From the NCBI GenBank assembly GCA_029204225.1, contig CM055111.1, forward strand, positions 47,421,224 to 47,485,223: a stretch of DNA of 64,000 nt, in the 5' to 3' direction. The notes under the pieces were generated by a model. It saw only the letters and a list, made by a program, of their open reading frames with translations. It made no database searches and had not been told where the DNA came from. This DNA is from Diphasiastrum complanatum. Lineage: Eukaryota; Streptophyta; Lycopodiopsida; Lycopodiales; Lycopodiaceae. The translations under genes were made by a program, and so were the position numbers. Shown piece by piece: positions 1-64,000 of the stretch (its first letter is position 1; each line of letters opens with the position of its first letter).

Positions 1-906
1 ACTTCATCCATCAATTAATTACATTTTATGCTTGTCACCTAACTAGGAAAGCCATTGTACTTGGAAGTATATGGCTTTTGTGACGACTGTACATAGTGTA
101 TACGGTCAATAATTTAGCATCGTTGACGCGGACCAGGACGTCGCAAATTCTCTCACTTCGCATTTTACGTGAAGTGGTTTTCTCTCACTTCGCAAATTTC
201 GGGAAGTGACTGAGAACATTTCTCGTTCAAAATAGACGACCTTCAGCATTTTCTCTCTTTTCGGGATTTAAAAAGACGAAGGTGCCCTTGAAACAGTTTA
301 ACTTATGGAAATAGATGACCTTCAGAAATTTTCTCTCTCTTTGTATTTTTCAAGAAAATACGAAAAAGCCAAAGGTGTTAAAACTAGTTAAACTTTTGAA
401 CTGCACAACTTTAAACTTTTGAACTATGCAAGTGTCGCATTTCGGCGAAATGCAAAAGGCCGAAGCTGTTGAAAACATAGTTCATTTCTGCAGACTGTTG
501 CGACACTTAGTGTATTTTTGCAGACTGTTGCGACACTTAGTGTATTTCTGCAGACTGTTGAAAAGGTAATGTAAATCTGCAGACTTGTTCTAAATGCTAG
601 TTCTTGGAAGTCCTTGAAGATGGCCAAGTCTTCAATGACTTCAAGTAATTGAACTTAACATCTGAACTTGAAATTATGGCAGGATTGGTTACTCTTTGCT
701 GGAGATTAGCCGGAAGCCCGTTGTAGACGTTCTTCAAATAATTTGGCTGTCTAAGTTTGTGATTCCTGTAGGTATCAGATGAGCAGATGTAGAACCAAAG
801 TTGGCTTCACTTGACCCTAGATCAATGATCAATAAACATGCAGGAAGAATTATGAAATAGAATTAGTCATTTACCAAGGAGGAAACTGTGGGCTTAATTC
901 TCAACA
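1..906 (-). mobile_element. Partial LTR of the element A copia family
   Basis: The reverse complement of this stretch follows the LTR at 8422-9817. Shared parts include the TGTTGGAAATTAAGCCC-like start (at 906 here), the CATGCAGGAAGAAT segment and the region around the TATA box. The window edge cuts it off after roughly the first two thirds of the LTR. It is more diverged than the two element A LTRs are from each other and carries a private tandem repeat. It could be a solo LTR or one end of a larger element to the left. Confidence 0.85.
485..560. repeat. 30-bp tandem repeat inside the LTR
   Basis: About 2.5 copies of a 30-bp unit containing CTGCAGACTGTTGCGACACT. The LTRs at 8422 and 22578 have only one equivalent of this segment, so the expansion is specific to this copy. 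Confidence 0.85.
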
Positions 907-975
907 GTACAGATGCTCATGTTTGGCATCAAAGACTAGGTCATTAAAACATGCGTTCAATCTTGTACATGTGTT
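907..975 (+). mobile_element. Copia pol scrap (GAG pre-integrase motif)
   Basis: The plus strand translates to VWHQRLGH, a stop, then NMRSILYM. This is the GAG pre-integrase signature of Ty1/copia pol. The wording matches element E at about 27166 (KLGHLNMRLILYM), so it probably belongs to that family. The LTR at 1-906 abuts it directly. Confidence 0.6.
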
Positions 976-3016
976 AGGCCATTTTTGGCAGGGGATTGGT
1001 TCAGCCAAAACGTCCTAAAAAAGTCAAGGGGCACCACTATTGATGGTGGCTATGCCCTACGTGAGTAAAGAAGGTCCTGCCACATCCAATCCTGGGGGCT
1101 TCCTCTGTTACCCCGTGCTCCCCAACCGATGAGAGTTTTCCAGGCTCTCAGAGATACGGTTGCAAGGAGGGGGTGCTAGTATTTTTTATGCAATCACTAG
1201 CTTCCTAGAATTATGGTTCCACAAAAACTTTTGATCGCTAACATCTCTTTCCCTAGTGAATTTGGTTTACAGTTGGTAAAGATCTTACATGGGCTAAAAA
1301 CCGATTTACTGTCTATGATGTGCTCGTGGGGTGCAAGTTATATGCACCACTTTGTTTGCTAAGCGGCGGTATTTTCGTCGACCGTCGGGTCTAGGTATTT
1401 CGCCAGACAGTACCGATGGCGGGTGTGACTATGTGATGCTTTAACCAAGGCGGTGTATTTCAACCGCGGATGGTGGACGGCCCGCTCTGGTGTTTCACAA
1501 AGGTCGGGTCCAATTAATACGCTTCATAATGACAAAAACCGTAAGAAACACTTCTAAAAATTTGATGATTCCTTATAGCCGTTTAATAAATCTAACCCAA
1601 CAAAATATAAACTACCCAACCTACAATTTTCTCCATACATCACATTCTAAATCAGTACAAAACAAAATTTATTTACTTAACACTTTCCCTAAACAAGTTG
1701 AAAATAGGCAATCATCATTCTCATTAGCCATGCCACAACTGTTTATAAAATATTACGATTCCGGACTAAATTTGAATTTGTGCTAAAAATGATTCACTAT
1801 AATGCACAATCGACCCATACTCTACGACAATATATTCACTAGTTAGGTACTTGCAATTACTGAACTCAAGCAAACAACATTGCAAGCAAGTGATTCTGAG
1901 TTCATACTACCGGTAAACCCACAAATATGCATAGACTTCATCCCACTGTCTACTTGTTCAAGAAAAGGACCACAATCATTTAGGTCCCGATAGGGACATG
2001 GTAAATGCGGAATTATTGAAATGATTAGGTCCTCATACAGTTACACAATGCACTCTCAGTATCCTGTTAGTCATTCAATGAGTGAAACCAAGTACGGACG
2101 TCAAAACACCCACATTCCAATTGAAAGCAAGTAAACACGAGAATCAAAATCGATGTGAGATAAACCCATACCTCAGTGTGAGAGAGAAACCGGAAATCGT
2201 AAAGGCACTAGTCATGAATGCCACTTTTGGTTTGAGGTAGCCTTGCCTTCGTCCTTCAAAGAGCTGCTTGAGAACTTGCCATTCAAGCCAACATGCGGAT
2301 TAGCTCAGAGAACAGCTAATCAACCAAACTTTGTCTCAGATTGGCGGAAGAATCGGCAACTCAGTGAACAAAGGCAGCTTGCTTAATATGCGATACTAAA
2401 TGCTTATCGGTTTATGTGATAATGTAGCACTGTTCGGTAACTACGGCCTGTTATAATTCACAATCTGGTTCATTTTAGAACCAAACGACTTCATACTCCA
2501 AACAAAGATATGTTGTCTACCGAGATTTCACAAAGCAAGCAGCTTAGCTACCCTGTACACTTTGTATAAACATAGCTATGGACTGAAAAGACTTTTCTCT
2601 TGTTTTTATGATATAAAGAAGTAAATCTCTATGGAAAAACAACAATGGCAGCCTCCCAAGATGCCTCGTCTACAAACATTCAGGTACAACTTCTCGTTAT
2701 CAGTTCAGATGTGAATGCTACAACGCACGAACGAGATAAGTAGTTTAAAAAAAATCTCTTTTTTATGGTTCTTCAATATACATCTTCCTTTCTTCAAAAA
2801 GAAACGACTTAATTAAAAGACATTATTACTAACTAATTCTCAAAGAAACCTTGCTCAATAAACTTCACCATAAGGACTCCAATACGACGATCTTAGAAAA
2901 CATGGAAATGCGTAAGGTACGTGGTTTTAACGAAAGGGTTAGTATCTATGCCTCTCATTTCACAATGATAAGCAACCATATATAAACTTAGTTTACACAG
3001 TTGGTGACGTTGTCAT
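976..3016. other. No gene recognised; GC-richer island at 976-1490
   Basis: No frame has recognisable motifs. An open frame at 1490-1786 (98 codons) has no family signature and I do not call it. The part from 976 to about 1490 is visibly less AT-rich than its surroundings and contains CGGCGG, GTCGACCGTCGGG and CCGCGG words. The rest is ordinary AT-rich spacer. Confidence 0.5.
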
Positions 3017-3149
3017 TTGCTCTACAAGAAATTTATTTCTAAGTACAAAAATACAAGTATTGATAACCTACACGCCCTTAAGGTACGTGGATTTGTACAA
3101 GGGATTGCCACATTTGTAGAAATGGGTATGGCATGTCTTGAAAGTGGTT

Positions 3150-3260
3150 ATGCTTTATGGTGCTTTTTAGTACTGTATTTTATTTTTCAGTTTTACTTTA
3201 CCTTGTTGGATTATGAATACGGGCTTTAAAAAGCTTCAGTCTTGCTTTGTCAAGAGGAAC
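3150..3260 (+). repeat. Dispersed repeat, copy 1
   Basis: Similar to 23893-23998. Both read gctttaYggtgcttt, then a T-rich part, ccttgttgg, tatgaata, ttttaaa, and end in tYttgYcttgtcaagagga. In this copy a long (CT)n tract begins 12 bases downstream. Family unknown. Confidence 0.6.
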
Positions 3261-3269
3261 TAAGTGTAG

Positions 3270-3406
<137 letters not shown>

Positions 3407-3603
3407 GAGCCTTTCATTGACGCTGGTTAGAGATTGTTCAGAGTTAGGCTGAGAGTTAGAGCACTGAAGAGATATTTTTCTCTTCTTAGTTAGTTTGGTT
3501 TTAATGATGCTGTTTTGAGGGCATTGCTTCATCTTGGTGCCATCCATTTTGATGTACTCGTTCGTCTTATATGTCTTTGGGCATGGAAAAGACGTTAATA
3601 AAG

Positions 3604-4535
<932 letters not shown>

Positions 4536-4541
4536 AGGTAC

Positions 4542-5453
4542 CTCATTACCGAAATCGTCTTTGTCCTAGCATGTGTTTCGAATACTTTTTCCAATTTTTT
4601 AGTAATTGGTCCTTTTGGAATGCCACAAATGATTGTTTGGTCTAACATGCACAATTGTCGTGAATTTGGCTTTTTCCAAAAGCAATAAATTGTTTTGCCT
4701 TTATCACAAAATGCGTCAACGATCTTTTTGTAATCAGCTCTGTGAGATGACCAAAAAGTTATCTGGAAAAAAACAAAAACACACGTTTGTTTGTTATGAA
4801 GTATATGTGAGAATATCAAATAGCACTCTAGTGAAAATTATGAAATGCTTACACCAATTTTATGTTTCTCGTCAAATCCATCTGCAACGATTAATACGTC
4901 TCGATTTGAATAATGTGATCCAACTTCAATCACAGTAACAACTATTGTTGCTACCAATGCGGGCTCGTTTCTTCCAAGATTTTGTTACATGATTTTTTTC
5001 ACAATTTTCATAAAACTTCAGAATAGTGGTCTTGGAAAAAATTCCAAGCAAATGTTGAATTGTGGTACTTTGGGTAATCGTTGTAGATGGTTGCAAAATG
5101 AAATTGTAATTTGAGCTTCCTCCTTCACCCTTCGAATTTTTGTCAACCACCACAAAATCTCTAATTGCAACACAATCAAAAACTGCCAAGTCTATATATT
5201 TGTGAAGATAATTTTCGTCAATAGAAATTGTGATTCTGCCGTCGCCGCTTTCGTCAGTCAAATCAAATTTCAAATATTTTTCGTACGTGGTTGTACTATT
5301 CCAATTTCCATACTTCGTCCAAATTTGACCCACAAATACATCACATCTAGTGTTGGGATGCACATCATATACTTGAATTGCTTGATCTCGAAATGAATGC
5401 ATTAGACTATTATCAATCGTTTGTTGGGAGGCTTTAGATTGTACGAAAGTCAA
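4542..5453 (-). pseudogene. Possible OB-fold-type gene fragment, multi-exon, probably frameshifted
   Basis: Not recognised with certainty. On the minus strand a frame from about 5453 to 4960 reads into hydrophobic-alternating strands (KYLKFDLTDESGDGRITISI, then FDCVAIRDFVVVD). This pattern suggests an OB fold such as the RPA type. The coding character then moves to another frame (ALVATIVVTVIEVG to KHKIG), ending at 4853 beside a GTAAGC donor. A clean TTTTTTTCCAG acceptor opens the next exon at 4762 in matching phase (ITFWSSHRADYKK), and that exon ends at 4542 before GTACCT. The frame change between about 4990 and 4955 lies near short A tracts and points to a frameshift or an unseen intron. 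No convincing start exon is visible; a MSSSSTCSKPK start lies near 5515 but out of frame. It could be a host gene relic or a transposon-borne RPA-like gene. The OB-fold call is inference from pattern only. Confidence 0.35.
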
Positions 5454-5739
5454 TTTGTTACATTAAGACCTTTTGGAAAACTTATTCTTTGGCTTTGAAC
5501 ATGTCGAAGAAGAAGACATTTTTAAGTTTTTATTGTTTTTGCTATTCACTTGCCAAATCATTGTCTTCATTCAAATCTACAAAACAATTTTGGCACAAGT
5601 AATCAATATTAGCAAGCGCAATCTTTATTTTGAATAATCAGATTTTAACATTCATAATTTGTATTTAGAAAATCCCATAATAATCACGATTAGCTTGTAA
5701 AGTATTTTAGTATTTAAAAATATTCAAAAATGGTATTCA

Positions 5740-6055
5740 CAATCTGTATTTAGAAATTTTAAAATTTATTATATTCATGACTAAAATTCTCAATATTCAC
5801 GATCAGTATCTCATAATATTCGTTTTTCAATATTCGCAATTTCACATTAGTATTCACAATGTTCATGATCACTATTCATAATATTCACGATCACTATTCA
5901 CAATTTTCTCAATATTCACGATTAGTATCTCATAATATTCATTTCTCAGTATTCGCAAATTCACAGCAATATTCACAATGTTGACGATCAGTATTCACAA
6001 TATTCATGATCAAAATCTCTGAATCTCTGTTTCTCAATATTCGCAATTCCCAATC
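5740..6055. repeat. Degenerate AT-rich minisatellite (TATTCACGATCA-type units)
   Basis: The words TATTCACAATnTTCACGATCAnTATTC and CTCATAATATTCnTTTCTCAnTATTCGCAA recur irregularly. The longest unit, about 130 bp, seems to be present twice or more. The flanks (5454-5739 and 6056-6340) are AT-rich, weakly similar and without genes. Confidence 0.65.
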
Positions 6056-6337
6056 ATCACAGGCCATCAATAAAGTAGTTTTCAGGATGCATCTTTGAAA
6101 ATTTGACCATTTTTTCATCCAATATGAAAGACATTTTGGTTATGTCCTGCAAAAAAAAACAAAATCGCAAAATTATAATGGATAAAAATCAAGTGTTATT
6201 GGTGAAAATTTATTGATGAATTATATATGTCACAAAAAGCGTAATAACTAGAATTGCCTAGCTCAAGTAAAAACAAAACAAAACAAAATGCAATATATGA
6301 GCTTTGACCACATTTGATACTATTTTCTAATACGACA

Positions 6338-8421
<2,084 letters not shown>

Positions 8422-9000
8422 TGTTGGAAATTAAGCCCATAGTTGTCTCCTTGGTGAATGACTAATTACTATTTCATGATTCTTCCTGCATGATCTAGGA
8501 TCAGGTGAAACCAACTTTGGTTCTACGTCTGCTCATCTGATACCTGCAAGAATTACAAACTTAGACAACAATTTACTTGAAGAACGTCCACAACGGGCTT
8601 CCGGTTGATCTCCAGCAAAGGGTAACCAATCTCATTATAATTTTAAGTTCAGATGTTGAGTTTAATACTTGAAGTCATTGAAGACTTGGCCATCTTCAAA
8701 GACTTCTACAAAACTTGCATTTAGAACAAGTCTGAATCTGCCAGATGAGAATTGTTTTTCGAGACAGTCTGCAGAAATGAACAATGTTCGAGACAGCTTC
8801 GCGAAATGTTTGCGACAGTCCAAAAGTTCAACTATTTTAATACCTTCGACTTTGTTCACGAAGAAAGAAAATTCTCGAAGGTCATCTATGTTCATGTTAA
8901 ACTGTTTTTAAAAACACCTTTGTCTTTTAAGGGCACCTTTGCCTTTTTTGCAAAATCCCAAAGAGAGAGAAAAATGTTGAAGGTTGTCTACTTTGAACGA

Positions 9001-9010
9001 GGAACGTTCC
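9001..9010 (+). promoter_or_regulatory. Palindromic GGAACGTTCC, heat-shock-element-like
   Basis: Two inverted GAA pentamers (gGAAc gTTCc) about 220 bp upstream of the LTR TATA box. The word is retained in the 3' LTR at 23020-23029. Two pentamers are fewer than the usual three of a strong heat shock element. Confidence 0.35.
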
Positions 9011-9222
9011 CAACCACTTCCCAAATTTGCGAAGTGAGAGAAAGGCGCTTTCCTTATAAAGCAAAGTGAGAGAATTTGCAATGCCTTCATCCACGTCAAC
9101 ATTCCCTATGGTTTGACAGTATACACTATGTACAGTTGTCACAGAAGCCATATACTTCCAAGTACAACGGCCTACCTAATTAGGTGACAATCATTTATTG
9201 TAGTTAATACACGGATGAAATC

Positions 9223-9230
9223 TATAAATA
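9223..9230 (+). promoter_or_regulatory. LTR TATA box (TATAAATA)
   Basis: TATAAATA in the U3/R part of the element A LTR. The 3' LTR has the same word at 23240-23247. Confidence 0.6.
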
Positions 9231-9820
9231 TCATCCAAGCACAGATTGTTGGTTGCTCCGTCCATGAGACACATTATTTGAGCCTCCCAATTATGCCGTC
9301 AATTTTTGGTTGTATTGCTATTTGTATTGTGCTTCAGTGTAATATAGCAGCAGCACATTTTTATTTGTGTACAACGTAGATGAATGCTTGTTGTGATTGA
9401 ATGCACTTTCATTGTTGTTTGATCGCGCTTGTTTACTCACTCTAATAAGAACATGGACGTCTACAACTCCTCAGTTTCTGATCAGACGATGGCTGTTTTT
9501 GATGTCTGAGAAACTCGCGATATCATACTGCTCTTCCATTTATTTCAGAACTATACTTCACATTGAATCTGATTTCAGTAGTACCACACACAAACCATCT
9601 CTAATCTCTTCGATGGACTGTACTCTTGTTTTAGAGTATGAATTAATTTTTAAAATCCTGTTGGGTACTCAGAACGCATAAAGCTGTGATTATCTTTAGC
9701 ATAAGTTGTCTATTAGACTGGTTTTTCACCTAGCAGCCGATTAGAATGGGAGAGCTATTCCACAATATTTCTGCTCTCTTTTCCGTTCTTGTTCTTCCTA
9801 TCTCCCTTGCCCCATCAGAT

Positions 9821-9832
9821 TGGTATCAGAGC
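9821..9832 (+). other. Element A primer-binding site (initiator tRNA-Met type)
   Basis: TGGTATCAGAGC lies three bases after the LTR end and is complementary to the 3' end of plant initiator tRNA-Met, as in most copia elements. Confidence 0.9.
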
Positions 9833-9884
9833 ATAGCTCAAATAAACCGAGAGATCAAGTTTGTTCTATTTGTATATTGTTATC

Positions 9885-11512
9885 ATGTCTCATGTAGGTA
9901 GCTCTTCATCTTCATCACTCAGTGAAGCTGTTGAGTCATTGACCAGTTCAATGGTTCTAACTTCTACATTTGGAAGTTGAAACTTAGAATAATGTTGATA
10001 GATAGAGATCTTTGGGATGTTATAGAAGGTGCAGACCTGAAACCAGAAGATGGTGATCAAGCAAAGGCCTGGAGGATCAAAGATCAGAAGGCCTTAGCAT
10101 GTATCACACTCAATTTGGCCGACTCCCAAATATTTCACGTTACCACGTGCAAAATCTCTAAGGAAGCACTGGACTTGTTATCAAGTCTCTATGAGACTCA
10201 TGATGTAACCACGAGATTACATCTTAGAAGGAAGTTCTTTACTCTTAGCATGTCTGATTCTACTGCCATCACTTCTCACATCAACAACTTCAAGTCCCTG
10301 TTAGATCAGTTATCAGTTGTAGGATGTTCTATTCAAGATGATGATGTCGTCATGACCTTGCTTTCTTCTCTTCCAAAGTCTATGAGCACTTTGTGGTGAT
10401 GATCTCCACACAATCGAACCTCACCCTTCAAAATGTGATTGGTCATCTTCTTCAAGAAGAAATGCAGAGAAAGACTAGCAGCCTATCCATCAAAGACAAA
10501 TCCATGGCTCTATACACCAAGAAGAAAGACTATTCCAAGGGCAAGAATCAAGTGCAACAGCAACAGCAGAAGCCTCAAACTCAAGGTGAACATGGTGGAT
10601 CGCGCAAGAAGCTTTTCTGCAGATATTGCAAAAGAGCCAATCATGACATCAAGGAGTGTTGCATCAAGATCTACAACGAGGCAAAGAAGTAGCAACAACA
10701 ATAACAGCCAGACTCCTCCAACGTGGCCAAATTCAAGGAGCAAGACACACACTTGTTAATGGCTTACAACAACAATGAAGACTGTGATAGCTGATACCTG
10801 GACAGCAGCGCTACCCAACACATGACCTCTCGCAAGGAATGGTTTACGGAGTACACAGCTTATAGTAGAGACCAATTTATCTACCTCGGAGATTCTAGCA
10901 CCATACGTGTGGAAGGCAAAGGAGTAGTGAAGATCATCTTCAAGAACGATCTATCTATTTTTGTTCCTAACGTCCTTCATGTTCCTCAATTATCAAAGAA
11001 CCTGTTATCAGTCTCTAAGATAACTGATGAGGGCTACACTGTTACTTTCTCATCTGCGCAATGTACAATACTCGAGGAAGATACTGCTCTGACTACATGC
11101 ACTAGAGTTGGGAATCTTTACGTGCTCTCTAATTCAATTACATTAGCTAGTATCTCTAATGAAAATGTAAACGATAGTGTTGTTCTGTGGCATAGTCGAT
11201 TTGGACACGTGAATACAAGATTACTTTCTTATATGGGTTGTAATAATTTAGTTGATGGACTGAATTTCCCTTCTTCATTAGATAGGAAATCTTTCTTTTG
11301 TGAAATACATCTCTAACGAGATGTCCGACTACATGGCTGAACATGGTATTAGAAGATAGTTCACCACTTCCCATTCACCTCAACAGAACACGATTGCAGA
11401 AAGGAAGAATTGAACTCTTCTCAACTTAGCCAGATCTATGCTACATCAAGCACACCTACATATGAAGTTCTGGGTAGAAGCTACTGCCACAGCCTGTTAC
11501 GTGCAGAACAAA
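9885..11512 (+). pseudogene. Element A gag, protease and start of integrase (broken)
   Basis: A start at 9885 (MSHVGSSSS) loses frame near 9935. Gag continues as NFYIWKLKLRIM and an LTR-copia gag domain to about 10400, in the 9977-10399 frame. A CCHC-like knuckle CRYCKRANHDIKECC follows at about 10615-10660, then the protease motif as YLDSSATQHM at about 10790 (the usual aspartate-serine-glycine is altered). LWHSRFGHVN of the pre-integrase domain lies near 11190. Integrase is shortened and carries stops, but SPQQNTIAERKN and WVEATATACYVQNK remain. Element B splits the frame exactly after VQNK. Confidence 0.85.
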
Positions 11513-12060
11513 TGTGAGAATGTTGTAAAATTAAAAATAATATTAAACTTAGAGATTCAAGTTTTGGGGTTTGTCCAAACTTGAGGTAGACTAGTCTAGT
11601 AACTTTCCAATTAGAGTCAAGTTAGATTTTAGTCTTCATAGTGATGTGTAGGTCTAGAACCTATCAAGAAGCATTTGAGGCTACTCTTGTAGGTCAAAGG
11701 ATTCTCAAAATGAGAGATTCTCAAGTATTATCCATTTCTCTTTTTGTCATCTAGTAGAGAGGTAGAGGCAATGTGGCATCTAGATTGTTCTCTCTCTCCA
11801 CGAGTTCTAGAAGGCCTCTTGTATTATAAATAAGGTGGCCTTGTACCACAAGATTACACTTCTTCAAGTAAAGCTTCCATTTGATCCATTTGAGATGTAA
11901 TGATAGTTAGATTGTGATGAATGCTCTTGCCTTCATGCTAACTAGCTTGCCAATGTTTTCCATCTCATTATTTTTGGAATAGAAGCTAGTTTAGTGTGCA
12001 ATCATTCATTCTCTTGATCCTTTGTACTTGCAACTGGTTCACACATGTGAAAAGTTCTCA
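11513..12060 (+). mobile_element. Element B 5' LTR
   Basis: Begins TGTGAGAATGTTG and ends AAAAGTTCTCA. TATAAATA lies at 11825-11832. Confidence 0.92.
11825..11832 (+). promoter_or_regulatory. Element B LTR TATA box
   Basis: TATAAATA, conserved at 17086-17093 in the 3' LTR. Confidence 0.6.
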
Positions 12061-12072
12061 TGGTATCAGATC
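12061..12072 (+). other. Element B primer-binding site
   Basis: TGGTATCAGATC directly follows the LTR. It is initiator tRNA-Met type with one mismatch from TGGTATCAGAGC. Confidence 0.85.
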
Positions 12073-12816
12073 TTGATAGGAGAATACACATCTGATCATT
12101 GCTTTGTCAAATGGAATGACTTCTCATCATTGTTGGTGAAATTTTGCCTCTTATTGGCACTCGATTTTGAGCTAACTAGATCCAATCTCATCATCACTTA
12201 TTAATGTATCTTTTTATCTGATTTCAAAGCTGTACGGCCTACTGTAGTAGCACGTGTGAGGCCTCTAATCAAGATAGAGTGGGGGCTATGTTACTTCTCA
12301 TTTTTTCCATCCATGTTGCATATGAATGGAAAGCTAATCAAGTGTAGATTGTGATGCAAGTGACCTCAAGAGGATTGGTGGATTCTAAGGAGAGTTCTTG
12401 GCATTCAAAGTGAGGCATATTGAAGAAGAAAAATAGAGTTTTACATGCTTGAAGGATGTACTATCAAAGATCCTTTATTGTAGGAGTCAAAATAGCAAAT
12501 TTTGACTATTTTTCAATTTTCTTCAATCTAAGAAGCATTGTTTGGATCTATGATCCTATGAATGGATGAAACTTTCTAAATGATAAATCTGACTTTTTTA
12601 AGCTATTTCACACGTGTGAACTTAGATTTACTTCATCCACTTTTGCTTTGAAAAATAAAGTGCAAATTTTGACTAGCACCTAGAAATTGTAATTTTTGGC
12701 CTTCTTTGAGTTCTCAATCATTTGTTACTTGATTCCAAGTGATCATTAGTCTACATTTGATTAGCTTTGAACCTCTGAACACATTCATTTAGTAAGCCAA
12801 AATCAATTCTCTAGGC
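12073..12816 (+). other. Element B untranslated leader
   Basis: Between primer site and gag start. AT-rich, with no frame of interest. Confidence 0.6.
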
Positions 12817-13551
12817 ATGACTTCAATGGGATCTTATCAAAGTGAGAGACTCACTTCTACAAATTATGGTACATGGAAAGTGAGGATAGAATCCATTCTT
12901 GTACTTCAAGATCTAATAGATATAGTGAAACAGAATGAGGAGGAGCCTACTAATCCTCAAGAAATTTCCAAATTCAAGAAAAGAGCACGTGTTGCTCTTC
13001 ATGTTTTAAAGCTAAATGTCTCTGATGAAGTTCTAAGAGAGATTAGTTCTTGTGTTAATGCTCAAGAAGCATGGAGTACTCTTCAATCCATTTATGAGTC
13101 TAAAAACACTTCAAGAGTCCTTACTCTAGGAAATATGATTTTTCAAAGTTTTCAAAGAAAGGATGAAAGTGCTTCATCCTATGTTTCTAGAGTCAAGGAT
13201 CTCCATAAAGATCTTTGTTGCATAGATGATTCTATCAAATCTAAATAAATTGTTCAAGTTATTTTGAATGGATTAATTGAGGATTTTGATATTATTGTTC
13301 AATCTTATGCAATCAAAGATGACTTACCCTCTTTAGAAGCCTTACAAGGAGTCCTGATAGCCGAGGAGCATAGGCATCAAACTCAAATGCAAGATTTGAG
13401 AGATTGTCTCTCAAGGATGGAGGAAGTGATCAAGCACTCTTCACCAAATCCAAGGAGAAGAGAAAAGACAAGAAGAATGGCAAGAGCTCCAAGGACAACA
13501 CAAAATCAATTTAGAAGACATCTGAGGAGGAACCAAGCTCATCCAAATTGA
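12817..13551 (+). pseudogene. Element B gag (one stop, one frameshift)
   Basis: Starts MTSMGSYQSERLTSTNYGTW, a typical copia gag opening, and continues through a UBN2-like gag domain (LTLGNMIFQSFQRKDE). A TAA at 13246-13248 interrupts it, and the same frame resumes as IVQVILNGLIEDF. Near 13435 the natural reading moves to the frame that reaches the lysine-rich linker and the CCHC knuckle (CFSCGKKGHFASQC, about 13575-13615), with another stop near 13510. Confidence 0.85.
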
Positions 13552-15038
13552 AGAAGAACAAGTACAAGGTTACTTGTTTCTCATGTGGCAAAAAGGGGCA
13601 TTTTGCCTCCCAATGCTACAAAAGGAAAAAACAAGCCAACATCACTTGTGAAGATGAATCTCCTTGTGACAAAGAAGATTCACTTATGATGTCTAACTTT
13701 TCATCTTTCTCTTTCAAGCATTCTAATGTATGGTGGCTAGATAGTGGTGCCTCATCCCACATGAGTAGTGATAAAAACTCTTTTTGTAATCTTGTACCAT
13801 ACAAAGGATCTAGAAGCTGTATCTGTACAGCAAATGATGAGGAATGTATGATAGAAGGCATAGGAAGCATATCTCTAGATAAGCTTGATCTCAATGATGT
13901 GCTCTATGTTCCTAGTTTGACTAAAAATCTAATAAGTGTAGGCCAACTCAATGATGATGGTCTACAAGTAGACTTTAAAGATGGTACTTGCTTGATCACA
14001 AAAGATGATGATATAATAGCATCATGTTCTCGTTTTGGATGGTTATTCAAGCTTGATGGAAATGGAAATGCTAATCTTTGCTCGGATATTGTGCTACAAG
14101 GAAAGCTTTCAAATGAAGATCTATGGCATAGGAGGTTGGGCCATCCCAACTCCAAGGCCATGCAATCTATGTGCAAGTTGGAGCTAGCTCATGGTTTGCC
14201 TAAGTCCATAATCAAGGAGCCAAGTCCTTGTGATGCATGTGCATTGGCCAAATCACATGCAAGGCCACATCAAAGATCAACCATCAAGTCCAGAGCACCT
14301 TTGAAACTCATCCATAGTGACATCCATTTCTCATCCACCCAGAGCAAGGGTGGAGCTACATGTTTTATAACATTTATTGATGATTACTCATGTTTTTGTT
14401 GGGTTTACCTCTTATCTTCTAAAGCACTTGCATATGAAGCTTTTGTGAAGTTCAAAGCTTTTGTTGAGAATCAACTATCTTGTAAAATTAAAGCCTTGAG
14501 AAGTGATAATGGAGGTGAATACATCTCCACAAAGTTCATAAACTTTTGTGATGATTTTGGCATTAGAAGAGATTTCACTTGTTCATACTCTCCTCAATCT
14601 AATGGAGTGGCCAAAAGAAAAAATAGAACTCTATGTGAATGTGCAAAGGCACTTAGACTAGGAGCCTCTCGTTCTAAAGATTATTGGGGAGAAGCCATAG
14701 GATGTGCTAATTATCTTTGCAATTTTTTGCCAAATCATGCTATAGAAGATATTGCACCTTATGAAAAGTTCATTGGAAGGAAACCCGAGGTCAATCATCT
14801 TAGAACATTTGGATGTGTATGTTTTGTACATGTACCTCTTGAAACAAGAAAAAAAGAAGATGCTAATGCTCTTAAAGACATTATGATAGGCTACTCAAGT
14901 AAAGCCTATAGGATTTTTGTTCCATCTACTAATCAAACTATGATAAGTAGAGATGTGATCTTCCATGAAGATCGAATGTACATGAAGGACAATGTGCAGG
15001 AATCTCAAGAGCTTATTCATCAAGGAGGAGTCTCTTAA
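13548..15038 (+). CDS. Element B pol part 1: zinc knuckle, protease, integrase
   Basis: An uninterrupted frame of 496 codons. Residues about 10-23 are the CX2CX4HX4C knuckle. WWLDSGASSHMS at about 62-73 carries the aspartic protease DSG. DLWHRRLGHPNSK at about 191-203 is the GAG pre-integrase domain. The integrase core follows with IHSDIHFSS, FIDDYSCFCWVYL and SDNGGEY (catalytic D and D), then PQSNGVAKRKNRTL with the catalytic glutamate position changed in the usual GVAERKNRT word. The copia integrase C-terminal word SRDVIFHE is near residue 467. The frame starts at the knuckle because gag upstream is out of frame. It would normally be one polyprotein with gag and RT. Confidence 0.88.
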   Translation: MKKNKYKVTCFSCGKKGHFASQCYKRKKQANITCEDESPCDKEDSLMMSNFSSFSFKHSNVWWLDSGASSHMSSDKNSFCNLVPYKGSRSCICTANDEECMIEGIGSISLDKLDLNDVLYVPSLTKNLISVGQLNDDGLQVDFKDGTCLITKDDDIIASCSRFGWLFKLDGNGNANLCSDIVLQGKLSNEDLWHRRLGHPNSKAMQSMCKLELAHGLPKSIIKEPSPCDACALAKSHARPHQRSTIKSRAPLKLIHSDIHFSSTQSKGGATCFITFIDDYSCFCWVYLLSSKALAYEAFVKFKAFVENQLSCKIKALRSDNGGEYISTKFINFCDDFGIRRDFTCSYSPQSNGVAKRKNRTLCECAKALRLGASRSKDYWGEAIGCANYLCNFLPNHAIEDIAPYEKFIGRKPEVNHLRTFGCVCFVHVPLETRKKEDANALKDIMIGYSSKAYRIFVPSTNQTMISRDVIFHEDRMYMKDNVQESQELIHQGGVS

Positions 15039-15232
15039 TCAAGTATTGATCAAGATGAAGACCTGTTGGGGCCAAGATCACAAGAGAAGCCGAGTCTACC
15101 AATGACTCCAAGAAGGTCAACCTGAGAGAGATCTGAGCCTAGAAGACTCACCTACTTGGGAAAAGGCAAACAAGTGGAGGATTCAAGTTCTCTACATGCT
15201 TTTCACACACTTCCATTGAAGAACCATCAAGT

Positions 15233-16752
15233 GTGGAGGAAGCTCTTCAATCAAAGGATTGGATCAAAGCTATGGAGGCCGAGTATGAAGCTTTGATGCA
15301 AAATGAGACTTGGCAACTTGTAGATCCACCTAATGACAAGCATGTCATTGGATGCAAGTGGGTCTATAGAATCAAGCTCAATAATGATGAATCAATCAAT
15401 AAGTTCAAAGTAAGGCTTTGTGCTAAAGGCTATGCCCAAATCAAAGGCATAGATTATGAAGAAACCTTTGCTCTCGTAGCAAAGATGGTAACCATTAAAA
15501 GTCTCATTACTTTTATGATTGGAAAATGCTTCAACTTGATGTTTCCAATCCTTTCTTAAATGGTTACTTAGAAGAAGAAATATATATACATCAACCTCCA
15601 AGTTTTGTTGAGAAGGGAAAAGGATCAAAAGTATGCTTACTTTTGAAAAGTCTTTATGGCTTGAAACAAGCTCCAAGGGCTTGGTATGAGAGGTTGAACA
15701 CTTATCTTCTTTCTATTGGTTTCAAGATTAGTTCATATGATCCATAATTATATCTTAAACATGTTGGTAATGATATAATCATGTTGCTTATTTATGTTGA
15801 TGACATTCTATTATGTGGAAGCAACATGGATTTACTTGTTGATACCAGGATCTCCTTAGGAAAAGAATTCAAAATGCAAGATCTTGGATTTTTACATCAT
15901 GTACTTGGATTAGAGATCAAGAACTCTAATGACTTAGCTTTCATTTCTCAAGAAAGTTATGTAAGATCTATGCTTAAGAAGTTTAAAATGCAAGATTGTA
16001 AAAGCATAGATACTCCTATGGAGTCTAATGTTAAAGACACTAAAATTTGTGATGAAGCATCCTTTGAGGACATCACACTTTTTAAAAGTCTAGTAGGCTC
16101 TTTAATATGGCTCACTATCACTAGGGTTGATCTCAGTTTTAGTGTGCATAAGCTTAGTCAAAGCATACAAAATCCAAAGATCCATGATTGAAAAAAGGGG
16201 AAGAGGATTTTGAGATATGTTGCATCTACTCAAGACTATGGACTTTGTTTTAAAAGACATGATTTAAGCCTTGTTGCCTTTTTATATTCGAATTTTGCAG
16301 GTGATAAGGTGGATAGAAAGTCCACAAGTGCTTACACAATATTTTTTGGAGGTAGTCTTGTCTCTTGGAAATCTAAGATGCAAGACACTATCTCCTTATC
16401 CTCATGTGAAGCCGAGTACAAGGCTTTGACTATCACAACAAAGGAAGTCATTTGGATCAAAAGATTACTAGTGGAGCTCGGGATCATTCAAGAGGAGGAA
16501 ATACCTTGCATCAAATGTGATAGCATCTCGGCCCAATATCTTGCAAGTAATCCAATCTTCCATGCAAGAAGTAAACACATAGAGTTAGCACACCAGTATG
16601 TAAGAGAAAAAGTTATGGATGGTGAAATTCTCCTTGAGCATGTATCAACTTCAAATTGTTATGCAGATTTACTCACCATGCCTCTAGCCAAGAAGGACTT
16701 TGAAAGACATAGATCAAATCTTGGCTTGATCTCCAAGTCCTTAGTATTGTAA
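15233..16752 (+). pseudogene. Element B pol part 2: reverse transcriptase and RNase H (broken)
   Basis: Pieces at 15233-15559, 15526-15747, 15781-16191 and 16210-16752 together give a copia RT. WVYRIKLNNDESINKFK and KGYAQIKGIDYEETFA come first, then [32 protein letters not shown] and the catalytic YVDDILLCGSN. RNase H follows with CEAEYKALT and SKHIELAHQYVREK. Breaks are a frameshift near 15530 and stops near 15745 and 16190. The linker 15039-15232 is also shifted. Confidence 0.88.
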
Positions 16753-16774
16753 ATATTATTTTTATTTTGAGGAG

Positions 16775-17321
16775 TGTGAAAATATTGTAAAATTAAAATA
16801 ATATTAAACTTAGAGATTCAAGTTTTGGGGTTTGTCCAAACTTGAGGTAGACTAGTCTAGTAACTTTCCAATTAGAGTCAAGTTAGATTTTAGTCTTCAT
16901 AGTGATGTGTAGGTCTAGAACCTATCAATAAGCATTTGAGGCTACTCTTGTACGTCAAAGGATTCTCAAAAAGAGAGATTTTCAAGTCTTATCCATTTCT
17001 CTTTTTGTCATCTAGTAGAGAGGTAGAGGCAATGTGGCATCTAGATTGTTCTCTCTCTCCACGAGTTCTAGAAGGCCTCTTGTATTATAAATAAGGTGGC
17101 TTTGTACCACAAGATTACACTTCTTCAAGTAAAGCTTCCATTTGATCCATTTGAGGTGTAATGATAGTTAGATTGTGATGAATGCTCTTGCCTTCATGCT
17201 AACTAGCTTGCCAATGTTTTCCATCTCATTGTTTTTGGAATAGAAGCTAGTTTAGTGTGCAATCATTCATTCTCTTGATCCTTTGTACTTGCAGCTAGTT
17301 CACATGTGTGAAAAGTTCTCA
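16775..17321 (+). mobile_element. Element B 3' LTR
   Basis: Begins TGTGAAAATATTG directly after a short purine-rich tract (TTTTGAGGAG) and ends AAAAGTTCTCA. Confidence 0.92.
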
Positions 17322-17677
17322 ACAGATCCAGCACCAAAGCTGTCAACAACAAGACTCTTCATGAAGTTTGGCATGGGCACAAGCCTAGTGTCAGCCATTT
17401 AAAAATCTTTGGTTGTATATGTTTTGTTCACATTCCTAAACATCTTAGGAAGAAACTGGATCATAGGACAAATAATTGTATTTTCATTGGCTATCCTGAT
17501 GAACATAAAGCTTATAATTGATGACCTAATTACTTAGTATAAATCAGCTGTTCATACATCTCATTATCCATAATAAATCATAATTGTGAATTGTTATGGT
17601 CCATCCGCCAATGTAGTATTTGTCTCTAAGGATGTAATGTTTCAAGAACATACATACTATGACTTCAAACAATCATC
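17322..17677 (+). pseudogene. Element A integrase C-terminal part, between nested elements
   Basis: Resumes pol of element A: SSTKAVNNKTLHEVWHGHKP and KIFGCICFVHIPKHLRKKLD. After stops near 17520 it reads VVFVSKDVMFQEHTYYDFKQ. These are the standard end words of copia integrase. Element C interrupts directly afterwards. Confidence 0.85.
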
Positions 17678-17939
17678 TGTCAAGAATTAGATTTGCAACA
17701 TCAAGCATTCACCATAAGCAATCACCAAAAGAAGACGGAAGAAGAACACGCACTGTCACTCTATCACACTAACACATACAGAATGTAAAATGTACAAATA
17801 AACCCTGAACCCTGATAGAGAGAGAAAACCTACGAGTAGACTAATAGACTAGCCTACGACTATTGACAACTGGTCACAACTGTCAACATTAATGTGCATC
17901 GTAAACAGTAACAATGAAGTTTATCATTGATTTCTAACA
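17678..17939 (-). mobile_element. Element C 3' LTR
   Basis: On the minus strand it begins TGTTAGAAATC after the purine tract ATTGAGGGAGAG and ends TTCTTGACA. Confidence 0.9.
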
Positions 17940-19643
17940 CTCTCCCTCAATGATAAAATTACATTTTTCAATCCCTAATAGAGTATGAAACCTCTCGAAT
18001 TTACATCTACCTAATGACTTAGTAAAAATATCTGCCATTTGATCTTCAGATTTACAAAAAACAAGATCAATGGCTCCATCAAGAATTTTCTCTCGAACAA
18101 AAATGGTAGTGTATTTCGATGTGCTTGATTTGAGCATGTAAAACTGGATTTTTGGCAAGGTCAATGCAACTTTGATTATCGCAAGATATAGTAGTCGCAT
18201 CCACCTATGGTTGACCTGAATCCACAAGCAATCTTCGTAACCATACCTCTTCTTGTGTAGCATTGTTGAGTGCTCGATATTCAGCTTCTGTCGATGATAA
18301 GACTACTATAGGTTGCTTTTTGCTGCTCCATGAAATTGCAGCTGTACCATAACTGAATGTATGACCACTAGTAGATCTTCTGTCATCAATATTACCTGCC
18401 CAATCGGCATCTGTATAACCTACCAACATTGGCACTTCAGGCTGATCATACTTCAAACGAAAATTCACTGTCCCTCGAATGTATCTGAGAATACGTTTAG
18501 CAGACTTCCAGTGTGCTTGACTAGGATCTTGCATAAATTGACTAACAACACCAACAGCATAAAAAATATCAGGTCACATGTGTGTCAAATAAATCAAACT
18601 ACCCACCAGTTGTCTATACAAATAAGCATCCACTTTCTCATATTCATCATATGTAGTAAGCTTTATGTTGACATCCATAGGTGTACTCAAAGGCTTACAA
18701 TCCTGCATATTGAACTTATAAAGCAAATCTCGTGCATATTTGCTTTGTGTAAGAAATACCATGTTTTCCTTTCGCCATACTTCAATGCCAAGACAATAGT
18801 GCATCAATCCCAGATCACTCATGTCAAAAGCTTTGGAAAGATCTGATTTAATGTCATCAATTAAGCTCTCATTACTTCCTGTAATAATCAAATCATCCAC
18901 GTACAACACAATGAACATTATATCTGAATCTTGCCTTAGAATGTAAAGATTAGGATCAGCATCACTCTTTATCATTCCCCTTCACTTGAAGTGTTCATCA
19001 ATGCAAGAATACCACGCCCGTGGTGCTTGCTTCAATCCATAAATGGCTTTGTTGAGCTTACAAACGAGATGCTCTCTCCCTGGCTCAACAAATCCTTGAG
19101 GTTGTACTAAGTACACCTCTTCATCCAGCACTCCATTAAGAAAAGCAGATTTAACGTCCATTTGCTGGATCTTCCAACATAGAAAGCAGAAATAGCAATG
19201 ATAGAACGTATAGTTACCATCTTAGCTACGGGTGCGAAGGTCTCTTCAAAATCAATACCTTCCTACTGCTCAAATCCTCTCGCAACCAACCGTGCTTTGT
19301 ACTTGTTGAGTTGCCCATCAGCTCCATATTTGATCTTGTATATCCATTTGCAAGTGATAGGCGTCTTACCATCAGGTAGCTCAACCAAGTTCCACATCCT
19401 ATTCTTCGATATAGCTTCCATTTATATTTCCATAGCTTCATGCCACTCCTTGTGCTCCTTTGCTTTATCAAAAGTTTTTGGTTCTTGAGCCTTGGGCACA
19501 GAACCCATTAGGGCTAGATTCATCTCTAATCTTGCAGGAGGTTTTCGATTTCTACTTGATCTTCTAAGCTCTCCCTGCTCACTTGATTCGGGAGTATTTC
19601 CCTTATTAGCATCACTTGTTACTGACAAGTACCACTTAGGCAC
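17940..19643 (-). pseudogene. Element C reverse transcriptase and RNase H (broken)
   Basis: On the minus strand: linker RRSSRNRKPPARL near 19560, then CKWIYKIKYGADGQLNKYKA and [32 protein letters not shown]-type catalytic word near 18900 (seen as IVLYVDDLIITGSN), KFNMQDCKPLSTPMD, and LVGSLIYLTHM. RNase H follows with YTDADWAGNIDDRRSTSGH and SSTEAEYRALN, then REKILDGAIDLVFCKSEDQM. The RT palm is interrupted by stops or frame changes near 18980-19230 and 18570. A full-length copia RT-RNase H would be continuous. Confidence 0.88.
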
Positions 19644-19699
19644 TCTCCTAGGAATCTCATTATTGACCCTGTCTTTTTCTTTGCCATGCTAGGAGAATC

Positions 19700-20621
19700 C
19701 TACGAAGGCCAGCAAAATACGTATAACTGGGCCAATTCTCGCTTGCCATTTGTCTTTTCTTTGTTCCATCTCCTTTTGTTTCTTGAAGCATTCACGCTCC
19801 CAGTGACCAGGTTTGTTGTAGTACCTACAATTTCTAGGTTTATTCTATCTTGAATAGTCGTGTCCTTGACCTCGGTCTTGATTCCAATTACCTCGATTCG
19901 GACTATCATTGACTTGCTCATGAAATTGTTGAAATGATCCTCGGCTTGAGTTTCCTCCTCTCGATTGATACTTTCCACGGTCAAATCTTCCACCTCGTCC
20001 TCTAACTCCAAGAGCTTGATCATAGCTCCTGTTATGATGATTCAAGTTCTCTTGACATTGCTCGTTCAAAAGTAATCCACCTAGATCTTCATAGGTTGGG
20101 AAGATTTTCTCTTGTGGCTATACTCGTCACAAACATCTGATGTGACTCACTCAGACTATTCAATGTCAATTGCACGATCTCACGATCTTGTACTCGCTCT
20201 CCAACTGCTACTAATTGATCATGGATCTCTTTGATTTTCAGTATGTGATCGGCAATAGTTGCACCATCATCCATCTGCAATGTATGCAATTTGTCTTTAG
20301 AAATAGTATTCGAGATGTATTTGTCGTTTCAAACAATGCCTTCAATGTATCCCACGCTTCTTTTGGTCCTTCTGAATCTGAAATATAGGGAATAATTGCA
20401 TCTCTAACTGATAAGTTGATGACATTTTGGGCTTTCCATCTTCTCCTATCAAATGTCCGCTGATCTTCTTCAATCACTGGCCTTGTCTCTTCACTTGTCA
20501 CGATCTCCCATAGCTCCTTTTCCATCAAAATGTTCTTTAGTTTGAATTTCCAAACTGCATAGTTGTCGGCACCTTCCAATTTGCTTGACTCATTAAGGAC
20601 ACTCTCGTTTAAAGTTCTCAT
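19700..20621 (-). pseudogene. Element C gag (frameshifted)
   Basis: On the minus strand it starts MRTLNESVLNESSKLEGADN and continues NYAVWKFKLKNILMEKELWE, the gag N-terminal word of copia elements. The frame shifts at about 20290 into TLQMDDGATIADHILKIKEI and again near 20090. An RG-rich tract follows (RGRGGRFDRGKYQSRGGNSSR, about 19930-20000), then a degraded CX2CX4HX4C knuckle near 19800. Protease is missing beyond. Confidence 0.85.
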
Positions 20622-20692
20622 TACTGGATAGATGAGTCTGGATCACAAAATTTATTCACACCACAGAACTGTAAATTTTTGGTTGTACACCC

Positions 20693-20937
20693 GATATCGG
20701 TACGACACGCGGGAGCATGACTGCTCAGGATTCTCTTTATCTCTGGCGCGTCGCTCTGATATTGCTACTGATATGTGATATCCGTATGACGCGCGGATGT
20801 ACGACTGCTCTTGGTTTTCTTTACCTCTGGCGCGTCGATTCGATATTGGTACGAACATGCTATATCTGTATGACGTGCGGATGTACGACTGCTCAAGACT
20901 TTTCCTACCTCTGGTGCGTCGATCCAATATTGGTATG
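20693..20937. repeat. Tandem repeat in element C leader, about 3 x 84 bp
   Basis: Three diverged units, each reading ATATCnGTAnGACRCGCGG, nGACTGCTC, TTYnTYTnYCTCTGGYGCGTCG, then ATATTGnTA. They lie between the primer site and gag. Confidence 0.8.
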
Positions 20938-21450
20938 AAAAAGATTAAAAATAGAGGGAATATGAGAACTTTCAGAGGGGATATTCGAGATTCCCCACTT
21001 CGGTGCGGCGAAGATTTTGAAATGTGTGATCGTTCAAAAGACAAAGATCAGTAATGTGAAAAGTATGAGGCCTTCTAACTCTAAATGGTAGTACTAGACA
21101 CTGTCTAGTGTGATTTGTGGTACTCCAAACAGACAAATGAGAGATTTCTTGGCAAACCTCTCACACAAATAGCACTTTCCACAAGTACTAGGAAGTATTG
21201 TAAAAAATCTCCCCCACTCAACAAATTTTCAATCTGTCTGATGCTGCCCTGGCCTTTCTGATGCCTCCGAGACTGTGCTTTTGTTCCCCACTAATGATTC
21301 TGAGCTCCAACCCTACAAAATACACCAAAGAAGAATTTCTTCCAACTGTTTTTGTCTCTCTTAGCTTTCACCTCCCGCAAGGGACTTTCTCACTTCGTTG
21401 CGGAGCCTGTGACAAGCTGTATCCACTGATCAGGCACGCATGACTATCGC

Positions 21451-21462
21451 TGCTCTGATACC
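21451..21462 (-). other. Element C primer-binding site
   Basis: GCTCTGATACCA on the plus strand is TGGTATCAGAGC on the minus strand, adjacent to the 5' LTR. Confidence 0.9.
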
Positions 21463-21463
21463 A

Positions 21464-21727
21464 TGCCAAGAATTAAATATGCAACATCAAGCATTCACCA
21501 TAAGCAATCACCAAAAGAAGACGGAAGAAGAACACGCACTGTCACTCTATCACACTAACACATACAGAATGTAAAATGTACAAATAAATCCTGAACCCTG
21601 ATAGAGAGAGAAAAAACCTACGAGTAGACTGATAGACTAGCCTACGGCTATTGACAGCTGGCCACAGCTGTCAACATTAATGTGCATCGTAAACAGTAAC
21701 AATGAAGTTTATTATTGATTTCTAACA
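21464..21727 (-). mobile_element. Element C 5' LTR
   Basis: On the minus strand TGTTAGAAATCAATAA to AATTCTTGGCA, 264 bp. Confidence 0.9.
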
Positions 21728-22577
21728 CCATCAATAAACGATGCTATGTCATTTCATCCTATTTTACGTAGCATGGATTCTTCCAACGTTGATGTTTCTT
21801 CTATAGAACCTACAGCTACAGCTATAGAAGCTGAGCAGCCGACAGTACCTGTCATCAGACCAGACCAAGCTAGCTCGAGCAGATCTGGAGAAATTCAAGA
21901 AGAAGCATCATCGCATTCTGGTCAACCAAACGTCCGTAGATCCTCACGGACGCGGACAGTTCCTGAGAGGTATGCACCTCAATCATTCTGGACTTCATCA
22001 GAAGAACCAGAAAGCCTAGCCAAAGCAATTAACTCCAAGGATGCTGTGGTGGCAAGAAGCTATGGAAAACTCACTTTTGACGAATCAGACCTGGACACTG
22101 GTCGACTTTCTTACTCACAAGAGAGTTATTGACAACAAGTGGATCTTCAAGAAAAAGATCAACTCTGATGGTTTCATTGCTAAATGGAAAGCACAGCTTG
22201 TGGCTAAAGGATACACTCAAGTCCAATGAGTGGATTATCAAAAAAATTTCAGTCCTATCATCAAGATGCAGTCAATCAGGACTCTAATTGCGTTAGCAAC
22301 CGCGGAAGACCTCAAAATGCACCGAATGGATGTCAAGACAACATTTCTCAATGGCAATGTCGAAGAGGAGCTGTACACCTTCCAACCGAAAGGATTCGAA
22401 GTCAAAGGCCAAGAGCACAAAGTGTGCAAGCTGCACAAAGCAATCTACAGTCTGAAACAGGCCGCAAGATCATGGTTCGATAGAATCAACTCTTATCTCA
22501 TTCAATTGGGATTTGCAAACAGTTCAACTGACTGTAATGTTTATTCAAAGCATATAGGCACCAATTCAGTTCACCTT
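21728..22577 (+). pseudogene. Element A reverse transcriptase N-terminal half (truncated)
   Basis: Contains the linker NVRRSSRTRTVPERYAPQSF, then in a shifted frame ENSLLTNQTWTLVDF and DNKWIFKKKINSDGFIAKWK, LVAKGYTQVQ, a stop, FSPIIKMQSIRTLIALATAE, MDVKTTFLNGNVEEELY and KQAARSWFDRINSYL. The copy ends at YSKHIGTNS, before the YVDD catalytic word, where it joins the 3' LTR. The rest of RT and all RNase H are deleted. Confidence 0.88.
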
Positions 22578-23710
22578 GCAGGAATCACAAACTTAGACAA
22601 CCAATTTACTTGAAGAGCGTTCACGACGGGCTTCTAGCTGATCTCCAGCAAAGGGTAACCAATCCCATTATAATTTTAAGTTCAGATGTTGAGTTTAATA
22701 ACTTGAAGTCATTGAAGACTTGGCCATCTTCAAAGACTTCCACAAAACTTGCATTTAGAACAAGTCTGCAGATTTACATTGTTTTTTGAGACAGTCTGCA
22801 GAAATGAACTATGTTCAAGATAGCTTCGCAAAAGTTTCACGACAGTCCAAAAGTTCAACTATTTTAATACCTTCGACTTTGTTCAAAAATTCCCAAATGT
22901 CATCTATTTTCATGTTGAACTATTTTTAACGACACCTTCGCCTTTTTAAAGGCACCTTTGCCTTTTTCGCAAAATCTCGAAGAGAGAGAAAAATGTTGAA
23001 GGTCATCTACTTTGAACGAGGAACGTTCCCAGCCACTTCCCAAATTTGCGAACTGAGAGAAAGCCACTTTCCTTATAAAGCGAAGTGAGAGAATTTGCAA
23101 CGCTCTCGTCCACGTCAACATTCCCTATGGGTTGATAGTATACACTGTACAGTTGTCACAAAAGCCATATACTTCCAGGTACAACAGCTTACCTAATTAG
23201 GTGACAGTCATTTATTGTAGTTAATACATGAATGAAATCTATAAATAGATCATCCGAGCACAGATTGTTAGTTTCTCCATCCATGAGACGCATTATTTGA
23301 GCCTCCCAATTATGCCGTCAATTTTTTGTTGTAATTGCTATTTGTATTGTGCTTCAATGTAATATAGCAGCAGCACGTTTTTATCTATCTACAACGACGC
23401 CTGAGGAACTCGCGATATAATACTGCTCTTCCATTTATTTCAGAACTATACTTCACATTGAATCTGATTTCAGTAGTACCACACACAAACCATCTCTAAT
23501 CTCTTCGGTGACTGTACTCTTGTTTTTAGAGTATGAATTAATTTTTAAGATCCTGTTGGGCACTCAGAAGCATAAAGCTATGATTATCTTTAGCATAAGT
23601 TGTCTATTAGACTGGTTTTGCACCTAGCAGCCGATTAGAACAGGAGAGCTGTTCCGCAGTATTCCTGTTCTCTCTCTGTTCTCATTCTTCCTATCTCCCT
23701 TGCCCCATCA
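22578..23710 (+). mobile_element. Element A 3' LTR (5' truncated)
   Basis: Aligns with 8422-9817 from about position 8542 onward (GCARGAATyACAAACTTAGACAA) and ends CTTGCCCCATCA. It is followed by the AGTAA duplication. A further internal gap is present near 23395 (the segment corresponding to 9380-9500 is shortened). Confidence 0.9.
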
Positions 23711-23892
23711 AGTAAGAGAAGATTGGACTATGAAATGTTATCTACAATGCAAGTTGTTGAGTTAAACGTATTTTGTACATGGATAACAACTGACATTCAA
23801 CGTTGACACCTATTTTCCTCACTATGCTAACTTGCGCGGTTTTGTGTGGTGGGATATGGTGACATGTACCAGTTGAATGTCTTGAAATATAT

Positions 23893-23998
23893 TTTGCTTT
23901 ACGGTGCTTTCTAGTATTGTATACTATTCAGCTATTTCCTTGTTGGTTTATGAATAAAGGTTTTAAAGTTTTTGGTCTTGACTTGTCAAGAGGAGCTT
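23893..23998 (+). repeat. Dispersed repeat, copy 2
   Basis: Similar to 3150-3260, described there. This copy has no microsatellite behind it. It lies between element A and the Penelope-like element. Confidence 0.6.
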
Positions 23999-24177
23999 TG
24001 ATCTGTTTATCTATCTCTATGCATCCTTGAGGTGTAAATCCAACTGTCATTTGGTCAGAATAGTACCAAAACCTTTACCTTACTTGGATTCATAAGCTAA
24101 CAGGAGTTTTTTGACAAGATGCTGTAAACCTAGGTTATGGGGAGCTCCTTCATCCCCCTAATCTATTCATTCACATT

Positions 24178-25450
24178 TTGATTATTTGCATGAAAAAAGC
24201 TGTCATGTTGCATAGTTTTATTAATGGAATAGATCGTGCTACCTGTAACACTGTTGGACCTGATGATAAGGTACTTTGTATGGTTGACATGTTGGACACA
24301 TTACATTGGGTTAAGCTTTACATGGAGTACAGTAAGACCACGATTGATCCCTTGGGTATCATTGAAAACTTTGCTACTGACTTGGCCAAGCTTGTTGGAA
24401 AATATGAGAGGGAAGAGAAATTTTATAATTCTCATATCAAAAAAGTTTTTTCCTACCTTGAGAAAGAAAACGACATTCTTTTTGCTGATCCCACCCCTGC
24501 TATTACTGATTCACCCCCACCTCCACACCCTCTCATTTTTTTTTTTATGATTTGGACGAGGATAGTGCCTCGCAACTTGAAACTTTCTCTCAAGATATAT
24601 GTGACGTTGGTGATCAATCCAATTTTGAATTTTGCCATGTCCCTTTTGTCCCTTCATGCACTATTGAACTCAAGTCTACCCGTACTTCTTACAAGCTTTG
24701 GAACTTACCCCCTGTCAATTTTATTGCACCACTACTTATCGAGCTTTGGATTATTCTTGCACATCTCACTGATAAGAAAGTACAAACCTGCAAACTTGCT
24801 TCCTTGAACAAAAACTTCATTCTTGACACTCCCATTGCCTTTGATAATATCATACGTATGAACAAATTTGAGCCTGCTTGCTGCCCTTCTGAGCAAACCT
24901 GGGCATGAATTCATGGACATTTTGACACCAGTTTCAATAGAATAAATCTCCACCAAGCTAGAATTTGGAACTGGAGAAGACCTTTCTTCAAATGTAGATG
25001 TGGTGACAAATGCAAAAATCAATCTTCCATTATTTGGTTTGACCATGCCATCTGGTATAGGATGAATAACCTGAGCATTTTCTTTCCTGGTGATTCTCCA
25101 CATAACCAACGCAATGCCTTTTTTCTTTGGCTTCACAAACCTGCTAGAGATGCTGTCAAAGCACACCTGACTTTTCTATTCCTTTGAGCTTGCTGCTAAT
25201 CTTTCTGCCAAACTCCTTGCAAGCCAAGGCAATGCTGAAAATGTTTTGTTTAAAAGATCCATCTTTTTCACATTGCAAGACAAATTCTTCCAAAACTCTT
25301 ATAAAAGAACAAGCACTTTTAACCTCAACAACCCAAGCTTTGTCATATCAGGCCAAGAAGGAAATTTACAGGATACAAAGGCAAAGAAGGGCGAGGCAGT
25401 GGTACAAAGGAAGATTTCTGGTCAAAAAGCTGAATTTTTATAGGGATTGA
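24178..25450 (+). pseudogene. Upstream part of the Penelope-like element (unrecognised domain)
   Basis: A frame from 24178 reads MKKAVMLHSFINGIDRATCN and a charged region (KLVGKYEREEKFYNSHIKKV). It then loses frame at a T-rich tract near 24540 and continues in the next frame as DEDSASQLETFSQDICDVGD to about 24905, with further pieces (CRCGDKCKNQSSIIWFDHAI near 25000). No known domain is clear. It is treated as part of the following RT unit because of position and matching decay, which is inference. It may instead be a separate gene relic. Confidence 0.4.
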
Positions 25451-25654
25451 TATGTTTGCAGGATGATGAGGTTTTGGACAGGAGGGAAGTGAGAACACGA
25501 TGGATCGCCTAACGGAAATCTCTTTCTACATTTACTTTACCGCAATAGGATATTTGAGACCATTCATGTGAAGCAGTTTTATGCTCGCATTTTATTATAG
25601 TTATTCGGCTTTATACATGAGTCCTTCAACGATATTGTTTTTGGTTGGTCATAC

Positions 25655-27165
25655 ATGCCGAATGTTAAAATGGACTGGTATTTTTCTTATGAAGTCTTTT
25701 GCAACTTTCAAGTTGAAAATCTACAAGCTTGCTCATGTACTACTTTGAAACGTTTTAAAGGCTTCATATCAACAAATTTTGATAATATTTTGACTACAGA
25801 TTGCAACTTAATCAATAGTAAGGTCCTTAAATGCTCCTTGGAAAAAGGACTTAATCATATCGTGTTAGAACATACTAATATCCAAGGTACTGCTTCTGAA
25901 TTACGTGATGGGAGGCTTAAACTCAGGAAAATTTTACCTATGTATTCAAGTACAGATATTGATAAGCATGCTGATTTTTCTAGAGAAAGTGCCCTAGAAT
26001 TTTAAAAGAACAAGAAATGGATTCAAGGGGACACCGTCCCACTGCATAAAAATAAGATGCTAGTAATGAACGAAAATGGATTACCAAGCATTTATATGTC
26101 AATGGAATTGACAAGGCTCAACATAATCCTTGTTTCATATGCATATATCTTGTACGTAAACTTGATATGGAAAGACTTGATAACTAAGATTTCACACCTT
26201 TTCCTGATCATACAAATAATCTCGTCTCAAGTTCTTTGGAATAGTAAACACGTCTAAGTCTGATTTACTACCTGATGACTTCATATATTCAAAGGAGTTA
26301 TCTTACTTGTTATGCACATACAAAGTGCATAAAGATACTTTCAAATGGATCACAAATGCACATGATTGTTATTTTTCCAGACTTGCTAAATTCTTGACAT
26401 GTGCTCTTGGTATGTTGTATCCTTTCATTAGGAAAGATACAGGCCTTAAGGCAAACACATACAAGAGCGTCCTAAATGGGGATACATCTTTACTATGGCA
26501 ATGTGATTCATCTATCGATTTCTATCTTAATTTATCCAAACTCATATATACAATGAAAGCTACCGATATTTCTAAATGTTATGAAAATATTCCTTTGGAT
26601 GGAACTGACGATTTAAAAACTATTATGATGAAAATGACCAGTTTGGCCTTTAAGATTGCCAAAATCAAAGTACTCAAATACAGACATATACCTAGGTCCA
26701 ATGATTTTAAATGGTCTTCTGAAACAGCAGTATCGAATGAATGGAATAGTATAGACAATGATACCTTATGCGAGTGGAATTCCTACTTGATAGACAATTG
26801 CATTGTCAGGCTTGGAGATCATACCTGGAGATAGTTATGAGGAATACCTATGGGTTTTTCATGCTCACCAATGTGGTGTAACTGGTACCTTTCATTTTTT
26901 GAAATGTAATTTATCAAGATTAGGGCAATTTGCATTTATGAACAACTTCAAATATTCGTTTAGATATATTGACGACATTTGCTTTATAAATAATCATATG
27001 GTTGGACGTTTCCCAGACAAAACTCAACCGAGAACACCTGAAAATTCATTCTGAATCTATCCCTTGGAGTACCTTGAGATAGATGGAAACAATGCCATTG
27101 GTAATTCAGTGAACTTTTTGAATATTACTATTTCATTCGACCCAATTAGTGGTTGTACACACTTG
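25655..27165 (+). pseudogene. Penelope-like reverse transcriptase relic
   Basis: Frames at 25655-26005, 26307-26834 and shifted pieces to 27165 form a decayed RT. YKVHKDTFKWI (about 26320) stands in the place of the PKxHK word. ATDISKCYENIPLD (about 26555) is the first catalytic-aspartate motif in the Penelope style. WRQVM then, after a frame change, GIPMGFSCSPMWCN (about 26842) matches the GxPMG word. FRYIDDICFINN (about 26965) carries the catalytic DD. EYLEI and VNFLNITIS (about 27075-27130) are the following words. RYIDD rather than YVDD and GIPMG separate it from the copia elements here. No GIY-YIG domain is visible, and copia sequence begins right after 27165. Confidence 0.75.
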
Positions 27166-29460
27166 TCCAAATCGAAAATTAGGACATCTAAACATGAGAT
27201 TAATCTTGTATATGCATCATAATAGCATGGTCAAGGACTTAAACTTTAATGCTGCCTCCACCAACATTTGACATGTCTGTGAGATGTGTGTACTAGGCAA
27301 ACAACCTAGTTCAAGATTCCCAAAGGGACAAGCCACTAGAGCTAAGTCCATTCTAGAATTGATACATAGTGATCTGTGTGGCCCTATGAGTACTCCCTCT
27401 CTGGGTTCTGCACTATATTTTATTACTTTTATCGATGATTATTCGAGATTTACCAACATTAAGTTCATCAAGAACAAGTTTAAGGCTTTCAATTGTTTCA
27501 AAGACTTCAAATAGTTCGCTGAGACAAAGACTGGTCGACGACTCAAGACCCTTCGTACAGATAGCAGTGGAGAGTTTCTGTCAAACGAAATATTTGACTA
27601 TCTAGCATCAATCGACATTCATCATCAGTTCACCACCAGCTACACACCACAGCAGAATGGAGTAGCCGAAAGGAAGAATTGAACATTGCTAAATGCAGCA
27701 CGATCAATGATGTCAAATGCTCAGCTCACTAAGAACTTTTGGGCTGAAGCTATTTCAACAACTTGCTATCTACAGAACTATTCAAATACCAAAGCAGTTG
27801 ACTCAAAGACTCCCTTCGAAGTTTTCTATGGCCACAAACAGAGTCTACGACACCTCTAAGTGTTTGGTTGTCTTTGTTATGTACACATTCCCTTTGATCT
27901 GAGAAAGAAGCTTGACCATGTTAGCTGTAGGAGTATCATTGGGTACTCGACGTCACACAAGGCATATAGAATTTTTTATGTCGAATTGAGCCGAATCTCA
28001 GTTAGTCGTGATGTTGTCTTCCTCAAAGATAAATTCTTCGACTTCAAGTAGAAGTAGCCAATGCAAGAGTTCGTCCCAACGACTCCCATCACCATCGACA
28101 TGCCTCGACTTGCGACTGTTCCGACGGACATCGATATCCCTATCGCACAGCAAGGAGAATCATCATCTCAGCAACCGACTATTGTTCAAAGACCTGCACG
28201 ACATCAACAAGAACTTGATCGTTTCATCCCTCAGGCATTCATCAGCAATGATGAACCCACTTCAGTAATAGAAGCATTGACGAGTTCAAATGCAGACAAC
28301 TGCCATGCATGCTGAGTACAATTCATTGATGAAGAACAAGACCTGGTGTCTTGTCGAAGCTCCTATAGATGCAAAGATCATCGACACTAAGTGGATCTTC
28401 AAGATGAAGCTCAATCTAGATGGTTCAACAGCCAGAAGCTTGTCTAGTCGTCAAAGGTTACGAACAAACCTATGGGATTGACTACACTGAGACATACAGT
28501 CCAGTCATAAGACTTCAGTCAATTTGATCTTTATTTGCCTTTGTAGCTACCGAAGATCTAGAAGTACACCAGATGAATGTTCAAACTGTCTTTCTGAATA
28601 GATATATACAAGAAGACATCTACATCTATCAACCTGAAGGTTACATCCTTCAAGGCCAATAACATAAAGTATGTAAGCTACAGAAAGCACTCTATGGGCT
28701 AAAGCAAGCTCCAAGGGCCTAATTTGATAGAATCAATCGATTGTTGTTGCAGCATGACTTCATTCCGAACTCTACTGACTCTAATGTTTATCTCAAACAC
28801 AGAGTCTCAATATATGTCATAATAGCCCTATATGTTGATGACTCAGTTACTTCATGAGACGAAGACTCTTTTGTCAAAGGAATTTGAAATGACTGATTCA
28901 GGCCATGTGCACTACCCTCTGGGAATCGAGATAACAAGAGATAGAGTGAGGAGGAAGTATCACACTAAGTCAAGAAAGGTATCTAACCAGTGTACTCTAT
29001 AGGTATGGCATGAAAAACTACAAGTCAATAGACTCGCCTATGGACCCAGGATTCAAACTGTCAAAAGATATGTGTCCGAAAACTGATGTAGAGAAGAAAC
29101 TGATGTGAAAATACCCCTATCAGTCAATAGTTGGATCGATCATGTATGCCATGGTCTGCACCAGACTTGATCTAGCATTTATAGTTAGCACATTGTCACA
29201 GTTTATGTCCAATCCTGGCCTACCTCACTAGAAGGCTCTACTTAGAGTACTAAGATACATTCAAGCCACTAAGCACTATGCTTTGTGTTATAATGGAAAT
29301 ACAGAGGATGCTTTGACATTACTTACTTATTTTGACTCTGATTGGGTTGGTAATGTGGACACAAAAAAAATCCACATTTGGCTATCTTTGCTTTCTAGCA
29401 GGGGGACCCATTTCATGGAACAATCGAAAAGCAAAAGCAAAAGAAAAGGTTTTTTTTTTA
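27166..29460 (+). mobile_element. Element E: copia pol relic (integrase, RT, RNase H), no LTRs found
   Basis: Begins inside the pre-integrase domain (KLGHLNMRLILYM). Integrase words are LIHSDLCGPM, FIDDYSRF, TDSSGEF, TPQQNGVAERKN and FGCLCYVHIPFDLRKKLD, then SRDVVFLKDKFFDF. RT words are DTKWIFKMKLN (about 28385), [11 protein letters not shown] with a stop (about 28690) and YVDDSV (about 28840). RNase H remains as LRYIQATKHYALCYNGNTED near 29255, then decays at a poly-T tract near 29450. Stops and frameshifts are frequent. Element F at the window end is the same family. Confidence 0.85.
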
Positions 29461-30065
<605 letters not shown>

Positions 30066-30210
30066 TTAAAATTTAGAATTAGGGGTAATTTTCATGCATG
30101 CTCGTCATTTTGAATAAATGTCCATTGAATCATGAGCCATGATCATTAAAAGCATACTGCCGGTAGATAGTAAAATTAATACAGTAGTTCAAAGAGCATG
30201 GAAACTATCT

Positions 30211-30300
30211 TGTTGGCCTTGCCTTGCAAAGACAATACTATGTGTTGAGGTCAGTCAATGGAGTTTGAAAGATAGTCAACGTTAAAGACAAGTTGTGATG
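30211..30300 (+). repeat. Dispersed repeat, copy 1 (second copy at 59573)
   Basis: TTGGCCTTGCYTTGCAAAG, CAATACTATGTGTTGAGGT, CAATGGAGTTT and GTCAACGTTAAAGA are shared with 59573-59664 in the same orientation. Both copies lie about 150 bp downstream of a GA tract. Confidence 0.8.
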
Positions 30301-33300
30301 GTGTGTCAAATTTTTTTAAGTTTAAACCTTAATTAAATGTCAAACTATTTCACATGCAAGTAATCATGCATGCATGAAAATAATAAAAAAATAGTAAAAG
30401 ACATTTGGTCAATGGCAAAGAAGTGACTTCTTTGTTTGCATGAGCCAGAAAAGCAATAGCTTAGAAATAAGTATATGCGTGAATGGAAAAGCAAAATGTG
30501 AAGAAGCCCGTCGTCAGAGTTACTTCATTTTGTGTTCTTTGTTGGGTTAGTTGTAAGTGAAACAATGCTGTTGCCAATTAATTTAGGTTCTTTTGTTTGG
30601 TAGTTAAATTTATTTTCACAGTTACATCATTGAGCCTTAAAGGTTTTTGTGAATTTAAGGCTGTTACTTAAAGTTGGAAGACTATTGTGTGCCAATGAAT
30701 AGCTCCAAAATGTCTTCATTTGGTAGTTTTCTTGAGTGTAGGCTTTCATTTCTTTTAAGTTTTATGCTTGACAATTCTATGATTATTGGCTTTATTTTTT
30801 GACTCTATGGCAATGGTGTTGTCCATGAAAGATTATTTTAGTCGTTGATATCACTCACGAGTTGGAGATAGTAATGGACCAGTCTATTATTTAGATGAAG
30901 TAAAGTTACAAAATTTCAATCCGAGTCCCCAGAAGGTTGAATCAGGGCCATCTGTATACAGGTTTTGATGCATGTATATGTTATTCTAATGCTAAAACAC
31001 ATATTTGGCTTCACATAAAGGGGAAGAACATGTATTGGGAAAAACTTGAATATTAGGAAACTATTAAAACTTTGGACGTTATGAAATTTTTTTAATATTT
31101 TTATGTAAGATAGTTTATTTCTTGTATAAAGCTTTTGTGTAAGGTTAAGTCTCAGAGTGGGAAATGTAGAATGATCTTGATTTTGGAAATTATATGTAAG
31201 CAGATTTTGCATTCCAGATAGGCAAAATGATTGAATAATAGAAAGACCAACTTTGTGATTCAAAATTTACATTGAAGAAGTTTCAGTAAGTTGAACATTA
31301 TCTTTCATCCATCTCGTACCAGCTTCAGCTTTTCAAGTTCACTAATCTATATGTCAAAATAGTGCATGATTAAGAACCAAAACTCAAAAGCACCTATCAT
31401 TAACTAAAGTGAAATTTCAAAATTCTAGTCACTTCCTTCAATATTGACTTTATTTAACAACATGAACATACATTCCAAGCCATGAGAAGGAAGATTGATT
31501 GAATTTATGGGGAAAATAGACTTTTGTAGTTGCTCCTTGCTTTATTTATTTTTTTCTTTATTGAGGTTCAAATGGTGGCTAGTTTTGTGAGTCTACTTTT
31601 TTGGGGCCATGCAAACTCCACATGACACGTACTAGATATTCTTTCCATGACTACTTTTACTTCTACCAAACTCTCATCAAGTGGTGCACCATAGGCACAC
31701 GGTACAATGATGTGGTGGACCAAAATGTTTTTATTTGCACTAAAACTTCTCACTTCAATGTTTTTTTTTTTTTTTTCCATCAATGGAATATGTCCCACTT
31801 GTTAAGCCCATAACATCTCATCCAAGGATGCTTATTTTTCCCAATTAGACACATAATGCTTACACTATAGTTATCACTTTGAGTATGTACAAAATAGACA
31901 ATATGCCCCAGCCTAAACTTAATTGATATTTACGTGCATGGTAGGTTGCCCCTCAAGTGGTTTAAAAATTATGTAGAGCCCATATACTACCTAACATGCA
32001 TAATGAGTACTTACAATTGTTATTGAACTATGGAATTTAGATATCATTCCCAAGTCATTGACAAATGATACCTCATTGGCATGGCTTTTTCAAATATCCA
32101 TTGATCACATGCACAATAGTGTTCCCAATGCCCATCATTTGGAGATGGTTTTCTATTTGAAGTGACACATAGAATAATGAATTATAGAATGGCTTTACTT
32201 AAAAGCCTATTGCTTTGCTTTTCAAAATGACATGTAGAAATATAGGAAAGACCTTGTTTGAAAGGCATTGGGAATTTATTTTCTTGAAAAGTTCATGATT
32301 TTATTGAAAAGTGCCCTTATTTGTGTTGTAGCCTTGTGTGTCATGGAGTGGGCCCCATGTGCCCTCCTCTAAGTTCAAGGCTAAGTGGCATATGGCATAA
32401 TACTTCGAATTAATGGATGGAGTCAAGGTCCATATATAGTCACTTTTAACCCAAAGCAAGTGGTGAAATTGTGGACCTAGGCCCAACAAAAGTTTTACCT
32501 CACATAATGTTCTAAGCAAGTTGAGCTTAATGCAAATGCATGCTGGAACTATGTCATAGAGCTAAAAGAAGGCCTACACAAACAATCCTTTACCCTCTCT
32601 TTGAAGTGTGAGGACGATATATCATGGAAGGAGTTGGGCACATGATATTCTGCTTGATAAGGAGTCATTGGTGAGGCTTGGAGGGGCCAAGCCTGTGATT
32701 CCTTATCGGGCAAAATGTCATGCATGACCATCATGGTACAAAATTTGCATTTCGAAAACATAATCAGTTTCTGAAAAATAAAAACTATGGGTCCCCGTTG
32801 TAGGACAAATTGATCATTCTACTTTTTAAGCAATCTAGAAATTGGCCTAAAAAGCCCCAACTATCCAATATGTGCTTGGAAGGTGTCAAATGTGAGTTTG
32901 AGGCTTGCAAGAAGTTCTAACTTGTGGCAATGGATGGAGCAAGCATTTAAGCTCAGATAGTTAGAAGCACACTTTGCACACATATTGGGATTAGAGCTTT
33001 GGTCTTTGTTGTTGTTGTTTTAGCTATGCGAAGAGCCTCTTCAAATGCTCAGATCCTCGCCCATTCTTGATGTCAAAAACGGGCTGGCAGAGAAGAAATA
33101 CGTCTTCACATGGACCCGTGGAAAGGCTAGCCCATTGCATGGGTGAGTCTCTCCAACCTCCTCTCTCTCCTCTCTTGAATTGGGAGAGAACAGGTCAGCC
33201 TCCAATCCGGTCTCGGCGAGCACCTGTTACGGCAAGTTGATCTTAGTTGGTGGTGGACTCATTCAAGAGGTAAGAATTAATGAAGTGCACAAAGACATAG

Positions 33301-33976
33301 GGAGGGATGGATGACGTCAAGAATGGGTAATGGTGAAGAGGCCCTAATCCCAAGGCACTACTAGTGTATTTAAAAGCAGGGAATGGCCTTTACTTAACAC
33401 TTCCAAATGCACAATTTAACAAACACTTCATTACAAAACCAAGCGTCAAAAGAAAAGACCATTTAGGGCAGGGGGCCCACCCTCAGCCCCTAAAACGTGA
33501 CTACTTTTGTTTTAAAACATATCCGCTATTCAATTCAGCTTCTATAGAGCGGTTGGCGACATCTAATATTTTTATTGGCGAACCCACAGCAGCAACCTTA
33601 GAAGGGGACGCACTCTATATGCAAAATAAACTCTAATATCAGGCCTGTATAGTGCTGTTGGTCCTCAAGGAGCAACAACCCTACAAGGTATGCACTATAT
33701 ATGGAGAAGCAACGGCCAGATAGACCTCTCTAGGCCTGCTGGTCCCGAAGGAGTAAGCCATGGCAGCGATGGCGGAAGCTAAGTAGGCGTTGTTTACTGC
33801 ATGTCTATGAGAAGAAGAGAGGGAGGGGAGGCTATTATTACGTGTGTTTTTTTGCCTTTGTCCGTTCCGATCCATACTTTTATTATTATAATGTATAGAG
33901 CAGTTTAGATAGCTCACTGTTTGGTTGACTGACTGAAAAGAAAGGAAGCTTTTTTTGTCTCTCTTTCTTTTTGTGT
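30301..33976. other. No gene recognised
   Basis: AT-rich spacer with short frames lacking motifs. A poly-T tract lies at about 31760-31777. A less AT-rich patch with CT-rich sequence lies at 33040-33240. About 33640-33770 contains two diverged copies of CTGYTGGTCCYSAAGGAG. No exon can be supported. Confidence 0.45.
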
Positions 33977-34159
33977 ATGTTTCTGTTTGCTTTGATGCAA
34001 GAAGAAGAAGAAGCAGAAGTAGATTATGCTTTGGTGATGCAAGAAGAAGGAGCAGCGTTGCTAATAGAGTACGATCGATTTTGCGGCATCGTTGCTGGTG
34101 TAGTTTTCAGAGCAACCATCAATTTTGCTTTTGTTTTGCGAAGCAGCGAGCTGGTCTAG
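33977..34159 (+). CDS. Possible upstream open reading frame (60 codons)
   Basis: ATG at 33977 opens MFLFALMQEEEEAEVDYALV and ends with TAG at 34157-34159, about 110 bp before the main start. It lies where the leader of the long gene would be. If it is transcribed it could restrain translation of the main frame. There is no support from family or conservation in this window. Confidence 0.3.
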   Translation: MFLFALMQEEEEAEVDYALVMQEEGAALLIEYDRFCGIVAGVVFRATINFAFVLRSSELV

Positions 34160-34268
34160 GGTTTTCACGTTCCGCTGAGGTTGGCGGAAGGGAGCGGTTG
34201 TAGAATCTGCTGAAGAAGCCGTACATGCGTGTGAGCGGAGAGGGACGTGCTTCTTTTGGGGCCTGAAG

Positions 34269-35843
34269 ATGATGAATAAGGTTATGGCAGCTGATGATGC
34301 AGCAAATGAGAAGGCTTTCACTGGAGAATCCGGCACAGCATCAGGTATGCCCTCTGACGGGGGGGAGAGTCATGAGATACAGGATGTACAGGTTGATGCA
34401 GAACCCAGTTTGAAGGCAGGTGATGAGGTCTATTGTAGTCAATCTGTGAAAGAAGAAGCATTGCCTGGGATTGCTGTGGATGATGATGATGATGATGAAG
34501 CAGGAAATATCAGTAAATTGGAAGAAGCCGACTCGCCCAAAGCCGAACCTGTTTTGCTTAGAATGCATGACATAGACTTCGCCAAAGAAGTCCAAGGCAC
34601 AATTCTGTCTGAAACGCATGTTCTAAACTGCGCTGAAGACTTCCAAGGTCCAATTCTGCCAGAGGTGCATGATATAAACTCTGCCAACGAAGTCAAAGGC
34701 TCAGTTCCGCCCGAAATGCTTGATTTAAACTTTGCCAGCAAAGTCGAAGACCCAATTTTGCCTGAAATGCATGACATAAACTCTTCCGACAAAGTTGAAA
34801 GCCTAATTCCACCTGAATTGCATGGCATGAACTCTGTTAACGAAGTCGAAGGGTCATTTCTGCCTGTAACGCATGATGTAAACTCTGTTGACGAAGTAGA
34901 TGGCCCAATTCTGCCTGAAATGCATGATGTAAACTCTGCTGATGGATATGTCGGGATGAGTGATACAGACATAGAAGTTGAGATCAATGAGGTTTTATCA
35001 TCAAATGATGGCAATATACTGTCAAAAAATAGTCCCTTTGATCATGAAGATGATAGGGCTTCCTGTTTTGATGGTGAAAAGTTATTTTTAAGCTGCCCTG
35101 AAAGTGCCGGGGATATTGAAAATGGCTCTGACGTTGATCATGCAGAATTTGGAGATGAAGATGCTGCAGAAGTGTTAGAAAATTGGGCAGTTCAAGATGA
35201 TGTATTTATTGACTCAGAAACCATCATAGACAGCGTACCTTTGACAGATACGCTTCCGACTTCAGTAAAAGAAGGCATTCGTAAACCTAGCGTTAACATT
35301 GAAAAAGACAATTCTGATATTTATCTCACAAGTGAGACAAAATGTGAGAGTGAAGATGCAGTGAAAGATGAATCTGTTCGCATAGAATTCTCTGAATCAA
35401 ACCTTCCTTGTGCTGATACGATAGAAGCTCATGCTGGCTTTACAAAGACTTGTTCAAGTGAAAATTTAAAGTTCACTGAAGATGCTCCAAATTCAAAAAA
35501 GAATAACAGTAGCAAAATGGAAGGAGATGTATCCACCAGTGAGAATTTTTTACCCGGAATGGAATACTGTAGGACTGATGCAAGTGTCACGGCAGCAGAA
35601 ATAAGTGAGGTGAAGCTGGATAACAGTCAAGAGTTCCTGTCAGAAGGCAGCGATTTGCAAATGAATTCTGATTGCAGTTTGGATGGTACGACTGAAACTA
35701 AGATCCAGTTGGCACTCCATAATTTGGATCACCCATCTTCTAGGGATATTCACAATAGTGAAAAGATTGCATCAAGGGTACAATATTCAACTAATGTGAG
35801 CAAGAAGCGGATTGACCTGGGCCATCAACTCGTGCGAGAAATC
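34269..35843 (+). CDS. Exon 1 of the unrecognised gene
   Basis: 525 codons, ending ...HQLVREI before GTAAGT. It is highly acidic, with a run of six aspartates near residue 71. The open frame continues only seven codons past the donor, which supports the splice. Confidence 0.75.
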
Positions 35844-38800
35844 GTAAGTTTTTGTCAACTATGATCTGCTGGAGCATTTGTGAGTCAGCTTGTGAAACAT
35901 CTAGCATGGAGCTTCTATTATATAGACATCTCCATCATAAAGTGATGCATCTAAATTCTTCTTTGCATAGTCACGACAAACTTTGATCCGAGATGTTTAA
36001 AACCTTCCTAGAATCTTTTGATTTGAATGCTTGCTTAAATCCTAGACAGAATCTGAAACTTGTTATTATAAGTTTTCTCATGTAGCCATAGTAGCAACCA
36101 AACTCATTTCAAGCCCGTTGAGTTTCAAACACGTTTGAACTTTGAAATAGCTTTTGTTATATTGGAAAACAAAACCCATTTACACCTATTTGTGCCTTGT
36201 CACCTATTTGCAAGATACCATAAGGTTGTGCATGTTCCTATGCTCCTTAATGTAGTCTTTTTTGTATAACAAATAATGAGCAATTTTTTCTACAAAATAT
36301 AGAAAAAATTCAATTTACTGAAAGCCCTAAAATTGAAAGAAGCTTTTAAATGTTTGGTTGATTTTTCCAAATGTTTCAAACGTTTCAAACTTGAAACGAT
36401 TGGTTGCTACCATGCATGTAGCAATCAATGCCGTATTTTTGGAAGCTAGGGAATGTTTGAGAGGTGAAATTAACGTGATCTATGTAAAAGAGTCATCCTT
36501 GAAGATGTGTATTCTTGGCTGCACTTTCTCTTGGATAACTTGCATATTTCTCTAGGTGATTCTCTTTGTCAACAAACAATAGGTTTTCCCATGGGTACTA
36601 ATTGTGCTGTTCATCTAGCTAACTTTTATCTTTTCTCTTATGAATATGAATATATACAAAGATTAGTTTCTTGTGGTACTTGTCCCATCTTATTGCATAA
36701 ATGAACTCATGTTAGAAGATATATTGATGACCTATTTGTTCCTGATCTTCCTAATTTTGGTAGTTTTCTATATAAAGACCCTAAAGTTTTTGGTGGAGGA
36801 ATCTCTCCTAAAGACTCACGTGATCTTAATTGAACAACTAGTGATGATAAGTGCAATTTTTTAGACCTGTCTATAAGCCAGGCTAGGTCAGGTTTTTTGG
36901 TTGATGTTTTTGATAAAAGGCTGCAGCCAGAATAAGGTAACTCGAACATGATTCACATGCCTCATATTTCTTCAAATATTTCGGATTCTGTTAAATATGG
37001 AGTGATCACTTCTCAAATCTACATGTTTTCTCGTCTTTGTACTAGTAGAGATGCTTTTTGTAGACCAGTGAATTATGATCTTTATCATTATTTTTTCTTT
37101 CTTCTTACTAGTTGTCTTTTGCTTCTTAGTCAACACTGGGTCTACCCAACAGAATCCGGATTCTTTCAAAGCCCAGTTAACAACTTATGCTTGGGTACTG
37201 ATGAGAAGACATAAGCAATGCTGTTTGGCTAAGAGTTTTTGTTTATTGAATTTTATATTTTTGTTGTGACTTAGATCCTTTGACTTTTTGAGTTGCTTGT
37301 ATATTGTTAATGTTTACTTCGTTCATGATATTATTCATCATAACTTTTTCTTTGAAAGAAACTTTATTTGCACTTTGTAACATAGATCTAGCGGTACCAG
37401 GATCCGCAAATCCCGGTACCGCGGATCCACACTGGTACCGCGGATCCATACTGATCCGCGGTACCATAATATATTAAATTTTTTTAATATTAATATTTAA
37501 TATTTTTTTTTAAATATATATATATATATTTTTTATTGTATTCTAGTGGGCAATATGGGTATCAGCTTGAAGCTGTTAACGAGAGCAATCCATTTCAAGG
37601 TAAATTTATAGCTAAAACAATATCTTTTGGCTTTTTTTGGGCAGATACAGCACTAAATAATATTAGGAAAAAATATTAAAAAAAATAAAAAAATAATATA
37701 TTGTGGTACCACAATATGTACTATACTCAAAACCTTTTGGATATTGAGCTTCTGCATGAAAAGAAATCTTTCGGGTTGTTAGATGTATCATGTAGTATTG
37801 ACCATCAGCATTCACAAAATCAGGTAAAGATCCAACATGATAGAGAGCAATATGAAAGGCAGTGCCAAGTTTCTAAGCAGGAAAGTCAAAATCGCTGGAA
37901 GCTGGAAAAGGTGAGGTCCTTTTCTTTGTATCAAATCACTGTATTAATAAGATAGTGTGGTCCTTGCGTATTATCAGGAAACATCTGTTTCAAGGTAAAA
38001 CCAGTAATAAGTCTTGTTTAACGGATTCAAATCATGAGGCTCTTGTACTTTAGTGAATGCTACTGAAGCTGTGAAGCATATTTCCAGGCATAGTCGCTAC
38101 AGGGTGCTAAGTTGCTTTTGCTTTATGTCTGCCTTTACCTCCATTATGTGAGCATTAGTTCTCTGATGTCCTTGTATCTATGAATTTTAGGGATTGTTAA
38201 TGCACAAGTCTGCATGAAGTTAAAAGTTCTTCAGATCTGACTAGGCTCGAAAATCAGCAAAATTTTGATTAGGTTGAAGGTTTTAGAGAACTCCTATTCA
38301 AAGTATACACCAAATGGGAATACTTTCATTTCTCGTCTCTTCTCCTTTATTCATCTCCAAGTGCTCGTCGGTCTCCGTTTGACTGCAAACTTGCTTTACA
38401 TTTTCTCCTCAATCTTTTGGTTTCCCCAATGTCACCATGCTTGCTTTTTGAAATTATCACTCAATACTACTACCTATCTGGCACCATTTGGTACTTAACA
38501 ATATGTTGCCGTATGTACAGAATGTGTTAAAAATTGTAATGAAACGAATTTGCCTATAAAATCCCCGAACTCCACTCATCTGAAAAAGGCTGCCAGTAGC
38601 AAGAGGAGAGGGGTGGTTGGAGATATTAGTTGTGGTTCCATTTGAGTGAAACGACTTCACATCGAGGGTTTTATCCTCATGCAGAGTACAATAGTAGGTT
38701 TTTTACTATCGCTAGTTTCAGTTTTGTGTTTTTTTTCTGCATGGTAGTTTTTCAATGTTTTTACTTGTTTTAGGGAAACTAATGATGGAGACATCATTTT

Positions 38801-41800
38801 TGGGCAGTAGGCATCATTTATCACCTCCCCAGTAGTGTTAGTACGTCCATTGTTGGTTTTAGCTCATGTGTTTTGTTCTTTTGCTTAAATTAGGCCTTTT
38901 CTAGGGTTTAGGCCATACGGGAGTGTGTTAGGGTGGTGTTTACGGCACGTCCCGGAACCCTAATGGGATTCCGGATCACGCTCCGGAATGCGCAACTTTG
39001 GCCCCCCAATCTTTGGGGCTGGGTTTTTACATAACGTTGGCCCATATTTTAGGTTTTTTGCATACTGTAGGCTCATTTTTAGTATTACCGTGCATGCTAT
39101 CATCAATATGTTTAGAGCTTGAAGAGGAAAAGGCAAAAAGGACCACCCTAAAATTTATTATTTTCCGTAAATACCTCTCATTTGTACCCTATATGCTACC
39201 TGCTGGTCTTTATTCAAATTTGAGGTTTTTTTTGGTGACGGATTTGTTGGTCTAAGGCTTTGTGTGAGACTCCTTTGTTATATCTTTCACTATTCTAATG
39301 AATTGGTGACAAGGATGTTGTGACATCTTAATCATCAATGTAGTCCATTCAAATTGTGGAATCCAGTGTTGCATATGATGATGCTTTAAATACTGTTTTG
39401 CAGAACGTTGAACACAAATGTCAGAGCCAAGTCTAGGTTAACTTTTATACATTTTTAGCACATCTGAGCCAGATGCAGCATAAACAAACAGGTGCATAAA
39501 TCCTATTGAGGGTTACGCATTTAAAATTGTCTTCTCAGAGTATCATTAGACTGCCTTTGTTTGAAACTTAGTTGCCCGTTCCGGAACGGAACGCGTTCTG
39601 GAACGTGTGTTCTGTTCCGGAAGTTGGCCAAATTTTTTTTAGATTAAGGAATGCAATCAAGATATATAGCGTGGCTGAGAAAGCGATTCTAGCTCGGATA
39701 TAGATAATGTGGTTTTTAACAAAGCAATGGAGATTAAGGAATGGTCAGAGTAGTATGTCCGAATATAAGGAGGACAGGATGTCGAAGCTACAAGATGTTC
39801 CAACCAAGGATCAGCAAGACAACAAGCGTCGTGATACTGCAGAAAAACGTAGTAATCAGATAACCACGGTCTCCTACTGGAAGCTCTTCCGTTATGCAGA
39901 TTTGCTTGATGTGACGGTAATGGTGGTAGGGGCAGTAGCAGCAGTGGTTAATGGATTCGTATTCCCAGCAATGTTCAGGCCCATGTCATCCACGGGTTTG
40001 AGACTCTCCGGAACGATCCCTCCAAGCTTACAGAGACGATGCATCTCAAATATAGCGATTCTAGGATCAACGTGTTTGTTAAAATAGCGATTCTAGGATC
40101 GTGTTTGGTAAAATTGATTTCTTTGTTAAAAATTACACATCATTGATTTCAAAACAATGATTTCAAATCGATTTCTGATCCGTAGCGTCCCTCAATGCTG
40201 TTTTTTTTTTCTCTAAAAAAACGTTCCGACCCAAAATGGTCGGAACGGGCTTCTAAGGTTTGAAAAGAAAACCTTCTAGATGTGGTCTTACTTTTTCAGT
40301 GAAGCTTTAGAATTGTTGGCCCCATTTTGTAGGCAGGATATATAGTAACTAATCAAAGTTGCATGTTCCGTTCTGGAACGTGTTCCAGAACATTAACTTT
40401 TTTTGTCTGTTTTTTCAAAAGCTGCCAATATGGGTATCTTGTGAAAGGATTTCAAAAGAGCAGTGCTGTTGCTTGGTTTCAGATGTTTAACCCCCAATAT
40501 CCATTATTCACTTCAATCAGATACTGAAGCAAATGAACATCAGATACTGAAGCAAATTGTTTTTGCAGATATATTCATTAACTATTCATTTCAATTTTAT
40601 CTGCTTCAGTATTTTTGCTATTTATTTGGATCGCAACCAGCGGTGGATCCCTGCCCAATGAGAAAAAATTGCAAATTTTTTGGCGATCCAGGACAGCGTT
40701 TCTGGCCCCAGATCGCAGGCGATCTGGATCGTTTTTGCAACGGATTGCGATCCGCTGCAATTCAGTACTAGTTTTCAAATGACATGCTTGGAATTGCATT
40801 TATCATTTTGCAATCAGTTTATGAACTGAGATTTGGTTAATTTTCGGTTTTTTTTCAGTTTGAGAAAGACAAAGACAAGTGCCATATCTTTTGTCCAAAT
40901 TCAATTAATAAACTCAAAATAGTGTTCACCTTGGGTACACTCCATCAAAAGAAAAGCGGGGGCAAATTGTTTTATTTCACAGAATATTTGCCTGTATAAC
41001 CTGTACAAACTGACATCAGTCATAGGCAGATCCGTAGGTGTAGTGGAGGTAGGGGAAAAGGGGGAGCTCTTATTCCCAAAAATATCATGCTGTAACTGCG
41101 CTGTACCAGCAATCTGCTGCTACAGCAGCTGTTACAGCGCAACAGCTGCTGTAGCAGAATGTTTCTGCTGCTGCGTTGGATCAGGAGATGCAGTAGCGAA
41201 CTGCTGCTGCATCGCTGCTGTTGCAGCGATCTCAGCCACCGTTGCAGCCATGGGAGTAGAGGAGGACGGGACAGGAGGGGGCCAGCCACAGCCCCCACTT
41301 TCTTTCTCGGCATGGAGGTGCTAGGGAATGGAGTGATGGAGCAGCGCTAGAGCATACTTTTTCTTCCAAATGTAAACTAGTTGCTTCACATTTACCTTAT
41401 AGGCTTTATATATTTGCTGCTTTTGTTTCTTGTGTTTTCTAAAATAATTCCTTCACATTCACATTAAAGGTCTTATATATTTGCTGCTTTTGTCTTGCAG
41501 GTCGATAGGGTAGGCAAAAAGGATGAGACTGAGCTTGAAAAAGGAATGGGACGTGAAGTTTTGCCACAAGAAGCTGCGCGGAATGGGATGAATGGGTCAT
41601 TTCACCGAGCAGTCAATGAGGAAGGATACATGTCTATGGAGAAATCTGTGCCAGCTATGAGAAGAGGAGATGTCTCTCAAGCCTCCCAGTCAGGATCAAA
41701 GGCAAGCAGGTACTTTGATAAAGCAGAGTCTGAGTATGGGAAGGATAGATGGGCTGGAAAAGATCTGTTGAGCGATGAAGGTATGCGTGTAAAAGATAGG

Positions 41801-44068
41801 CAGCTTTCCAATAGAAGACATACTTTTGTTGATGTACAACAAGAAGCAGTGTCGAAGGGTGGTACGCGCTATGATAATTCTACACCAGCGCATACTGGAA
41901 GAGATATAAATCACCGACAGAATACTCAAGGAGCTAGAAGAGATAGATTTGTGTATGATGCACCGTTATCAAGTAGAGCAAGCAACAAACTTGGTAGTAC
42001 AAAGGAAGCTGTTCAAGGACAGCTCTTAAATACTGAACGTGTGCAGCCAAGAACTGTGGGAGAAGCTATGAACCAGGGACACTTGTATTCAGTTACCGGA
42101 GAAACATCTCACAGTGATGTGAGAAAATTGGCAGTTCGAGGAGAGCTGCAGTTCCAAAAAGTAAGACTTGGAACAGGGAAAGTCTTTGAAAGTCGAGATC
42201 AACTAGTCAGAAAAGACGATGTAGCCCTAAAAGCGAGCTTAAGGCATTCAGACAAGCTTCAAAACAAAGATCAAACTCTTCACAGCAGGGAAGAGAAAAT
42301 GGGAAGGATTGGGATTGACAATCAGCTTAGGTTTGGACCTGTCTATCGACCTCCAAGTGCACGAACACCAAGGTTGCCAATCTCAGAAACACCAAGCCCA
42401 CAACAAGCACAAAAACCAAGCCCGCAACAAGCACAAACACCAAACCCACCAACATCACAAAATGAGACGACTTATTATTTTGATGAGTTGGATGCCGAGG
42501 TGGGATCTCAGGAAAATTTTCAGCCTGGTGCAAGTACTTCAAGAATCTCCTTATCTAATGCAAACCCTTTTCAGAGGAAAGGAACGTTTGAAGGAAGAAA
42601 CGCTTCACAGGTTGCAGGTTCTCCATGGAAAGATGCCAGCTTTGAAAATACGGAGTCACAGTCAGCAAGAGTTTTCTTTGAGAAGAGCGATATTCATGGA
42701 ACTGGAACATCTAATAATGCAGACTCTACTCCTCCAAGATGGGTTAATCCTCAGTTAGGAAAAGAAGTACCTGTGATGCCCGTGTCAAAGTCGAATTTTG
42801 ACGCTGGGAGACAGAATAGATACATTGATTCACCTATGACAAATGCAATCAAACTCGAAGCTGAAAATATCGAGAAATTTGTGGTGAATTTTGACACTCA
42901 AAAACAGAAAAGGCGGATTGGATATTTGAACTTAAATAGAGAAGATGGTGCGCAGAAAAGTTTGAGCAACTTTTCCGGTGCTTCTTCAGGCAATGGGCCT
43001 TCAGAGCAGCAAGAGGATCTTTCCAAGAAATCAGGTTACTATCACAGTGGAAAGCAAACAGGAGCCAAAGATCTTGCAGGAAAAGTTCACAGTACCAATC
43101 TTGTAGCTTCTGGAAGTTCTGCCCAGCCATATCAATCTCAAGCTGCCTCTGGTGATGAGCATCCTAGCAACACCACCCAGAAGGCAAGGTTACTGGGTGG
43201 GTCCGCGAAGAGCAAAGATAGAAGGCATTTCAGCAACAATTTAAGGGAAGATACTTATAGTCCCAAAGGGGCTCCTACTCAAGATTCTGTATATAGCGAT
43301 ATCCCTGATCCTTCAGCATTCAAATCTTCTCTGGAGTTGAGTATTTCTGGCTTTAGGAACAAAGAGAATGCAACAAGGATAATTGAGGCAAATAACAACT
43401 ACGAAGTAACTGGGGTGGCCACACATGACGAGTTTGAAGAAAGTTGGAGCTCACCATCTTTTCCCATTAACTCTTTGCCTAAAGTAAAGAGCGCGGAAGG
43501 TGTTTCTAGCAAGGCCTGGAGGTGGGGGGATGTGGTCGATGAAGCTGATGAAGCTGATGAAATGGAATTCGGTCCCTTGAAAATGAAGGCCGAGAACAAC
43601 TGGTCAGAAAAAGGACTGGCTGAATATGGTGGCAGGGTAGACACAATTACATCATCCCTTCCCAATGCAGCACAACAGCAGAAGAATTTTGTTGAGCACA
43701 GCCATCATATGGAAAGCAGGACAGTTGTCAAAGATGCTCCAAACAACATTGCTATCTTGGGTCAAACTTCAGCCAAGAAGAGTGTCTGGGAACGACTTGG
43801 GCCTCGCGAAGCTGCAACTGACAGATTGGACAAAACAAAATCTGCTGGTGATGGCCTTGTAATGAAGCCACCATATAGAAGCTCAAATTTTGATAGATCA
43901 CATACAGGCAACACATCACGTGGTAGGCAAGACACCCATTTCAGCGAATTCAACACTTTCCCGATTAACACTGGTGAAGCAGAACTGGTGCAAACATACA
44001 AAGATGAGAAGCAGAAGCGTGGCAAACTTGAATTGTATGTGCCTCGTCGAAGTTCACATAATTTTTGA
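34269..44068 (+). CDS. Unrecognised plant gene, four-exon model, about 1434 residues
   Basis: Exons 34269-35843, 37566-37599, 37783-37910 and 41501-44068 join in phase (0, 1, 0) with GT-AG ends: GTAAGT, GTAAAT and GTGAGG donors, and the last acceptor TGTCTTGCAG. I do not recognise the protein. The first 525 residues are very acidic and include a 17-residue tandem repeat. The last 855 are rich in S, K, R, N and Q and look disordered. They include a proline/glutamine patch (PSPQQAQ repeats), AWRWGDVVDEADEADEMEFG, KKSVWERLG and a basic end KRGKLELYVPRRSSHNF. Such composition suits a nuclear or RNA-associated scaffold, but that is a guess. The two small exons are the weakest part; exon 2 could start at 37547. 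The start is the first of two ATGs in an open frame. Confidence 0.65.
34554..34949 (+). repeat. 51-bp coding minisatellite, about 7.7 copies
   Basis: Residues 96-227 are 17-residue units of consensus LPEMHDINSxxEVEGPI, with each copy diverged at several positions. Wholly in frame, so it expands the protein without breaking it. Confidence 0.9.
36430..37095 (+). pseudogene. Second Penelope-like reverse transcriptase relic, in intron 1
   Basis: In shifting frames: LHFLLDNLHISLGDSLCQQ and IGFPMGTNCAVHLANFYLF (about 36580-36640), then HVRRYIDDLFVPDLPNFGSF (about 36708-36765), CNFLDLSIS (about 36850) and SNISDSVKYGVITSQIYMFS (about 36970-37030). This is the Penelope-type order: GxPMG, RYIDD, FLDL, then K-G-I-T-Q. 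Different in sequence from the relic at 25655-27165, so the window samples two lineages. No GIY-YIG domain is visible. Confidence 0.75.
37391..37465. repeat. Palindromic-word island 1 (GGTACCGCGGATCC)
   Basis: GGTACCGCGGATCC at 37415-37428 and 37434-37447, its inverted form GATCCGCGGTACC at 37453-37465, and GCGGTACCAGGATCCGC at 37391-37407. Set in very AT-rich DNA. Confidence 0.85.
37566..37599 (+). CDS. Exon 2 of the unrecognised gene (tentative)
   Basis: Chosen because the acceptor after ATCAG restores phase 0 from exon 1 and the donor AAG/GTAAAT is good. The better-looking acceptor at 37547 (TTCTAG) would break the frame unless exon 1 ends elsewhere. Confidence 0.4.
37697..37716. repeat. 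20-bp perfect palindrome
   Basis: ATATTGTGGTACCACAATAT, sharing the GGTACC core of island 1, about 230 bp from it. Confidence 0.9.
37783..37910 (+). CDS. Exon 3 of the unrecognised gene (tentative)
   Basis: The acceptor TTGTTAG gives the right phase after exon 2. It encodes a hydrophilic stretch (QHDREQYERQCQVSKQESQ) ending KLEK before GTGAGG. Confidence 0.5.
38951..38992. repeat. Palindromic-word island 2 (TTCCGG/CCGGAA)
   Basis: CCCGGAACCC, GGGATTCCGG and CTCCGGAATG fold into an imperfect stem within 42 bases. Confidence 0.6.
39573..39621. repeat. Palindromic-word island 3 (GTTCCGGAACG)
   Basis: CGTTCCGGAACGGAACGCG, TTCTGGAACG and TGTTCCGG in both orientations. Related words recur at 40222-40250 (CGTTCCGACC, GGTCGGAACGG) and 40367-40392 (GTTCCGTTCTGGAACGTGTTCC). 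Confidence 0.8.
39753..39988 (+). pseudogene. Captured first-exon fragment of an ABCB-type transporter
   Basis: Reads MSEYKEDRMSKLQDVP to SYWKLFRYADLLDVTVMVVG then AAVVNGFVFPAM. This is the N-terminal lead-in and first membrane segment of plant P-glycoprotein-type (ABCB) transporters, which run to about 1250 residues. Only about 75 residues are present. Just after it, from 39989, another frame reads AHVIHGFETLRNDPSK, possibly a second captured piece. There are no further ABCB domains, so it is not a functional gene. It lies between inverted repeats. Confidence 0.6.
40628..40762. repeat. Palindromic-word island 4 (GCGATCC/GGATCGC)
   Basis: GGCGATCCAGGACAG, CAGATCGCAGGCGATCTGG, GGATCG and TTGCGATCCGC pack several inverted copies into 135 bases. 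Confidence 0.75.
41090..41245. repeat. Palindromic-word island 5 (CAGCAGCTGCTG)
   Basis: CTGCTGCTACAGCAGCTGTTAC, CAACAGCTGCTGTAGCAG and CTGCTGCTGCATCGCTGCTG in both orientations. Open frames here (poly-S/C/A) are low-complexity artefacts. Confidence 0.75.
41501..44068 (+). CDS. Exon 4 (last) of the unrecognised gene
   Basis: 855 codons plus TGA from acceptor TGTCTTGCAG. Begins VDRVGKKDETELEK. Unbroken over 2.57 kb while neighbouring DNA is full of stops, which supports coding. Hydrophilic throughout, without a membrane segment. Confidence 0.8.
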   Translation, partial: VDRVGKKDETELEKGMGREVLPQEAARNGMNGSFHRAVNEEGYMSMEKSVPAMRRGDVSQASQSGSKASRYFDKAESEYGKDRWAGKDLLSDEGMRVKDRQLSNRRHTFVDVQQEAVSKGGTRYDNSTPAHTGRDINHRQNTQGARRDRFVYDAPLSSRASNKLGSTKEAVQGQLLNTERVQPRTVGEAMNQGHLYSVTGETSHSDVRKLAVRGELQFQKVRLGTGKVFESRDQLVRKDDVALKASLRHSDKLQNKDQTLHSREEKMGRIGIDNQLRFGPVYRPPSARTPRLPISETPSPQQAQKPSPQQAQTPNPPTSQNETTYYFDELDAEVGSQENFQPGASTSRISLSNANPFQRKGTFEGRNASQVAGSPWKDASFENTESQSARVFFEKSDIHGTGTSNNADSTPPRWVNPQLGKEVPVMPVSKSNFDAGRQNRYIDSPMTNAIKLEAENIEKFVVNFDTQKQKRRIGYLNLNREDGAQKSLSNFSGASSGNGPSEQQEDLSKKSGYYHSGKQTGAKDLAGKVHSTNLVASGSSAQPYQSQAASGDEHPSNTTQKARLLGGSAKSKDRRHFSNNLREDTYSPKGAPTQDSVYSDIPDPSAFKSSLELSISGFRNKENATRIIEANNNYEVTGVATHDEFEESWSSPSFPINSLPKVKSAEGVSSKAWRWGDVVDEADEADEMEFGPLKMKAENNWSEKGLAEYGGRVDTITSSLPNAAQQQKNFVEHSHHMESRTVVKDAPNNIAILGQTSAKKSVWERLGPREAATDRLDKTKSAGDGLVMKPPYRSSNFDRSHTGNTSRGRQDTHFSEFNTFPINTGEAELVQTYKDEKQKRGKLELYVPRRSSHNF

Positions 44069-45490
44069 GTGGCACAATTTAGTTTCTAGTTCTAGTCCTA
44101 GCTTGCAGTAAGCAATCAGATTCTTCACAGAACAATAGGCGAGCCGTTTTTCCTCTGAAGAAGGGACTTTTTTTAAAATCAGGTGCATACAGCCAAGAAA
44201 ATGGCTAGAAAAGGTTTGCATACAGCTTTCTCAGTTGTTGTGGCGCCCAAAAACAAGTAGTATGTGTTTTTGGAGCTCAAATACACCAAAAGTCTTCGAA
44301 TGGCAGGCATATTTGATAGAATATGGCATGTTTTAGCGAAAGTGATGCTAACTCAATGCGGAGATTACTTCAGTTGAGCACTTTGCATTGATGCACGAGT
44401 GCTAGAAATAATCATTTGTACGTGAATACTGCCCAGACAAGGTTTTATCTGGCAAATGTCGTTACCAAGACAGCAGTTTAAGTACAAGACTGACAAATTG
44501 CAAACTTGATAGACTTTTATTGATTTTATTGATAGACAAATTCCAAAATACTGTCATAAAATTGCTTTTTTGGTAGTTTGATATTGCCATTGCTGAGAAA
44601 TTTTTCTTCCTATAAAAATCAATCCTGAGTCCTGACTATGCAACTGATTCATGCAATGGGGAGTGTAGTGGCTTTGGTCTTGCTATCCTAGATGGCAAAA
44701 AAGCAATTCAACTACGGCATAAATTAAGATTACACCATGAATCTTGTGTCCAAAAGCACTTTAGGTCCTATATGTCATACGCTATGAACTGCTCCCAAAT
44801 CAAACATGATATTTTTCTAGCAAGTCCAAGGAGAAACTAAAATTCTAAGCTCCAATCATCATACACGTAAGCTTTATGGACACTTGGTTGCATATTGTTT
44901 GGATGTAATTATTGGTTGTTTGTGGAACAAACAAGTTCTCTACTTGGCATGCACATTTTTGTGTGTAATTTATAGAGGGTGTTATTGATGTCCCTCTTGG
45001 CGTTAATTTAGAGTTGGTCATTGGTCACAATATCTAGGCTTTGTGTCCAATTTGGGAGTTCCAACTCTATGCTCAGATTGGAATAGTGCTTATTGGTAGT
45101 ACATACACCAAAACAAAATATGATCTTATAGTCACAGGTAGTGCTATCTAGTGTCTATGGATTGAAGATCTTGCAAAGACAATTCAATAACAACAATGAT
45201 AATTGAATAAGCAACAATCACAATCAACAATGAACATTAGTGGTGACACACAAAAATGGATACGATGATGTGCTTGATATATTGATTATATAACACCACT
45301 CGTATACACATCAAGAAGTGGTCATCAAGGCACAAACCTCTTTCACTCCAAGAAGAGACAAAAAAAGTGCCCTTAGTAAGTAACCTCACTTCACAAGGTT
45401 TGGACTCTTAACTAATTGGGCTTATGAAATGCCCTTAAAATTCACAAACCCTCTCGTTTCATATATCATTATACCTCATTCATATCAGGG
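44069..45490. other. No gene recognised (3' flank of the unrecognised gene)
   Basis: AT-rich; would include the 3' untranslated region. No clear poly(A) signal chosen. Confidence 0.4.
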
Positions 45491-47626
45491 GGCAACTATT
45501 TTATATTGGACTTGAGTCATTGGCATGACAGGAGTTACAGGTGGGATTCATGATGGAATCAGGAAGCTGCAAACGCAAATGGAAAAAGCACAAAGCTTTG
45601 AGAGCCAGCTCTAGGTTGGAGAGCTGATGGAGATTGCACGTAGTGTGATCGAAGGGCAAACACTATGGTGAGTGTTTTCTAGCGATCTACTAGAGGGGAC
45701 ACTGATGGTGAGGACTTCATGGTGTGTCCATTTGGGAGTACATGATGGCATTATAGTAGGGGGCCAGTCAGAGGCATTGGCATCGATGGGGAGACATCTA
45801 CCATCACAGGCGTGGATAAGCTATCTATAGCTTTCATGCATTTGGCTGTATTTGCAGGAGTCTAGGCTTGGCACAGGTGTTGGAATTTCCATGGTGCAGA
45901 TTCTCAGGTGGTGAGATCAGGGATAAGCCTAGAGGGAGTCACTCAGAGCCATATACCTCAGTACGATCAAGGAGACAGCAGTCTCGGGATCCCATGAGTA
46001 GCGACTCAAGGATATGCTTGCGTTGGCATGGTGTTGGGTGGCACATAGCCAAGGAGAGCGAGCAGATGCTAGGAGTCAGGTGGAATAGGTGATGCTTTGG
46101 AGTTCGGCTTGTCTAGCAGGATGGTGACCAGGATCGGAGACATCAGGTGAGCATAGTATGTGGATGACGAGTCCATTGGGGTGGCACTCAGGGGGATGCT
46201 ACAGTTGCTCAGGTATGATATGTTGTTTGATGTATGGACGATGTTCTTCAGCTGGTGCATCATGTGATGACCTAGGGACAGGTCATGCCTACTTGGAGGT
46301 AGATCGCATGGAGTGTACCTGGGGTGGTACATATCTTGAGGGCATGGAGTGCATTACGGGGTGATGTGGATCTAGCATGCCCATGGTTGTGAGCCAGCAA
46401 GGATGGAGATGGTTGCTCAGGGAGTGACGGCTGATACTTTGGCGAGTGATCAGGTGAGCTGCATGGTTATATGTACAGTTATCTCCAGGTTGGCGTCACA
46501 TGTTGTGTCTATCCATCATTATTTGGTAAGCATGATGCAGCTTTTGGTTAGATCCAGTTGGAGTCTGGTTGCACTATAGTTGGACAGATTCTTGGGGAGC
46601 TATCAGCGGGTAATGGATACTTGGTGATCAGATGATACAGGAGGGTACAGGGTTCTGGAGCTATCCTACCTGATATGCTATGGATCGTGGGTGAGTTATT
46701 CATCACGATAGTGGATCTAGTTTGCATTTGCTTTGGCTTGGACGCTATGATGGATGTGTTGGTGAGATAGGCTCCTTGGTGGGAGGCCTATATACTGGTC
46801 AAATCGGAGTTGCCAACGTCAAGCATGGGAAGTTGAGCCTACATGGGATGTAGGAAAGACAGATCATCATCAGTATCTTTGGGAGGTGGGCGAGCTACTC
46901 AGGTATAGCCTATGGTGAGGTTTGTGTACATTCATTCATTGAGTCCTTGGTAGACTCTTGTGCTTGGAACATGGGGAATGGATAGGGATCAGCTTTCAGG
47001 ACTTATTGGACAGTTGGATATGCTTGGACATGAGAGCATCTTGGTTACAAGTGCGGGCCATGGTTGGAGACCTGATTTGGAGACCAGTGGTGTAGCAGCA
47101 GATCTATAGGTGGCACACGTGTTGGTACGACAGGATACCACTTATGGGCAGGCCTTGGTCATGTATTTGATGCTTTATCATTCGTGTTGGTTTGCATGAG
47201 TGTGTGTGGGAGGGTATAATCTTATGGTGGTAGTAAGATTTCCTCAGGTTGAGCTTCAGTCGCTCATTAATGTCAGCTTTACAGGTTTGTGCTTGTAAGT
47301 GCCTGATAGGATGTCAGCCTAGCTAGATGGAGGATGTAAGTCTCATGGTGGCAGTGGGATTTCCTCAGTTTGAGCCATGTCGCTCATGTGGTCCACTTGT
47401 GTTCAAGTCGAATTGGGGACGAGTCAGTTGGTCGAGAGTGTGGTAGACTCTCTGTATGAGCATTGTGGTTGCATGATACTTTGTGAGTCAAACCTGGTGG
47501 TTTGTTGGTGTGCTTGACTGTGAGTCAAGTACAGAGTAGCAGGACATGCATATCTTTTGGACACTCCAGACATTGCTACAAATTATTTTTCTTTCACTCT
47601 TATCACATTTGAGCTTAAGGGAGAGA
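45491..47626 (+). mobile_element. Non-coding interior of a retroelement (LARD-like), tentative
   Basis: Over 2 kb with GC and purine content clearly above the surroundings and no frame over about 90 codons. It ends in the purine tract GAGCTTAAGGGAGAGAG, directly followed by an LTR-like segment. A partial internal duplication (GGTGGCAGTGGGATTTCCTCAG-type word) occurs at about 47225 and 47345. No primer site or left LTR found. Confidence 0.4.
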
Positions 47627-48076
47627 GTTAGAAATCAGAGTTAATCTGATATACATTTTAAATGTAAGTTCTAAATGTGATGATGTAATTATTGTACAGT
47701 TTATTTGGTTTACTATATATGGGTGTGATCGGGATGTGACCCGTTAGGATATATTGATCGGGCACTGATCCCGTAGACGGCTACTTGGGTTAGCCGGGTA
47801 GCCACACATAGGAAGAATTAGCCTGTACAGAGTTATTTACAGTACTTGCTATACTTGGGGGCATGTCCCAAGTTTGTCGGTTGAATTTGGCCATATTGGA
47901 CCCGACCTTAGTTTGACAGGTGGTAGGCCAATTTTAGGACACCTGCCTTTTCATGCAGTTTGTGAATACTCTATATGTACAGTGTTTCTTTGTAATCTAT
48001 TAACTTTTGATGTGCCATTTATGAGAGCTTGTGAGGAGTGGCTATGGTGATTGTGTGATGTGATCTGCATACTGCA
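47627..48076 (+). mobile_element. LTR-like segment after a purine tract
   Basis: Begins (ag)TTAGAAATCAGAG after the purine tract and probably ends near ...CATACTGCA at 48076. Termini are uncertain; no partner LTR seen. Confidence 0.4.
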
Positions 48077-48096
48077 CTAGATTTTATCAGAATTTC

Positions 48097-48821
48097 AACT
48101 ATAGGATGGACATCCTGTGGCTTATGAAAGCAAGAAACTCAATCCTGCTCAATACAAGCTCTACAACCTGGACAATCAACAAGCCATCATGAGCACAAAT
48201 GTCATTTTTCTGGAAGACCAATTTTTTGACCACAAAGAGAAAGCTACAGCAAATTCTGACCCAAGGGTCGAAAATCAAAAAATTCATACTGACTCAGAAT
48301 CTCAACAAATCAAATCACATCAGATGGTCGAATTTCAAACAAGAAGAACAAATCGATCCAGACAACCTCCATCCCTATTTAGGAATGATCCAGCCTGCTA
48401 CTTTGTGTAAGAATCAAATACAAATTCTGAAGCAAAGTCATCTACTGATGTTGACCAGTGCAAGGCAACAATGGACACCAAATTTACATTACTAAACGAG
48501 AATGGTTTCTATCCAAACTCGGCAGACTTGAATTTTTATTTCAAGTCTGTATCGGCTCTCTTCATCAACTCCACTCTTTATGTAGATGATATTCTATTAT
48601 TTAGTATCAATCAAAATCTAATGAAGGATCTAAAATGCAAGTTAGCACTGGAGTTAAAAAGGTCTGATAAAGTTCCACGGAGTACAAAAATCGACCCAAC
48701 AAGACAAATCTGATGGCAACAGATTACTTCACAATGGCTCTGACAAAAGAGCAGCAGTTCAGATTCAACGACAAGTTAAATCTGAAGATCAAAGTTTCTC
48801 AAGATCCACATTAAGGGAGAG
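48097..48821 (+). pseudogene. Ty3-type RNase H scrap fused to copia pol remnants
   Basis: GHPVAYESKKLNPAQ (about 48110-48155) is the RNase H word of Ty3/gypsy elements. It passes in frame into YKLYNLDNQQAIMSTNVIFLEDQFF, the copia integrase end word, then a linker (EFQTRRTNRSRQPPSLF). After deletions it reads TLYVDDILLFSINQN (copia RT catalytic word, about 48575). The segment ends in the purine tract TTAAGGGAGAG at 48811-48821. Confidence 0.65.
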
Positions 48822-49345
48822 TGTTGGAATTCGATGCTTTGCCTCAAATCCATTTGTTAATGAGCATCCTGAAAACTTTACAAAACCAGGAAAACAGAAG
48901 GCTCGAGTTTTTTCCTTAGCCGAAAAATTTTGACGGATCGGTTCAGAATTTTTATGAACCTTCATTGAATTATCCGAGCGCCTTTGAACATGTTTGGTTC
49001 GGATTGGCGGGGGGTCTAATTTTTTTTACCCCGAGAAACTTCAAGCAATTGTTGTCATTTGTTGATATTAAGCAGAGTACATTTTGTCCCACTGTAGTTG
49101 TTGTTCCATTGCGCAATTTTTTATTCCTTCATTTGAACTATTTTGCTGCTAACTGTTGTGTTTCCAATCCATTTATCTAGCTCGTTCCCAGCTTCCGCAC
49201 AACCCACTGATTTTCGACACTTCAGCCACTTCGGCTGAGTCTTGACTTCGGCGTCATCTATGACTTTGGTAGAAATTGGTGCCTTGGCAATTCGTTGGTG
49301 TTGGGGACTTCAGCTGAGTCGATGACTTTGGTTGAGTCGGTTGCT
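48822..49345 (+). mobile_element. Probable 3' LTR start of the copia remnant
   Basis: TGTTGGAATTCGATGC directly after the purine tract. The right end is not determined; a second TGTTAGAAAT word at 49352 may mark another LTR. Confidence 0.45.
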
Positions 49346-49477
49346 TCATGTGTTAGAAATATCGTGTATTTCTTGCAGGTAAAGGCTCAAAAGCTAAAAG
49401 CGCTTTGTGGGTAGAAACATTAAGGTTCTTTAGAATACATTGTATTCATCACACGTAGCCTGAAACCACTCCTTTGA

Positions 49478-51290
49478 TTATAAAGCTTTATTAACATTTG
49501 AAGGCTCTTCAAAAGATGTGAGGAACAAATAAGAAGAAGTACTTCCTTTGTCTTGCTTACCCTTATCCTTGTATGTGAGCCTTGATGGCTCCATCCTTGA
49601 CCTTGTGGACCCTTTTGGTGTGCTTGGTGTCCTTGGCTCTAGATTCTCCTTGATCTTGGCTACTTCTCTTCCAAGAGAGTGGTTAGATGAATCACCCTCA
49701 AGCTTATACATTCTAGTCTCATAAAAAATGACATCTCTAGAAATGACAAACTTTTGAGAATTTTGTAACCTTTGCTTGCATTGCCATAGCCTCTATGATG
49801 ATTCCCTTCATGGATGATGGATCCTCCTTGGTCCTTGTGTCCAAAGGGACATGTATGTAGAAAATGCATCCAAACACCTTCAAGTTTTTGAAATTAGACC
49901 TTTCTTCATACAACAACTCTCTCTTAAGATGTTTTACCATTTATAGAGCTATATGGAACTCTATTACATAAGAAATTAGCACACATGAGAGCTTCTCCCA
50001 AAATGAATTAGGAAGGCAAGCATATACTCTTAGAGCCTTAGAACACTCACATAGAGTTCTATTCCTCCTCTCAGCCACTCCATTTTGTTGAGGGTGTAGG
50101 GACAAGATACCTCCTTTTTTATCACAAAAGGCTTTAATTTCATTGGAGATATATTCTCCACCATTATCACTTCTAAAAATTTTGATCTTGTGATCATGAT
50201 GCTTCTCAACATAAGTCTTAAACTTGAAAAAACTCTCAAAAATATGTGCCTTAGAAAAGAGTAGAAATACCCAACCATATCTTGAGTAGTCATCTTTAAA
50301 GGTGCAAACATTGTAGCTCCACCATATTTTTTTGTGCTAGCAAAATGGACATCCGAGTGGATAAACTCAAGAGTATGACTTGTCTTTGTGATTGAACTTG
50401 GAAAAGGTAACTTGTGTGCCAAGGCACAAGCTTCACATACCTTTTTCTCCTTTGCCAACAATCTTGGAGGGCGGAGAGCAAGTTCCTCCTTGCACATGGC
50501 TTCCATTGACTTGGTGTTGATGTGACCAAGCCTCTTCTATCACAAATCAAATGTGCTCTCCTCAGCTACCATCACAAATTGGTTAGGATCAACAAAAGCA
50601 TCAAGCTTAAATAACCTCTCAAACCTTGTTCCTCTTGCTATGATCTTCTCATTCTTCTTGATGTTGCATACATTAGTAGAGAACTCCACAATGAAATCAT
50701 TATCCAAAAATTGGCCAACACTAAGCAAATTCTTACTGATGCTAGAATTGAAGAGAACACCATATATCTCAATCTTATTGGGAGATCCTAAACATAAGAA
50801 AATGGATCTCACACCTTCAACTTTACATTCAAGATCATTTGTTATAAAAATGAACTTTATATGTCCTACTTAAGGTGTGAGTTGAGAAAAGTACTCCCTT
50901 TTATCCGACATGTGGGAGCTAGCCCCACTATCTATCCACCAAGGATCTTCACCTGTGACACTTGATGATGAAAAAATTGACATCATGAGTGAGTCCTCAT
51001 GAGAACTCTCTTCCTCCTCTTGTCCAATTTTAGCTTGTCTTTGTGCTTCTTGGCTTGACTTGACTTGATGATGATGTAGATCCTTGATGATCTCCATCCT
51101 TTGCTTGCTCCTTTTTGAAATCTCCTCCCTTGATCTTTGATTTGCCTTTGCTCTTGAAAAATAAGGCTTTGCCGTCACCATCATTGATGGAGAGGCTCTC
51201 CATCCTTGCTTTAATGTGAGCCTTCCTACTCTCCTTGGCCATCAACACACTTTGAAGGTCTTCAAGTGTAGGCAATTTTCTCATTATGGC
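49478..51290 (-). mobile_element. Element H: copia gag-protease-integrase relic
   Basis: Minus-strand order: gag end RKLPTLEDLQSVLMAKESRK (about 51280), lysine-rich linker, protease DPWWIDSGASSHMSDKREYF (about 50930), SISKNLLSVGQFLDNDFIVE, then pre-integrase and integrase words MEAMCKEELALRP, CEACALAHKLPFP and IHSDVHFAS (about 50345). In shifted frames RSDNGGEYIS (read from the complement near 50150) and CPYTLNKMEWLRGGIE follow. RT, RNase H and LTRs are missing. The family resembles element B. Confidence 0.8.
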
Positions 51291-51501
51291 ATGGCTTTGT
51301 CAGAAGAATTGATGGTTGATGTCGGATGTCCAAAGAAGAAGCTCTGGATTGATTCGCTCAAAGATCAGTACTCCTAGGTAATGGCATCGGAATGCGATAA
51401 CGCGAGCTTTAGTTGGATTAGTAGTGTGTTAGATAGCTAGTAAGATTGAAGAGAGATTTAATCAGGTACATCAATGCAAGAAAAAACTATAGTGTGGGAC
51501 T

Positions 51502-52256
<755 letters not shown>

Positions 52257-52260
52257 ATTT

Positions 52261-52278
52261 TGGCGCTGTTGCGGGGGA
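52261..52278 (+). other. Primer-binding site, tRNA-Asp-like
   Basis: TGGCGCTGTTGCGGGGGA closely resembles TGGCGCCGTTGCCGGGGA, the usual primer site of plant Athila/Tat-type Ty3 elements. It lies four bases after the presumed LTR end. Confidence 0.6.
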
Positions 52279-54920
52279 GCTAGAAAATCAACATGTTTTT
52301 TATTCATGGATGGATGTTAGCTATTTAGGAATGTTGTCTTGGCATGATAGTGTTAAAATTGCATTTTAGGGTTAATTTTGGAGAGAATTTGGCTTGGTTT
52401 GTGTGGATTTTTTGCTTGAAATCTGTTTTGATTGTTGAGCAAGGAAGGCCAGACAGATTACCATTTCTAAGATCCATTTGGATCTGAAGAAATTAGAGAA
52501 ATAAAAAAAATGGTTCATTTTCTACAATTTTGGTGCCAAAAGGGACAAGGATTTTGACATTCTACGAGTAAATCATCAGCGAGTTTTGCGAGTTTTCCTT
52601 GTAAGTAGCTAGTTTTTGGTAAGGGAGAATGCCTCTCTTATCTCCATGCGCTGATCTAGGAAACAGACAATGCTCAAAAAGATCATTGTTGTATACTTGA
52701 TTTTGGTAGCATAGACAAGTAACAGTACTTCTGCTCAATATATGCAATCTCTGAATGTTGGAGGATGTCTGATCGTGGAATAAGACAATACTTCTTCAAA
52801 TTCCAAGATCCACATAAGTGGTATCAACGTTGCAATACAAATGCATTGCCACAAATTTCCTGAATAAATATTATGATTGTTTGACATTGGATGTAAGGTG
52901 GTTAGCGATTTTCAAATCCTGATTGTTTTGAATAATTGTTAGCATTTTCTTTTCTTACCTCAAGGATGGAATTTCAATTCAAAGTGTGTGCATGAATACA
53001 GATATGACGACAATAAAATATATAAGTGACATTATTTGTGAGTGCAAATAGATAATTTTTATTTAATTATTGTTTTCTTGCTTATAAAGGTGCATTTAAA
53101 GTGTGGTCATGCATGCAAGAAAAAGAGAGAGACATGAATTTTGTGCTATTTATGACTTGCATATAAAGATGCATCTAAAAGACCTAGTTCTTGCAATAGA
53201 GTCCTTAGAAAATGTGGCAAAGCCTTTTGTGTGCACATACCCCTATAATTTAAGATATTTCATTCTATGTTGACTTTTGCATAAATGCCATTGACCAACT
53301 TGAACACAGTATTGCCTTTTGCAATGCAATGACAAAACCTCTTTGTTGTTCATATATTATCCAATTAGCTTGTTACCTCTCCTTGAAGACAACTCTCTGC
53401 CTCTTTGCTGCAGCCTCGAGGCTACTATTGGAGGAACAAATCGTTGTTGAAAATTTCTCTTTTAACCTAGCTTTTGTTAAAGTATAGTACGAAGGAGCCT
53501 ACAAAAGACTCCAAGAGTGATTGATTGATTGATACACCAATCTATTGCAAAACTAGTCTAATTGACATTTTTGCCCTAATATGTCAATCTAACCTAACCC
53601 TAGAGTTATGCCAATTTGATGGTTAGGTTACTCATCTACCTCCATGAACTGAGGAGTTTGCTCCTAAATTCTAGGAAACTTGACCAAACAACCTAACTGA
53701 CTCCTATGATTAGGCCCTAACTACCCTAGGCCTATTCTCACACATGTGAACATGCTCACATACATGTGGATTTCAAAATGTACACTAAACTATGTGTTTA
53801 TCAAGCTTAATATTTGCAAATTTTCACAACTTTCTCCAATATGAGCTGTGAGTTACTGCTGCCAACCTTCAACACTGCTTCTGGAGATAGTGTTGCACTT
53901 ATGTGGCTGAATTTCTATGCCATAAACCAATGTTATCTTTTGCAAGCAAAGTTATCTAATATATCAGTAAACAAATTCAGCTTTCAAGCAACTGTGACAA
54001 CAACAAAGGAAGAGTCTTTCATCTTATAACGAGGAAGCTGAGTTAACGGATGAGCAAATCTTGCATCATATGAATTTGGAATGTGACGAATTCTAGATCA
54101 ACGTCCACTTAAACTACCGAAAGCAGTTTTTCTGAAAGATGGTAAGCCTTCGGATTATTTGTCTCTGAAGTGAATCTATTCCTTTTAATTCAAAGCATAT
54201 GAAGAAGAAAGGCTACTTCTGTCAAGATCTCTCTCTCAGTAAGGACGAAGTTCAGATTTTCAAAAGTGACTAACCTATTCCTAAGTATTGTCAAAGTCTA
54301 GGTCAATTGATAAGATTCATGTTGATGTATCCTTAGAATTCCCTTTACTGCAATAAAATTCCCAGTTGTAGGGGGATCTTTGAAACCCAGTATTTAAGAC
54401 AGCATTGATTTTACTTTCTCTTATCTGAGTTAAAATTGTCTAACAAAATATCTGCTCATAAAAGGACCACCAGGGTCATCATGAAAAACCTTGAGATGCA
54501 ACGTTGTGGGCTCTTGATCATAATAACGGTATATAAATAAGTCAAAATATATCAAACTAGCACATAAGCACTACGTAAAAACTATTTGATTATATTAAAA
54601 GCATGGTGACTCATGTCTTTGTGGTTTTAAGCTAGGTGATTTTCTATTGAGGTGTTTTTCCAAGATGCACTAAAAAGATTCGCAATGAATGGTGATGCAG
54701 ACAAGGCAAAGTGCACGTGTGAGATTCATTTCACGTAAAATGTGGACAATCATGCTCATAAAAATAGTAGATACCACTGTAACAAATTATCCTTTGTACT
54801 TGACATCCTAGTATGATACTACAAACTAGAATATTTCCCAAATCGTTCAAAAATGAGATCAACTATTCAACATTCTCCCATTATCTGATATGTGCCAATG
54901 GGTTGAGTTGGTTGGCTGCT
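52279..54920. other. No gene recognised
   Basis: A short echo of the primer region (CTACAATTTTGGTGCCAAAAGGGAC) lies at about 52521, consistent with gypsy leader sequence. The rest is AT-rich spacer and the 3' flank of the minus-strand oxidoreductase gene. Confidence 0.45.
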
Positions 54921-61560
<6,640 letters not shown>

Positions 61561-61607
61561 AATTAGAACATTTGTTATTGGAGCGTGAAGATGTAGACAG
61601 CCTATGA

Positions 61608-61730
61608 AGAATCCCATGTAAAACTGCAGTGTCGGGTTTTCGCCTGTGTAGAAACCCGTGTAAAACTGCAGTGTCGGGTATTTTGCCTGTGTAGAAACCC
61701 GTGTAAAACTGTAGTGTCAGGTTTTTCACT
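61608..61730. repeat. 42-43-bp tandem repeat in the element F LTR
   Basis: Nearly three units of AGAAACCCGTGTAAAACTGC, AGTGTCGGGT, TTTNGCCTGTGT. Confidence 0.9.
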
Positions 61731-61937
61731 TTTTTCCCAAGGCAAAAATTACATGAAAAAATGCATTGTCGCATTTTTCACTTTTTGTCGCTTGTCAGAA
61801 ATGGTGAGAAAAAATACAGACTGTAGCGACAATTAGACCAAAAATGCAAATTTTTTGAAAAATGGTTCATTTTCTGCAGGTTCATTAGAGAGAGTAAAAC
61901 TGAAAGAAGAAAGGAGGGTAGTTAGGATGAGTAGGAG

Positions 61938-64000
61938 TTAGATTAAATTCCAACACTCCCCCTTAAGCTTACTGCTACAAATCTGAAACGAATCTGAACT
62001 GCAATTGAGATTTATCATATCTACTAAAGTAGAATGTCTATCTCTAGACAATGGCTTTGTCAAAATATCAACCAACATACTGTCTATATGGGATTCTGTG
62101 GAGGACAACGAAATGCATTTCTGCTTTCTGCTGTTCCATGGAATGAGTCCTCCTGCAAGGAAACAAATATAACCTGATGTGGATTTTCTGGTATCCACGT
62201 CTTCTGCCCAATCTGAATTTGAATATGTGATTAGTGTGAGTGCAGCTTTTGTATTACCATTGTAGCTCAAAGCATAGTGCTTTGAAGCTTGAATGTACCT
62301 CATAACTCTTTGTAGAGCTTTTCAATGTTGTAAGCCTGGATTGAGACAATGTGCTTACTACATATGCTAGATCAGGTCATGTGTAGACCATAGAATACAT
62401 TGTAGATCCTATGACAGACTGATAAGTATACCCGCACATTTTCTTGCTGATCTGCTTGAGTTCTGGGGCACATGTCTTTGGACAACTTAGATCTTGGATC
62501 CATAGGTGTGTCTATGGGCTTGTAGTCCTCCATGCCATATATGCGAAGTACATTGATTAGATATGACTCTTGGGTTATAGTAATCCTTTTGCTTGCGCGA
62601 TCTCTAAGAATCTCCATACCGAGTAGGTAATGGACTGGGCCTAAATTAGTCATCTCAAATTTTGATGAAAGCAGAGATTTGGTTTCCTGTAATAACTGAT
62701 TTGAATTGATGATAATTAAGGAATCATCAACGTATAATGCTATTATAACATAGCTTGACCCTTTTCGTTTGAGATATACATTAGAGTCTACAGAGTAAGA
62801 AGTGAAGTTATGCTGCAACAAGAAGTGATTTATTCTATCATACTAGGCCTTGGGAGCTTGCTTAAGACCATATAATGCCTTATGCAATTTACATACCAAA
62901 TGCTCTTTGCCTTGAAGAACGTAACCTTCTAGTTGATAAATGATTATGTCTTCTTGTATATATCTGTGTAGGAATGTTGTCTGGATGTCCAGTTGGCGAA
63001 TGTCCAGATCTTCTGCAGCAGCTATAGCCGACAAGGTACGAATAGATTGATGCTTTACCACTAGACTAAAGGTGTCAGTGTAATCTATTCCATAGACTTG
63101 CTCAAATCCTTTAACCACTAAACAAGCTTTCCATTTGGATATTGATCCATTTGGCTTAAGCTTTAGCTTGAAGATCCACTTAGAGTCAATAGATTTAATA
63201 CTTGCAAGAGGATTAACAAGACTCCATGTCTTGTTCTTCATCAAGGAATGGTACTCAACATCCATGGTAGCTTTCCATTCATCTGCATTGGAGATTGACA
63301 ATGCTTCTGCAACAGTGGCAGGTTCATCATGACTGATGAACACCTGAGGGACAAAATGATCAGGTTGTTGTCATTGTCTTGCAGACCTTCGAATTGCAGG
63401 TGCTTGAGTGGATGTTTCTCCTGGGTAAATGATTGAGATAGCTTCAGCTTGCGGTTGAAGGTCTAGGCCCATCGATGGTAAATGGAGTTGTTGGGACAAA
63501 CTCCTACGTTTGAACATTCGTAGGTCGATGCCTATCGATGGAGAATGGAGCTGTTGTGACAGACTCCTGCATTGGCTGCTTCTACTTAATATTATGGAAT
63601 TTGTCTTCAAGAAAGACAACGTCGTGGCTAACTGAGATCTGACCTATATTAACATCATAGATACGATATGCGTTGTGTGATGTTGAATAGCCGATAAAGA
63701 TATACTTATAGCTTATTGGGTCTAATTTCTTCCCATATCAGACAGAATTTGAGCACAGCAGAGACATCCAAATACAAGTAAGTGTTTCAGACTTGGTTTG
63801 TAACCGTAGTAGGCTTCAAACATGTCTTGGAGTTGATTGCCTTAGTGCTAGAATAATTTTGCAGATAGCATGCTGTAGAAATGGCTTCATCCCAAAAGTT
63901 CTGGGGTAATTGAGCGTTAACAGTCATGGATCGTGCAACTTCCAATAGACTTCGGTTCTATTGCTCAGCTACACCATTCTGCTATGGAGTGTAGCTGGCT
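61938..64000 (-). pseudogene. Element F pol: integrase end, RT, RNase H (broken)
   Basis: Minus strand: SYTP, stop, QNGVAE and SLLEVARSMTVNAQLPQNFW (about 63900-63990). RT runs 63343-62843 (IDSKWIFKLKLKPNGSISKW, LVVKGFEQVYGIDYTDTFSL, ALYGLKQAPKA) and 62821-62372 (IIALYVDDSLIIINSNQ, LGPVHYLLGMEILRDR). RNase H at 62303-61938 reads MRYIQASKHYALSYNGNTKA and SDWAEDVDTRKSTSGYICFL, SLSSTE, then a deletion to DSMLVDILTKPLSRD. Few breaks compared with element E, so it is younger. Confidence 0.87.

What the first reader, a model, noticed from the sequence alone, without database searches (positions are those of the whole stretch)
37391..41245. Five intron islands, each built from its own reiterated palindromic word
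Within 4 kb the introns of one gene hold islands of GGTACCGCGGATCC, TTCCGGAA, GTTCCGGAACG, GCGATCC and CAGCAGCTGCTG, each repeated in both orientations within 40-160 bases and set in AT-rich DNA. CACTA and hAT transposons have subterminal arrays of short inverted words bound by their transposase, so these may be ends of several related but unnamed small elements, each with a different word.
Basis: inference. Interest (0 to 1): 0.7.

Follow-up and report, generated by a model that had tools for sequence, protein, structure and literature searches.

The report
Transposon ends with family-specific repeated words
Short repeated palindromic "words" in this gene's introns are best read as the end regions of small jumping genes; one is complete and seems to carry a broken piece of a transporter gene, which is a known kind of thing.

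Summary
The islands are real. In a scan of all 64 kb for GC-rich inverted word pairs, four of the seven top regions, including the top three, lie at 37.3-41.3 kb (scores 27, 20, 12, 10; maximum of 2,000 shuffled windows 6).

Island 3 is explained: it is the left end of a complete 691-bp element (39567-40257) with a perfect 8-bp target duplication, GTTTGAAA, and inverted ends matching at 15 of 17 bases. Inside is what looks like a broken ABCB-transporter exon fragment, so this is a Pack-hAT-like element. These are the only two at that score in 64 kb; 40 shuffled windows gave none.

Islands 1, 4 and 5 share the architecture, but no convincing ends were found; they are inferred to be decayed ends. 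The decisive genome-wide copy search did not complete (11 tries). Verdict: new members of a known kind, of modest interest.

The parts
36079..36086 (.). Target-site duplication CATGTAGC, left of MITE
36087..36414 (.). Complete 328-bp hAT-type MITE; inverted ends CATRGTAGCAACCAA; word GTTTCAAA/GTTTGAAA near both ends
36415..36422 (.). Target-site duplication CATGTAGC, right of MITE
37391..37465 (.). Island 1: GGWWCCGC, 7 exact copies in both orientations; no element ends found
38952..38991 (.). Island 2 (weak): TCCGGA twice
39559..39566 (.). Target-site duplication GTTTGAAA, left of 691-bp element
39567..40257 (.). Complete 691-bp hAT-type, Pack-like element; inverted ends CTTAGnnGCCCGTTCCG, 15 of 17 identical
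39576..39621 (.). Island 3: left subterminal array of CGTTCC/GGAACG (TTCCGGAA)
39842..39976 (+). Part of the broken ABCB (P-glycoprotein) N-terminal exon fragment that matches PDB chains; by eye the fragment spans about 39740-40046
   Evidence: summed E 7.9e-09; no Pfam ABC match
40222..40247 (.). Right subterminal copies: CGTTCCGACC..GGTCGGAACG hairpin
40258..40265 (.). Target-site duplication GTTTGAAA, right of 691-bp element
40365..40390 (.). Island 3c: more copies of the island 3 word type; no element ends found
40628..40756 (.). Island 4: GGATCGC/GCGATCC, 3 of 5 copies in the window; no element ends found
41089..41248 (.). Island 5: GCTGCTG/CAGCAGC (5 of 10 copies in the window) and GCTGTWAC words; no element ends found

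Best explanation
The islands are subterminal binding-site arrays of small non-autonomous cut-and-paste transposons, mostly hAT-type, that have accumulated in and just upstream of one large intron. Each family carries its own short word, repeated in both orientations near its ends. By analogy with characterised hAT elements, a family-specific transposase encoded elsewhere would bind these words, pair the ends, cut at the terminal repeats and insert with an 8-bp staggered cut. Shown: island 3 is the end of a complete element (39567-40257), and a neighbouring MITE (36087-36414) has the same architecture with another word. Well supported but not certain: the cargo of the first is a broken ABCB exon fragment. 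Inferred: islands 1, 4 and 5 are ends of older or truncated elements; the words are transposase sites; the ABCB piece was captured from a host gene.
For: Scan for a perfect 8-bp duplication plus inverted ends matching at 11 or more of 14: 2 elements in the window, scores 13 and 12, both in or beside the island cluster; 40 shuffled windows gave 0.275 per window at score 11 and none at 12 or more. With one mismatch allowed in the duplication, still only these two reach 12, and none with 9-bp duplications. 6 of the window's 20 GGAACG/CGTTCC copies lie in 100 bp of the 691-bp element's ends, and 8 of 42 overlapping GTTTSAA-type hits in 160 bp of the MITE's ends. The MITE's inner ends share 10 informative 7-mers (1 of 5,000 shuffles as many). 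In print: Herves hAT transposase binds CG/AATTCAT repeated at both ends, and Ac, Tol2 and Tag1 transposases bind short repeats (PMC3143072, passages); hAT elements of grapevine have 8-23 bp inverted ends and 8-bp duplications (PMC2528002, passages).
Against: Four of the five listed islands (1, 2, 4, 5) have no convincing inverted ends with duplications. Inside the terminal repeats, the ends of the 691-bp element share only 4 informative 7-mers (94 of 5,000 shuffles as many), and 2 of the 4 are A-rich rather than the island's word. Its first bases CTTAG lack the A at position 2 of the usual hAT start (recalled). The ABCB call rests on two short stretches summed; the best single stretch has i-Evalue 0.0019, Pfam gave no ABC family, and the next piece had no PDB match. 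No transposase in the 10 of 21 long open frames scanned. No copy elsewhere could be sought. Word-enrichment figures are post hoc, since the words were taken from the islands.
Confidence: 0.77

Rival explanations
1. Only island 3 and the MITE are transposons; islands 1, 4 and 5 are self-standing palindromic or hairpin sequences grown by local duplication and inversion, not element ends.
For: No inverted ends with duplications for islands 1, 4 and 5. The six stretches folded (islands 1, 3 left, 3 right, 3c, 4, 5) fold better than shuffles, z from -2.8 to -8.5. Island 1 has a 19-bp unit repeated 2.5 times.
Against: Two proven elements with the same word architecture lie in the same 5 kb; the islands carry different words, as separate transposon families would. 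Strong folding follows from any inverted-word array and is no separate evidence.
Confidence: 0.15
2. The islands are clusters of transcription-factor sites, for example heat-shock elements in island 3 (TTCnnGAA), acting as intronic enhancers.
For: TTCYRGAA occurs 5 times in 39579-40390, of 11 in the window.
Against: The only canonical three-unit heat-shock site in the window is at 8867, not in any island. Island 3 is bounded by a transposon end, and the words differ between islands.
Confidence: 0.04
3. Chance or compositional noise in a large intron.
For: Island 2 is below the threshold; island 3 does not exceed the looser shuffles, where three regions outside the listed islands also exceed them.
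Against: Islands 1, 5, 3 and 4 exceed all 2,000 shuffles, and an end-plus-duplication score of 12 or more was never reached in 40 shuffled windows.
Confidence: 0.03

Closest known systems
hAT transposons (Herves, Ac, Tol2, Tag1) and hAT MITEs
   Same: 8-bp target duplication, short inverted ends (PMC2528002 passages), short words repeated near the ends (PMC3143072 passages)
   Different: The words here are largely self-complementary and stand in both orientations; the 691-bp element starts CTTAG; no transposase seen in the window frames scanned
Pack-hAT / Pack-TYPE elements (PMC8903248, passages)
   Same: Non-autonomous element with inverted ends and 8-bp duplication that carries a host gene fragment
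   Different: One example only; the parent ABCB gene and further copies could not be sought
VANDAL elements and their VANC proteins (PMC5735166, passages)
   Same: Each family marked by its own short repeated motif in non-coding parts
   Different: Motifs described there as tandem and bound by an anti-silencing protein, not shown to be transposase sites; no such protein seen here

Membership tests
hAT superfamily: MITE 36087-36414 | 8-bp target-site duplication | tested here: met
   CATGTAGC on both sides
hAT superfamily: MITE 36087-36414 | Short inverted ends beginning YARNG (consensus recalled, from no call) | tested here: met
   CATAG and CATGG; 13 of 14 identical
hAT superfamily: element 39567-40257 | 8-bp target-site duplication | tested here: met
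   GTTTGAAA on both sides
hAT superfamily: element 39567-40257 | Inverted ends beginning YARNG (consensus recalled, from no call) | tested here: not met
   CTTAG at both ends: positions 1 and 5 fit, A at position 2 does not; so called hAT-type, not filed as a hAT member
hAT superfamily: both elements | Mobilised by a hAT transposase whose own element has matching ends | not testable with these tools
   The genome search unanswered in 11 of 11 tries; 10 of the 21 window frames of 150 or more codons scanned, no transposase
Pack-TYPE element: 39567-40257 | Inverted ends and duplication enclosing a host gene fragment, no transposase | tested here: inconclusive
   Ends and duplication met. Cargo matches ABCB chains but weakly per stretch, and not in Pfam. 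No frame of 150 or more codons inside
Pack-TYPE element: 39567-40257 | Parent gene elsewhere in the genome | not testable with these tools
hAT, CACTA or other inverted-end element: islands 1, 2, 4, 5 | Inverted ends with target duplication around the island | tested here: not met
   no convincing pair
Heat-shock element: island 3 | Three alternating nGAAn units at 5-bp spacing (definition recalled) | tested here: not met
   only match in the window at 8867

The most novel reading that the evidence does not exclude
One genome hosts several hAT-type families that have diverged mainly by switching to new palindromic words near their ends, each read by a dimeric transposase of matching specificity. 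The words would be family identity tags that change by co-evolution, comparable to VANC motifs in VANDALs, and this stretch is a record of about five such families (words of the MITE and of islands 1, 3, 4 and 5) side by side.
Probability: 0.2. Interest if true: 0.5.

Novelty: new member of a known kind. Interest (0 to 1): 0.33.

Why it matters
It suggests a sequence-only rule for spotting unannotated non-autonomous transposons: islands of one short word in both orientations point to element ends, which a duplication search can then confirm. It adds one probably gene-capturing element and one MITE, each with a defined word that could be used to find its transposase in the genome.

Tried and rejected
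Element ends for the other islands. Inverted ends with 3-10 bp duplications within 1.5 kb and with 2, 3, 8, 9 or 10 bp within 1.2 kb; 5, 6, 8, 9 and 10 bp in 35.5-44.5 kb; looser 8-bp duplications out to 3 kb. Candidates seen and not believed: 40416-41425 (3-bp TTT, 12/14; its right arm lies in the local duplication 41373-41493); 36218-37740 and 39504-40499 and 38562-41056 (3-bp only); 39317-39804 (7-bp, overlaps the better element); 39579-40378 (2-bp, only the shared word); 41164-43682 (8-bp with one mismatch, 10/12, right end inside the long coding frame) and 39621-42972 (6-bp, likewise in the frame); and several with 8/10 ends and two mismatches in the duplication.

Other leads. Heat-shock elements: no canonical site in the islands. 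Literature search for five words (two forms of the island 3 word, a variant of it, the island 1 14-mer and a 13-mer of island 5; the island 4 word was not searched): 24 papers, 23 listed, none about transposons by title and start of abstract. Rfam: no match at gathering score. Pattern CTTAGNNGCCCGTTCCG in viral contigs: 21 stretches, one match each, with only 1-2 GGAACG/CGTTCC copies within 60 bp, taken as chance. Empty-site translation of the MITE flanks: stops in all three frames, so it decides nothing. My first both-ends test counted poly-T words and was repeated without them, with a weaker result for the 691-bp element.

Full report
Setting. The window is eukaryotic and probably from a plant (inference): of 10 long open frames scanned out of 21 of at least 150 codons, 6 match copia-type retrotransposon families in Pfam at E 0.01, 4 of them above the curated cut-offs, and 4 have no match. 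No tool names the organism. The own-genome search did not complete in 11 tries, so what follows rests on the 64 kb and on the literature.

Observation. I scored inverted 7-mer pairs with at least 4 G or C in 160-bp windows over the 64 kb. Seven regions scored 6 or more; the maximum of 2,000 shuffled windows was 6. Islands 1, 5 and 3 rank first to third (27, 20, 12); island 4 ties for fourth with 381-640 (10 each); the others are 57821-57980 (8) and 61561-61780 (6). A looser 8-mer scan without the GC demand gave 21 regions of 5 or more, of which 6 exceed the maximum of 4,800 shuffles (8.5): three hold islands 1, 4/3c and 5, and three lie elsewhere (321-620, 12421-12720, 36961-37200). Island 3 (8.0) did not exceed it. 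So the GC-rich islands are more than chance and concentrated here, but not unique in kind. Island 1 is better written GGWWCCGC in both orientations; all 7 exact copies of the window lie in its 75 bp. The second island (38952-38991) is weak.

What island 3 is. A search for inverted ends with duplications around each island gave one clear case: CTTAGTTGCCCGTTCCG starting at 39567 and, on the other strand, CTTAGAAGCCCGTTCCG ending at 40257, 15 of 17 identical, with GTTTGAAA repeated directly outside. Over the window, elements of 60-3,000 bp with a perfect 8-bp duplication and at least 11 of 14 matching end bases number two, with scores 13 and 12; 40 shuffled windows gave 0.275 per window at 11 and none at 12 or more. 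With one mismatch allowed in the duplication, still only these two reach 12, and with 9-bp duplications none.

Both-ends test. Inside the terminal repeats, the two ends of the MITE share 10 informative 7-mers (1 of 5,000 shuffles as many). The ends of the 691-bp element share 4 (94 of 5,000 as many), two of them A-rich, so at its right end the word lies mostly in and next to the terminal repeat.

Cargo. An open frame in the 691-bp element (39704-40081) matches 35 distinct PDB sequences at E 0.01 or better, all ABCB-type transporters; best whole-sequence E 7.9e-09, residues 47-91, that is 39842-39976. This sums two stretches; the best single stretch has i-Evalue 0.0019. Pfam gave no ABC family for the frame, only Ycf1 at 0.19. 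The next piece, in another frame, looks by eye like the following ABCB residues but had no PDB match at E 10. I take it as a broken ABCB N-terminal exon fragment, probable rather than certain. AGCGATTCTAG lies to its left (39682) and twice to its right (40054, 40086), which would fit capture between short direct repeats; that is inference. Elements of this kind are known as Pack-hATs (PMC8903248, passages only).

The other islands. For islands 1, 2, 4 and 5 and the extra array 3c I found no convincing inverted ends with a duplication (candidates are listed under Tried and rejected). I read 1, 4 and 5 as ends of older, truncated or partly lost elements because of the shared word architecture, the GC contrast (islands 50-63%, flanks 21-45%) and the place. 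The chief rival is that they are self-standing hairpin sequences. Six stretches folded as single strands do better than shuffles (z -8.5, -4.2, -4.1, -2.8, -3.3, -4.6; at most 2 of 200 shuffles as good), but any inverted-word array would.

How it would work. The Herves hAT transposase binds CG/AATTCAT, repeated at both ends, and the authors state that Ac, Tol2 and Tag1 transposases bind short repeats, with different motifs at the two ends in Ac and Tol2 (PMC3143072, passages). Different words in different elements are then what separate transposases would give. Another case of family-specific motifs is VANDAL/VANC, where the bound protein counteracts silencing (PMC5735166, passages). Transposase binding to the words seen here is not shown. 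Heat-shock elements were considered for TTCnnGAA in island 3; the window's only canonical three-unit site is at 8867.

Membership. The MITE meets the two hAT features tested. The 691-bp element has the 8-bp duplication but starts CTTAG, without the A at position 2 of the recalled consensus YARNG, so I call it hAT-type and do not file it as a hAT member. Grapevine hATs are described with inverted ends of 8-23 bp and 8-bp duplications (PMC2528002, passages), which both elements fit. No transposase was seen in the 10 of 21 long frames scanned.

Gene context (inference). An exon-like stretch ends at 37910 with a GT donor at 37911; an AG acceptor ends at 41500; the two join in phase 0 to the open frame 41468-44065, of which 855 codons follow the acceptor. 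Islands 2-5 and the 691-bp element lie in that 3.6-kb intron. No Pfam family matched the protein. Island 1 lies upstream and may be intronic or 5' flanking.

Verdict. Observation partly confirmed, interpretation partly supported, new members of a known kind, modest interest.

Noticed in passing
36474-37211: Broken reverse-transcriptase-like frames (e.g. GFPMGTNCAVHLANFYL, RRYIDDLFVPD) that resemble Penelope-like retroelements by recollection; Pfam gave no match.
   Followed up: partly
11513-17321: Likely copia-type LTR retrotransposon: 548-bp direct repeats 97.3% identical, TG..CA ends, flanked by ACAAA/ACAGA, integrase frame 13515-15038.
   Followed up: partly
17678-17940 and 21464-21728: Second pair of direct repeats, 95.5% identical, possibly LTRs.
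   Followed up: no
40516-40612: Another, AT-rich word island beside island 4: ATCAGATACTGAAGCAAAT twice plus an inverted copy.
   Followed up: no
40052-40114: A 32-bp unit repeated about twice with GCGATTCTAGGATC, inside the 691-bp element; AGCGATTCTAG also lies left of the captured fragment.
   Followed up: no
37460-37483 and 37687-37710: Inverted arms, 88% complementary, each ending in GGTACC on the outside, 203 bp apart; they might bound a decayed element of island 1.
   Followed up: no
3270-3402, 3627-3736, 6341-6486, 29919-30062, 51986-52071, 56016-56091: Long period-2 arrays of about 50% GC that match each other perfectly at two-base offsets.
   Followed up: no
3-913, 8415-9817, 22577-23710: Copies of one repeat, 70-93% identical in pieces, the first in inverted orientation to the others; the first holds reiterated CTGCAGACTGTTGCGACACTTAGTG words.
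   Followed up: no
34538-34939: Diverged tandem repeat inside a 561-codon open frame with no Pfam match.
   Followed up: no
41373-41493: 54-bp direct duplication (85%) just before the splice acceptor ending at 41500.
   Followed up: no
12421-12720 and 36961-37200: Two more stretches with inverted 8-mer pairs above all shuffles in the looser scan.
   Followed up: no
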